DNA of 50,912 nt from an uncultured Candidatus Pelagibacter sp. (GTDB taxonomy: Bacteria; Pseudomonadota; Alphaproteobacteria; Pelagibacterales; Pelagibacteraceae): NCBI GenBank assembly GCA_905618895.1, contig CAJQTA010000044.1, positions 1 to 50,912 on the forward strand, in the 5' to 3' direction. Under the pieces are notes generated by a model. That model saw nothing but the letters and a program-made list of their open reading frames with translations. It ran no database searches and was not told the origin of the DNA. Made by a program: the position numbers and the translations under genes. This document shows, piece by piece, positions 1-50,912 of this stretch (positions within the stretch are counted from its first letter, which is position 1; each line of letters opens with the position of its first letter).

Positions 1-1358
1 TGAATAACAAGAGTTTTAATGATCAAGATTTTAGAGGTTACCAACAAGCAGTTATACCTAAAATTGATGAGAGTTTAGCCTGCACAGATTCAACTACACC
101 CTGTGGAGAGTATCTTCGACGTTATTGGCACCCTGTAGCTTTAACTTCTAAGGTTAGTGAAACCCCTAAATCTATTCGTATTTTAGGTGAAGACTTAGTA
201 ATATTTAAAACCATGAAGGGTAATATAGGCTTAGTTCATAAAGCCTGTCCCCACAGAAGAGCTTCAATGGTTTATGGAAAAACTGAAGAAAGAGGTATTA
301 GGTGCTGTTATCATGGTTGGTTGTTCTCTACTGATGGCAAGATTCTTGAAACACCCGGTGAAGATCCCAATTCAATATCAGCAAAAAAAATAAGAGAAAC
401 ATTTAAACTTGGAGCCTATCCTGTAATTGAATTTAATGGTTTGGTATTTTCTTATTTAGGACCAATGGATAAAATACCAGAATTTCCACATTATGATTCA
501 TTTGCAATACCGGGCAATACATCTAGTCCTTATCGTATAGATTATAATTGTAATTGGATTCAAGTACTTGATGCAATTATGGATCCTCTCCACACTTCAT
601 TTTTACATGGACAAAGTTCGGGAGTTCAATTTTCTGAGGGCTTTGCGGAAGTAGGTGAAATAGATTTTTATGAAAGAGGAATTCAATACCTGGGCTGCAA
701 TACTAGACGAATAGAGGATAATGTTTGGATTCGAGTGAATGAATTAATTTTACCAAATTTTACTCAAGCAGGTGCAGCTTTTGCAGCAGATGGTACAAAA
801 AGTAGATATTTTGGAAGAAGTTCTTTCACAAGATGGGTAGTACCTATTGATGATCATCATTGTGTAGCTTTAGCATGGGCAAACTTTGGGGATAGAGGAG
901 ATCCGATGGAATATAACAATCAAGAAGGGTTTGAAAAAATTGAAGCTGGCGAAATTGTAAATAGAACTTTAGAAGAAAAGCAAAAAAGTCCTGGAGATAC
1001 AGAGGCAGTAGAAGGGATGGGATCAATTAGCAGTCATAAAGGAGAGCATTTAATGTCAACTGATCGAGGTGTTATGATTTATAGACGAAGAATTAGAAAG
1101 TTAATTAAAAGTTTAAAGGAAGGAAAAGAACCTCCTCAACCACAAAAAATAAAAGGAGAAGTTGTTAGAACCAATGGTCAGGATACAGTATTAAGAGCGC
1201 CAAGAAGAAATAAAAATGATACAGAATTTGTTAAATTAATTTGCTCATCAGTAATGAAAATGCAGTTTGATTTAGAGGATATACCATTAAAAAAACGTGA
1301 TAACGACATCATAAAAAAACTTCATAAAATGGAAAAGAGTGGAAATTTTGACAGATAA
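1..1358 (+). CDS. Rieske [2Fe-2S] non-heme iron oxygenase, alpha-subunit type (5' end at or just outside window)
   Basis: The ORF track starts at Met 213, but the same frame is open from base 3 and already encodes family sequence there (CGEYLRRYWHPVAL). Bases 1-2 are 'tg', so an ATG whose A lies one base outside the window is likely. The Rieske ligands are visible as CPHRRA and CCYHGW, the CxH...CxxH pattern that binds the 2Fe-2S cluster. The mononuclear iron site fits DAIMDPLHTSFLHG (Asp/His/His). The family hydroxylates or demethylates aromatic and quaternary-amine substrates using electrons from a separate reductase, which is not seen here. Substrate is unknown. The 3' end overlaps the next gene by 20 bases, suggesting co-transcription with the dehydrogenase. 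Confidence 0.85.
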   Translation, partial: NNKSFNDQDFRGYQQAVIPKIDESLACTDSTTPCGEYLRRYWHPVALTSKVSETPKSIRILGEDLVIFKTMKGNIGLVHKACPHRRASMVYGKTEERGIRCCYHGWLFSTDGKILETPGEDPNSISAKKIRETFKLGAYPVIEFNGLVFSYLGPMDKIPEFPHYDSFAIPGNTSSPYRIDYNCNWIQVLDAIMDPLHTSFLHGQSSGVQFSEGFAEVGEIDFYERGIQYLGCNTRRIEDNVWIRVNELILPNFTQAGAAFAADGTKSRYFGRSSFTRWVVPIDDHHCVALAWANFGDRGDPMEYNNQEGFEKIEAGEIVNRTLEEKQKSPGDTEAVEGMGSISSHKGEHLMSTDRGVMIYRRRIRKLIKSLKEGKEPPQPQKIKGEVVRTNGQDTVLRAPRRNKNDTEFVKLICSSVMKMQFDLEDIPLKKRDNDIIKKLHKMEKSGNFDR

Positions 1359-2376
1359 TAAAAAGATTAAAATTCATATTAAAAATAACCATGGACGTTC
1401 TGGTAGTTTTCCGTGTGATTTAGAAGGAGAAAAAAATTTCACTATAACTAAAGAGCATCTTGATAAAGCTTTAGAAAATGAAACTACAATAAAAAAACAA
1501 GTAGAGTTTTTTATTGATTGGGATGAAGATAATTTTAACTCATCTATGTCTAGTTCAAAAATTTTACTTACTTATGATTTTCCAACATCAAATCTTGAAA
1601 AAATTGCTCCCAATTTAAAATGGATTCATTGTACAGCCGCAGGTGTAGAGCATTTATCTCCTTTTAGTTGGGCATCTAAGGAACTAATAATAACTAATAG
1701 TAGTGGTGTTCACGCCAAGAAGGCAGGTGAGTATGGGTTAATGAGTGTATTAATGCTGCAAAATCATATGCCCAGAATTATTACAAACCAAAAAAATAAA
1801 GAATTTGTATCATTATTTAGTAATCCAATTGTAGGAAAAAATATTGTTCTTGTTGGTACAGGTTCTTTAGGGTCTTCAATGGCTAAACTTGTAGAGCCAC
1901 TTGGCGCCAATATTATAGGTGTAAATAAAAAAGGAAAACCCGTAGAAGGCTGTTCTAAAGTCATAACAATCGAAAAAATAGACACAGTACTTCCAAAAGC
2001 AGATATTTTATATCTTGCGTTACCAGAAACTTCAGAGACAAAAAATTTGATTAATAGAAAAAGATTAGACTTACTAAAACCAACTTGTGGAATTGTAAAT
2101 ATTGGTCGCCAATCAGTCTTGGATTACGATGCATTATGTGAAAAACTTAATAAAAAAGAGATAGCAGCTGCAATACTTGATGTTTTTACACCAGAACCAA
2201 TAGATAAAAACTCTAAACTTTGGCACACACCCAATCTTGTTATTACACCACACGTATCTTCTGATGATAATGGAAATTATGTAAAAATGACTCTTGATTT
2301 ATTTGTAAAAAATTTAAAACTTTTTATAGAGAATAAAGAATTAGAAAATCAGATAGATAAAAATCTAGGTTATTAA
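1339..2376 (+). CDS. D-isomer-specific 2-hydroxyacid dehydrogenase, NAD(P)-binding
   Basis: The 345-aa protein has the expected length. The nucleotide-binding loop is VLVGTGSLGSSMAKL (GxGxxG) near residues 170-185. The C-terminal catalytic region NIGRQSVLDYDAL ... DVFTPEPI ... TPHVSS keeps the Arg, the Glu and the His of the family. The assigned start is GTG at 1339, inside the upstream Rieske gene; a start slightly downstream cannot be excluded because there is no clear Shine-Dalgarno. It would reduce a 2-keto acid or oxidise a D-2-hydroxyacid in the cytoplasm; the substrate cannot be read from sequence. Pairing with an oxygenase suggests a small catabolic unit. Its TAA stop shares the palindrome TTAA with the convergent cyclophilin gene. 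Confidence 0.85.
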   Translation: MEILTDNKKIKIHIKNNHGRSGSFPCDLEGEKNFTITKEHLDKALENETTIKKQVEFFIDWDEDNFNSSMSSSKILLTYDFPTSNLEKIAPNLKWIHCTAAGVEHLSPFSWASKELIITNSSGVHAKKAGEYGLMSVLMLQNHMPRIITNQKNKEFVSLFSNPIVGKNIVLVGTGSLGSSMAKLVEPLGANIIGVNKKGKPVEGCSKVITIEKIDTVLPKADILYLALPETSETKNLINRKRLDLLKPTCGIVNIGRQSVLDYDALCEKLNKKEIAAAILDVFTPEPIDKNSKLWHTPNLVITPHVSSDDNGNYVKMTLDLFVKNLKLFIENKELENQIDKNLGY

Positions 2377-3017
2377 TTGAACATCTTAAAAGTATTAATA
2401 AAGTCTGGTCTCAAAACATATTCAGAGTTATCTAAATATTTAAGTTTTTTTAAAACCTGTAACCCATAAATAACTTTACCAACAGGTGTATATTCACCTT
2501 CAAATAAAGGTTCGTCTTGAAGGGTTATAAAAAATTGACTATCTTCTGTATCATTTTTAAAAGTCCTAGCCAAACCAACACTTCCTTTTGTATATTTAAA
2601 TTCTCCATCCAATTCAGACAAGATGGTTCCCAATCCTGACTTACCAGTTCCAATCTTTCCATAATCTAATTTATTTTTTTCACCAAATTCCAAGTCTCCT
2701 GCTTGGACTAATTTATTTTTTATTACTCTATGGAAAGCAACATTGTCATATGCATTTGATTTTATTAAAGTTTTAAATCTTATAACAGCGTTTGGTGAAA
2801 TATTTGGATAAAGTTCAATAATTACATTGCCACACGGTACATTAAGGATTGCTATATTTTCAGGGTTCTTAAAATTAATTTTTTTCGGGTTATGATTCTT
2901 AACAAATAAACATTTGTCTTTGATAACTACAAAAGAAGCTATGACAAAAAATCCGAGCAATATTAAAAAAAGTAGAATAACTTTTTCAGATTGTGAAGCC
3001 TTAATTTTTTTAATCAT
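2373..3017 (-). CDS. Cyclophilin-type peptidyl-prolyl cis-trans isomerase, membrane-anchored or exported
   Basis: Residues about 15-32 form one hydrophobic segment (VILLFLILLGFFVIASFVV) after a short Lys-rich start, consistent with an uncleaved anchor or signal peptide. The rest is a compact bacterial cyclophilin domain: GNVIIELYPNISPNAVIRF, VAFHRVIKNKLVQAGD and SQFFITLQDEPLFEGEYTPVG match the conserved strands, including the FHR active-site motif and the Q-FFI segment. It likely helps fold envelope proteins. It lies 3 bases downstream of the HEXXH gene on the same strand, so the two are probably co-transcribed. The stop overlaps the convergent dehydrogenase by 4 bases. Confidence 0.88.
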   Translation of the reverse strand: MIKKIKASQSEKVILLFLILLGFFVIASFVVIKDKCLFVKNHNPKKINFKNPENIAILNVPCGNVIIELYPNISPNAVIRFKTLIKSNAYDNVAFHRVIKNKLVQAGDLEFGEKNKLDYGKIGTGKSGLGTILSELDGEFKYTKGSVGLARTFKNDTEDSQFFITLQDEPLFEGEYTPVGKVIYGLQVLKKLKYLDNSEYVLRPDFINTFKMFN

Positions 3018-3020
3018 TAA

Positions 3021-3743
3021 TCAAAATTTAAAATTATTATCTATTTTTAGTATATTATTTCTTATAAACGTTATTTTTTTTTGAAGAATTGGATCAAATT
3101 TTGATTTTTTTATCTTAAGCATTAAATGAGAAAATACCTCAGCCATATCTTCTGAAGCAGTTGATTTTGAATACTCTGTTAAAAACCCTTCTGTATTTTT
3201 ATAAGTATCAAGTCCTAATCTTTTAGAGCATGTTGAGCATTCAGCATATGTAAAATTTTTATTATTAAACTTTATCCATTCTTCTTCATTAAAGAAAGAC
3301 TTGTAGCTATCATTAATAACATGAAACACCTCATGATGAATTACTCTCTCAAAATAATTTTCATTAAATTTAACATCTAGTATTAAAGTTTTCATTATGT
3401 TGTCTGGAATACCAGCTGTATTAATTTCAGAAATTGATAAATTCTCACATAAAACAATATATTTAAGATTTATCTTCTTTAAAAAGTTTGCTGAATACCT
3501 ATTAAGATTTTTATTAATTAGTTGGTATTTTTGATCTAAAATTTTCCTATCTGAATTAAAACAAACAATATTTTTTTGAACACCAAGTCTAAATGGTTTT
3601 GACGCATAAAAGTATTTAAGTTTATTTTGAGTTTCTAATTCATAAATTTCTAAATTAGGAATTTTGATTAATTGGTAAATTGTATTTGCCTTAACAGGTA
3701 TAATAAAAACAAAAGCCAACAAAACAACTGTAAATAATCTCAT
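3021..3743 (-). CDS. Secreted protein with HEXXH zinc-metallopeptidase-like motif, function unknown
   Basis: The 240-aa protein begins with a clear signal peptide (MRLFTVVLLAFVFIIPVKA). The middle carries HHEVFHVIND, an HEXXH zinc-binding and catalytic motif. A downstream SEDMAEVFSHLM segment supplies a Glu in the D-x-x-A-E context, which could be the third ligand of a gluzincin-type site. A CSTC pair lies between them. I do not recognise a named family. The motif pair supports a periplasmic metallopeptidase or a relative, but activity is an inference. The downstream neighbour is an exported cyclophilin, so an envelope-protein role would fit. Confidence 0.6.
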   Translation of the reverse strand: MRLFTVVLLAFVFIIPVKANTIYQLIKIPNLEIYELETQNKLKYFYASKPFRLGVQKNIVCFNSDRKILDQKYQLINKNLNRYSANFLKKINLKYIVLCENLSISEINTAGIPDNIMKTLILDVKFNENYFERVIHHEVFHVINDSYKSFFNEEEWIKFNNKNFTYAECSTCSKRLGLDTYKNTEGFLTEYSKSTASEDMAEVFSHLMLKIKKSKFDPILQKKITFIRNNILKIDNNFKF

Positions 3744-3799
3744 CTATTAAATATAGAAGATATTCCAATTCAAGAGAATGTGGTACATTTTATTTATAA

Positions 3800-4765
3800 A
3801 TGAAAAAAGAAAGAAATAAAAACCCAATTCAACCTGTGAGTGGAACTAAAGTACCAAGGTTTGCTGGTCCCTCAACTTTTGCAAGACTGCCAGAATTAAG
3901 AGATGTTGAAAGTTGCGACGTAGCGATTGTTGGGATCCCATTTGATGCTGGTACTAGTTATAGACCTGGAGCAAGATTCGGTCCAATGAGTATTAGACAA
4001 GCATCAAGACACTTAAGAACAAATTATCACCCAAGTTATGATGTTGAGCCCTTTAAAGTTCAGCAGGTTGCAGATGCAGGAGATATTACATGCAACCCAT
4101 TTAATATAGACGAAGCTATAAAACAAATCGAAGTAGGAGCAACAGAACTTTTGAATAAAGTTGGGGGTATTATTAGTTTAGGTGGTGATCATACAATTGC
4201 TCTTCCACTGCTAAGAGCCATAAACAAGATGAATAGTGGACCAGTTGCTTTAGTGCATTTTGATGCACACTTAGATACATGGGATACATATTTTGGTGCG
4301 CCGTATACACATGGAACACCTTTTAGAAGAGCCAGAGAGGAAAATTTATTTTTAGATGATGCTTCAATGCATGTTGGGATTAGAGGGCCTCTTTATAGTA
4401 GGGATGATATTAAAAATGATGAAGAATTTGGTTTTAAAATTATTCATTGTGATGAATTCCAAACTCAAGGTACTGATAAAATAGCCGAAAGAATTAAAAA
4501 AAGAGTTGGAAATAATCCATTATATCTTTCTATCGATATAGATGTTCTAGATCCTGCTTTTGCACCAGGAACGGGCACTCCAGAAATAGCAGGAATGACG
4601 ACTAGAGAAATGGTCAATGTAATAAGAGGCTTATCTGGTTTAAATTTAATTTCAGCAGATGTTGTGGAAGTTTCACCAGCATATGATCATGCCGAAGTTA
4701 CATCTTTAGCAGCAGCAACGATTGTTTATGAGTTAACTAATTTGTTTGCAAAAGTGAAAAGATAA
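3800..4765 (+). CDS. speB: Arginase/agmatinase-family ureohydrolase
   Basis: The 321-aa protein matches agmatinase in length. The binuclear metal site is complete: GGDHTIALPLL, HFDAHLDTWD and SIDIDVLDPAFAPGTGTPE carry the conserved His and Asp ligands. The family hydrolyses a guanidino group to urea plus an amine (agmatine to putrescine is typical). Guanidinobutyrate or guanidine itself are known alternative substrates in this superfamily and cannot be excluded. An aldehyde dehydrogenase begins 14 bases downstream, which would suit oxidation of an aminoaldehyde derived from the released amine. The start is ATG at 3800 with no strong Shine-Dalgarno. Confidence 0.85.
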   Translation: MKKERNKNPIQPVSGTKVPRFAGPSTFARLPELRDVESCDVAIVGIPFDAGTSYRPGARFGPMSIRQASRHLRTNYHPSYDVEPFKVQQVADAGDITCNPFNIDEAIKQIEVGATELLNKVGGIISLGGDHTIALPLLRAINKMNSGPVALVHFDAHLDTWDTYFGAPYTHGTPFRRAREENLFLDDASMHVGIRGPLYSRDDIKNDEEFGFKIIHCDEFQTQGTDKIAERIKKRVGNNPLYLSIDIDVLDPAFAPGTGTPEIAGMTTREMVNVIRGLSGLNLISADVVEVSPAYDHAEVTSLAAATIVYELTNLFAKVKR

Positions 4766-4779
4766 TATAATTTTTAAGA

Positions 4780-6216
4780 ATGTTAGATAAAAAAAAATTT
4801 TACATTAACGGTGAATGGGTTTCTCCAAAAAAACCAAATGATTTAAAAGTAATTGACCCCTCAACAGAAGAAGAATGTGCTGTTATATCCTTAGGCGCAA
4901 TAGAAGATGTAAATGATGCTGTCAGTGCAGCAACAAAAGCATTTGAAACTTGGGCATTTTCAAAAAAAGAAGAAAGATTAAAATACCTGGAAGATTTGTA
5001 TAAAGTTTATAAAAAAAGATGGTCAGATATGGCTAAAGCTATTTCTCTTGAAATGGGATCACCTATTGATTTTTCAACACAGTTACAAGCAGGAACTGGA
5101 GCAAGTCATATAAAGTCTTATATAAAAGTTTTAAAAGAATACACATTTGAAGCAAAATTAGGAGAACACGCCCTTAACAATAATATTATCCGTGAGCCAA
5201 AAGGGGTTTGTGCGTTAATTACACCATGGAATTGGCCAATGAATCAAACTTGTTTAAAAGTAATCCCAGCAATAGCAGCTGGCTGTACAATGGTACTTAA
5301 GCCATCTGAAATAGCACCACTATCATCAATAATATTAGCAGAGATGATTGATGAAATTAAATTACCAAAAGGTGTATTCAATTTAATTAATGGAGATGGG
5401 GCGGTTACTGGCAATGCACTCACAAGCCACCCTGATGTAAATATGATTTCATTTACAGGATCAACTAGAGCAGGTGCCTTAATTTCTAAAAATGCAGCAA
5501 GTGACTTTAAAAGAGTTAGTTTAGAACTTGGTGGAAAAGGAGCAAACATTATATTTAAAGATGCTGATGCTGAAGCAGTTGAAAGAGGTGCTTTAAGATG
5601 TTTTAGAAATACAGGTCAATCTTGTAATGCACCAACAAGAATGTTGGTTGAAAAATCAATTTATGACGAGACTGTTGAAAGAGTAAAAAATTTCGCAAAT
5701 TCAATGAAAGTTGATATTGCATCAAAAGAAGGTGATCACATTGGACCTGTAGTTTCAAAAACACAATTTGACAAGATTCAAGCATTAATTCAAGCAGGTA
5801 TTGATGAGGGTGCTAAATTAGTAGCTGGTGGTACTGGAAAACCCGATGGATTAGACAAAGGTTATTTTGTTAAGCCCACTGCATTTGCTGATGTTAATAA
5901 TCAAATGCAAATTGCAAGAACGGAAATATTTGGTCCTGTTTTATCAATTATACCTTTTGAAACAGAAGAAGAGGCTATCGCTATTACTAACGATACCCCT
6001 TATGGATTGCTAAACTTTATTCAAACTCAAGATCAAGAAAAAGCCAATAGAGTTGCTAGAAAATTAAGATCTGGAATGGTTGATATTAATGGTGCTGGCT
6101 TAGCACCAGATGCACCATTTGGTGGATATAAACATTCAGGGATTGGAAGAGAAGCTGGTAAATTAGGCTTAGAGGAATATTTAGAAGTTAAAGTAGTAAG
6201 TGGTTGGAACGATTAA
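4780..6216 (+). CDS. NAD(P)+-dependent aldehyde dehydrogenase
   Basis: The 478-aa protein has the whole aldehyde dehydrogenase fold. Visible are ITPWNWPMNQ (cofactor region), SFTGSTRAG, the catalytic general base in ELGGKGANIIF, the nucleophile in NTGQSCNAPTRM (Cys), and EIFGPVLSIIPF. It oxidises an aldehyde to its acid in the cytoplasm. The adjacency to the ureohydrolase suggests a 4-aminobutyraldehyde or guanidinobutyraldehyde-type substrate, which is inference only. Its stop codon lies in a TTAA shared with the convergent argE-like gene. Confidence 0.9.
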   Translation: MLDKKKFYINGEWVSPKKPNDLKVIDPSTEEECAVISLGAIEDVNDAVSAATKAFETWAFSKKEERLKYLEDLYKVYKKRWSDMAKAISLEMGSPIDFSTQLQAGTGASHIKSYIKVLKEYTFEAKLGEHALNNNIIREPKGVCALITPWNWPMNQTCLKVIPAIAAGCTMVLKPSEIAPLSSIILAEMIDEIKLPKGVFNLINGDGAVTGNALTSHPDVNMISFTGSTRAGALISKNAASDFKRVSLELGGKGANIIFKDADAEAVERGALRCFRNTGQSCNAPTRMLVEKSIYDETVERVKNFANSMKVDIASKEGDHIGPVVSKTQFDKIQALIQAGIDEGAKLVAGGTGKPDGLDKGYFVKPTAFADVNNQMQIARTEIFGPVLSIIPFETEEEAIAITNDTPYGLLNFIQTQDQEKANRVARKLRSGMVDINGAGLAPDAPFGGYKHSGIGREAGKLGLEEYLEVKVVSGWND

Positions 6217-7412
6217 TCAACAATCGATTTATTTTTTATACCCTCAAGCAGGTTTAAACATTTTTTCAATTCGTCAAGAATTATAAATTCATCAATTTTG
6301 TGTGCTTGTTCAATTGAACCTGGTCCACAAACCACAGTACTTATGCCTATCTGTTGGAATAAGCCTGCTTCAGTTCCAAAAGACACAACCTCTCTAGAGT
6401 TATCGCCTGTAAGACTTGAAACGAATTCACAAGCATTTGATTTTTCAACTCTATCAAAGCCCACAACTTCACCAATTATATCTTTTTTGATAGAAGAGTT
6501 TGGAAAAACTTTTTTCATATCAGGTAAAAGGATTTCATTTGCATATTTATCCAATTCTGAATTTAAAAATATCCCATCTTCCTTAACAACTGGCCTAGTT
6601 TCCCAATTAACATGACATTTATCTGCTATTACATTGTGTGCTATACCACCAAAAACTCCACCTATTGAAAGTGTCGAATGAGGCGGATCAAAGATTGAGT
6701 CTTTAGGGGATCTTTTTTTTAGCTCTTCTCTTAATTCAATTAATTTATTTACATATCTAGAAGCGTACTCAACAGCACTAACTCCTTTGTGAGGAGCAGA
6801 ACTATGTCCTGCTAAACCTTCAAAATAAGTTGTGTATTCGTAACACCCTTTATGAGCATCAATAATTTTCATATTAGTTGGTTCGCCAATAATACAAATT
6901 CCATCTTTAATTCCTCTTTCTTTTAATTCTTTGATTAAAATTGGAGCTCCTATGCAAGCAGTTTCTTCATCAAAAGTGTAAGAAAAATGAATATCTCTAT
7001 CTAAATTTGCTTTTGCATAAAGTGGTGCAAATGCCAATGTACAAGCAATAAAACCTTTCATGTCACAAGCACCTCTACCAAAAAGTTTATCATTTTTTAC
7101 TGTTGCTATAAATGGATCTGTACTCCATCCTTTTGAAACGGGCACCACATCTGTATGACCAGATAGAATTATTGGTTTTTTATCATTAGAGTGTTTAGCT
7201 TTTAATGTTGCGAACAGATTGACTCTTTTTTTTTCATCATCAAAAGTTTTAAATGAAGTTGCACCTAGTTTTTTTAGAATTTCATCACAATAATTAATTA
7301 AAGAGCTATTATCTTCCCCAGATATTGTTTTGAAACTAATTAAATCAGTTAAAATTTTAACTGAATTATTAAATAATTGATCTGAACTATTTTCTGTACT
7401 CATAAATAACAT
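6213..7412 (-). CDS. argE: Acetylornithine deacetylase (ArgE-type M20 metallopeptidase)
   Basis: The 399-aa protein shows M20 hallmarks: SGHTDVVPVSKGWSTDPF with the first metal-binding His/Asp, GRGACDMKGFIAC with the bridging Asp, FDEETACIGAP with the catalytic Glu, and a late GPGSIEQAHKIDEF. The GRGxxDMKG wording and total length fit ArgE better than DapE, although M20 substrate calls are imprecise. ArgE releases ornithine and acetate from N-acetylornithine in arginine synthesis. The start at 7412 (MLFMSTENS) could instead be Met 4 at 7403. Only 18-27 bases separate it from the divergent csaA. Confidence 0.8.
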   Translation of the reverse strand: MLFMSTENSSDQLFNNSVKILTDLISFKTISGEDNSSLINYCDEILKKLGATSFKTFDDEKKRVNLFATLKAKHSNDKKPIILSGHTDVVPVSKGWSTDPFIATVKNDKLFGRGACDMKGFIACTLAFAPLYAKANLDRDIHFSYTFDEETACIGAPILIKELKERGIKDGICIIGEPTNMKIIDAHKGCYEYTTYFEGLAGHSSAPHKGVSAVEYASRYVNKLIELREELKKRSPKDSIFDPPHSTLSIGGVFGGIAHNVIADKCHVNWETRPVVKEDGIFLNSELDKYANEILLPDMKKVFPNSSIKKDIIGEVVGFDRVEKSNACEFVSSLTGDNSREVVSFGTEAGLFQQIGISTVVCGPGSIEQAHKIDEFIILDELKKCLNLLEGIKNKSIVD

Positions 7413-7430
7413 CTATTATATATTAAATAT

Positions 7431-7772
7431 ATGAAAGAACAAATAACCTATAATGATTTTGACAAAGTTGATATTAGAGTTGGAACTGTAGTATCTATAA
7501 AAAAAAATGAAAAAGCACGAAAACCTTCTTTAGTTATCGAAGTAGATTTTGGAAAAGAAATTGGAATTAAACAGTCTTCAGCTCAAATAACACATTATTA
7601 TAATGAAGAAAATTTAAAAGGAAAACAGGTTGTGGGTGTCTGCAACTTTCCTGAAAAAAATATTGCAGGGGTTATATCGCAAGTTCTCATTTTAGGATCA
7701 ATTGACAGTGAAGGAAAAGTTACATTACTTCATCCATCACAAAAATCTGAGAATGGTCTTCCTATAGCTTAA
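7431..7772 (+). CDS. csaA: CsaA-type tRNA-binding (EMAP/OB-fold) protein
   Basis: The 113-aa protein is a complete stand-alone tRNA-binding OB-fold domain, as in CsaA. FDKVDIRVGTVVSI opens the barrel, followed by KQSSAQITHYY and VVGVCNFPEKNIAGVISQVL, and the end has the usual VTLLHPS. CsaA is reported as a homodimeric chaperone-like tRNA binder in bacteria. It heads a run of closely packed plus-strand genes (6 bases to lysE-like, 6 more to acnA). There is no recognisable Shine-Dalgarno before the ATG. Confidence 0.88.
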   Translation: MKEQITYNDFDKVDIRVGTVVSIKKNEKARKPSLVIEVDFGKEIGIKQSSAQITHYYNEENLKGKQVVGVCNFPEKNIAGVISQVLILGSIDSEGKVTLLHPSQKSENGLPIA

Positions 7773-7778
7773 TTTTTT

Positions 7779-8369
7779 ATGCACCCAGAATTATTACTAT
7801 TAATAGGAATCTCTTTATCTTTAGGATTTACACCAGGTCCAAATAATGCTGTTGCAGCATACTCAGGTTTTAATTTTGGTATTAGAAAAACATTACCATT
7901 AATTTTAGGAGTTGGTTTTGGCTACACAACATTAATTATACTAATTAATTTTGTTTTAATATCAACTTTTAAAAACTATCCAATCATACAGGAGACTATT
8001 AGAGTTCTTGGAACATTTTTTTTAATTTATCTATCTTATAAAATTTCATTTTCAAAAAATTTTTCAGATGGGAAAACAGAAAATCCAATAAAGTTTTTTG
8101 ATAAATTTATATTTCAGTTTATAAATCCAAAAGGAGTAATGGCTGGTGTTACATTAAGTTCAAATTTTGTCGAACAAGGAGAAAACTATTTGAATCATTC
8201 TATTTGGGTTATTGTAGTTTGTGGTGTAACAGCATTTTTAAGTATCACTTCATGGACATTTTTAGGCAAGTTTTTAAGGAAATTTGCTACAAATAATAAT
8301 TTTATTAAACGATTTAATTATGCTATGTCATTGCTACTTATCTTTTGTATAATAGGGTTCTACATCTAA
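7779..8369 (+). CDS. LysE/RhtB-family amino-acid exporter
   Basis: The 196-aa protein is a hydrophobic membrane protein of the LysE family size with about six segments. The N-terminal signature GFTPGPNNAVAAYSGFNFG matches the family GxxPGPxx motif, and the later FINPKGVMAG segment is also typical. It would export an amino acid or related small molecule. The substrate is not predictable. It starts 6 bases after csaA and ends 6 bases before acnA, so it belongs to that transcription unit. Confidence 0.85.
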   Translation: MHPELLLLIGISLSLGFTPGPNNAVAAYSGFNFGIRKTLPLILGVGFGYTTLIILINFVLISTFKNYPIIQETIRVLGTFFLIYLSYKISFSKNFSDGKTENPIKFFDKFIFQFINPKGVMAGVTLSSNFVEQGENYLNHSIWVIVVCGVTAFLSITSWTFLGKFLRKFATNNNFIKRFNYAMSLLLIFCIIGFYI

Positions 8370-8375
8370 AACTAA

Positions 8376-11045
8376 ATGAAACCAGGAAATAAAAATTCTT
8401 ATAATTCTTTAAAATCTATTAATATTAATAATAGAGAATACAAATATTACTCTTTACCAGAAGCTGAAAAAAATGGTTTAGATGGAATTTCAAAACTTCC
8501 TAAATCACTTAAAGTTTTATTAGAAAATTTATTAAGATACGAAGACGATTTATCTGTTACCAAAAGTCAAATCGAAGCAATTAAAGAATGGTTAAAGACA
8601 AAAAAATCTTTAACTGAAATAGCTTATAGACCTGCGAGAGTTTTATTGCAGGATTATACTGGAATACCAGCAGTTGCTGATCTTGCGGCTATGAGGGAAG
8701 CTGTTAAAGAAAAAAATAAAGATCCAAATACTATCAATCCACTATCAGCTGTTGACCTTGTTATTGATCACTCGGTTCAAGTTGATAAATCAGCAAATGA
8801 AGATTCATTTGAAAAAAATGTAGATATTGAATTTAAAAGAAATGGTGAGAGATATTCATTTTTAAAATGGGGACAACAAGCATTTAATAATTTTAGAATA
8901 GTTCCTCCTGGAACGGGAATTTGTCATCAGGTTAATTTAGAATATTTATCTAAAGTAGTTTGGTCAGAAAAATTTAAAGACGAAGACTATCTATTTCCAG
9001 ACACATTGGTTGGTACCGATAGTCATACTACCATGGTTAATGGACTATCAGTTCTTGGCTGGGGTGTAGGTGGAATTGAGGCTGAAGCAGGAATGTTAGG
9101 TCAGCCAATTTCAATGTTAATTCCTGAAGTAATTGGATTTGAAGTAACAAATAAAATGCCAGAAGGCACAACAGCAACAGACCTAGTTTTAACTGTAGTA
9201 AAGATGTTGAGAGACAAGAGTGTTGTTGGAAAATTTGTCGAATTTTATGGTGAGGGTTTAAAAAACTTAACCCTTGCTGACAGAGCAACTATTGCAAATA
9301 TGGCTCCAGAATATGGAGCTACGTGTGGTTTCTTTCCAATTGACGATGAGACATTAAAATACTTAAGGTTCTCAGGAAGAGATGAAAATACAGTTAATAT
9401 AGTAGAAAGATATGCAAAAGAACAGGGCCTTTGGGCTACTGACGGAATTGAATTTACTGACACATTGTCGTTAGATATGTCGACAGTTGTACCAACAATT
9501 TCAGGACCTAAGAGACCTCAGGACAAAGTTTTATTAACTGATGCTTCTACAGAATTTAAAAAAGTTCTTGAACACGCAACTAAAAAAAAAGAAAAAAATA
9601 TCTCAAAAGTTTATGGAACAGATTATGATATCAAAGATGGATCAATATTAATTGCTGCAATTACTTCATGCACCAATACTTCTAATCCAAATGTTTTAAT
9701 CGGTGCAGGTTTATTAGCTAAAAAAGCTGTAGAACTTGGTTTGGAAACTAAACCTTGGGTAAAAACCTCTTTAGCACCAGGATCACAAGTGGTAACTGAT
9801 TATTTAGCAAAAGCTGGATTAAATGTATTTTTAGATAAATTAGGCTTTAATTTGGTTGGTTATGGTTGCACAACTTGTATAGGAAATTCAGGACCATTAC
9901 CTGAAGAAATAGTTAACGCGATTGAAAAAGAAGATATATATGCTGTATCAGTATTGTCAGGTAATAGAAATTTTGAAGGAAGAATATCTCCTCATATTAA
10001 AGCAAACTATTTAGCCTCACCGCCATTAGTTGTTGCTTACGCTCTTGCAGGACATATGGAATTTGATTTATACAAAGTACCACTAGGAAAAAGCAAAGAA
10101 GGTAAAGATATTTTTTTAAAAGATATTTGGCCAACGAATAAAGAGATAGAAGAAACTTTAAGAGATGCTCTAAATGCAGAAATGTTTATTAAAAGATATT
10201 CTAATATTTCTCAAGGACCGAAACAATGGCAAGAAATTAAAACTGAAAATACAAGTATTTATAATTGGGACCTAGAATCAACCTATGTAAGAAAACCACC
10301 TTTTTTTGACAACCTACCAGATAAGCCTGAAGGTTTTAAAGAAATTAAAGAGGCAAGACCACTTTTAATTTTAGGTGACATGGTGACAACAGATCACATA
10401 TCACCAGCTGGAAATATTCAAAAAGAAAGTCCGACTGGAGAATATTTCATGGAGCATCAAATACTTCCAAAAGATTATAATTCTTATGGGTCTAGAAGAG
10501 GAAACCATGAAGTTATGATGAGAGGAACATTTGCCAATATTAGAATAAAAAATGAAATGGCTCCTGGAACAGAAGGTGGTTTTACAAAATTATATCCAGA
10601 AGGAAAAGTAATGCCTATTTATAGAGCAGTAGAGGAATATAAAAAAAGAGGAACAGATTTAGCGGTAATTGGCGGAAAAGAGTATGGCACTGGCTCCTCT
10701 AGAGATTGGGCTGCAAAAGGCACAAAGCTATTAGGTGTAAAAGTTGTCATAGCTGAAAGTTTTGAAAGAATTCACAGATCCAATCTTATAGGAATGGGAA
10801 TATTACCACTTCAATTTGATACCAAAATGAATAGAAAAAATTTAGATTTAATTGGATCTGAATTAATAAGCGTAATTAATTTAGAAAATGGAATAAATCC
10901 ATCCGATCATGTGGAGGTGGAAATTAAATATGCATCAGGTGTTATTAAAAAGATTAAAACTTTGTGCAGAATTGATACTAAAAATGAGTTAGAATATTAC
11001 AAAAATGGTGGAATACTCCAATATGTTTTAAGAAACATGGCTTAA
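8376..11045 (+). CDS. acnA: Aconitate hydratase A (aconitase, IRP1/AcnA type)
   Basis: The 889-aa length matches AcnA. Cluster-binding cysteines are visible in ITSCTNTSNP and YGCTTCIGNSGPLP, and the swivel-domain motifs LGDMVTTDHISPAG and GGKEYGTGSSRDWAAKG are intact. VGTDSHTTMVNGLSVLGWGVGGIE is the classic 4Fe-4S aconitase signature region. It interconverts citrate and isocitrate in the TCA cycle. The neighbours are csaA/lysE upstream and a membrane TPR-like gene 2 bases downstream, so the gene is embedded in a longer operon. Confidence 0.97.
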   Translation: MKPGNKNSYNSLKSININNREYKYYSLPEAEKNGLDGISKLPKSLKVLLENLLRYEDDLSVTKSQIEAIKEWLKTKKSLTEIAYRPARVLLQDYTGIPAVADLAAMREAVKEKNKDPNTINPLSAVDLVIDHSVQVDKSANEDSFEKNVDIEFKRNGERYSFLKWGQQAFNNFRIVPPGTGICHQVNLEYLSKVVWSEKFKDEDYLFPDTLVGTDSHTTMVNGLSVLGWGVGGIEAEAGMLGQPISMLIPEVIGFEVTNKMPEGTTATDLVLTVVKMLRDKSVVGKFVEFYGEGLKNLTLADRATIANMAPEYGATCGFFPIDDETLKYLRFSGRDENTVNIVERYAKEQGLWATDGIEFTDTLSLDMSTVVPTISGPKRPQDKVLLTDASTEFKKVLEHATKKKEKNISKVYGTDYDIKDGSILIAAITSCTNTSNPNVLIGAGLLAKKAVELGLETKPWVKTSLAPGSQVVTDYLAKAGLNVFLDKLGFNLVGYGCTTCIGNSGPLPEEIVNAIEKEDIYAVSVLSGNRNFEGRISPHIKANYLASPPLVVAYALAGHMEFDLYKVPLGKSKEGKDIFLKDIWPTNKEIEETLRDALNAEMFIKRYSNISQGPKQWQEIKTENTSIYNWDLESTYVRKPPFFDNLPDKPEGFKEIKEARPLLILGDMVTTDHISPAGNIQKESPTGEYFMEHQILPKDYNSYGSRRGNHEVMMRGTFANIRIKNEMAPGTEGGFTKLYPEGKVMPIYRAVEEYKKRGTDLAVIGGKEYGTGSSRDWAAKGTKLLGVKVVIAESFERIHRSNLIGMGILPLQFDTKMNRKNLDLIGSELISVINLENGINPSDHVEVEIKYASGVIKKIKTLCRIDTKNELEYYKNGGILQYVLRNMA

Positions 11046-11047
11046 TT

Positions 11048-11692
11048 ATGGATGAGGAAATAGTAATTATAGATACAAATACAAGAAACGAAAAAATAAA
11101 AAATTTTTTTGTAAATAATAAAAAATTACTAATATCAATACCTGTAGTTTTAATATTAATTTTATTTAGTTTTTTTTCTTATCAAACATACAAGGATAGC
11201 CACAGAGAGAGGCTAGCGAATAAATACAACAGTACAATAATTAAATACGAAAATGGCGATAAAGCTAAAACTATTTCATCAATGAAAGAAATAATTGAAG
11301 ATAAAGACATTACATATTCACCTTTAGGACTGTATTTTTTAATAGATAATAATTTAATAGATAACAAAGATGAGGTTAATGATTTATTTGATATTTTAAT
11401 TATGAAAACAAATTTAAAAACTGAGATAAGGAATTTAGTGATCTATAAAAAAGCTCTATTTAACTCTGAATTTTTAAGTGAGAATGAGTTAATTAAAATT
11501 TTAAATCCAATAATTAATTCAGAAAGTGTATGGAAATCACATGGACTTTATCTAATGGCAGAATATTTTTATTCAAAGAATGAAAGGGAAAAATCAAAGG
11601 AATTTTTTAACCAGATTTTAATTTTACCTAATAGCAATACAAATATCAGATTAGAATCTCAAAAAAGAATTAATAGAGATTTTAGTGAATAA
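11048..11692 (+). CDS. YfgM-like membrane-anchored protein (TPR-like), upstream of bamB
   Basis: The 214-aa protein has one transmembrane segment at about residues 26-45 (LLISIPVVLILILFSFFSY) followed by a helical, Lys/Glu-rich domain. The layout resembles the YfgM/tetratricopeptide-like family. The sequence itself is divergent; the call leans on position immediately before bamB, as in many proteobacteria. YfgM-type proteins act at the periplasmic face with chaperones and the Sec translocon. The 3' end overlaps bamB by 8 bases, suggesting coupled translation. Confidence 0.6.
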   Translation: MDEEIVIIDTNTRNEKIKNFFVNNKKLLISIPVVLILILFSFFSYQTYKDSHRERLANKYNSTIIKYENGDKAKTISSMKEIIEDKDITYSPLGLYFLIDNNLIDNKDEVNDLFDILIMKTNLKTEIRNLVIYKKALFNSEFLSENELIKILNPIINSESVWKSHGLYLMAEYFYSKNEREKSKEFFNQILILPNSNTNIRLESQKRINRDFSE

Positions 11693-12986
11693 AATTTATA
11701 AAGTTTTATTAATTTTTATTTTCTCAACAAACTGTTCGTTACACAGTAAATCTAAATTTTGGAAGACAGAAGAAATTAAGAAAGAAACTAAAACAAACAT
11801 AGAAGAAATTTTTATAAAAGAAAAAGTTTCAAACTTAGAATATAGTCCTAGCTTAAAAATTAGCTTGTATAGCAAACCTATTAATCAAAGCTTTTTTAAT
11901 AACCATGATAATAATAATGGTAGAATTAATTATGACGGTAATCTTAAAAGTATATCAAGGTTTAAATTCTCTAAAATAAGCAATTTTTATCAGTATGATC
12001 CAAAAATCTTATTTGGTAATAACAGTATTATTTTTTTTGATAATAAGGGCGCTATATTAAAATTTGATCAAAACTCTAAACTAATATGGAAAAAAAATTA
12101 TTACTCTAAACCAGAAAAAAAACAAAACCCAATTTTATTTTTTACCAGTAATAAAAATACGTTAATTGTTGCTGACAACATTGCTAAATATTATGCTTTA
12201 AATATTAATACAGGAGAATTGCTTTGGTCAAAAAATAATATAGCACCTTTTAATTCACAACTAAAAACTTATAAAGATAAGTTTTTTGTAATTGATTTTG
12301 AAAACACCCTGAGATGTTATTCAATTAAAGATGGAACTGAAATTTGGAACGTTAAAACTGAATCAACACTAATCAGATCTCAAAAAAAACTTTCTATGGT
12401 TATCATTGACAAAAAAATTTATTTCAACAACTCTTTAGGAGATATAAGTGCAGTTGATATTAATACTGGTGATTTATTATGGCAAAGTCCTACCCAAAGC
12501 ACGCTTATTTATGATGAGGGTTTTTTTCTTAAAACATCAGATATTATAGCTGACAAAAATAGTTTATTTTTTTCAAATAACAAAAATCAATTTTTTTCAT
12601 TAGATATAAACATCGGCACATTGAATTGGGTACAAAAAATTAATTCTAATTTAAGACCTACACTAGTAGATAAATATATATTTACTGTATCACTTGGAGG
12701 TTATTTAATTATTATGGATAAACAAACTGGTAATATTGTTAGGAGTACAGATATATTTAGGGGCATCAAATTAAAAAAAAGGTCTAAAATTCAACCAGTT
12801 GGATTCATCCTGGGTAAAAATAATATTTATTTAACAACTGATGATGGTAAATTATTAGTAATAGATGTAAGAACTGGCACAACTTCTTCAACAATAAAGA
12901 TAGACAATGATAAAATTTCAAGACCTTCTGTTGTAAATCAAAAACTTTATATAATAAAAGATAATTCTATCATTAAACTTAATTAA
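11685..12986 (+). CDS. bamB: Outer-membrane assembly factor BamB (PQQ-like beta-propeller lipoprotein)
   Basis: The 433-aa protein begins with a lipoprotein signal peptide ending in a lipobox-like STNC (Cys about 17). After it come repeated beta-propeller blades: INTGELLWSKN, KDGTEIWNVKT, INTGDLLWQSP, INIGTLNWVQK and VRTGTTSS. These are the PQQ-like blade ends expected of BamB, which scaffolds BamA-dependent insertion of outer-membrane proteins. The start is GTG at 11685, inside the upstream gene. The usual downstream neighbour der (engA) is absent; a cupin follows directly instead. Confidence 0.85.
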   Translation: MNKIYKVLLIFIFSTNCSLHSKSKFWKTEEIKKETKTNIEEIFIKEKVSNLEYSPSLKISLYSKPINQSFFNNHDNNNGRINYDGNLKSISRFKFSKISNFYQYDPKILFGNNSIIFFDNKGAILKFDQNSKLIWKKNYYSKPEKKQNPILFFTSNKNTLIVADNIAKYYALNINTGELLWSKNNIAPFNSQLKTYKDKFFVIDFENTLRCYSIKDGTEIWNVKTESTLIRSQKKLSMVIIDKKIYFNNSLGDISAVDINTGDLLWQSPTQSTLIYDEGFFLKTSDIIADKNSLFFSNNKNQFFSLDINIGTLNWVQKINSNLRPTLVDKYIFTVSLGGYLIIMDKQTGNIVRSTDIFRGIKLKKRSKIQPVGFILGKNNIYLTTDDGKLLVIDVRTGTTSSTIKIDNDKISRPSVVNQKLYIIKDNSIIKLN

Positions 12987-13421
12987 ATGTTCCTCAAATT
13001 ATTGGAGAAATTAGGAAGAAAAAAAATTGTTTTAGACCGTGGCCCCTCACACAAGAAATTTAATGAAGCCAAACCTTGGATAAATAGATATTATGTTTTA
13101 TTCAGATTTAGACCTAAGTGGTTTCCATTCAATATTTTAATTCATGAAATGCTTTCCGATGATCATGGAGAGGGTGTTCACACACATTTATGCCCATATA
13201 TTACAATTATTTTAAGAGGAGGATATTGGGAAACATTAAAAACAGGAAAACACTGGCGGTCACCAGGCTATATAGGCTTTAGATCTGCAAATAACCTTCA
13301 TAGAGTTGATCTTAAAGTGGGGACAAAACCAATGACACTATTTATACCAGGCCCGTTTGGCTTAAGAAAAGGACAAAGATCTGAGTATGGAATAGATTTT
13401 AAAAAAAATGATAAATTTTAA
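12987..13421 (+). CDS. Small cupin-like protein, function unknown
   Basis: The 144-aa protein starts on the base after the bamB stop (TAAATG). A central stretch GEGVHTHLCPYITIILRGGYWE followed by RSANNLHRVDL looks like one cupin barrel with possible His metal ligands (HTH and LHR). No signal peptide is present, so it is probably cytoplasmic. I do not recognise a specific family. It overlaps zapE by 14 bases and sits between genes for envelope assembly and division, but this gives no firm functional clue. Confidence 0.6.
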   Translation: MFLKLLEKLGRKKIVLDRGPSHKKFNEAKPWINRYYVLFRFRPKWFPFNILIHEMLSDDHGEGVHTHLCPYITIILRGGYWETLKTGKHWRSPGYIGFRSANNLHRVDLKVGTKPMTLFIPGPFGLRKGQRSEYGIDFKKNDKF

Positions 13422-14469
13422 AAATAATTTTTTAAATTATTGTTCAGATAATAAATTTGAAGTAAATATTAACCAAGTAAAAATTATAGAATTATTAATT
13501 AAATTTTATAAAAAAAATTTTAAAAAATCACTTTTTAAATTTTTATTTTCAAAAAAAAAAAACAAGCAAGGCTTTTATTTAATGGGTAGTGTTGGAGTGG
13601 GTAAAACTATGCTTTTAAATTTTTTTTATAATAATATAGATTTAAAAAAAAAAAGATTACACTTTAATGAATTTATGATTAACTTTCATGACTTTGTTCA
13701 TTTAGATAAAACAGGTAACTCAATTGAAATATTTGTAAAAAATTTAAAAAAAAACTGTGAACTTATTTATCTTGATGAGTTCCAAATAACAAACATTGTT
13801 GATGCTATGATTTTAGGGAAATTATTTGAAAAAATATTTAAAGAAAATATTAAAATTATAATTACATCAAATATTTCAATTAAAGATTTATATAAAGACG
13901 GCCTGCAAAGAGAACAATTCTTAACTTTTATCAACATGCTAAAGAATGAATGCCATGAACATGAATTAATAATTGAAGAAGATTATAGAAAGTCTCATAA
14001 CAATAAACCTGATCGATTTTTTTGCCCCATCAATGAAAAGTCAAACTTTAAGATTAATCAATTATTTAGAAAATTAACAAGAGGAAAAAAACTAGGAACT
14101 AAGAAATTAAATATAAAGGGTAGAGAATTTTTGATTCAAGAGTATTTTGAAAAAATTGCCAGATTTAATTTTGATGATTTGTGTGATAAAAATGTTGGTG
14201 CAGAAGATTACATAGCAATCGCTAAAGAATGCAATTTTATAGTAATTGAAAATATACCTAATTTTACAAATGATAATGTTAATAAACAACAAAGATTTAT
14301 TACATTAATAGATATAATTTATGAAAAAAAAATACCACTGATGACAAGTTCTGCTGTGGATCTAGAAAATTTCAGTTCCTCAACAAGCTTAGATCAACCA
14401 TTTAAACGCACCTTAAGTAGACTCCACGAATTAACATCATCAAACTTTTCACAACAAAATAAGATTTAA
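13408..14469 (+). CDS. zapE: ZapE-type (AFG1/LACE1) division ATPase
   Basis: The 353-aa AAA-like ATPase has Walker A MGSVGVGKTMLLNFFY and Walker B LIYLDEFQITNIVDAM, followed by IIITSNISIKDLYKDGLQRE, all characteristic of ZapE/AFG1. The C-terminal R(T)LSRLHELTS end is also typical. ZapE is a cell-division factor that acts on the Z-ring; mitochondrial relatives act in protein quality control. The gene is very A-rich, with long Lys runs. The start is ATG 13408, overlapping the cupin gene. The stop shares TTAA with the convergent photolyase. Confidence 0.88.
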   Translation: MINFKNNFLNYCSDNKFEVNINQVKIIELLIKFYKKNFKKSLFKFLFSKKKNKQGFYLMGSVGVGKTMLLNFFYNNIDLKKKRLHFNEFMINFHDFVHLDKTGNSIEIFVKNLKKNCELIYLDEFQITNIVDAMILGKLFEKIFKENIKIIITSNISIKDLYKDGLQREQFLTFINMLKNECHEHELIIEEDYRKSHNNKPDRFFCPINEKSNFKINQLFRKLTRGKKLGTKKLNIKGREFLIQEYFEKIARFNFDDLCDKNVGAEDYIAIAKECNFIVIENIPNFTNDNVNKQQRFITLIDIIYEKKIPLMTSSAVDLENFSSSTSLDQPFKRTLSRLHELTSSNFSQQNKI

Positions 14470-15887
14470 TTTTTTTTTAAAGATTGAAAAGCTGCGAGTG
14501 CTGCAGTACGTGCTTCTTCGTGTATAACCATAGGAGAAGGATAATCTTTACCAATAATTACTTTAATCTGTTCTTGGTATTTATTTTCTAATTCCCAGGG
14601 TTTATACAAAAATTTATTAGGCATATTTTTTAATTCAGGAACCCATTTTTTTGTGTAAGTTCCTTCTTTATCAAATTTTTCACCCTGTAAAATTGGGTTA
14701 AATATTCTAAAATAGGGAGCGGCATCTGCGCCGCAACCAGCAACCCATTGCCATTGTGCAACATTACTAGCTTTGTTGTAATCAACCAGACAGTTTTTGA
14801 AGTGTTTTTCTCCTTCCATCCAGTGAATTCTTAAATGCTTAACTAAAAAGGATGCAACTATCATTCTAACTCTATTATGCATCCAACCAGTTTCATATAA
14901 CTCTCTCATGCCAGCATCAACAATAGGGTATCCCGTCATTCCTTTTTTCCATCTTTCAAGAAATTTATTATTTGTTACCCAAGGAAAATTATCAAAGTCT
15001 TTTCTAAGGTTACCTTTTAGCATTTGAGGAAAATAATTTATTAAACTATGCGAGAATTCTCTCCATCCTAATTCATTAATATATTTTCTGTATCCCATAC
15101 CTTTAGACTTAATTTCTTGGCACTCATTCCATATAGTTTCGACATGGATTTGACCAAATTTTAAAAATGGAGATAATTTTGATGTTCCCTCTACAGACGG
15201 TATGTCTCGATTTTCACTATAATCTTTAATTTTATTTTTAATCAGACTTTGTAAGTATTTTTTTGCTTCATTTTCTGATGGTGTCCAGTACTTATCAAAT
15301 TTTTTAAACCAATCATTTTTTGGTAAAAAATCTTTTGGTGAAATAGTTTTTTTAAAAAAAATTGTTTTCTTTTGTTTTTTTTTAATTTTTAAGATCTTTG
15401 AAGGTATTTTATCCAAATACGTTTGTTCTGTCTTTTTCCAAAATGGAGTAAATACTTTATAGGGAGTACCATCATCTTTAGTTAACTCTTGAAACTCAAG
15501 TAAAATATTTCCTTTAAAGTATTTATAGCTAATTTCATTTTTAATAAATGTATCTCTTATTTTTTTACCATTACTAATTACATCTGGTTCATAAACTTTA
15601 TTCCAATAAATAGTTACATCATCTTTTTTTTTAATATTAGAAAATACTTTTATTTCATCGTCAGAAAGAATTTCTAATGAAATATTAAATCTATCTAAAT
15701 CAGTTTTGAAATTTTCTAAAGATTTTGAAAGCCACCATTTTTGAGCCTCTCTTTTTTTATCAAACAGCTTAGGATTATATATATATAATACAGTAACAGT
15801 CTCATGATTTTGACTTGCAAATGCTAACGCTTCATTTTTTTCAATTCTTATATCTTCTCGGATCCAAACAATTGCTTTTTTTGTCAT
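14466..15887 (-). CDS. phrB: Deoxyribodipyrimidine photolyase (class I CPD photolyase/cryptochrome family)
   Basis: The 473-aa length fits. The N-terminal alpha/beta antenna domain (MTKKAIVWIREDIR) precedes an FAD-binding helical domain with YINELGWREFSHSL, TGYPIVDAGMREL, GWMHNRVRMIVASFL and NVAQWQWVAGCGADAAPYF, all diagnostic for the family. It repairs UV-induced pyrimidine dimers with blue light, useful in sunlit surface water. The downstream minus-strand end overlaps zapE by 4 bases; upstream, 5 bases separate it from the ammonia-lyase gene, so it may ride on that transcript. Confidence 0.95.
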   Translation of the reverse strand: MTKKAIVWIREDIRIEKNEALAFASQNHETVTVLYIYNPKLFDKKREAQKWWLSKSLENFKTDLDRFNISLEILSDDEIKVFSNIKKKDDVTIYWNKVYEPDVISNGKKIRDTFIKNEISYKYFKGNILLEFQELTKDDGTPYKVFTPFWKKTEQTYLDKIPSKILKIKKKQKKTIFFKKTISPKDFLPKNDWFKKFDKYWTPSENEAKKYLQSLIKNKIKDYSENRDIPSVEGTSKLSPFLKFGQIHVETIWNECQEIKSKGMGYRKYINELGWREFSHSLINYFPQMLKGNLRKDFDNFPWVTNNKFLERWKKGMTGYPIVDAGMRELYETGWMHNRVRMIVASFLVKHLRIHWMEGEKHFKNCLVDYNKASNVAQWQWVAGCGADAAPYFRIFNPILQGEKFDKEGTYTKKWVPELKNMPNKFLYKPWELENKYQEQIKVIIGKDYPSPMVIHEEARTAALAAFQSLKKN

Positions 15888-15892
15888 ATAAA

Positions 15893-17035
15893 TTAGATTT
15901 TTTTTAAACCATCTTTCAATAATTTTTCATACATTGCTGTATCCGTTAGCCCCTCACACCCAAATAATAAAATTTTAGAATTTGAATTTAAATCTAATTT
16001 ACTAAGATATTCTTTTTTTTTATATAGACCAATTAACGCAATAATTCCTGGAACAGCACACTCACCAGCAATTATTTTTTCCTCAGATAATTTGATTTCT
16101 GCTAACATTGCAACTACTGTAGATATTTCGTCATCAGTTATGGTTAAACTGTAATTAGTTGCATTTTTTAATATTTCCCATGCAACAGTCGAAACATCTC
16201 CACAAGACATTCCACCCATTATTGTCTCATTAACAATATTAACAGTTGTTGCTTTATTGTTTGCTATACTCTCAAATACACAGTTTGCATTTTGTGGCTC
16301 TACAATAATAAATTTTGGTATACTGTTAGAAAATTTAGCAAATCCAGCAATCATAGCCGCAGCCATGCCGCCCACCCCTGCTTGCAAAAAGACATGAGTA
16401 AATGAATTATCTTTAATTTGATCTATAATTTCCTTGATCATAATTGTGTACCCAGCCATAATTAATTTTGGAATTTCTTTATATCCTTCCCAAGAGACAT
16501 CTTGGACTATTTCCCAATTATTTTGTTCTGACTGCTTGATACACTCCTGTAAGGATGCATCGTAATTTCCTTTAACTCTTATAACATCGGCGTTCAGATC
16601 TTTCATTGCCTTAGCCCTAGATTCACTTACGAATTCACTAATAAAGATTTTACATTTTAAACCGAGTCTTTGTGCGCCCCAGGCAACTGATCTACCATGA
16701 TTTCCTGCCGTAGCTGTAGCAAAGGTTACATTACCTTTTTCATTTGCTATTTTATTAACTGCAAATGCTCCACCAAGAGCTTTAAATGATTTTAAATCAA
16801 ATCTTTTATCTTCATCCTTGTAGTAAATTTCTTTAAACCCAAGCTCTCTGTTTAACTTATTAAGTTTACGTAATGGAGTGGGGACATATGATTCCCATTT
16901 GGAAATAGATTGAATTGCCTCATCTATAAATTTTTCAGGAAGTGAGGTTAATATTTTTTCTTTATCAAATTTGTAATTTTTATTTTCAATGAATGAAGGT
17001 ATTGACCAATTAGCATTCTCTATGATTGATTTCAT
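15893..17035 (-). CDS. dpaL: Diaminopropionate ammonia-lyase (PLP, DpaL/YgeX type)
   Basis: The 380-aa PLP fold-type II enzyme carries the Schiff-base lysine in DLKSFKALGGAFAVNKI, the phosphate-binding ATAGNHGRSVAWGA loop, and QAGVGGMAAAMIAGFA. The VSWEGYKEIPKLIMAGY segment is a close match to the DpaL/YgeX pattern rather than threonine dehydratase. DpaL converts 2,3-diaminopropionate to pyruvate and ammonia. It lies 5 bases after the gmaS-like gene on the same strand. That placement could mean an accessory amine or ammonia role in the methylamine module, or that it is simply a passenger. Confidence 0.85.
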   Translation of the reverse strand: MKSIIENANWSIPSFIENKNYKFDKEKILTSLPEKFIDEAIQSISKWESYVPTPLRKLNKLNRELGFKEIYYKDEDKRFDLKSFKALGGAFAVNKIANEKGNVTFATATAGNHGRSVAWGAQRLGLKCKIFISEFVSESRAKAMKDLNADVIRVKGNYDASLQECIKQSEQNNWEIVQDVSWEGYKEIPKLIMAGYTIMIKEIIDQIKDNSFTHVFLQAGVGGMAAAMIAGFAKFSNSIPKFIIVEPQNANCVFESIANNKATTVNIVNETIMGGMSCGDVSTVAWEILKNATNYSLTITDDEISTVVAMLAEIKLSEEKIIAGECAVPGIIALIGLYKKKEYLSKLDLNSNSKILLFGCEGLTDTAMYEKLLKDGLKKI

Positions 17036-17040
17036 TTAAA

Positions 17041-18366
17041 CTAACAATCAAGTGTACTATTTTTTTCCCACTCAGTTACTGGGCTCTTTTTATCAAAAGT
17101 TTCTTCTTGGTCAAAATTTTCAATTTCAGATTTTTTTAATTTTAAATAACTATTAATAGTATCAGCGCCAAATGCTTCTCTAATTTCTTTACTATTTTCT
17201 AACTGCTCTAAAGCATCTTCAATTGTATCTGGTAATCTTTTTAAATTTGGATAATTTTTATGATCAGTGTACATATTGCAAGATAATGGTTCACCAGGAT
17301 CTATTTTATAATTGACTCCATGTAAACCTGCAGCAATTACACCAGCTTGGAGTAAGTATGGATTTACTGCTCCATCCATTAATCTTAATTCAAATCTACC
17401 TTTATCTGGAACTCTTATCATGTGAGTTCTATTATTTCCAGCATACGATATGCTACTAGGTGACCATGTAGCTCCTGATTTTGTTGGTGGTGCATTTATT
17501 CTTCTATAACTGTTAATTGTTGGATTAAAAAAAGCAGTTAAAGGTTGTGCAAGTTTCATAATTCCACCTAAAAAATTATATGCCAATCTAGTTAATCCTA
17601 ATCGATCTCCATTATCTAAAAATTTATTTATTTTTCCATTCCACAAAGAAATATGAGCATGGCATCCATTTCCAGTTAAATTTTCAAAAGGTTTAGGCAT
17701 AAATGTTGCTCTTAACCCATGTTTTTCAGCTAAAGATTTAACCATATATTTAAAAAAAACATGTCTATCAGCGGTAATAAGACAATCAGTATAATCCCAA
17801 TTCATCTCAAATTGACCATTAGCATCCTCATGATCATTTTGATATGGATTCCATCCCATTGTAATCATGCTGTCACATATTTCTTTAATCAAATCATATC
17901 TTCGCATTAAGGCAGATTGATCATAACAAGGTTTTGATTGAGTATCTCTTGAGTCAGCAATTTTACTCCCATCTTCTGATATTAAAAAATATTCACATTC
18001 AACACCAGATTTCATAGTTAAGTTCTTTTTATTTAATTCTTTAATTTTTTCTTTAAGCATTATCCTTGGAGATGCTTTAACAGTTTTTCCACCCATCCAT
18101 AAATCGGAGGCTAACCATCCTATTTCTTTGTTCCAAGGAAGCTGAATAAGACTATCTGGATCTGGTATTGCAAACATATCAGTATCCGCTGGAGACATAT
18201 CGAGCCATGTTGCAAACCCAGCAAAACCTGCTCCATTTTTTTGCATCTCGTCTATAGCCTGTGCAGGTACCAATTTTGATCTCAACACACCAAATAGGTC
18301 AACAAAACTAATTAGAAAGTATTTAATTTTTTTAGTTTTAGCTATTTTAGATAGATTTTTAGACAT
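17041..18366 (-). CDS. gmaS: Gamma-glutamylmethylamide synthetase (glutamine-synthetase-like, GmaS), short paralogue
   Basis: The 441-aa glutamine-synthetase-family enzyme has catalytic landmarks MKSGVECEYFLI, NGCHAHISLW, NSYRRINAPPTKSGATWSP and FELRLMDGAVNPYL. Length and partners (a three-gene mgs set just upstream) match GmaS, which ligates methylamine to glutamate with ATP as the first step of the N-methylglutamate pathway. GlnT-type glutamine synthetase is the alternative. It differs clearly from its longer paralogue at 26961-28430, notably in the nucleotide-binding segment. There is no strong Shine-Dalgarno. DpaL follows 5 bases downstream. Confidence 0.78.
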   Translation of the reverse strand: MSKNLSKIAKTKKIKYFLISFVDLFGVLRSKLVPAQAIDEMQKNGAGFAGFATWLDMSPADTDMFAIPDPDSLIQLPWNKEIGWLASDLWMGGKTVKASPRIMLKEKIKELNKKNLTMKSGVECEYFLISEDGSKIADSRDTQSKPCYDQSALMRRYDLIKEICDSMITMGWNPYQNDHEDANGQFEMNWDYTDCLITADRHVFFKYMVKSLAEKHGLRATFMPKPFENLTGNGCHAHISLWNGKINKFLDNGDRLGLTRLAYNFLGGIMKLAQPLTAFFNPTINSYRRINAPPTKSGATWSPSSISYAGNNRTHMIRVPDKGRFELRLMDGAVNPYLLQAGVIAAGLHGVNYKIDPGEPLSCNMYTDHKNYPNLKRLPDTIEDALEQLENSKEIREAFGADTINSYLKLKKSEIENFDQEETFDKKSPVTEWEKNSTLDC

Positions 18367-18410
18367 AATTTATAATTACAATTTACTATTGTTGATCATT
18401 ATCTACAATA

Positions 18411-19739
18411 TTATTTTTTATTCTTTATACCTGGTATCCAATTAGTACCAGCTAGGGGCACTCTAGCCATTGCAGCAGATTCAACTGTTAATGCACATAG
18501 ATCTTCAGGCTCCAAATTATGTAAATCATTTTTACCAGAAGCTCTAGCTATAGTTTGAGCTTCAAGTGTCATAACTTTTAAATAGTTCGATAATCGTCTA
18601 CCACCAGCAACAGGATCAAAACGTTTCATTAATTCAGGATCTTGTGTTGTAATTCCCGCCGGGTCTTGCCCTTCATGCCAATCATCATAAGCTCCTGCTG
18701 TAGTACCTAATTTATTGTAATCTTTCTCCCACTTAGGATCATTATCACCCAATGCAATCATAGCAGCAGAGCCAATTGAAACTGCATCAGCACCAAGGGC
18801 CATTGCTTTGGCGACATCAGCTCCATTTCTAATTCCACCAGAAACTATCAATTGAACTTTTCTATGTTGATCTAGGTCTTGAAGAGCATCCACTGCAGGC
18901 CTAATACACGCTAAAGTAGGTTGGCCAACATTTTCAATAAACACCTCTTGTGTAGCTGCTGTTCCACCTTGCATACCATCTAGAACAACTACATCAGCTC
19001 CAGCTTTAACTGCTAAAGCAGTATCATAGTAAGGTCTTGCACCAGCAACTTTAATAAATATCGGAACTTTCCATCCAGTTATTTCTCTTAATTCTAGTAT
19101 CTTAATTTTTAAATCATCTGGACCTGTCCAATCAGGATGTCTACACGCAGATCTTTGATCTATTCCTTTTGGTAAAGTTCTCATTTCAGCAACACGATCG
19201 CTAATTTTTTGACCCAATAGCATTCCACCACCGCCAGGTTTAGCTCCTTGGCCTATAACAATTTCAATAGCATCTGCTTTTCTTAAATCATCTGGATTCA
19301 TCCCATACCTTGAAGGTAGAAGTTGGTAAATCAAATTTTTAGACTGTCCTCTTTCTTCAGTAGTCATTCCACCATCTCCAGTAGTTGTAGATGTTCCAGC
19401 CATGCTTGCTCCACGCCCCAAAGCCTCTTTAGCTCTACCTGACAATGCCCCAAAACTCATTCCAGCAATTGTGATAGGAATATCTAACTCTAAAGGTTTT
19501 TTTGCGTAACGAGTTCCTAAAGTTACTTTTGTATTACAAGTTTCTCTATATCCCTCTAAAGGATATCTGGACATTGAAGCACCAAGAAAAAGTAAATCAT
19601 CGAAGTGAGGAAGTTTTCTTTTTGAACCACCACCTCTGATATCATAAATTCCAGTTTCAGCTGCTCGTCTTATTTCTGAATTTGTATACTTATCAAAAGT
19701 CCATGAAATACGGGGATGTGTTTTTTTATTGTCTGACAT
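18411..19739 (-). CDS. mgsC: N-methylglutamate synthase FMN-subunit-like protein (MgsC/GlxD), lacks Fe-S cysteines
   Basis: The 442-aa protein matches the FMN/synthase domain of glutamate synthase: AGMSFGALSGRAKEALGRGA, QGAKPGGGGMLLGQKI, LDGMQGGTAATQEV and VSGGIRNGADVAKAMALGAD. Where the longer paralogue has DCYHCHTGRCPVG, this one has GAYDDWHEGQDPAG, so all three cysteines of the expected 3Fe-4S site are absent. In the methylamine pathway it would form the catalytic core that makes N-methylglutamate. It starts 2 bases after mgsB and lies 44 bases before gmaS. Confidence 0.8.
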   Translation of the reverse strand: MSDNKKTHPRISWTFDKYTNSEIRRAAETGIYDIRGGGSKRKLPHFDDLLFLGASMSRYPLEGYRETCNTKVTLGTRYAKKPLELDIPITIAGMSFGALSGRAKEALGRGASMAGTSTTTGDGGMTTEERGQSKNLIYQLLPSRYGMNPDDLRKADAIEIVIGQGAKPGGGGMLLGQKISDRVAEMRTLPKGIDQRSACRHPDWTGPDDLKIKILELREITGWKVPIFIKVAGARPYYDTALAVKAGADVVVLDGMQGGTAATQEVFIENVGQPTLACIRPAVDALQDLDQHRKVQLIVSGGIRNGADVAKAMALGADAVSIGSAAMIALGDNDPKWEKDYNKLGTTAGAYDDWHEGQDPAGITTQDPELMKRFDPVAGGRRLSNYLKVMTLEAQTIARASGKNDLHNLEPEDLCALTVESAAMARVPLAGTNWIPGIKNKK

Positions 19740-19741
19740 TG

Positions 19742-20425
19742 TTAGTAACTTGATACGTTATCAATATTAAAATTATATAGCTTTCTTGCTGAACCATACC
19801 TTTTAAAATTATCTGGTTTAATATTCTTTATTTCACTTTTTTTTAAAAGGTTAGAGATCTTATCTAAATGTTTTTTTTCCATTTTCTTTTCTATACAGTC
19901 AGCACCTAATGATTTAACAGAACCTTTAACAAATATATCTGCTTCGTAAAGACTATCTCCCAATGCCTCCCCCGCATCACCACAAACTACCATAGTTCCA
20001 GACTGAGCCATAAAAGCAGACATATGTCCCACTGAACCTTTAACTACAATGTCAATACCTTTCATTGAAATGCCACATCGAGAACTAGCATCTCCATCAA
20101 TTATAAGCAAACCACCATGAGCAGTAGCACCAGCGGATTGTGAGGCATTACCCTTTACATGAACAGTTCCAGACATCATATTTTCAGCCACACCTGTTCC
20201 AACATTTCCATCTATGGTTAGATAAGCTTTTTGATTCATTCCGCCACAATAATAACCGACATGTCCTTTGATTAAAACTTTCATTTCCTGGTTCAATCCC
20301 GCACATAATGCGTGACTTCCTTCAGGATTTATAATTACAAAATCTCTATCATTTTTTTTATTATCTAAATTTTGCAAAGTATTATTAATTTCTCTTAATT
20401 TTTTTTTCTTTAAATCTAATTTCAT
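19742..20425 (-). CDS. mgsB: N-methylglutamate synthase beta-helix subunit (GXGXG domain, MgsB/GlxC)
   Basis: The protein is made of the right-handed beta-helix repeats of the glutamate-synthase C-terminal domain: GHVGYYCGGM, GNVGTGVAENMMSG, GNASQSAGATAHGG, GSVGHMSAFMAQSG and GDAGEALGDSLYEAD. These place a structural subunit between MgsA and MgsC. The track start at 20437 is TTG. I prefer the ATG at 20425, which overlaps the mgsA stop as TAATG and is typical of coupled translation here; this gives about 227 aa. The Lys-rich N-terminus (MKLDLKKKKLR) has no obvious role. Confidence 0.8.
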   Translation of the reverse strand: MKLDLKKKKLREINNTLQNLDNKKNDRDFVIINPEGSHALCAGLNQEMKVLIKGHVGYYCGGMNQKAYLTIDGNVGTGVAENMMSGTVHVKGNASQSAGATAHGGLLIIDGDASSRCGISMKGIDIVVKGSVGHMSAFMAQSGTMVVCGDAGEALGDSLYEADIFVKGSVKSLGADCIEKKMEKKHLDKISNLLKKSEIKNIKPDNFKRYGSARKLYNFNIDNVSSY

Positions 20426-21309
20426 TATTTTCCCCAAGAATAGACAATACCAGGTTCAGGTTCAAAAATTTTTGCATTATTTACATCTGGTAAATGTGCC
20501 ATTGCTTGAAACTCTGATGCTATTGCAACATAGTTTTTTGTTTCTGCTATTACTGCAGGTTTACATGCTATTTCATCTCTGACAACTGCAAATCCTTTTC
20601 TAGTCCCTGCAATAAATGTGTAAAAACCATCTAAATCTTTAAGAGCAGAAGTAAGGGTGTCTTTTAAGGATTTATTATTTGATAAGCTGTTAGAGACATA
20701 TCCTGCGGCAACTTCAGTGTCATTTTCAGAATTGAAGGTATTACCTTTTTTAGTAAGTTTTCTTCTTAAATTATTATGATTTGATAAAGAACCATTGTGA
20801 ACCAAACATTCATCTTCCCCAGTAGAGTAGGGATGAGATCCATTTGTAGTGATTGCACTTTCTGTGGCCATTCTAGTATGACCTATTCCATGTGTTCCAC
20901 TAAAACTATCTAACTTAAATTTTTTAACCACATCTTTAGGGTTACCAACTTGTTTAAATATCTCTATTGAACGCCCATATCCAACTATTGATACTTTAGG
21001 AAAATTTGAATTTATTATTTCAATTACTTTTTTTGGTTGTTTCTGAGTTTTAAGAATTACATGATCAGAAATTTGATTTAACTTAGCTTTTTTGATCTTT
21101 TTAGATATTTCTTTTTTAAATTTATTAAAGTTTAAATCATTAATACATAAAGAAAATTTATACATTTTTTTACTTTCATCTTTATATATAGCAAAACCAG
21201 CACTATCAGGTCCACGAGACTCCATGTTGTTTAGCATTACAGATAAAAGTTTACCTAAATTTTTTTCAAATTTTTTTGTTTTTAAGTAGATACCAACAAT
21301 TCCACACAT
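20425..21309 (-). CDS. mgsA: N-methylglutamate synthase amidotransferase-like subunit (class II GATase, MgsA/GlxB)
   Basis: The 294-aa protein begins MCGIVGIY, so after Met removal Cys2 is the Ntn nucleophile of class II glutamine amidotransferases. TRMATESAITTNGSHPYS, CLVHNGSLSNHNNL and NSENDTEVAAGYV complete the glutaminase site. In the pathway it would release methylamine from gamma-glutamylmethylamide and channel it to MgsC. It is the first gene of the short module, with a 50-aa membrane ORF only 11 bases upstream. No Shine-Dalgarno is evident before its ATG, unlike the long paralogue. Confidence 0.8.
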   Translation of the reverse strand: MCGIVGIYLKTKKFEKNLGKLLSVMLNNMESRGPDSAGFAIYKDESKKMYKFSLCINDLNFNKFKKEISKKIKKAKLNQISDHVILKTQKQPKKVIEIINSNFPKVSIVGYGRSIEIFKQVGNPKDVVKKFKLDSFSGTHGIGHTRMATESAITTNGSHPYSTGEDECLVHNGSLSNHNNLRRKLTKKGNTFNSENDTEVAAGYVSNSLSNNKSLKDTLTSALKDLDGFYTFIAGTRKGFAVVRDEIACKPAVIAETKNYVAIASEFQAMAHLPDVNNAKIFEPEPGIVYSWGK

Positions 21310-21320
21310 AGTTTTTAGGT

Positions 21321-21473
21321 TTATTTTATTAAAGATATTAAGAAATCTTTATAGTAGATAAAATTACCTACCACAATGATGATAATAGCAGCTATTACAC
21401 CATACTTAGCTTTTGGAAAAACAACACCTCTTAGTTTACTGGGTCTAAGTTCTTCGTTGTTATTTTCAGTCAT
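21321..21473 (-). CDS. 50-aa single-pass membrane protein (not in ORF track), function unknown
   Basis: Reading the minus strand from ATG at 21473 gives an uninterrupted 50-codon ORF ending in TAA at 21321. It has an acidic, charged N-terminus (MTENNNEELRPSK), one strong hydrophobic segment (YGVIAAIIIIVVGNFIYY, residues about 24-41) and a short Lys-ended tail. It occupies almost all of the 21310-21473 gap, 11 bases before mgsA and just after the terminator that closes the amt unit. That fit argues for a real gene. It could be a partner for the transporter or module, but nothing in the sequence names its function. Confidence 0.65.
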   Translation of the reverse strand: MTENNNEELRPSKLRGVVFPKAKYGVIAAIIIIVVGNFIYYKDFLISLIK

Positions 21474-21487
21474 AATTCTTTATTTTT

Positions 21488-21530
21488 ATAAAAAAAAAGG
21501 GCGCCACAAACAAGTAGCGCCCAAATTTTT
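21488..21530 (-). terminator. Rho-independent terminator after amt/74-aa gene (nearly bidirectional)
   Basis: GGGCGC (21499-21504) pairs with GCGCCC (21517-21522) around a 12-base loop, a rare GC-rich stem in this A/T-rich DNA. On the minus strand it is followed by a run of about 11 bases that are nearly all U in the transcript (plus-strand A tract 21488-21498). The other side has AAATTTTT, so a plus-strand transcript would also meet a U tract. It sits 17 bases after the stop of the 74-aa gene. Confidence 0.9.
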
Positions 21531-21538
21531 AATTTATA

Positions 21539-21763
21539 TTACCATTCGGTAACATTGCTTTTGTGATCATTAGCACCATGTCTTTTCCTAGCTAATCTTG
21601 AAAGCTTTTCACTTTCTGACTTGTTAGTAACGACATGCCAGCCAATCCAAAAAACTACACCAAGAATAACCAGCAAAGTTTCAGTGGATCCTGCTCCCGG
21701 GTAAACTGCTCCGACAACTTCTTCAGCACTTAAATGATCTATCCAGTTTGTAACTGTAGCCAT
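21539..21763 (-). CDS. 74-aa single-pass membrane protein, co-transcribed with amt
   Basis: The small protein has a polar N-terminus (MATVTNWIDHLSAEEVV), one hydrophobic segment (TLLVILGVVFWIGWHVV, about residues 29-45) and a basic, polar C-terminus. Its ATG lies 12 bases after the amt stop. The Shine-Dalgarno TAAAGGAG overlaps that stop codon, so translation is probably coupled to amt. A strong terminator follows directly. I recognise no family. Location suggests an accessory or regulatory partner of the Amt transporter, which is inference. Confidence 0.75.
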   Translation of the reverse strand: MATVTNWIDHLSAEEVVGAVYPGAGSTETLLVILGVVFWIGWHVVTNKSESEKLSRLARKRHGANDHKSNVTEW

Positions 21764-21775
21764 ATATTTTCTCCT

Positions 21776-23176
21776 TTACCTAGTTGAAGAGGCGACTGCT
21801 TTTTCAGCATCTCTATCGTCCTCCATCATTTCATAGTCTAGTCCAGCTATTTCTACTTCACGTGGTATTCTTAATTTACCAAATCCGTTTAGTATTTTAG
21901 CTATGACATACCCTGGTAACATTCCAAGAACACCAAACATTATAATTGCTCCAAGGAATTGTCCCAGTGGGTTGATTGATGCATAAGTTGATCCGTCCCA
22001 CATAGCTCCAACACTGTATCCAGATGAAGGATAGCCATTCAAAACAAATCCACAAATTACAAGTCCAGCAAATCCAGCATAACCATGTACTGCTACTGCA
22101 CCAACTGCATCATCGATTTTGAACTTACGTTCAACCCAATAATGCATTTTATATGCAATAACAACACCGATCGCACCAATAAGCATTGCTTGTATCGGAT
22201 GATACAAATCATTACCTGCAGATGCACAGATGATGCCAGCCAGTCCACTTGAGTAAGTCCAGAAAGGATCACCTTTGGCGACCACGTATCCAGCCAATAA
22301 TCCACCTGATAGTGACATCAGGAAGTTATAGGTTATTCCACTCAGTGTGGTTGGAGTTACATATATGTTTGTTGCTGTCCAGTATGTTACACCTTCCATT
22401 CCATACTCAGGTCCAAGATCAAATATCGGAATATTACATGCCGCATAAAATCCCCAGAAACCAGTATAGATTAAAAATAATCCAACTGTTACTAGCCATG
22501 GGTTTCTTGGTCCTATATTTCTTGGCTCACCACTTGATGAGAATTTTCCAATTCTAGGTCCTAAAACGATTAGAACACCTAAAGCAAATCCACCTGCAAT
22601 TGCGTGAATTACTCCTGATGCATAAGCGTCATGATATCCTAAAATCTTGAGCATCCATCCATCAAAATGCCATCCCCAAGCAGCGTCAATTACCCAGAAA
22701 AATGAACCTATTGCAATTGCTAAAATACCAAATGCAAAAGTTGTAATTCTTTCAATGATTGCTCCAGAAACGATAGAAGCAGCTGTCCATGAAAATAGTA
22801 AGAATGCAGCCCAGAATACTCCACTTATGTGGTCACCTAAGTTAACCGCCATAAATTCAGAGTTAGCCAAATACCATTTTGCACTAAAAGTACTTTCGTC
22901 AGTAATTAGTGCAGCACTCTCATTCATTATTGATGGTGCTATTCCCGGTCCTGTTGGGAATGCCCAGTAAATCCACCAACCAAAGAAAAACCAAGTTACC
23001 GTTACTAACGGTATTACCATGGTATTTTTCATTAAAGTATGTTGGTGATGCTTATAACGTGAAGCTCCAACTTCATACATACAGAACCCGACGTGAATCA
23101 AGAACATTAATACTACTGTTACCCAGTAATAAAATTCTGTAAATATAACTGTAAGAGCACCTAATTGGTCAGTCAT
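21776..23176 (-). CDS. amtB: Ammonium (methylammonium) transporter, Amt family
   Basis: The 466-aa protein is strongly hydrophobic, with about 11 membrane segments. Conserved Amt-type stretches include GVFWAAFLLFSWTAASIVSGAIIERI, SGVIHAIAGGFALGVLIV and VAVHGYAGFAGLVICGFVLNG, which contain the conserved pore-region His residues. Amt proteins move ammonium, and many accept methylammonium. Placement between two glutamine-synthetase/glutamate-synthase-like modules fits uptake or recapture of ammonia or methylamine. The ATG has one of the strongest Shine-Dalgarno sequences in the window. The 125-base leader upstream contains only weak hairpins. Confidence 0.92.
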   Translation of the reverse strand: MTDQLGALTVIFTEFYYWVTVVLMFLIHVGFCMYEVGASRYKHHQHTLMKNTMVIPLVTVTWFFFGWWIYWAFPTGPGIAPSIMNESAALITDESTFSAKWYLANSEFMAVNLGDHISGVFWAAFLLFSWTAASIVSGAIIERITTFAFGILAIAIGSFFWVIDAAWGWHFDGWMLKILGYHDAYASGVIHAIAGGFALGVLIVLGPRIGKFSSSGEPRNIGPRNPWLVTVGLFLIYTGFWGFYAACNIPIFDLGPEYGMEGVTYWTATNIYVTPTTLSGITYNFLMSLSGGLLAGYVVAKGDPFWTYSSGLAGIICASAGNDLYHPIQAMLIGAIGVVIAYKMHYWVERKFKIDDAVGAVAVHGYAGFAGLVICGFVLNGYPSSGYSVGAMWDGSTYASINPLGQFLGAIIMFGVLGMLPGYVIAKILNGFGKLRIPREVEIAGLDYEMMEDDRDAEKAVASSTR

Positions 23177-23178
23177 AA

Positions 23179-23189
23179 TCTCTCTCCTT
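23179..23189 (-). promoter_or_regulatory. Strong Shine-Dalgarno AAGGAGAGAGA for amt
   Basis: On the minus strand AAGGAGAGAGATT runs directly into the ATG, with GGAG 7 bases from the start. The same A[AG]GGAGAGA string precedes tmoX, tmm, the long glnT-like gene and its glxB partner, whereas most genes here have no clear Shine-Dalgarno. Confidence 0.8.
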
Positions 23190-23301
23190 ATTAGTTTTTG
23201 AAAGACTATAAAATTTATACAGGTGTGACAAACTATTCATTGATTAAAAAACCCTGTAATCACGACAGTTTTTAAAAATTACTCAACTCTAGAGTGAAGT
23301 G

Positions 23302-23712
23302 TTAAAATTTTAAGTATGCTTTTTTCAAATCAACAAGAGGGTGTTTTGGAGACATTTGGAACTTAACTAAAAGCTCTCTTGCGATCATGTCTCTATCTTG
23401 TTGGTTGTCAGGTAGTTTGATTGATTTTGGAATAGTTACCCAACCATTAGCATTTCTACAAAATACAGCCGGTCTATCTTCTTCATAACCCATATGAACA
23501 TCTTCTAACCAGTTGAGATCATCCCATCCCATGGCTTCAACATATTTTTTCAAGAATGGAGTTATTTTTTTATAATCAGGTAATAGATTAACATCATATC
23601 TATAACCGATATGCTGTCCAATCATTTTTTCTCTAGCAGTCTCTTTAGATTTACCACCTAGTATTATTTTCTTTTCTTTTTTAAATTTTGTTTTTGTTTT
23701 TTTCTTAACCAT
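23302..23712 (-). CDS. 136-aa conserved-looking protein between glxD-like and amt, function unknown
   Basis: The N-terminus is extremely basic (MVKKKTKTKFKKEKKIILGG), much like the start of the GlxD-like protein encoded just upstream. The rest looks like a compact globular domain, with WDDLNWLEDVHMGYEEDRPAVF and ANGWVTIPKSIKLPDN, without signal peptide or membrane segment. The gene starts 9 bases after glxD with an AAGGGG-type ribosome site and is followed by the 125-base gap before amt. I do not recognise the family. Position suggests an extra subunit or helper of the long GlxBCD module. Confidence 0.7.
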   Translation of the reverse strand: MVKKKTKTKFKKEKKIILGGKSKETAREKMIGQHIGYRYDVNLLPDYKKITPFLKKYVEAMGWDDLNWLEDVHMGYEEDRPAVFCRNANGWVTIPKSIKLPDNQQDRDMIARELLVKFQMSPKHPLVDLKKAYLKF

Positions 23713-23721
23713 AAATACCCC

Positions 23722-25146
23722 TTATATTTTATGAAAGTTATCTACACCAACTGTGTAGTTGGTCCCTGTTAAAGGAACTTTAGCTAACGCTGAAGCTTCC
23801 ATTGTTAAAGCAGCTAAATCTTCAGGCTCTAAAGAGTGAATGTTAGTTTTACCACAAGCTCTTGCTAAAAGTTGAGCCTCCAATGTCATTGCATGTAAGT
23901 AGTTGTAAACTCTTAAAGCAGCATCATCAGGGTTTAATCTAGATCTTAATTTAGGATCTTGTGTAGCAACACCAACTGGACAACGTCCAGTATGGCAGTG
24001 GTAACAGTCACCAGCTTTAACACCCATTTCTTTTTCAAAGTTTGCTTCTGGTATATCTTTGTTACAGTTCAAAGCTATTAAAGCACCAGTTCCAATTGCT
24101 ATTGCGTCAGCACCTAGTGCCAAAGCTTTCGCCATATCTGCACCGTCTCTAACACCACCTGCATAAATTAAAGTTACTTGTCCAGTTTTACCAACATCAT
24201 CAATAGCTCTTCTTGCTTCTCTGATTGCAGCAATTCCTGGAATACCAGTATTTGCAGCAGCTATGTGAGGACCTGCTCCAGTCGAACCTTCCATACCATC
24301 TAAAAAGATTGAGTCAGGATTACATTTTGCAGCCATACGAACATCATCATAAACTTTTGATGCACCTAGTTTTAATTGAATGGGTACTTTATTTTTTGTT
24401 AACTGTCTTAATTCTTCAACTTTTAGAGCTAAATCATCTGGACCTAACCAGTCAGGATGTCTTGCTGGAGATCTTTGATCAATACCAGATGGTAGAGATC
24501 TCATTTCTGCAACTTGATCAGTAACCTTTTGACCCATTAAATGTCCACCCATTCCAACTTTTTGTCCTTGACCAATAAATACCTCGATTGCATCAGCAAG
24601 TTGAGCGTGATGGGGGTTAAAGCCATATCTTGATTGAATACATTGGTAATACCATTTTTCAGAATATCTTCTTTCATCTGGAATCATTCCACCTTCACCA
24701 GAACATGTAGCACTTCCAGCCATTGTTGCTCCTCTTGCTAAAGCAGTTTTTGCTTCATAAGAAAGTGCACCAAAACTCATACCCGTAACATATACTGGTA
24801 TATCTAACTCAATTGGGTTTTCACAATTTGGTCCAATTATAGTTTTTGTTTCACATTTCTCTCTATAACCTTCGATCACAAACCTTGTAAGAGTACCTGG
24901 TAAGAAAACTAAATCATCAAATGTTGGAATTTTTTTCATTAATGCCATTCCACGCATTCTGTATCTCCCAAGCTGAGCTTTAATATGAATGTCGTCTATA
25001 ACTTCAGGGGTAAAAATAGCATTATGACCTAATAGACTTTTATTTCTTTTTCCTTCTTCATGCACATGAACGTCAGCTTTTCCACCAACATTACCGTTTG
25101 TTTTTTTTAATTTTTTTCCGTTTTTTTTAGTTTTCTTTTTAGCCAT
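23722..25146 (-). CDS. glxD: Glutamate-synthase FMN/Fe-S domain protein (GlxD-like), long paralogue
   Basis: The 474-aa protein is the FMN and 3Fe-4S domain of glutamate synthase as a separate subunit. TGMSFGALSYEAKTALARGA, GQGQKVGMGGHLMGQKV, LDGMEGSTGAGPH and AGGVRDGADMAKALALGAD are conserved. DCYHCHTGRCPVGVATQ keeps the cysteine cluster that the short paralogue has lost. It has an added Lys-rich N-terminal extension of about 20 residues (MAKKKTKKNGKKLKK). The ATG overlaps the glxC stop as TAATG and is preceded by AAAGGAG. It probably makes glutamate or a substituted glutamate from an amidotransferase-released amine. Confidence 0.85.
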   Translation of the reverse strand: MAKKKTKKNGKKLKKTNGNVGGKADVHVHEEGKRNKSLLGHNAIFTPEVIDDIHIKAQLGRYRMRGMALMKKIPTFDDLVFLPGTLTRFVIEGYREKCETKTIIGPNCENPIELDIPVYVTGMSFGALSYEAKTALARGATMAGSATCSGEGGMIPDERRYSEKWYYQCIQSRYGFNPHHAQLADAIEVFIGQGQKVGMGGHLMGQKVTDQVAEMRSLPSGIDQRSPARHPDWLGPDDLALKVEELRQLTKNKVPIQLKLGASKVYDDVRMAAKCNPDSIFLDGMEGSTGAGPHIAAANTGIPGIAAIREARRAIDDVGKTGQVTLIYAGGVRDGADMAKALALGADAIAIGTGALIALNCNKDIPEANFEKEMGVKAGDCYHCHTGRCPVGVATQDPKLRSRLNPDDAALRVYNYLHAMTLEAQLLARACGKTNIHSLEPEDLAALTMEASALAKVPLTGTNYTVGVDNFHKI

Positions 25147-26000
25147 TATATAGCTCCTTTCTTTTCATGAGGTTCTAAATTATCATAATTCCAAAGTTTT
25201 TTCCCTGCGACTATTTTTGTCATTTTACTGACGTCAAATTTTTCACCAATTTCTGCGACTTTTAATTTTCTTTTTAACCAGTCTTGGTCACTATCGGTTA
25301 GATCAGAAGGAACTGCGTCACTTCCAAAAGAACCAATTTTACCGCCTATAAATATTGTTCCATCATACATTGAGTCTCCTAAATTTATTCCAACATCACC
25401 TAGAATAATTATTCTTCCTCTTTGCATCATAAAACCAGTAAATGCTCCAGCATCACCACCAACAATAATAGTTCCACCCTTCATATCAATACCAGTTCTA
25501 GCACCAACACTACCTTTACAAATTAAATCTCCACCTCTAATAGCTGCACCAAAACAAGACCCAGCATTTTTTTCTATAACAACTTTTCCAGCCATTAAGT
25601 TTTCTGCACAAGACCAACCAACTCTACCATTAATTCTTACAGTAGGTCCATCGCAAGATCCCATACCAAAATAGCCTAAACTTCCTTCAAAAATTAAATT
25701 TAGTTTATTTAAAATACCAACACCTAAGCTATGCTTTCCTTGAGGGTTTTTGATTACGATTGTTCCAAAACCTTGGCTCATTAAATTATCTATCTCTTTA
25801 TTAGCTTCTGGAGCTGTCATTTCTTTAACATCTAGCTCTGTTCTTTTATTAAAATCTACATCGTAAGTGCCAAAATAATAAAGGTTTTCACCTTCATCAG
25901 GATTAAAAAACTTTTGTTGAGTTCTTCCTGTCAAAACTTCTGAGTGCATACCCATTGATTGGGACTTTGTTTTTTTTTCTGTAGCCTTTAAATTTGCCAT
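25146..26000 (-). CDS. glxC: Glutamate-synthase GXGXG beta-helix subunit (GlxC-like), long paralogue
   Basis: The 284-aa protein has an N-terminal extension of about 90 residues (including FNPDEGENLYYFGTYDVDF) absent from the shorter paralogue, then the GXGXG beta-helix: GSLGYFGMGSCDGPTVRING, GRVGWSCAENLMAG, GSVGARTGIDMKGG, GDAGAFTGFMMQRG and GDVGINLGDSMYDG. It would form the structural bridge between GlxB and GlxD. Start ATG 26000 overlaps the glxB end by 13 bases, and the stop overlaps the glxD start by one base. The whole module is thus translationally coupled. Confidence 0.85.
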   Translation of the reverse strand: MANLKATEKKTKSQSMGMHSEVLTGRTQQKFFNPDEGENLYYFGTYDVDFNKRTELDVKEMTAPEANKEIDNLMSQGFGTIVIKNPQGKHSLGVGILNKLNLIFEGSLGYFGMGSCDGPTVRINGRVGWSCAENLMAGKVVIEKNAGSCFGAAIRGGDLICKGSVGARTGIDMKGGTIIVGGDAGAFTGFMMQRGRIIILGDVGINLGDSMYDGTIFIGGKIGSFGSDAVPSDLTDSDQDWLKRKLKVAEIGEKFDVSKMTKIVAGKKLWNYDNLEPHEKKGAI

Positions 26001-26932
26001 ACTTTTACCTCTCCATCATATGGATCATATGTATCTATCTCTTGTGGTAGAACTGATCTGATTGCTATTTCTTCTGAACCCATTGCCACTAAATCATCTG
26101 ATTCATATAGAACCAAAGGCTTTGCAGCCATAGTATCTTTTGCCATTCCCAAAGAATCTTTGGTTGCTACAAAATATGTAAACACACCATCAAGGCCTGT
26201 TAAAGAAGCTTTCATACCCTCTTCAAGAGACGCTCCTTCTCTCATTTTTTGGGCAATATAAACAGCGATTAATTCTGAATCACATTCAGACATAAATCTC
26301 ATACCCTTATTCTCAAGTAATCTTCTGTTGTTCCAATAGTTAGTTAATTGACCATTGTGAACTACAGATACATCACTGAAGGGATAACCCCAAAAAGGAT
26401 GAGCAGACTTGATATCAACACCAGATTCTGTAGCCATTCTTGCATGGCCGATCGCATGCGTTCCAACAAGTTTATCTAAACCGTATCTATCACAAACCAT
26501 CTTAGCATTACCCAAGTCTTTAATTACCTCTAATGATTTTCCCATAGAAAGAATTTCAACCCCCGGAATACTTTCTATCTTTTGAGAAAACTCTAATAGA
26601 TCTTTTTTGTCATATGAAATTTCATATCTTAATGAATAGGGCAGTACCCTTTCTTCTTTAACTATTTTAGCATCTAACTCCAACAAGTATTGATCAACAA
26701 TTTTTTTTCTTTCATCATAAACAGAAACATCTTCCATTATAGATGAACTTCCTTCACCAACATTTTCTCCAACTTTAAAACGCATGATAAAATTTTTACC
26801 ATCTGTATCACCATATAAAGCATAACCAGTGGAATCCTCACCTCTGTGTTTTAATGCTTGTAGCATCCCCTGTAGTTCACTTCCTACATTGGAGGATTTT
26901 CCTCTATGAATTAAACCTGCGATACCACACAT
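25988..26932 (-). CDS. glxB: Class II glutamine amidotransferase subunit (GlxB-like), long paralogue
   Basis: The 314-aa protein starts MCGIAGLIHRG, giving the catalytic Cys2. ARMATESGVDIKSAHPFWG, VVHNGQLTNYWNNRRLL and SECDSELIAVYIA complete the Ntn glutaminase domain. It hydrolyses an amide to feed ammonia, or an amine, to GlxD. Its start has a strong AAAGGGAGAGA Shine-Dalgarno 6 bases before ATG, unlike mgsA. It lies 28 bases after the long glutamine-synthetase-like gene, so all four form one unit. Confidence 0.87.
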   Translation of the reverse strand: MCGIAGLIHRGKSSNVGSELQGMLQALKHRGEDSTGYALYGDTDGKNFIMRFKVGENVGEGSSSIMEDVSVYDERKKIVDQYLLELDAKIVKEERVLPYSLRYEISYDKKDLLEFSQKIESIPGVEILSMGKSLEVIKDLGNAKMVCDRYGLDKLVGTHAIGHARMATESGVDIKSAHPFWGYPFSDVSVVHNGQLTNYWNNRRLLENKGMRFMSECDSELIAVYIAQKMREGASLEEGMKASLTGLDGVFTYFVATKDSLGMAKDTMAAKPLVLYESDDLVAMGSEEIAIRSVLPQEIDTYDPYDGEVKVWQI

Positions 26933-26935
26933 ATT

Positions 26936-26946
26936 TCTCTCCCTTT
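26936..26946 (-). promoter_or_regulatory. Strong Shine-Dalgarno AAAGGGAGAGA for glxB-like gene
   Basis: The minus strand reads AAAGGGAGAGAAAT before ATG (GGAG 6 bases away). It is one of five near-identical GGAGAGA ribosome sites in the methylated-amine region. Confidence 0.75.
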
Positions 26947-26960
26947 GTTGATAATTAAGA

Positions 26961-28430
26961 TTATGGTAGACAATCTAGATAAGTATCTAGATCCCATTGA
27001 GTTGTTGCACCTAAAAATTTTTCCCATTCATCATTTTTATACCAATGGAAAACTTTGTACATTTCATCTGGCATAGCTGATTTTATAACCTCATCTTCTG
27101 CTAAACGATTTAAAGCTTCGCCAAGACTCATTGGTAATTTTTTAACTATTTTACCAGCAGCTTGAGCTTCATACATGCTTCTAGACTCAGGCTTTCCTGG
27201 ATCAATATTATTTGTTATTCCATCATCAAAACATTTTAATAATCCAGAACCCATTAAATACGGATTATGCATTGAATCAACTGAACGATATTCAAATCTT
27301 CCTGGCGCAGACACTCTTAATCCACAAGTTCTATTTTGAAATCCCCAGTCAGCATAAACAGGAGCCCAAAATCCCGTATCCCATAATCTTCTATATGAGT
27401 TCACAGTAGAAGAGCCAATTGCGGTTAGCGCACCCAAATGTTTCATTACTCCACCGATAGCCTTTAGACCAATTTTACCTGGTAGCTGAATATCATCAGT
27501 ATCGGGCATAAAGGTATTTGTTCCACCTTCAACGTAAGTAAATACCTCATCCATCCCTGGTAGAGATTTGTGAGATAGTTTATTAACCACATCTTTTCCA
27601 CCTGTCCATAAAGACATATTGGTATGACAGCCACTTGCAGAAACACCCATGAATGGTTTTGTCATAAAACAAGCTATTAAATTAAACTCTCTAGCAACCT
27701 GCGCACAAATTTGTCTATAAGTTGACAGCCTATCTGCATTTCTTAAAACATCATCATACATCCAGTTTAATTCTAATTGTCCTGGTGCATCTTCATGATC
27801 ACCTTGAATCATATCAAAACCCATTGCTCTAGCGTATTTAAAAACTTGCATGAAAACTGGTCTTAGAGACTCAAATTGATCTATGTGATAACAATAAGGT
27901 TTAGAAAAACCTTTACCAGTAGGTGAGCCATCTTCATTTTTAGTTAACCACATCATTTCTGGCTCCGTTCCAACTCTTAATTGGTAGCCATGTTTCTTTT
28001 TAAATTCTTGAGCATGTATTCTTAAATTTCCACGACAATCTGAAGTTAGGTGAGCACCCGGATTATCTCTTTCTTCTCTATTTCTAAAGCAAGTAACGTA
28101 TACTCTTGCTACTTTTTTATCCCAAGGAAGCTGACAAAAAGTTTCAGGATCTGGTATACCAACTAGCTCTTTTGCTTCTGGACCATACCCTATATAATCA
28201 CCATGACGATCAACAAACAAGTTTGCTGTTGCTCCGTAAACTAATTGAAAACCCTTTTCACAAGTTCTTTCCCAATGATCAGTAGGAATACCTTTTCCAA
28301 CAACTCTTCCAGTTACAGAAATAAATTGAAAATAAATATATTCAATACCTAGCTCATTGATTTTTGCTCTAACTTGTTTTACTAGCTTTTCTCTTCCTGG
28401 CTGTGCAACATGTTTGTCTAAATCTGTCAT
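26961..28430 (-). CDS. glnT: Glutamine-synthetase-family ligase (GlnT/type III-like), long paralogue
   Basis: The 489-aa member of the GS superfamily has family landmarks: RVGTEPEMMWL, GDHEDAPGQLELNWMYDD, SASGCHTNMSLW, NSYRRLWDTGFWAPVYADW, and FEYRSVDSMHNPYL. The nucleotide and Arg-binding region differs from both classical GS and the short paralogue. It may make glutamine or a gamma-glutamyl amide of an amine, and substrate is open. It heads the glxBCD unit and is preceded by the FAD oxidoreductase 72 bases away. A strong AGGGAGAGA ribosome site marks ATG 28430. Confidence 0.82.
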   Translation of the reverse strand: MTDLDKHVAQPGREKLVKQVRAKINELGIEYIYFQFISVTGRVVGKGIPTDHWERTCEKGFQLVYGATANLFVDRHGDYIGYGPEAKELVGIPDPETFCQLPWDKKVARVYVTCFRNREERDNPGAHLTSDCRGNLRIHAQEFKKKHGYQLRVGTEPEMMWLTKNEDGSPTGKGFSKPYCYHIDQFESLRPVFMQVFKYARAMGFDMIQGDHEDAPGQLELNWMYDDVLRNADRLSTYRQICAQVAREFNLIACFMTKPFMGVSASGCHTNMSLWTGGKDVVNKLSHKSLPGMDEVFTYVEGGTNTFMPDTDDIQLPGKIGLKAIGGVMKHLGALTAIGSSTVNSYRRLWDTGFWAPVYADWGFQNRTCGLRVSAPGRFEYRSVDSMHNPYLMGSGLLKCFDDGITNNIDPGKPESRSMYEAQAAGKIVKKLPMSLGEALNRLAEDEVIKSAMPDEMYKVFHWYKNDEWEKFLGATTQWDLDTYLDCLP

Positions 28431-28432
28431 TA

Positions 28433-28441
28433 TCTCTCCCT
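28433..28441 (-). promoter_or_regulatory. Strong Shine-Dalgarno AGGGAGAGA for glnT-like gene
   Basis: The minus strand reads AGGGAGAGATA before ATG, with GGAG 5 bases from the start. It is shared in form with the amt, glxB, tmoX and tmm sites and fixes the start codon. Confidence 0.75.
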
Positions 28442-28502
28442 CTAATGAATTTTTATTTAACGAACCGTAACTGAAAAAATTATTTGTGTCTAGACTTGAA
28501 GT

Positions 28503-29831
28503 TTAGCTCCAAGGGAATGGACTATTTGAAGTAGGGTGAAGTTCACCTTTCTCGTAACGGTTGAATCTAAAAGGTTTTAATAATTCACTTTCAGTTCCAA
28601 GAATTTCTTGTGCAACGAGCTCACCTACACCAATCATTTTATATCCATGGTTAGCATCAGCTATCATATAAACATTTTCTAAAAATCTATCAAAGATAGG
28701 AAAGTTATCTGGTGTCATACATCCAAGACCTCCCGAAGGTCCCTTTCTATACAAACCTGACTTACCTTCAAATCTTTTATGACAGTGAGCTAAAGCTGAA
28801 CACCACATATCATTGAATGCTTCTGTTGTTTGAAACTCAGGCGAGTCAAGTCCGTAAGGATCAATATTTACTTTATCAAAATGTTTATTAACTATATAGG
28901 GAGATGTTCCACCCTGAACACCAAGACCTTCTATGTCTGGCTTATAATAAATTCCCCAAAGTTCGTCTGTAATTAATTTTTTATTTGTGTCAGAATACAA
29001 TGGTGCAGTAGAGTCGACATGCATTACAGGAGGCTGACCACCATTATTCATTCTTAAAAAATCTTTATCAACACCAATAACACCCTCTTGTAGCATCCAA
29101 TATTTCCACATATCTTCTTCATGAAATTTTCCATCTTTTCCTTTAATATTTGCAACTTTTGGAAGCTCTAACATATTCCAAAAATCTCTAACCCAAGGAC
29201 CAGCTCCAACAACTACTTGTTCACACTCAATAATTCCTTTGTCTGTTTCAACTCCAGTAACTGCTTTACTAGTACTACCTTTTTGGAAGCCTGTAACCGT
29301 CACACCCTTAATAACTTCAACGCCGTTTGTAGTAGATTTTTCCTCTAGAGCTTTTATGGAAGCTTTGTTGAATGCATAACCACCTTTTTTTTCATGCAGC
29401 ACAGAAGTTATACCTTGTGCTTGCCAATCATCAAACATACCCTTCATATATTTAGTGCAGTCTGCTTCACCCTCTATAAATTCTGATTCATATCCTATAG
29501 CTTTTTGTTGTTCATAAATTGTAGCAACATCTTCGTGCATAACTTCAGGAGATATTTGTAAGTATCCTACGGCATTATATTTCCAAGCTTTAGGATCACT
29601 TTCCCACACCGATACTGAGTGAGCCATCAACTCTCTCATAGCTGGTTGAAAATAATTATTTCTTATAACACCACAAGCTATTCCACTAGCACCTGCTGCA
29701 GTATCTTTTTTTTCTAGAATTACGATGTCGCCTGGATTTTTATAAGTTTCAGAAAGTTTCCAAGCTGTACTTAAACCATGAATACCACCACCTATAATTA
29801 CAACTTTTGCTTTTTTGGGAAGTGTTGACAT
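28503..29831 (-). CDS. FAD-dependent oxidoreductase, DAO/SoxB-like family (amine oxidation)
   Basis: The 442-aa flavoprotein has an N-terminal FAD-binding loop VVIIGGGIHGLSTAWKL and a DAO-type catalytic domain ending GPSGGLGCMTPDNFPIF ... ADANHGYKMIGVGELVAQEIL. The ASGIACGVIRNNYFQPAMREL region resembles sarcosine-oxidase beta-type proteins. Unlike dimethylglycine dehydrogenase it lacks a GcvT half, so it would need a separate C1 acceptor. Located between tdm and the long glnT/glxBCD module, it probably oxidises an N-methylated amine or amino acid; sarcosine, dimethylglycine or N-methylglutamate are candidates. Confidence 0.82.
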   Translation of the reverse strand: MSTLPKKAKVVIIGGGIHGLSTAWKLSETYKNPGDIVILEKKDTAAGASGIACGVIRNNYFQPAMRELMAHSVSVWESDPKAWKYNAVGYLQISPEVMHEDVATIYEQQKAIGYESEFIEGEADCTKYMKGMFDDWQAQGITSVLHEKKGGYAFNKASIKALEEKSTTNGVEVIKGVTVTGFQKGSTSKAVTGVETDKGIIECEQVVVGAGPWVRDFWNMLELPKVANIKGKDGKFHEEDMWKYWMLQEGVIGVDKDFLRMNNGGQPPVMHVDSTAPLYSDTNKKLITDELWGIYYKPDIEGLGVQGGTSPYIVNKHFDKVNIDPYGLDSPEFQTTEAFNDMWCSALAHCHKRFEGKSGLYRKGPSGGLGCMTPDNFPIFDRFLENVYMIADANHGYKMIGVGELVAQEILGTESELLKPFRFNRYEKGELHPTSNSPFPWS

Positions 29832-29932
29832 AAAGAAATATTATTTTTTTGGACAAAAAAGAATACAATTTTTTTTAGAACTATTAATTATATATATAAA
29901 ATATATACTATAAGCTCTCTTGAAATAAGCAG

Positions 29933-30283
29933 CTAATAACTTATGTTTTTTAATGTATCTAGATATTCTTTAAACTCTTTAATAAACGTTTCGCTAGGCA
30001 TTATATTCTTTATTCGCTGATCTGTTGAAGTTTTTTCAAGATGAAAGAATCCTTTTTCACAAGCTTCATTAATTATTAAAGCAGATTTTGGTCTAGAAGT
30101 TTTAAAAAGTTTTGTTTTTAAACTTTCAACAGACAATTTTTCATTTAGTTTATATGCAGACATTACTAATAACATCATATGATAGTGAGAGGGTGACTTT
30201 CTAAAAAAATAGTTACTTGAAGTATGTGACTGCTTCATTTGATCTTCCCAAAAATTTAATAAATTCTTGCTGCTATCAGACAT
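29933..30283 (-). CDS. Small helical protein, possible MarR-like winged-helix regulator
   Basis: The 116-aa protein lies 2 bases after tdm. Its centre reads like a winged helix: LSVESLKTKLFKTSRPKSALIINEACEKGFFHLEKTSTDQRIKNI, with a recognition-helix-like stretch and then a polar wing ending in the DQR pattern common in MarR-type wings. There is no membrane segment. The family match is weak and by eye only. If it is a regulator, it would be the only candidate local one for tdm and tmoX. A 101-base gap separates it from the next gene. Confidence 0.5.
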   Translation of the reverse strand: MSDSSKNLLNFWEDQMKQSHTSSNYFFRKSPSHYHMMLLVMSAYKLNEKLSVESLKTKLFKTSRPKSALIINEACEKGFFHLEKTSTDQRIKNIMPSETFIKEFKEYLDTLKNISY

Positions 30284-30285
30284 TG

Positions 30286-32613
30286 TTAAGCTCTAACTCT
30301 TGATTTTGTTGGATCATAGAAAGGGAAGGGAACTACCTTTGCTCCAATTCTTTTTTGGTGACCATCAAGTTTACCCACCTCAACCTCAGTTCCAATTTCT
30401 GAATATTTTACATCAATTCTACAAAGTGCAATATTTTTACCAAGTTTAGGTGATAGCATTCCACTGGTTATTGTGCCAATTTGCCCTCGGCCTACATGAA
30501 CACAGTCTCCATTTACTGCTGGCTCGTGACCAACTAACTCTAAACCAATTAATTTTTTTTGTGGGTTGGCTTTTCTTTTAATTAATTCTTCTTTACCTAT
30601 AAAATCATCTTCTTTAGTTTTTAGAGGAACGGTAAAACTAATTCCAGCTTCGAAAGGATCCGTTTGATCGTCAAATTCATAACCATAAAAGATAAGTCCA
30701 GCTTCAATACGAAGCATATCTAAAGCTTCCAAGCCTAAAGGGGTAATATCAAATTCTTGTCCAGCTTCCCAAACTCTATCCCAAACTTCAGGAGCGTCTT
30801 TTGGGTGACACCATATTTCATACCCAAGCTCTCCAGTATAACCTGTTCTTGATATAACAATTGGTGTTCCAGTCTCATGATCTATTCTTGCAATATTGAA
30901 TCTAAACCACCCAAGCTCAGTAATTGATGGCTGTACTGGAGGTGTCCATACAAATTTTTCTAAAATTTTTCTACTATTAGGTCCTTGAACTGCAATGTTG
31001 TGAATATGATCTGTTGCTGATTTAATCCAGACTTTATAATTTTTCTTTTTAGCCTGTTCTTTCAACCATTCACCACTGTACTCGTCTCCACCTATCCATC
31101 TAAAATTATCTTGTCCTAACTTAAATAATGTACCGTCATCTAGCATGCACCCATTTTCATAACACATTGCAGTATAAACCACTTGCCCAACTGATAATTT
31201 TTTAACATTCCTTGTAAGAGTGTATTGCATTAAATTTTCTGCATCTGGACCCAAAATTTCAAACTTTCTAAGCGGTGAAAGATCTGTTGCTATCGCACTT
31301 TCTCTACATGCTGTATATTCTCTTATAGTTCCGGAGTTAGTAAAATTATTAGCAAGCCAAAAACCTTTATACTCAACAAAGTTTCTTGTTAGCTCAGAGG
31401 TTTTTTTATGAAAACCTGTTTCTTGTGTTAATTTTGGTTCTGAATCTGTTTTCATTCTAAATGCTATAGCTTTTGAATATTTTTTTTCCTTAGGATAAGT
31501 CCTAACAAAGATATCAGTAGGATTCCAGCCATTTGCACCATCAACATCGCATGGACAAGCAGAAGAAATACACGTTAGATCTTTTAAAGCTTTAAATAAA
31601 ACATAATCACCCGGTCTAGACCAAGGCTCATCAAAGGAAGCAACATTATTACTATCTATAGCTGTATTAAAAAAAAGATTTATAGCTGACCAACTTTTCT
31701 GTGAATTAATATCATATTTACTTAATCCATTATTAAAATTGTCAGTACAGTTAATGTGCCCCATGTAACCCATATCCTCATAATACTTAGAGGTACAAGC
31801 AAGATTAAAAGTGTCATGTCTTCCAACGGTATCCCTTACAACTTCTATCATTGCCTCATGATTGCTATCATAAAACTTTGAAAATAATCCTGGTCCTGGA
31901 TAAGCTCCACCCATGAATGTTCGGGTTGCCTTATCGTCTATAATACTTTGAACACCATCATTTAATTTACGAGTATCAAAAGCTAAAAAATCAGAACATT
32001 GTCTTCCACCAGGATCAATAATTTGAATGTACTCACCAGCTTTTACCTCATATGTTTCAGCCGTTCTTCTTTTTATAAGTTGTTCAAAAATTGGATCACT
32101 AAGTGGATCTGGTAAAATAAACTGCTCATCTGACTCAATAAATTTAGCTTTATTTAAAAAAATCGTTAAATCTGTTGGTGGATTTTGTTCATGGACATTC
32201 ATTGCATCACTTGGTGCAGCAATCATAACAACACATTTATCTTTTGAGATTAAGGTCATTTTTTCACCCATCAAACAATCTTTGCTAAAAACAATTGATG
32301 ATTTAGCTTTACTAAGATCTAAGTTTTTCTTTTTAAATAGTCTTGAAATTTTTTCATCATTAGAAATAGTTTTTTTTGAAAAATCTGCATTTGCATTTTC
32401 TCTTAAGTTTAAAATTGATAAATCTGATTTACCTTTTGAATTGAAAACAAGTATTTCACAAGTTTGTCTTCCTTCTTCATTAATGATTTCTAGTTTATCT
32501 TCTGGTGAAACCTCTATCACAGAGAGACCACCACCTTTTACAAAGTATCTTTCAACCCCTGGTGGTAAAGTTCTTAATCCCGGATTTCTTATATCTTTAC
32601 TAGTATGTAGCAT
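30286..32613 (-). CDS. tdm: Trimethylamine N-oxide demethylase/aldolase (DUF1989 + GcvT fusion)
   Basis: The protein of about 775 aa joins an N-terminal DUF1989-type metal domain (IIDPGGRQCSDFLAFD; CISSACPCDVDGANGWNPTD) to a C-terminal GcvT-like THF-binding domain (ISRTGYTGELGYEIWCHP, GLEALDMLRIEAGLIFYG). That fusion and size are those of Tdm, which splits TMAO into dimethylamine and formaldehyde, the latter passed to THF. The track start at 32619 is TTG; the ATG at 32613 is preferred. Upstream tmoX is divergent. The N-terminal part contains an apparent degenerate repeat of the DUF1989 core. Confidence 0.88.
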   Translation of the reverse strand: MLHTSKDIRNPGLRTLPPGVERYFVKGGGLSVIEVSPEDKLEIINEEGRQTCEILVFNSKGKSDLSILNLRENANADFSKKTISNDEKISRLFKKKNLDLSKAKSSIVFSKDCLMGEKMTLISKDKCVVMIAAPSDAMNVHEQNPPTDLTIFLNKAKFIESDEQFILPDPLSDPIFEQLIKRRTAETYEVKAGEYIQIIDPGGRQCSDFLAFDTRKLNDGVQSIIDDKATRTFMGGAYPGPGLFSKFYDSNHEAMIEVVRDTVGRHDTFNLACTSKYYEDMGYMGHINCTDNFNNGLSKYDINSQKSWSAINLFFNTAIDSNNVASFDEPWSRPGDYVLFKALKDLTCISSACPCDVDGANGWNPTDIFVRTYPKEKKYSKAIAFRMKTDSEPKLTQETGFHKKTSELTRNFVEYKGFWLANNFTNSGTIREYTACRESAIATDLSPLRKFEILGPDAENLMQYTLTRNVKKLSVGQVVYTAMCYENGCMLDDGTLFKLGQDNFRWIGGDEYSGEWLKEQAKKKNYKVWIKSATDHIHNIAVQGPNSRKILEKFVWTPPVQPSITELGWFRFNIARIDHETGTPIVISRTGYTGELGYEIWCHPKDAPEVWDRVWEAGQEFDITPLGLEALDMLRIEAGLIFYGYEFDDQTDPFEAGISFTVPLKTKEDDFIGKEELIKRKANPQKKLIGLELVGHEPAVNGDCVHVGRGQIGTITSGMLSPKLGKNIALCRIDVKYSEIGTEVEVGKLDGHQKRIGAKVVPFPFYDPTKSRVRA

Positions 32614-32665
32614 TGCCAATGTAAATTTTAATAATTCTAAGTTAGCATAATATAATCAAAGGGGA

Positions 32666-32694
32666 TTGACTATAAATTTAAATGGGAACATACT
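32666..32694 (+). promoter_or_regulatory. Putative sigma-70 promoter for tmoX
   Basis: TTGACT (32666-32671), a 17-base spacer and CATACT (32689-32694) give a reasonable -35/-10 pair in the 114-base tdm/tmoX divergent gap. The predicted start near 32701 would leave a short leader containing the AAGGAGAGA ribosome site. Assigned by eye only. Confidence 0.4.
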
Positions 32695-32711
32695 TGAATA
32701 AACATAATGTT

Positions 32712-32720
32712 AAGGAGAGA
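32712..32720 (+). promoter_or_regulatory. Shine-Dalgarno AAGGAGAGA that fixes the tmoX start
   Basis: AAGGAGAGA lies 10 bases (counted from GGAG) before the ATG at 32728. The ORF-track start at 32707 would place this site inside the coding region, so 32728 is the real start. It gives a clean signal peptide. Confidence 0.85.
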
Positions 32721-32727
32721 GAATATA

Positions 32728-33672
32728 ATGAAAAAAATAATATCATTAATATCTGCTCTAGTAATTTCAGTAGTAAGTTTATCTGGAGTTTCTAACGCAG
32801 CAGATAGTAAAAAACCCATCGTAATTGCAACTCATAACTGGTCATCACAGATTGTAATGGCATATGTTATTGGTGGAATTTTCGAAGAAATGGGAAATAA
32901 CGTGAAATATGTAAACACAGACTCACAAGCTGTTTACGAGTCAATTCGTATAGGTGATGTAACTCTAGCACACGAAGTTTGGGAATCTGCTTTTGGTAAA
33001 TCATTTACTACAGCTGTTGAAAAAGGCGGTATAGTTGATTGGGGTGATCATGAAGCGAGAAGTCTTGAAGACATGGGATATCCAAACTGGGTTACTGACA
33101 AAGGGTTATGTCCAGGTCTTCCAGATTGGACTGCTTTAAAAAATCCTGATTGTGCCAAAAACTTTACAACACCTGACTCAGGTGGAAAAGGTCGTTGGTT
33201 AGAAGGACCGCAAACTTGGCACCAAGATTTAATGCCTCAGCGTATGACAGCGCTTGGACTAGACGATCTATGGACAGTTAAATTTGCTGGAAGTGCTGAT
33301 GCACTTTGGGCAGAATTAAAAGCAGCTGAAAAAGAAGGAAGAGGAACTATAATATTCAACTGGACACCAAACTTTACAGATGGTGCTGGTTTTACATTTA
33401 TAGACTTCCCTCCATACTCTGCAGGTTGTAGACCAGAAGATGGTGGTGATGGAAAATGTGGATCGCCAGATGGTTATTTGAAAAAGGCTGTAAATGCAGA
33501 CTTTCCAAAAACTCATCCATCAGCAGCAAAAGCGTTTAAGAAAATGGCATTTTCTACAAGTCATATTGGAGCAATGGCAGCTTTAGTTGACCTTGAAAAA
33601 ATGACTCATGAAGATGCAGCTAAAAAATGGTTAGCCGACAATAAAAAGGTTTGGAAAGCTTTTATTAAATAA
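32728..33672 (+). CDS. tmoX: TMAO-binding periplasmic protein of an ABC importer (OpuAC/TmoX type)
   Basis: From ATG 32728 the 314-aa protein has a signal peptide (MKKIISLISALVISVVSLSG, cleaved about VSNA) and an OpuAC-type substrate-binding fold: IATHNWSSQIVMAYVIGGIF, AHEVWESAFGKSF and GRGTIIFNWTPNFTDGAGF. The aromatic-rich pocket stretches suit a quaternary or N-oxide amine. Neighbouring tdm, tmm and the tmoWV pair make TMAO the likely ligand, with glycine betaine or choline as alternatives. A strong terminator follows, so it may be transcribed alone and at higher level than the permease, as is common for binding proteins. Confidence 0.85.
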   Translation: MKKIISLISALVISVVSLSGVSNAADSKKPIVIATHNWSSQIVMAYVIGGIFEEMGNNVKYVNTDSQAVYESIRIGDVTLAHEVWESAFGKSFTTAVEKGGIVDWGDHEARSLEDMGYPNWVTDKGLCPGLPDWTALKNPDCAKNFTTPDSGGKGRWLEGPQTWHQDLMPQRMTALGLDDLWTVKFAGSADALWAELKAAEKEGRGTIIFNWTPNFTDGAGFTFIDFPPYSAGCRPEDGGDGKCGSPDGYLKKAVNADFPKTHPSAAKAFKKMAFSTSHIGAMAALVDLEKMTHEDAAKKWLADNKKVWKAFIK

Positions 33673-33694
33673 GGATAAAAGTTATTAAATTAAG

Positions 33695-33727
33695 ATCTCT
33701 CCCAACAATGTTGGGGGAGATTTTTTT
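33695..33727 (+). terminator. Rho-independent terminator after tmoX
   Basis: ATCTCTCCCAAC and GTTGGGGGAGAT form a 12-bp stem (one T-G wobble) with a three-base AAT loop, followed directly by seven T. It begins 23 bases after the tmoX stop and separates tmoX from the downstream small genes and tmoWV. Confidence 0.95.
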
Positions 33728-33774
33728 AAATGGGGTGCCCTCGCACAAATTTAAACCATGGACATATTAATTAA

Positions 33775-34218
33775 ATGATAAAATTTTTTTTATATATATC
33801 TCTTAGCTTATTAGCTTTTACTTTATCTTTTGCAAAAAATGTAAATATACAAGAAGATATTAAAATTGGATTTGTATGTGAGCTAGAAAAGAAAATACTT
33901 AAGAATTCAGAATATAATTATAAAACTTTTTTAGCCAAAGATTTAGAAAGTAAAAATTTAGATAAATTTGAAATTGATGCAAAACAGCCTGAAACACTTT
34001 TGATTAATGGATTGTCATTGTTCCTCTCAAAAACTTCAAAATTTGATGTCAAAGTTGTAAATAAAGACATAGTTTTATTTAAAGCTTTTGATAAAGATAA
34101 AAATTATTCAGAGTCAGGAATAATTAATAGAAAATCGGGTGAACTAGTTCATGAAATTACAATGGGTTTAAAAACCGATAACTTAGAAAAATATATTTCT
34201 TTCTATTCATGTAGCTAA
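33775..34218 (+). CDS. Small secreted protein, function unknown
   Basis: The 147-aa protein starts with a clear signal peptide (MIKFFLYISLSLLAFTLSFA). The mature part is Lys/Asp-rich with only two cysteines, one near the start (FVCELEK) and one near the very end (SFYSCS), which could form a disulfide. No family is recognised. It is the first gene after the tmoX terminator and is followed 9 bases later by the MORN-repeat gene. A link to TMAO transport is not supported by anything in its sequence. Confidence 0.65.
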   Translation: MIKFFLYISLSLLAFTLSFAKNVNIQEDIKIGFVCELEKKILKNSEYNYKTFLAKDLESKNLDKFEIDAKQPETLLINGLSLFLSKTSKFDVKVVNKDIVLFKAFDKDKNYSESGIINRKSGELVHEITMGLKTDNLEKYISFYSCS

Positions 34219-34227
34219 AATTAAAAA

Positions 34228-34602
34228 ATGAAAAAATATTTTTTTTATACAACTTTATGTTTTTTAATAATGACTTCTGTATCAGCTCGAAAGACAGGTT
34301 GTGAAGGAAATTGTGAAAATGGTTTTGGTAAATGGACTTATACAGACAACACAGTTTATGAGGGGAATTGGGTTAGTACACAAAAGCATGGGCAAGGTGT
34401 TGAAACTTGGCCTAATGGATATATCTACAAAGGTGAATTTAAAAATAGTGTGTGGAGTGGAAAAGGAATTTTAACTTTTCCAGATGGATCAAATTACGAA
34501 GGTGAATGGGATAATGGTTTCATGAATGGAGAGGGAAAGTTTACTTGGTCCGATGGAAAAGAGAAAAAAGGAACTTGGAAAAATGGCAAATTACAAGAAT
34601 AA
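34228..34602 (+). CDS. Secreted MORN-repeat protein
   Basis: The 124-aa protein has a signal peptide (MKKYFFYTTLCFLIMTSVSA) and then at least three MORN-type repeats: VYEGNWVSTQKHGQGVETW, YIYKGEFKNSVWSGKGILTF and NYEGEWDNGFMNGEGKFTW, plus a partial fourth. Two cysteines (GCEGNCENG) follow the signal peptide. MORN repeats are short beta-hairpin modules that often bind membranes or act as scaffolds. The function is unknown. It lies between tmoX and tmoW on the same strand, with tight spacing to both neighbours. Confidence 0.8.
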   Translation: MKKYFFYTTLCFLIMTSVSARKTGCEGNCENGFGKWTYTDNTVYEGNWVSTQKHGQGVETWPNGYIYKGEFKNSVWSGKGILTFPDGSNYEGEWDNGFMNGEGKFTWSDGKEKKGTWKNGKLQE

Positions 34603-34607
34603 TTAAA

Positions 34608-35165
34608 ATGATGTCACAAAATAGATATTTAAAAAAACTAGAAATGTTATCCGCACCAGTTAGACAATTTAGTGGTCTTGTTATTGTAACAGTTATTGTA
34701 ATCTTATCTTTTGCTATTTTGAATATTTTTTTTGGTCAAGGTGATGAATTAGTTGCAAAAATGAAAAAAGAAGATGAAAGAATTGCAGAAGCAAACAAGC
34801 TAAGTAAACTGATTTCAAGTCTTCCATCAGGTCTTCTAGTATTCTACGAAGGTACCGATCATTATAAATTGTCAGAAGAGCTGTATGAAACAGTTTGTAA
34901 TGTAACAAAACTTATTCCCCAACGTGCTGTTATGGGTGCTAATTTAATAAATTTTAAAGCTAAACAAATTTATACTAATAATGGCAATTTAATTGATGAA
35001 ACATTTGTTAAGTGGGACAAGGAGAATAACAGATGTATTGCTGGTTTTGTTTTAAGTGGAAGTCTTGATAGTGGAGAAAATGAAAAAATTACCGTTAGTG
35101 GTCAGGTTTTAAATTTTTTAAGTACTGGAATTGATACAAGAGTTTATTTTATTAAAAATTTTTAA
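34608..35165 (+). CDS. Membrane-anchored protein of unknown function
   Basis: The ORF track starts at 34545 inside the MORN gene. ATG 34608, 5 bases after that gene's stop, is a better start and gives 185 aa. One membrane segment (FSGLVIVTVIVILSFAILNIFFG) follows a short basic N-terminus, giving a cytoplasmic-in, periplasmic-out topology. A short coiled-coil-like Lys/Glu stretch (VAKMKKEDERIAEANKL) follows. The remaining domain has two cysteines and no recognised motif. It directly precedes the tmoW leader, with an orphan AGGAGG just after its stop. Confidence 0.6.
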   Translation: MMSQNRYLKKLEMLSAPVRQFSGLVIVTVIVILSFAILNIFFGQGDELVAKMKKEDERIAEANKLSKLISSLPSGLLVFYEGTDHYKLSEELYETVCNVTKLIPQRAVMGANLINFKAKQIYTNNGNLIDETFVKWDKENNRCIAGFVLSGSLDSGENEKITVSGQVLNFLSTGIDTRVYFIKNF

Positions 35166-35175
35166 GGAGGAAAAC

Positions 35176-35230
35176 AACAAGTATAAATAATATAAAAAGT
35201 GTTTTTTATTTTTATTTCGTATAACTTGTT
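35176..35230 (+). repeat. Inverted repeat in the tmoW leader
   Basis: AACAAGTATA (35176-35185) faces TATAACTTGTT (35220-35230) across about 34 A/T-rich bases, so the leader could fold into a stem of about 10 pairs with one bulge. An AGGAGG just upstream (from 35165) has no usable start codon after it. Whether this is regulatory is unknown. Confidence 0.35.
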
Positions 35231-35232
35231 AA

Positions 35233-36270
35233 ATGATTATGACTGATACCGTAATTAAATGCAATTCTGTATATAAAATTTTTGGCACAAACGCCAAAAA
35301 AATGCTCCAAGAAGCAAATGGAAATGTTGATGCAAAAACATTCCAAAAAAATGGATGCATAGTAGGTGTTAATAATGCTTCTTTTGAAGTTTCAAGAGGA
35401 GAAATGTTAGTTGTGATGGGATTATCAGGCTCAGGTAAATCAACATTATTAAGATGCATCTCTAGATTAACAGATGCAACTGCCGGAAAAATTTATATAG
35501 AAGACCAAGATTTACTCTCATTAAATAATAAAGAATTAATTGAACTTAGAAGAAATAAAATGGGAATGGTATTTCAAAGTTTTGCCTTACTCCCACATAA
35601 AACAGTTTTGGAAAATATTGCTTTCCCACTTCAAATTAAAGGAGTTAAAGATCAAGAATGTATTAACAAGGCCATGGATATGGTTAAACTTGTCGGCCTT
35701 GATGGAAGAGAGAATTATTTCCCCAGAGAGCTTTCTGGTGGACAACAACAACGAGTAGGTATTGCTCGATCACTAGCTGTTGAACCTGATATTTGGTTTT
35801 TAGATGAACCTTTTTCTGCACTAGATCCATTAATTAGAAAAGAAATGCAAGATGAGTTTTTAAGACTTCAAGAAAAATTACAAAAAACAATTATGTTTAT
35901 TACACATGATTTTGATGAAGCGTTAAAACTGGCAGATCGTATAGCCATTATGAAAGATGGAATAATTGAACAGTTAGATACACCAGCGAATATTGTATTA
36001 AATCCAGCAACAGAATATGTAAAAAAATTTACTGAAGAAGTTCCTAGAGAAAAAGTTCTAAAAATAGAAGATGTAATGGAAAAACCAAATAATGAAAATT
36101 TAAGTGATTTAAAATTTTCTAAAAATGAAATAATTGAAAATGTGGCTGAAAAGATTTTAACTCAAGAAAAATCTGTAGCTGTAATTGATGAAAATAATAA
36201 AATTGTTGGCACTCTTCATCCCTCAAAGATAATCCATACTGTTTTTGGAGGAAGAAAAAACAAAGGTTAA
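35233..36270 (+). CDS. tmoW: ABC transporter ATP-binding protein with CBS domain (TmoW/OpuA type)
   Basis: The 345-aa ATPase has Walker A GLSGSGKSTLLRC, the Q-loop MVFQSFALLPHKTVL, signature LSGGQQQRVGIARSLA, Walker B DIWFLDEPFSALD and the H-loop FITHDFDEAL. Residues about 270-345 form a CBS-type C-terminal domain (VAVIDENNKIVGTL), typical of osmolyte importers of the ProV/OpuA class and probably a regulatory sensor. It drives uptake through TmoV, whose gene begins 3 bases downstream. Start is ATG 35233 or the next ATG at 35239; neither has a close Shine-Dalgarno. Confidence 0.9.
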   Translation: MIMTDTVIKCNSVYKIFGTNAKKMLQEANGNVDAKTFQKNGCIVGVNNASFEVSRGEMLVVMGLSGSGKSTLLRCISRLTDATAGKIYIEDQDLLSLNNKELIELRRNKMGMVFQSFALLPHKTVLENIAFPLQIKGVKDQECINKAMDMVKLVGLDGRENYFPRELSGGQQQRVGIARSLAVEPDIWFLDEPFSALDPLIRKEMQDEFLRLQEKLQKTIMFITHDFDEALKLADRIAIMKDGIIEQLDTPANIVLNPATEYVKKFTEEVPREKVLKIEDVMEKPNNENLSDLKFSKNEIIENVAEKILTQEKSVAVIDENNKIVGTLHPSKIIHTVFGGRKNKG

Positions 36271-36273
36271 ATT

Positions 36274-38427
36274 ATGGAATTATTAAAAAGATACCCAAAA
36301 TTATTTCAATGGTTATTTTTGTTGGTTGTATTTTTTACTTTATGTTTTACGATTGAAGTTCCAGAAACCTACAAATTTATTAGAGGTCAAGCTGAATTCA
36401 TTAAAGACCCAAATCAAAGTACTTACACACTATTTGGTATTGAAGTAAGGTATTATGCATTTGATACTCTTTGGAGATTACCTCCTTTGCTTGGATGGCT
36501 ACCTATTTGGATAAATGATTCCTTGTTTTTCTTATTGAATGATTGGATGCCAATTGAAATTTGGAATGAAGATATTCAAGAATACAAAACTCGACCTTTA
36601 GTTTTGCAAATAACAAGAACCTTAACTTCATCTATGACATTTCTGATTGAATTAATTAGAGAAATTTTACTAGGCGGTGTTGAGACAATTGTTGCATTTA
36701 CAAGTTGGGATTGGATAAGTGAAAATTCATGGGCAAAACTACCAGGTTTACCCTGGACAGTTGTTGCGGCAGGTGCAGCGATATTAGGTTACAAGCTGAG
36801 TGGTAAGGGTCTAGCTATATTTGCTGGTATAGTCATGATTTATATTTCTATATTTGGTCAATGGAAACCTTCAATGCAAACTCTCTCTTTTATATTGGTC
36901 GCAGCACCACTTTCTTTCATTTTTGGTTTAAGCTTAGGTATCATGGCATTCAAAAGTAAACGTGTTGAGAAAGCCTTGCATCCTATACTTTTAGTTATGC
37001 AAACTATGCCCCAATATGCAGTATTAGTTCCTGCAATTGTTCTTTTTGGTGTTGGTGATCATGCTGCAGTTATTATAACAATGGTTGTTGCCGTTCCACC
37101 AATGATCCTTTTAACCTTACTAGGTCTTAGAGGAGTGTCTCCCGAAGTTATTGAGGCTGGCAGAATGAGTGGATGTAATAATTTACAACTTATGTTTAAA
37201 GTATTAATCCCAACTGCAAGAAGAGACATTTTAATTGGAGTGAATCAAGTCATCATGGTGTGTTTTTCTATGGCAGTTATTTCAGCTTTTATAGGTGCCA
37301 AAGGATTAGGATTTAATTTACTATTAGCTTTAAATCAATTGAATATTGGATTGGCATTAGAAGCGGGCTTATGTATTAGTTTGATTGCAATATTGCTAGA
37401 TAAAATGTCTTTAGCCTGGGCAAATAAACAAACAGATTATTTTGGCAACTTAACCTTTTTTCAGCGTCATAAAAATACATTGTTTTTTGCTGGTGCAGTA
37501 TTGATTGCAGTAATATTTGCTTACGCTGGATCTTTTTATTTTAAAGAAGGTTTTAATTATTTATATGAAGTTCCTCATAACAAAGGAATATCAACTGCAG
37601 ATTTCTGGAACAAAGGTGTTGATTGGATTTGGGATACCTTTTTTCATACTTTAAAAATTTTTAATACATGGTTGATAGTAGATGTATTACAGCCGATGAG
37701 AGCTGCCTATTTACGTATGCCTATTGTAGCAACATTTGTTTTAGTCATGGGAGCTGGGTATATAATTGGTGGAATACGTTCAGCTATAGTAGTTGGAGGA
37801 TTAACATTGTTTATAGCGCTAAGCCCGTGGTGGGACAGAGCATTAGTTACAACATATATGGCAACATTTGGAGTTATTATTTCTTGTACGATTGGAGTAA
37901 CTGTTGGAACTTTATGTTCACAAAATGAATATACTAAAAATTTTATGCTGGCAGTTTGTGATATTTTTCAAACATTTCCCTCATTTGTATATTTAATTCC
38001 AGTGATGATGCTTTTTGGTGTAACAGACACATCTGTTTTGATTGCAGTAATTGTCTACGCAACTATTCCTGCTACAAGGTACACTATTGAGGGGTTAAGA
38101 AGTGTTCCAACTGCTTTACATGATGCAGGATCAATGTCGGGTGTAACAAAACTCCAAAGATTATTAAATATTGAATTTCCAATAGCATTTCCTCATATGA
38201 TGCTTGGCTTAAATCAAACAATAGTATTTGCACTGTTTATGGTAATTATTGGGGCATTTATTGGAACAGAGGATTTAGGACAATATATTTTAAAAGCTTT
38301 ATCTGACAGAAAAGGTGCGGGTATAGGATTAACGCTAGGTATTTGTGTTGCTTTCATAGGCTTGATATTTGATAATTTAATTAGAACTTGGGTGGAAAAA
38401 AGAAAAAAACACCTTGGTATAGATTAG
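36274..38427 (+). CDS. tmoV: Double-length ABC permease for TMAO/betaine-type substrates (TmoV)
   Basis: The 717-aa membrane protein contains two full binding-protein-dependent permease domains in tandem. The first has MQTMPQYAVLVPAIVLFGVG and VSPEVIEAGRMSGCNNLQL (coupling EA-loop). The second has FQTFPSFVYLIPVMMLFGV and VPTALHDAGSMSGVTKLQR. This fused arrangement fits TmoV, so the importer would have a single-chain permease with two TmoW copies. It lies 3 bases after tmoW. Its TAG stop overlaps dddK by 4 bases. Confidence 0.88.
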   Translation: MELLKRYPKLFQWLFLLVVFFTLCFTIEVPETYKFIRGQAEFIKDPNQSTYTLFGIEVRYYAFDTLWRLPPLLGWLPIWINDSLFFLLNDWMPIEIWNEDIQEYKTRPLVLQITRTLTSSMTFLIELIREILLGGVETIVAFTSWDWISENSWAKLPGLPWTVVAAGAAILGYKLSGKGLAIFAGIVMIYISIFGQWKPSMQTLSFILVAAPLSFIFGLSLGIMAFKSKRVEKALHPILLVMQTMPQYAVLVPAIVLFGVGDHAAVIITMVVAVPPMILLTLLGLRGVSPEVIEAGRMSGCNNLQLMFKVLIPTARRDILIGVNQVIMVCFSMAVISAFIGAKGLGFNLLLALNQLNIGLALEAGLCISLIAILLDKMSLAWANKQTDYFGNLTFFQRHKNTLFFAGAVLIAVIFAYAGSFYFKEGFNYLYEVPHNKGISTADFWNKGVDWIWDTFFHTLKIFNTWLIVDVLQPMRAAYLRMPIVATFVLVMGAGYIIGGIRSAIVVGGLTLFIALSPWWDRALVTTYMATFGVIISCTIGVTVGTLCSQNEYTKNFMLAVCDIFQTFPSFVYLIPVMMLFGVTDTSVLIAVIVYATIPATRYTIEGLRSVPTALHDAGSMSGVTKLQRLLNIEFPIAFPHMMLGLNQTIVFALFMVIIGAFIGTEDLGQYILKALSDRKGAGIGLTLGICVAFIGLIFDNLIRTWVEKRKKHLGID

Positions 38428-38798
38428 TTAAAATACTCAACTTCAGAAAAACGATCTGTTGGAAAAATCCAGTAAAATTCCAAGGTTTCTTTGCCAATAT
38501 TTTTTAAGGCATGCTTTGCATTTCCTGAAATATAAACTACATCACCTTTCTTAATTTCTTCAAGTTCACCGGATTTATTTAATATTCCTTTGCCACTAGT
38601 AACCACATATATTTCAGCAGGTGAATGATAATGGAGTGTCAAGTCACCCCCTGAAGCAATTTCAGCAAAACCGAGTGAAAGACCAGAGCTACCCATAAAA
38701 TCTGCATCAATTAAAAATTTCCACCTAACACCTGGATATTTGTCAGTTGTAGACCACTCTTGATCAGAGACGGATTTAAGATTTTTTACAAATATCAT
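38424..38798 (-). CDS. dddK: DMSP lyase, cupin type (DddK)
   Basis: The 124-aa single-cupin protein matches SAR11 DddK closely from memory of that family: KYPGVRWKFLIDADF, LTLHYHSPAEIYVV and LEFYWIFPTDRFSEVEYF. The residues recalled as metal-binding or catalytic fall at the same numbers: His56, His58, Glu62, His96, with Tyr64 and Tyr122. DddK cleaves dimethylsulfoniopropionate to DMS and acrylate. The gene lies 20 bases downstream of tmm on the same strand, so it is probably co-transcribed. It has no visible ribosome site of its own. A different small cupin is the alternative, but the residue match is strong. Confidence 0.92.
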   Translation of the reverse strand: MIFVKNLKSVSDQEWSTTDKYPGVRWKFLIDADFMGSSGLSLGFAEIASGGDLTLHYHSPAEIYVVTSGKGILNKSGELEEIKKGDVVYISGNAKHALKNIGKETLEFYWIFPTDRFSEVEYFN

Positions 38799-38818
38799 AC
38801 AAAATCACAACTTATAAC

Positions 38819-40159
38819 TTATTTTTTGGGTTGATCTAAAAAAGTTTTCAAAGAATCGTCCATTGCAGTTTCCCAATTTGTATGATGTTTAGGACCTACC
38901 GATCCAGTTACAGGTGAAGAAAAAGACTTATTTCTATACGTCATAATATTCTCTACCTTGTGGTGTTCCCATTCTTTAAAAGTTTTTCTAATTAATTCAA
39001 AATCAATTTTTGGATAATTAGATAAAGTATGAAGTTCTTTTGTGTACTCAGTTTGAAAATCTATCATTTGATCAGCATTTTCTAATTTTTCTTCTATTGA
39101 TACCCATTTATTTATATCTTTTTCTATTTCTGAACTATTTGGAACTTTAATCTTTCCCATTATAACATCTCTTGCAAACCAAGCCTGACAATCAAACATA
39201 TTAAAAGTATGAAATTGATCTTGCATGCCTAGGTATATTAATTTGTGATTATTCTGCCAAACTACACCTTTATACAACTTTGGTGGATATAATCTGTTTC
39301 CTGTCTTTAATTTCAAGTCTTCAGATAAAAAAGGAAAATGATGAAGGTAACCTGTGCATAAAATTACGGCATCTGTTTCCTGCACATGCCCATCTTTAAA
39401 AATTGCTTTATTGCCCTCAAGCCTATCTAGGTGAAAAACTTCTTTCATTCCTTTTGGCCATTTAAATCCCATTGGATTATGTCTATAAGCTATTGTTACA
39501 CTTTTCGCTCCATACTTATGACACTGAAGAGCCACATCTTCTGCAGAATAACTACTTCCTAAAACAACTACATTTTTATCTCTAAATTCTTCTGCGTCCC
39601 TAAAATCATGAGAGTGCATTATTCTCCCAGGAAAAGCTTTCATACCAGGATATTCTGGAATGAATGGAACTGAAAAATGACCATTAGCTACCACAACATA
39701 ATCAAAAATATCCGTTGAAGAAGTAGCATTTTTTTTATCACGATAAGTAACTTCAAAATTAGTACCGTCATAGACAACATTAGTAACTGTAGTGCTAAAT
39801 TTTATTTTATCTTTTGAATTCCCTTTTTTAATTCTACCTAAAATATAATCATACAAAACTTCTCTTGGTGGAAATGATGGAATTGGTTTGCCAAAATGTT
39901 CATCAAAAGAATAGTCAGCAAATTCTAGACATTCCTTAGGACCATTTGACCAAAGATATCTATACATGCTATTAGGTACAGGGTCGCCATATTGATCAGA
40001 TCCTGTTCTCCAACTGTAGTTCCATAATCCTCCCCAATCTTCTTGTTTATCAAAACAAACTATTTCGGGTATTTTTTCACCTTTTTTCTCAGCCTGTTCA
40101 AATGATCTCAATGCGGATAATCCACATGGTCCAGCCCCAATAATTGCTACTTTAGTCAT
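38819..40159 (-). CDS. tmm: Trimethylamine monooxygenase (flavin-containing, Tmm)
   Basis: The 446-aa protein has the FAD-binding loop VAIIGAGPCGLSALRSF, the FMO identifying sequence FPGRIMHSHDF, and the NADPH-binding GSSYSAEDVALQC. WGGLWNYSWRTGSDQYGDP and SMYRYLWSNGPKECLEFADY match the characteristic wording of bacterial Tmm. It oxidises trimethylamine to TMAO with NADPH and O2, and known Tmm enzymes also oxidise DMS to DMSO. The product would feed Tdm. A strong AGGGAGAGA ribosome site marks ATG 40159. dddK follows. Confidence 0.95.
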   Translation of the reverse strand: MTKVAIIGAGPCGLSALRSFEQAEKKGEKIPEIVCFDKQEDWGGLWNYSWRTGSDQYGDPVPNSMYRYLWSNGPKECLEFADYSFDEHFGKPIPSFPPREVLYDYILGRIKKGNSKDKIKFSTTVTNVVYDGTNFEVTYRDKKNATSSTDIFDYVVVANGHFSVPFIPEYPGMKAFPGRIMHSHDFRDAEEFRDKNVVVLGSSYSAEDVALQCHKYGAKSVTIAYRHNPMGFKWPKGMKEVFHLDRLEGNKAIFKDGHVQETDAVILCTGYLHHFPFLSEDLKLKTGNRLYPPKLYKGVVWQNNHKLIYLGMQDQFHTFNMFDCQAWFARDVIMGKIKVPNSSEIEKDINKWVSIEEKLENADQMIDFQTEYTKELHTLSNYPKIDFELIRKTFKEWEHHKVENIMTYRNKSFSSPVTGSVGPKHHTNWETAMDDSLKTFLDQPKK

Positions 40160-40166
40160 CTAAATA

Positions 40167-40175
40167 TCTCTCCCT
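40167..40175 (-). promoter_or_regulatory. Strong Shine-Dalgarno AGGGAGAGA for tmm
   Basis: On the minus strand AGGGAGAGA precedes ATG 40159 with GGAG 10 bases away. Same form as at amt, glnT-like, glxB-like and tmoX. Confidence 0.7.
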
Positions 40176-40241
40176 ATAAAAGATTAATAAGTTTACTTTA
40201 CTAACAAAATGCTAAAAATTGAAATAAAATAATACTTTATT

Positions 40242-41270
40242 ATGAAAAAAATTATTATCATTGGAGCAGGTGCTATGGGATCAGCTTTTGCAGTACCGTG
40301 TCTTGAAAATAAAAATAATGTAACGCTTGTTGGTACTCACCTTGAAGATGAGCTAATAAAAGACATCAAATCAAACAACAACTTCCATTCCACTTTAAAT
40401 ATAGAATTACCATCAAAATTGAAGGTAGAAAAATTTGAGAAATTAAGTTCAATACTTGAGAGTGGAGTTGATATAATTGTTGCAGGAGTTAGTTCTATAG
40501 GAATTGAATGGTTTGTTAAACAAATATCAAAATACTATAAAAAAAATCTTCCAATTATCTTGTTAACCAAAGGTCTGGCGATTGAAGAAAATGAATTAAT
40601 AACACTTTCAGATAAGATTAAAAAACTTCTAAAAGAAAAAGGTCATACAGAAATAAATATTTCAGCAATTAAAGGACCTTGTTTGGCGGCAGGACTTGCA
40701 AACAAGATGAGAACTGGAACGGTTATTGCAAATCCAAACATTAATGAAACTAACTTATTAAAAAAAATAATATCAACAGACTATTATTCAACAGAAGCGT
40801 CAGATGATTTAACTGGTATTGAATTATCTGGTGCAATCAAAAATATTTATTCAATGTTAATTGGAGCATCCAAAGGATTGAGTAATTCAAAAGCATCTAA
40901 AGAAATTCAATCTAAATATTATCTAAATACATCAGCTTCATTAATCCATAGATCAATTTCTGAAATGGTTGAATTCGTTTCCTATTACGGAGGCAGACCG
41001 GAAACAGTTTATGGTTTAGCAGGTTTAGGAGACCTGTATGTGAGTGCAATAGGTGGAAGAAATAGTTTGATGGGTAAATATCTTGGAGAAGGATACCTTT
41101 ATAAAGAGGCTAAAGAAAAATTTATGAAAAATATTACAGTTGAGGGTGCACAGCTTGCTTTAGAAATTGGTCCAAAAATTATGCAAGATCTTAATCCAAA
41201 ACATTTTCCATTAATGTTCAGCATGTTAACCACCATATGTGAAAATAAAAAATTAGAAATTGTTTGGTAA
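40242..41270 (+). CDS. GpsA-like NAD(P)-dependent dehydrogenase
   Basis: The 342-aa protein has the dinucleotide loop IIIIGAGAMGSAFAVPCL, a central KGPCLAAGLANKM segment, GIELSGAIKNIYSMLIGASKG with the catalytic Lys context, and GLAGLGDLYVSAIGGRNSLMG. The last motif is the glycerol-3-phosphate dehydrogenase GLGDL...GRN signature. The protein resembles GpsA but is divergent, and the substrate may not be glycerol-3-phosphate. It is divergent from tmm across 82 bases, and the amidotransferase starts on the next base after its stop, so the pair form a unit. Confidence 0.75.
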   Translation: MKKIIIIGAGAMGSAFAVPCLENKNNVTLVGTHLEDELIKDIKSNNNFHSTLNIELPSKLKVEKFEKLSSILESGVDIIVAGVSSIGIEWFVKQISKYYKKNLPIILLTKGLAIEENELITLSDKIKKLLKEKGHTEINISAIKGPCLAAGLANKMRTGTVIANPNINETNLLKKIISTDYYSTEASDDLTGIELSGAIKNIYSMLIGASKGLSNSKASKEIQSKYYLNTSASLIHRSISEMVEFVSYYGGRPETVYGLAGLGDLYVSAIGGRNSLMGKYLGEGYLYKEAKEKFMKNITVEGAQLALEIGPKIMQDLNPKHFPLMFSMLTTICENKKLEIVW

Positions 41271-42062
41271 ATGGGGATTTTAAATATTTTAATTTGTGAA
41301 GGAAATACTCCAGAAGAGGGAAAGATTTTTCAGGATGCTGGTATACCTACTCACACAGAAAGTTTAAAAGAAAGCCTTTCCTTTTATAATAAAAATTTAA
41401 AAATAGATGTATTAAATCCTTGTTTGAAATTAGGCCTAAATGAAATTGTTCCTAAATTAAGAAAATATGATGGATTAATTTGGGGTGGAAGTAGTCTAAA
41501 TATTTATAACGATACACCTGAAATAAGAAGACAAATTTCTTTCATGAAAGAATGTTTTAAAAATGTAAAAAAAATATTAGCAATCTGTTGGGGTATGCAA
41601 GTAGCTGTAACGGCAGCAGGTGGTAAAGTTAAAAAAAGTATTAATGGTTCGCACATAGGAATTGCAAATGATATTGAGTTAACTAATGATGGTTTAAATA
41701 ATTCACTCTATAAAGATAAAAAGAACAAGTTTAATACCCCAGCTTTTAATTTTGATGAAGTTGTTACAACACCTACTGGTGCAGTGCATTTAGCGTCAAA
41801 TAAGATTAATAAGATACAAGGACTTAATTTTAAAACTGGTGTTAGTGAAATTTGGGGTTTGCAATACCACCCAGAAATTACTTATAAAAAAATGGTAGAT
41901 ATCATTAAATTCAGAAAAGACACTTTAATTAAAAAAAGAAATAGATTTAAGAATGAAGAAGAAATTAATGATCACATCAATTTTATTGAAGAAGAATTTA
42001 AAATTTCAATAAAAAATTCTAGAATGCTAGAATTAAGAAATTGGCTGAATATAATTAACTAA
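41271..42062 (+). CDS. Class I glutamine amidotransferase-like protein
   Basis: The 263-aa protein has the triad of a class I glutamine amidotransferase: the nucleophile Cys in LAICWGMQVAVTAAGG, and the His-x-Glu pair in WGLQYHPEITY. An oxyanion-type GGSSLNIYND stretch precedes it. It has no synthetase domain attached. Such proteins can act as gamma-glutamyl hydrolases or amide transfer partners. In a locus rich in gamma-glutamyl-amide chemistry, hydrolysis of a gamma-glutamyl amine is an attractive but unproven role. Its ATG directly follows the GpsA-like stop. Confidence 0.78.
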   Translation: MGILNILICEGNTPEEGKIFQDAGIPTHTESLKESLSFYNKNLKIDVLNPCLKLGLNEIVPKLRKYDGLIWGGSSLNIYNDTPEIRRQISFMKECFKNVKKILAICWGMQVAVTAAGGKVKKSINGSHIGIANDIELTNDGLNNSLYKDKKNKFNTPAFNFDEVVTTPTGAVHLASNKINKIQGLNFKTGVSEIWGLQYHPEITYKKMVDIIKFRKDTLIKKRNRFKNEEEINDHINFIEEEFKISIKNSRMLELRNWLNIIN

Positions 42063-42065
42063 TTC

Positions 42066-43751
42066 TTAAAATAGACCTTCAATTTCACCATTTTTATTAA
42101 GTTTAATAGAGTCTGCCGCTGGAACTCTTGGTAGTCCTGGCATAGTCATAACTGCTCCACAGACAACAACGATAAATTCAGCACCTGATGACAGTCTAAT
42201 TTCTCTTATGGGTAAGGCATGTCCTATAGGAGCACCTTTTAAGCTAGGATCTGTTGAAAAACTATATTGAGTTTTTGCGATACAAATTGGAAAATCTCCA
42301 TAACCAGCATCTTCAAAGCTTTTTAATTGATTTCTAATTTTTGTATCAGCGATAACTTCATCTGCTCTATAAATCTCTTTTGCAATTGTTTCTATCTTTT
42401 TAAATAGAGGAGTTTTAGTTTCATACAAAAACTTGAATTTATTATCATTTTTTTCACACAACTCAACTACATGACTTGCTAGTTCTTTTGTTCCTTCACC
42501 ACCATTTGACCAATGAGTACAAAGACTTACTTTAACTCCAATACCATCACAAAATTCTATTAAAGCTTTTACCTCATTATCTGTATCTTTAATAAAATGA
42601 TTAACAGCTACAGCAACAGGTAAATTAAATTTTTTAACATTTTCAATATGTCTTTGAAGGTTAACTAAACCTTTTTTTAAAGCTTCTACATTTTCTATCT
42701 TAAGATCTTCTTTAGCTACTCCACCGTGCATTTTTAATGCCCTTATAGTTGCAACAATAACAACACAGTTTGGTTTTAAATCTGATTTTCTACATTTTAT
42801 ATCAAGAAACTTTTCAGCACCTAAGTCAGCACCAAAACCTGCCTCTGTAACAACATAGTCAGCAAGTTTTAATCCAGTCTTTGTTGCAATTACAGAATTA
42901 CATCCATGTGCGATATTTGCAAATGGACCTCCATGAATAATTGCAGGATTATTTTCTAAAGTTTGAGTTATATTAGGTCTGATTGCATCTTTTAATAATA
43001 CTGTCATTGGACCGTGAGCTTTTAGATCTTTAGCATAAACAGGTTTTTTATCTCTAGTATATGCAATTGTAATATTTCCTATTCTTTTTTCTAAATCTTT
43101 CAAATCATTTGATAAGCAAAAAATTGCCATGATTTCAGATGCAACAGTTATGTCAAAACCGTCTTCTCTTGGAAAACCATTTGCTACACCACCTAAATTT
43201 ATATTGATTGATCTTAAAGAACGATCATTCATATCCATTACTCTTTTCCAAACAATTCTTCTAACATCTATATCTAATTTATTTCCCCAATAGATATGAT
43301 TATCAATTAAAGCTGATAATAAATTATGAGCAGAAGTAATTGCGTGGAAATCTCCAGTGAAGTGTAAATTAATTTGTTCCATTGGAACCACTTGTGCGTA
43401 ACCACCTCCAGCCGCACCACCTTTCATCCCAAAAGAGGGTCCAAGACTTGGTTCCCTTAAACAAACAATAGATTTTTTTCCAATTTTATTTAACCCATCA
43501 CTTAAGCCAACTGAAGTTGTAGTTTTACCTTCACCTGCTGGAGTAGGTGTTATTGCGGTTACTAAAATAAGTTTTCCATCAGGTTTATCTTTTAAAGTAT
43601 CTAAATATTCCAGATTAATTTTTGCAATATGTCTGCCCATTGGGCTGTATGCAGTACTTTCATCTGGCACATTTATCTTTGCTAAGATATCATTTATAGG
43701 TTGCATTTTAGCTTCTCTAGCTATCTGAATGTCTGATTTAACGTCGCTCAT
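42066..43751 (-). CDS. fhs: Formate-tetrahydrofolate ligase
   Basis: The 561-aa enzyme shows [20 protein letters not shown] (ATP-binding loop), [40 protein letters not shown] and [19 protein letters not shown], all conserved in Fhs. It interconverts formate plus THF plus ATP with 10-formyl-THF. In methylotrophic oxidation of methyl groups the reaction probably runs toward formate and ATP. A weak TAGGAG ribosome site precedes ATG 43751. The gene converges with the amidotransferase (3-base gap) and is divergent from the soxB-like gene. Confidence 0.97.
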
Positions 43752-43878
43752 CTAAAACTCCTATAAATTAAAATTTCTTTGACGAATTAGTATCTTCTTT
43801 TATGAATTTTTGAAACTTATAAAAATTATATATAAAAATAATAATAACTATTTATATTCATTTAGATAAAATTAGTTA

Positions 43879-45135
43879 ATGCAAAAATATTCAATATTTA
43901 ACCTGATAAAGAACGCCTTCTCTGGTCATCAAAAATGGGACTTAGCATGGAAAGATGCTACTCCAAAAAAAGAATATGACGTTGTTATTATTGGTGGCGG
44001 AGGCCATGGACTAGCTACGGCATATTATCTTGCAAAAGAGCACAATATTACGAATGTAGCTATCATTGAAAAAGGATGGCTTGGTGGTGGAAATATGGGA
44101 AGAAATACTACAATCATAAGATCAAACTATATGCACGATGATAATGCATTATTTAGTGAGTTTGGAATGGATTTATGGAGAAGAATGAGTCAGGACTTAA
44201 ATTACAACGTAATGTTTTCCCCAAGAGGAATAATTAATCTTGCACACTCAGATGCTCAAATGAATATTTTTGCCAGAAGAGGAAACTCAATGCGTTTAAA
44301 TGGTATTGATGCAGTTCTTTTAAATAGAGAAGAGGTAAAAGAAATTATTCCAATGGCAGATTTTTCAGACAATGTAAGATTTCCTATATTTGGTGGATTA
44401 ATGCAGCCAAGCGCAGGAACAGCTAGACATGATGCTGTGGCTTGGGGATATGCGCGTCAAGCAGACTCAATGGGAGTGGATATAATTCAAAATTGTGAAG
44501 TAACTGGATTTGATGTTTCTGGTGGAAAAATTAATGGTGTCAGAACCTCTAGAGGAGATATTAAGGTTAAAAAAATTGGCTTATGTGTTGCAGGTAGTAC
44601 AAATATTTTAGCTGAAAAATTAAATATGACAATACCAGTAGAAACTCATCTTCTTCAAGCTTGTGTTACAGAACCTTTAAAACCTGTGTTAGATAAAGTG
44701 GTTACTTTTGGAGCAGGACATTTTTATATTAGTCAATCTGACAAAGGTGAAATGGTAATGGGAGGTGATTTGGATGGATATAATAGTTATGCTCAAAGAG
44801 GAAATTTACCAACACTCCAACATGTACTAACAGAAGGAATTGCAATGATGCCCTTTCTAAGTAAATTAAAAATGCTAAGAACCTGGGGAGGTATAATGGA
44901 TATGTCAATGGATGGATCACCCATTATTGATAAAACTCATATTGAAGGATTATATTTAAATTGTGGTTGGTGTTACGGTGGGTTTAAAGCTACACCAGCA
45001 TCGGGGTGGACATTTGCTCACACAATTGCACAAGACAGAGTTCACAAATTAAATGAAGGTTATAGTTTAAGTAGATTTAACACAGGTCACTTACTTGATG
45101 AAAAGGGACTGGGAACGAAAACCTGGATTTCCTAA
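43879..45135 (+). CDS. soxB: Heterotetrameric sarcosine oxidase/NMG-dehydrogenase beta-type subunit
   Basis: The 418-aa flavoprotein has the FAD loop VVIIGGGGHGLATAYYLA, NMGRNTTIIRSNYMHDDNA and PSAGTARHDAVAWGYARQAD. His184 in the last stretch aligns with the histidine that carries covalent FMN in sarcosine oxidase beta subunits. It is the catalytic subunit that oxidises an N-methylamino acid. In this locus it may be N-methylglutamate dehydrogenase (MgdA) rather than sarcosine oxidase. It heads a soxBDAG set with TAAATG spacing to soxD. A TTGAAA/TATATA-type A/T-rich stretch in the 127-base leader may hold the promoter. Confidence 0.85.
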   Translation: MQKYSIFNLIKNAFSGHQKWDLAWKDATPKKEYDVVIIGGGGHGLATAYYLAKEHNITNVAIIEKGWLGGGNMGRNTTIIRSNYMHDDNALFSEFGMDLWRRMSQDLNYNVMFSPRGIINLAHSDAQMNIFARRGNSMRLNGIDAVLLNREEVKEIIPMADFSDNVRFPIFGGLMQPSAGTARHDAVAWGYARQADSMGVDIIQNCEVTGFDVSGGKINGVRTSRGDIKVKKIGLCVAGSTNILAEKLNMTIPVETHLLQACVTEPLKPVLDKVVTFGAGHFYISQSDKGEMVMGGDLDGYNSYAQRGNLPTLQHVLTEGIAMMPFLSKLKMLRTWGGIMDMSMDGSPIIDKTHIEGLYLNCGWCYGGFKATPASGWTFAHTIAQDRVHKLNEGYSLSRFNTGHLLDEKGLGTKTWIS

Positions 45136-45402
45136 ATGCTACATATTAAATGTCCACATTGTGGAATGAGATCACAAAATGAATTTTCCTATGGAGGCGA
45201 TGCAACAGTTAAAAGACCTGAGTTAAACAAAGAAATTTCAGACCAAGAGTGGGATAATTTTGTTTATAATAGAAAAAGTTTAAGAGGAAAACACCTCGAG
45301 CTTTGGCAGCATTTATCAGGTTGTAGACAATGGATTAAAGTAGAGAGAGACACTGCAACTCACGAAATATTCAAAACATTAAAAGCTAACGAAGATATTT
45401 AA
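45136..45402 (+). CDS. soxD: Sarcosine oxidase/NMG-dehydrogenase delta-type subunit (zinc site)
   Basis: The 88-aa protein is the small delta subunit. Cys6 and Cys9 (KCPHCGMRS) with His59 and Cys63 (WQHLSGCRQW) make the four-ligand zinc site, and those positions match what I recall for characterised delta subunits. FSYGGDA and ERDTATHEI are also family-typical. It lacks catalysis and stabilises the complex. It begins directly after soxB and ends 3 bases before soxA. Confidence 0.9.
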   Translation: MLHIKCPHCGMRSQNEFSYGGDATVKRPELNKEISDQEWDNFVYNRKSLRGKHLELWQHLSGCRQWIKVERDTATHEIFKTLKANEDI

Positions 45403-45405
45403 AAA

Positions 45406-48402
45406 ATGACCCAAGATTTTAGACTAGATACTGTTGGATTAATAAATAGAGATAAGAAATTATCATTTATATTCAATGGAAATAATTACTTTGGGTATGA
45501 AGGGGATACGTTAGCATCAGCATTACTTGCTAATGGAGTCCATTTAATTGGAAGAAGCTTTAAATATCACAGGCCTAGAGGCTTTTTTGGTGCTGGTGTT
45601 GACGAACCTTATGCAGTTGTTCAGCTATATAGAAATAATGAGACAGAACCTAATGTAAAAGCCACAGAGCAAGAGCTCTTTGAGGGATTAGAAGCAAAGA
45701 GTGTTAATTGCTGGCCTAGTGTAAATTTTGATATTGGGGCAATTAATAATTTTTTAAAAGTGTTTCTTCCAGCAGGATTTTATTACAAAACATTTATGTG
45801 GCCAAAAAGTTTTTGGTATAAAGTCTATGAACCATTTATTAGAAAAGCTGCTGGGCTTGGTGTTGCATCAACCAAACATGATAAAGAAAGATATGAACAT
45901 AAATATGAATACTGTGATTTATTAATTGCAGGATCTGGTCCAGCGGGTTTAGCCAGCGCATATGCTGCAGCTAAAAATGGAGCAAGAGTTATATTAGCAG
46001 AGGACAAACCAAGGTATGGAGGAACATTATTAACTAGTGAAGTTAATATTGGAAACCAAACTGGTAAAGAATGGTCAGAAAATATAATTACCGAACTTAA
46101 AGAAATGCCCAATGTTACCGTAAGAAATAGGTCTCAAGTTTTTGGTTATTACGATCATAATATGTTGGTTATGTTAGAAAAGATAAGTGACCATTTACCT
46201 AAAACAAAAAAATACCATCCAAAACAGCGGCTTTGGTATATCAGAGCAAAAGAAGTTTTAATTTCATCAGGATCAATAGAGAGACCTTTAGTTTTTGGAA
46301 ATAATGATACACCAGGCGTTATGTTGTCATCTGCAGCCAAAGAATATTTAAAAGTATATGGAGTTTTAGTTGGAAAAAAACCTTTAATATTTACAAATAA
46401 TGATAGTGGCTATGAAACGGCAATTGAATTTAAAAAAAATGGAGTTGAACCAATCATATTAGATACAAGAAAAGAACCTAATTCAGAAACAATAGAAGAA
46501 GCAAAAAATCTAGGTATACAAATTAAACTTTCCTATGTAGTAGTTGCTGCAAAGGGTTATAAAAAAGTAGATTCTGCAGAAATAGCAAAAATTTCAGATA
46601 ATAAAAATAACTTAGGAGCGTTAGAGAATATTAATTGTGACTGTATTTGTGTATCTGGTTTTTGGACACCAACAATACATTTGGCATCTCAATCAGGTAA
46701 TAAAACTAAATTTGATAAAAATATAGATGCCTTTGTGCCCGGTGTATCAAAACAAAATGAAACTACTTTAGGAGCGGCAAATGGTAAATTTACTCTAGAA
46801 GAAACTTTAAAAGATTCTTTTGATGCAGGTTATGAGTTGTCAAAAAAAATAACTAAAAATGAAAATAAAATTTTATGCCCTAAAGTTGTTGAAAAAAAAA
46901 AAACAACTCATGATAAATTTTGGTGTGTACCCTTACCTAAAGGAAAAACTTATAAAAGATTTTTAGATTTTCAAAATGATGTAGCTGTTTCAGATGTTGA
47001 AATTGCAGTAAAAGAGGGCTATCGATCTATTGAACATGTAAAGAGGTACACCACACTTGGAATGGCAACGGATCAAGGAAAAACAAGTAATCTTAATGGC
47101 TTGCAGTTAGTTTCAAATATAGAAAATAAAATTGTACCTGAGGTAGGACATACTACTTTTAGACCTCCTTATACACCAGTTACTATTGGTGCAATTGTGG
47201 GAAGAGAAGTAGGTAAGCATTCGAGACCAACAAGAAAATCACCAATACATTATTGGCATGAAAAAAATAATGCAGTATTTGTTGATGCAGGTGTTTGGTT
47301 AAGACCAAGATATTATAAGAGAGGAAATGAAACATTATTTGAGGGTTCAAAGAGGGAAGCAAAGAATGTTAGAACAAATGTAGGTGTCTGTGATGTTACA
47401 ACTTTAGGTAAAATAGATATTAAAGGACCAGATGCAGCAGAATTATTGAATAGAGTATACACAAATGCTTGGTTAAAACTGCCAGTAGGTAAAGCAAGGT
47501 ATGGTGTAATGTTAAGAGAAGACGGAATTGTAATGGATGATGGAACAACTACTAGAATTTCAGAAAATCATTATCATATGACAACAACAACCGCGCAAGC
47601 GGCAAATGTTTTATCACATCTTGAATATTATCTACAAGTTGTATGGCCAGAATTAAATGTGAATGTAGTATCAACTACAGAACAATGGGCGGGAGTAGCC
47701 ATTGCAGGACCCAAGTCCAGAGACTTGTTAAAAAAATTATTTCCAAAAATTGATGTTTCAAATGAAGGTTTGCCATTTATGGGATATTTAGAAGGTGAAC
47801 TATTTGGTGTTCATGCAAGAATTTTTAGAATTTCATTTTCTGGTGAGCTTGCATATGAAGTTAACGTTGAGTCAGACAATGGATCTTTTATGTGGGAAAA
47901 AATAATGGAATTAGGTAAAAATTTTGAAATTCAACCTTATGGAACAGAAGCCTTATCAACATTGAGAATTGAAATGGGACATGTTGCAGGTTCAGAATTA
48001 GACGGGAGAACTATTCCATATGATAACTCTTTAGAAGGAATGATTAGCAAAAAGAAAGATTTTATTGGAAAAAGATCTTTAAATAGAAAAGCTTTTGTAG
48101 CGAAGGACAGACAGAAAGTTGTGGGCGTTATTCCACTAGATAAAAAAACAAGTATTCCTGAGGGTTCACATTTAGTTAAGGATAAAAATGCACAGCTTCC
48201 CAATCCTAAATTAGGTTATATTTCAGCGTCATGTTGGAGTGTTGAATTTGATAATCCATTTTCTTTAGCAATACTTAAAGATGGAAAAAATATGATTGGA
48301 CAAAAATTATTTGCTATGTCTCCATTGAAAAATAAAACGATAGCTGTTGAAATAGTTTCTTCACATTATGTAGATCCAAAAGGTGAAAGAGTAAGATCAT
48401 GA
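45406..48402 (+). CDS. soxA: Sarcosine oxidase/NMG-dehydrogenase alpha-type subunit (NAD + GcvT-like THF domain)
   Basis: The 998-aa protein has the usual alpha-subunit layout. The N-terminal part (to about 100) includes [20 protein letters not shown] and [10 protein letters not shown], typical of the 2Fe-2S-ferredoxin-like region. A dinucleotide-binding domain follows ([21 protein letters not shown], about residue 172). The C-terminal half is GcvT-like ([33 protein letters not shown]), binding THF to take up the methyl carbon as methylene-THF. This supports coupling to fhs. It overlaps soxG by 4 bases (ATGA). Confidence 0.92.
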
Positions 48403-48986
48403 CAATGGTTTCAGCCTTAAAAAACATTCATACCAAGGGTCTTCATGGAGATTATGAAAATAAAAATGAAAAAGATTTATTAAAAATATCAGAAAAGACA
48501 AATTTTTTAATAGTTCAAATAGTTCAGTACAAAAATTCTACGTTCTTAATCAAAGATATCAAAATTGATAATTTAAATTTAAATAATGAAACTCTTAATG
48601 TTAGCAACAATAATCAAACACGAATTTTATGGAGTGGACCCAATAGTTGGATCTTAATATCAAACAAAAAAGAACTCTTAAAAGAATTGGCAGAAAAATT
48701 GAATGAAGATAATTTTGCAATTACTAATCTATCTCATTCCAGGGCTATAATTGAGTTAGAGGGAGAAGATACAAAAGAAGTATTAAAAAAGGGATGTCCC
48801 TATAATTTTAACAATTTGAAAAAAAATAATTGTTTAAACTCAACATACAATGGGATGTCTGTTACAATCGATATGCTTAATGATGATCCTAACATAATAA
48901 GAATTTTTACTCTTAGAAGTTTTGGTGAATCATTGTATCATTCGATTACTGATTCAGCTTTAGAGTTTGGGTTTAAAAGTATTTAA
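48399..48986 (+). CDS. soxG: Sarcosine oxidase/NMG-dehydrogenase gamma-type subunit
   Basis: The 195-aa protein is the gamma subunit, a truncated GcvT-like fold: [36 protein letters not shown] and a late [17 protein letters not shown] end are family-like. It is structural, pairing with the alpha subunit. The ATG overlaps the soxA stop. It is A-rich with many Asn and Lys and more divergent than the other three subunits. The stop shares a TTAA with the convergent DMT transporter gene. Confidence 0.85.
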
Positions 48987-49879
48987 ATGTTATTTTTTCT
49001 TGTAGCAATATAAACGCCTATTGTAGCTATTATAAAACCAGATATATCTAAAGTATCCAAATTTTCATTTAAAAATAACCATGCAATTAAAGCGGTAGTT
49101 GGTGGTATCAAAAAAAATACAGAAACAGTTTTACTAGCGGAGTTTTTTTTTATTAAAAACATCAAAATAGTAAAAGCACCGAATGAAACCAAGAATATCT
49201 GGTGACTTATTGCTATTAAGAATGATGCATTGAAATTGATATAAAAATTTGTAAAAAAAATAATAATTAAAACATGAAAAAAAAAACCACCAATAGCCTG
49301 ATACATATTACTCACAGACAAAGGCAAGTTGTTACTTATCTTTTTTTGAAATAAGGTTGAGCTTGTGATTGCGAATAAAGCTATAAAAGAAGAAACAACA
49401 CCAACAACCGGAAGACTAGATCCAATTTCAAATCCTAAAACTAATATAGCCCCTATAAATCCAAGTACTACACCAAACCATTGTTTAATAGAAACATCTT
49501 CATTTAAAATTTTACTAGCTAAAGCGTTAGTTAAAATCGGTTGTAGTGTCACAATTAAAGCTGTGATACCGGTAGGCATTCCAATTGAAACTGAATAAAA
49601 AACTCCACCCAAGTAAATACCATGAAATAGAACTCCACTAATAATAGATTGAAGTAAATTTTTACTACTTATTAAAAGTTTTTGTTTTGTATAAATTGCA
49701 AATATAAAGAAACCTAGTGCCACAAAAAAAAATCTAAATGCTAGTGCTGCAAAAGGATCGCTATTATCTATAATTGGTTTTGTTGTAACAAATGCTGACG
49801 ACCACAAGATTATAAAAATAAATGGAAAAATTCTAAGCATTATTGGTTTATAGGTTAAATCTTCATGTAATATAGTCAT
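48983..49879 (-). CDS. EamA/DMT-family membrane transporter
   Basis: The 298-aa protein is hydrophobic with about ten membrane segments in two EamA halves. [19 protein letters not shown] opens the first half, and the [20 protein letters not shown] segment is typical of the DMT (RhaT/EamA) superfamily. It likely exports a metabolite; substrate unknown. The track start at 49879 adds 13 polar residues; the internal ATG at 49840 (MLRIFPFIF) is an equally good start because the membrane domain begins there. It is divergent from the small lipoprotein gene. Confidence 0.85.
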
Positions 49880-49948
49880 TTTATGCCCATAGTGGATATA
49901 TTCGATCTTGAGTTGTATGCTAAAATGAATAAATTAAAATAGGGATTG

Positions 49949-50239
49949 ATGATAATAAAAAAAGTAATTGTAGGAATGTTTCTATTAAGCCTTTTAAATG
50001 GCTGTGCACAAAATACCGTTCTTTTAGGGCCAGCATATACTCTTGGTACAACAGGTAGTGCATATCATGCTGGACTAACTTTTGGTTCCAATGAAGCAAT
50101 TGCAAATCTTACAGGAAGATCTGTAGCAGAAAATATCAAAGAGATACTTAAGCCTAAAGATAAAAATGCAGAATTTAAAAGATTAGTTAAAAATAGAATA
50201 GAAGAGACAAGAAAAAAACTAAATCTTACTAATCAGTAA
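49949..50239 (+). CDS. Small lipoprotein, function unknown
   Basis: The track start at 49946 is TTG; the next codon is ATG (49949), preceded by TAGGGATTG, which gives a ribosome site 5 bases away. The 96-aa protein has a lipoprotein signal peptide with lipobox LLNGC (Cys near 19) and a mature part with a Gly/Thr-rich stretch (LGPAYTLGTTGSAYHAGL), ending in a charged helix (FKRLVKNRIEETRKKL). It probably sits in the outer or inner membrane. No family is recognised. The 3' end overlaps the convergent 146-aa gene by 11 bases. Confidence 0.7.
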   Translation: MIIKKVIVGMFLLSLLNGCAQNTVLLGPAYTLGTTGSAYHAGLTFGSNEAIANLTGRSVAENIKEILKPKDKNAEFKRLVKNRIEETRKKLNLTNQ

Positions 50240-50669
50240 TTTTTAAAGACAAAGCATAAGGTTGTTTTGTTTCCTTACACCAAAGCTCATAACTCTCGCA
50301 CATTCTCCATACAAAATCAAATGCACGTTGAGAAATTTCAAGAGGAAATGAGCTTTTTGCATAATATAACTTGGGATATTTTATTAATTGCTTCACTGCA
50401 ATATCTTTTTGTATTTTTAAAAGTTTAATAGTTTCTTCAGGAATTTTTTTACCAGTTTCTTTATCAATATAATTATTACTTTCTAGATCTTTAAACCAAA
50501 TGTCATGAAATTTACCACTACTTATTTCATCATATACTTCTGTTACCATAAATCTTTCAATAGCATCAATATTGACAATAGTTGGATTTTCTTTTTTAAT
50601 ATTAGCTACATTATTATATATAATTTCAGCTAAAAATATAACATAGGGTTTATCTTTATCAATTTTCAT
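50229..50669 (-). CDS. 146-aa cytoplasmic protein, function unknown
   Basis: No signal peptide or membrane segment is seen. The protein is helical and charged, with IDAIERFMVTEVYDEISSG and FPLEISQRAFDFVWRMCESYELWC as notable stretches; the latter has two cysteines and several aromatics. I do not recognise a family. Its ATG overlaps the racemase stop as TAATG, so the two are translationally coupled, which hints at a shared job. The 3' end overlaps the lipoprotein gene on the other strand. Confidence 0.6.
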   Translation of the reverse strand: MKIDKDKPYVIFLAEIIYNNVANIKKENPTIVNIDAIERFMVTEVYDEISSGKFHDIWFKDLESNNYIDKETGKKIPEETIKLLKIQKDIAVKQLIKYPKLYYAKSSFPLEISQRAFDFVWRMCESYELWCKETKQPYALSLKITD

Positions 50670-50912
50670 TATTTCATTAAATATTTTTTCATTGAAGCAT
50701 TTGCTAGCATTAAATTAGGGTCTAAAAATATTTTTGAAGATTTAATTTTTTTAAAAGATTTAAAAGCAAAAATTGCAATAGGTAATTCAGTGCATCCTAG
50801 TATTATTTTTTTACACTTCATTTTGATTAAATAGTTTACCGCAGGCTTAATAGCTTTTTCTGCATCTTTAATTTTTCCCATTTTTACAAATTTTATGGCT
50901 TTATTGACACTT
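50669..50912 (-). CDS. Aspartate/glutamate racemase family protein (C-terminal part; cut by right edge)
   Basis: The track gives only 70 aa from an internal Met, but the frame remains open to the window edge (upstream codons read S-V-N-K-A-I-K-F-V-K), so this is the 3' part of a longer gene. KCKKIILGCTELPIAI contains the C-terminal catalytic Cys motif (GCTE) of Asp/Glu/hydantoin racemases. Those enzymes use two cysteines; the first lies outside the window. It would interconvert L- and D-forms of an acidic amino acid. The stop overlaps the downstream gene's start by one base. Confidence 0.8.
   Translation of the reverse strand, partial: SVNKAIKFVKMGKIKDAEKAIKPAVNYLIKMKCKKIILGCTELPIAIFAFKSFKKIKSSKIFLDPNLMLANASMKKYLMK

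Follow-up and report, generated by a model that had tools for sequence, protein, structure and literature searches.

In SAR11 bacteria an ammonium/methylammonium-type transporter (Amt) is inherited as a unit with two small single-pass membrane proteins, P74 and ORF50. ORF50, the smaller of the two, is encoded in a window of 50,912 nucleotides (the whole stretch of DNA analysed here) from an uncultured Candidatus Pelagibacter sp., and with somewhat better than even confidence we propose that it is a putative N-in single-pass inner-membrane accessory subunit of Amt, together with P74. SAR11 bacteria are among the most numerous in the ocean and import ammonium and methylated amines. ORF50 and P74 are concrete candidates for Amt control in this group, where the PII regulator was not found. 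The features of the window that bear on this proposal are:

ORF50, 21321..21473, minus strand: 50-aa single-pass membrane protein gene, predicted N-in, ATG at 21473, TAA stop at 21321-21323
P74, 21539..21763, minus strand: 74-aa single-pass membrane protein gene, predicted N-out, with a strong Shine-Dalgarno sequence
Amt, 21776..23176, minus strand: ammonium/methylammonium-type transporter (Pfam Ammonium_transp), from the P74-associated subfamily
Hairpin GGGCGCTAC-TTGTTT-GTGGCGCCC, 21499..21522, minus strand: between P74 and ORF50, 9 pairs of which 7 are G-C
T tract, 21490..21498, minus strand: nine T following the hairpin, terminator-like
mgsA2, 20425..21309, minus strand: glxB-like glutamine amidotransferase, downstream neighbour here and optional in relatives
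GS2, 17041..18366, minus strand: type III glutamate-ammonia ligase family, GmaS-like (TIGR03105, 613 bits vs a cut-off of 470)

The frame that a sequence-only reading of this DNA had placed at 21321-21473, strand unstated, exists exactly there on the minus strand, with the 50-codon translation MTENNNEELRPSKLRGVVFPKAKYGVIAAIIIIVVGNFIYYKDFLISLIK, and it does end 11 bases (21310-21320) before the mgsA start codon at 21309. Among 61 relatives searched, ORF50 has 22 full-length matches, with identities down to 49% and every frame open. GTDB contigs, when scanned, contained 483 ORF50-related stretches, the best 80 of which are all Pelagibacteraceae/Pelagibacterales records, the isolate HTCC9565 among them. 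Loss of the frame in relatives, named earlier as grounds for dropping the gene, was looked for and not found: all 35 distinct orthologous coding sequences keep the sense frame open, and all 35 carry a stop in every one of the five remaining frames. For these 35 orthologues mean pN is 0.22, mean pS 0.63 and mean pN/pS 0.35, with pN lower than pS in 595/595 pairs, the synonymous-site bias that had been proposed earlier as a check. Heterozygosity at codon positions 1, 2 and 3 is 0.27, 0.13 and 0.49, the third position being the most variable. Judged from these codon patterns, ORF50 is shown, far beyond chance, to be a genuine gene kept by purifying selection.

Four other signals around ORF50 were rejected. 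An artefact of A+T-rich spacer as its source is ruled out by the frame and substitution tests, and an antisense ORF at 21376-21552 on the plus strand was dropped, the antisense frames being closed in 35/35 ORF50 orthologues. An apparent single TAA inside ORF50 outside the genus arose where the profile overran a genuine earlier stop; the frames themselves are open. Weak matches to a protein of about 480 aa (E 0.04-1, many genomes) fall on a helix of an amino-acid ABC permease (L025) and are due to chance, since both segments are hydrophobic.

The ORF50 protein is 45-54 aa long in relatives and is built from an acidic and Asn-rich head, the basic motif PSKxRxxxFPKAKYG, a transmembrane helix at about residues 25-41 and a short hydrophobic C-terminal tail. 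Thirteen residues are invariant in the genus (M1, P11, K13, P20, K21, K23, Y24, G25, A29, I33, Y41, K42 and S47). The basic segment RPSKLRGVVFPKAKYG gives a charge of +5 over the 16 residues preceding the hydrophobic stretch and there is no net charge behind it, so that the protein is predicted to be N-in by the positive-inside rule. The AlphaFold2 model has a single helix at residues 22-40, with pLDDT about 90, and a kinked extension at 42-49 (mean pLDDT 75, with residues 31-40 at 92) and, with the charge distribution, agrees with the membrane segment described earlier. Neither ORF50 nor P74 has relatives in Pfam, NCBIfam or PHROG, a profile search of the PDB found no solved-chain relative for either, and ORF50 has no match to a P-II domain in Pfam or NCBIfam. 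Lacking a Pfam or NCBIfam model, both proteins are likely to stay 'hypothetical' in annotation or to be missed below its length cut-off.

The claim that ORF50 had been overlooked holds for the ORF track used; it fails for HTCC1062, where the gene is almost certainly annotated as SAR11_1312, as we infer from the locus numbering rather than from the record itself. The amt gene of HTCC1062 is SAR11_1310, and an intergenic region at 1245732-1245856 divides it from SAR11_1309 (PMC2704228). We found that Amt begins at 1245857, exactly past that region. Downstream, glxBCD is SAR11_1313-1315, and SAR11_1316 has been called a GmaS homologue under the same annotation, TIGR03105, that GS2 passes (PMC3160333). 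Exactly two ORFs, P74 and ORF50, lie between SAR11_1310 and SAR11_1313-1315, so that by exclusion P74 is SAR11_1311 and ORF50 is SAR11_1312. No mention of either locus was found in the literature searched.

The usual order of transcription in SAR11 is SoxB-GS1-mgsA1-mgsB1-mgsC1-P136-Amt-P74-ORF50-(mgsA2-mgsB2-mgsC2)-GS2-PLP-Phr, where the block in parentheses is optional. By profile, ORF50 was matched in 95/197 Pelagibacterales genomes; P74 and Amt are likewise each present in 95/197, and the sets differ by two genomes alone. In one of these (G202) the contig is inverted inside P74 (L195), as in a chimera. In the other (G004), Amt, P74, mgs1 and P136 are deleted, GS1 is a decayed stub, and ORF50 has lost its N-terminal half, only the membrane helix being left, joined towards mgsA2 (L092). 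The natural deletion in G004 thus runs from within GS1 to within ORF50 (L092:6950-7560, minus strand), and ORF50 decays once Amt is gone. The triad also holds together in three genomes of another family, f2 (G171, G189 and G195), where GS2 lies 21-28 kb off or on another contig; mgs1 and P136 are missing as well in G189 and G195. The ORF50 homologues of this family are shorter but clear and lie directly behind Amt-P74 (for example MTEDNKQERPSRMQNVAFPKAKYGLYLAIFLICLCLFLIYKDSIF). GS2 is present in 134/197 genomes, 42 of which have no Amt, and an intact ORF50 occurs in 0/42. As the triad is kept in the f2 loci while its neighbours change, and as GS2 alone is not accompanied by an intact ORF50, the module is Amt-P74-ORF50, and SAR11 genomes inherit it whole. 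The shared 95-genome sets make a stronger case for two small single-pass proteins beside one Amt than the sequence-only reading could. Within SAR11 the linkage of these genes is partly the inheritance of a block.

The weight placed earlier on mgsA as a meaningful neighbour did not survive. The mgsABC2 block is missing in about half of the orthologous loci, ORF50 is retained there about 20 nt before GS2, and mgsA was rejected as its functional partner. The strongest rival explanation takes ORF50 for a membrane tether that holds the soluble GS2/GmaS-like and mgs2 enzymes near the Amt exit, for immediate capture of ammonium or methylammonium. Its position, about 20 nt before GS2 or about 10-20 nt before mgsA2 in most loci, is consistent with this, as is the retention of GS2 in all triad genomes whose locus or contigs are unbroken, so that GS2 may yet be the partner, and a protein might dock on the basic cytoplasmic segment. 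However, the 42 genomes that have GS2 with neither Amt nor an intact ORF50, the f2 genomes in which ORF50 stays with Amt-P74 and not with GS2, and the many loci lacking mgsABC2 make a tether quite improbable. Alternatively, ORF50 could be a conserved small membrane protein unrelated to Amt, with a general membrane or stress role, fixed beside it by low rearrangement in SAR11. Gene order is strongly conserved across the whole SAR11 block, as such an explanation would have it, but an intact ORF50 without Amt occurs in 0/197 genomes though the rest of the block varies, and in family f2 the three genes changed place together. We consider a role unrelated to Amt rather unlikely.

Outside SAR11, the partner that follows this Amt is P74. 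Across 240 genomes of Alphaproteobacteria, the Amt subfamily (membership cut-off E<=1e-90) and P74 occur in an identical set of 22 genomes, P74 directly follows Amt wherever the contig permits, and a survey of the phylum added one further genome with both (G603). Amts at about 50% identity (the second copy in G314 and G599) are without P74. The P74 protein has a conserved YPxxGxE motif ahead of its helix and W..WH inside it. No convincing ORF50 homologue was found outside SAR11 in the 240 genomes: of four matches, two are SAR11, one is a weak match of 21 residues and one lies on a chimeric MAG contig. This last match, which would have put ORF50 in another order (G399, L266), was rejected, the MAG contig being fused to SAR11-like DNA; it looks chimeric, with another organism's leu/asd genes and a SAR11-like ORF50-GS2. 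The presence of P74 with Amt across Alphaproteobacteria, and of ORF50 in SAR11 only, points to P74 as the older partner and ORF50 as a SAR11 addition. Since P74 tracks the Amt subfamily outside SAR11, small membrane partners appear to be a habit of this Amt, and since Amt-P74 occurs without ORF50 in other Alphaproteobacteria, ORF50 is dispensable for this Amt in general.

The spacer between P74 and ORF50 in the window folds at -21.4 kcal/mol vs -8.7 for shuffles (z -4.8), and its G+C-rich stem and T tract have the predicted shape of an intrinsic terminator. Sixteen bases separate the T run from the ORF50 ATG, close to the 15 or so estimated earlier. A hairpin is present between P74 and ORF50 in 138/138 spacers. 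There are 36 distinct stems with paired changes (GGGCGCTAC/GTAGCGCCC, GAGGGCACA/TGTGCCCTC, GGGCACACATC/GGTGTGTGCCC and GCAAAGGACACTG/CAGTGTCCTTTGC), the covariation being judged from a listing of the stems and not by a formal covariance test. The distance from hairpin to start is 8-29 nt in all loci but one (61 nt, with an uncertain choice of start), in line with the very short leader proposed earlier. The T tract (at least 5 T of 8) is found in 128/138 loci and is lost in 10, including L193 and L194 of family f2, and the hairpin stays in these, which suggests a role for it beyond termination.

A Shine-Dalgarno sequence of 5-8 nt precedes P74 in 139/139 loci, and Amt also has a strong ribosome site; for ORF50, none of at least 4 nt was found in 142 genes. 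The sequence is missing in 33/43 genes of the window. As its absence is usual in this genome, the border between P74 and ORF50 is where strong translation, which extends from GS1 to P74, gives way to a unit with weak marks. The P74-ORF50 spacer showed no sigma-70-like site, and no Rfam family scored above its gathering score in 14000-34000, spacer included. The stem lies just 8-11 nt before the ATG in some loci, which leaves little space for a promoter outside the hairpin. The spacer possibly permits read-through (attenuation), carries a hairpin for mRNA stability, or holds a promoter that escaped recognition and gives an almost leaderless start. Intercistronic hairpins of the puf-operon type can provide more mRNA for the upstream than for the downstream genes of one unit. 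The P74-ORF50 hairpin resembles these in lying within one unit, where it could favor the upstream genes; unlike them, it is followed in most loci by a T tract like that of an intrinsic terminator.

The same hairpin, close before the start in every spacer and mostly followed by a T tract, would suit a leader peptide or upstream ORF that controls the downstream nitrogen genes and has no job as a peptide, and ORF50 is indeed a short ORF directly ahead of enzyme genes. The amino-acid sequence is conserved along 50 codons, fixed motif and membrane helix included, which argues against such a peptide; ORF50 has no run of regulatory codons, and both it and the hairpin persist where the enzyme genes lie elsewhere, so that we regard a leader peptide as very improbable. 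A small hydrophobic peptide like a type I toxin, which ORF50 resembles in size and single transmembrane helix and in nothing further, is barely credible for a deeply conserved single-copy gene at a fixed locus behind Amt that has no antisense ORF kept, no antitoxin RNA above Rfam gathering scores (14000-34000) and no repeats or mobile context seen.

PII/GlnK is the standard post-translational regulator of Amt and plugs AmtB with its T-loop. A search for PII (PF00543) gave no match in 46 genomes of the genus; the same search was positive in 13/14 control genomes. The title of a nitrogen limitation study by Smith et al. in 2013 reportedly terms the response of HTCC1062 PII-independent. With no PII found in the SAR11 genus, a small membrane-embedded partner could assume part of Amt control. 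As an accessory subunit, ORF50 would pack its helix against the Amt trimer. Its basic juxtamembrane motif would then lie on the cytoplasmic side, at the place where other Amts are plugged by GlnK, and might adjust the activity, assembly or lifetime of Amt. The hairpin may keep the dose of ORF50, and of the mgs2/GS2 genes that follow it, below that of Amt-P74, through partial termination or differential stability of the mRNA. More speculatively, and in our estimate doubtfully, SAR11 may have swapped PII control for a membrane-embedded one, with the alphaproteobacterial P74 (predicted N-out) and the SAR11-specific ORF50 (predicted N-in) as dedicated single-pass subunits of Amt, in what would be the first Amt complex to have small integral subunits.

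As with GlnK/PII and AmtB, the candidate regulator gene is near Amt and its proposed action is at the cytoplasmic face. Unlike GlnK, which is a soluble trimeric signal protein of 112 aa, ORF50 is a 50-aa membrane peptide. KdpF of KdpFABC is a small single-pass protein encoded with its transporter. AcrZ (49 aa, partner of AcrB) and MgtS are small single-pass modulators of transporters (PMC10710835). ORF50 shares the size (about 30-60 aa) and the one transmembrane helix of these three proteins, each tied to one transporter, and like KdpF it is encoded and inherited with its transporter, in the same 95-genome set with two explained exceptions. Unlike them, its partner would be Amt, as gene linkage suggests, and no sequence similarity to solved chains or to Pfam, NCBIfam or PHROG families was found. 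The small protein sP36 of Methanosarcina mazei inhibits AmtB1, in a lineage without control by uridylylated GlnK (PMC10714827). ORF50, too, may be devoted to controlling an ammonium transporter. In contrast to ORF50, sP36 lacks a transmembrane helix, is a cytoplasmic protein that relocates to the membrane, and acts through GlnK1 (PMC10714827); ORF50 has the helix and belongs to a genus in which no PII was found in 46 genomes. The literature search found no conserved integral small partner of Amt. ORF50 is therefore best taken as a new family among the small single-pass transporter modulators, with a putative function, and not as an established Amt regulator.

Methylamine clusters of roseobacters carry amt beside N-methylglutamate-type genes (PMC7574528, PMC5520151). 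The SAR11 Amt lies beside such genes as well, so it may transport ammonium or methylammonium, or both of them. The window has two paralogous mgsABC/glxBCD glutamate-synthase-like sets, at 18411-21309 and 23722-26932 (both minus strand), with mgsA about 35% identical between them, and each set has its own glutamine-synthetase-like gene. The second set comes and goes cleanly, as one block, in the interval from ORF50 to GS2. In one genome (G023), two tandem copies of P74, with 81 and 72 aa, separate Amt from ORF50 (L081:7367-7834, minus strand). P136, at 23302-23712 on the minus strand of the window, encodes 136 aa without a Pfam or NCBIfam match and lies behind mgsC1 in other Alphaproteobacteria too, at 66-76% identity.
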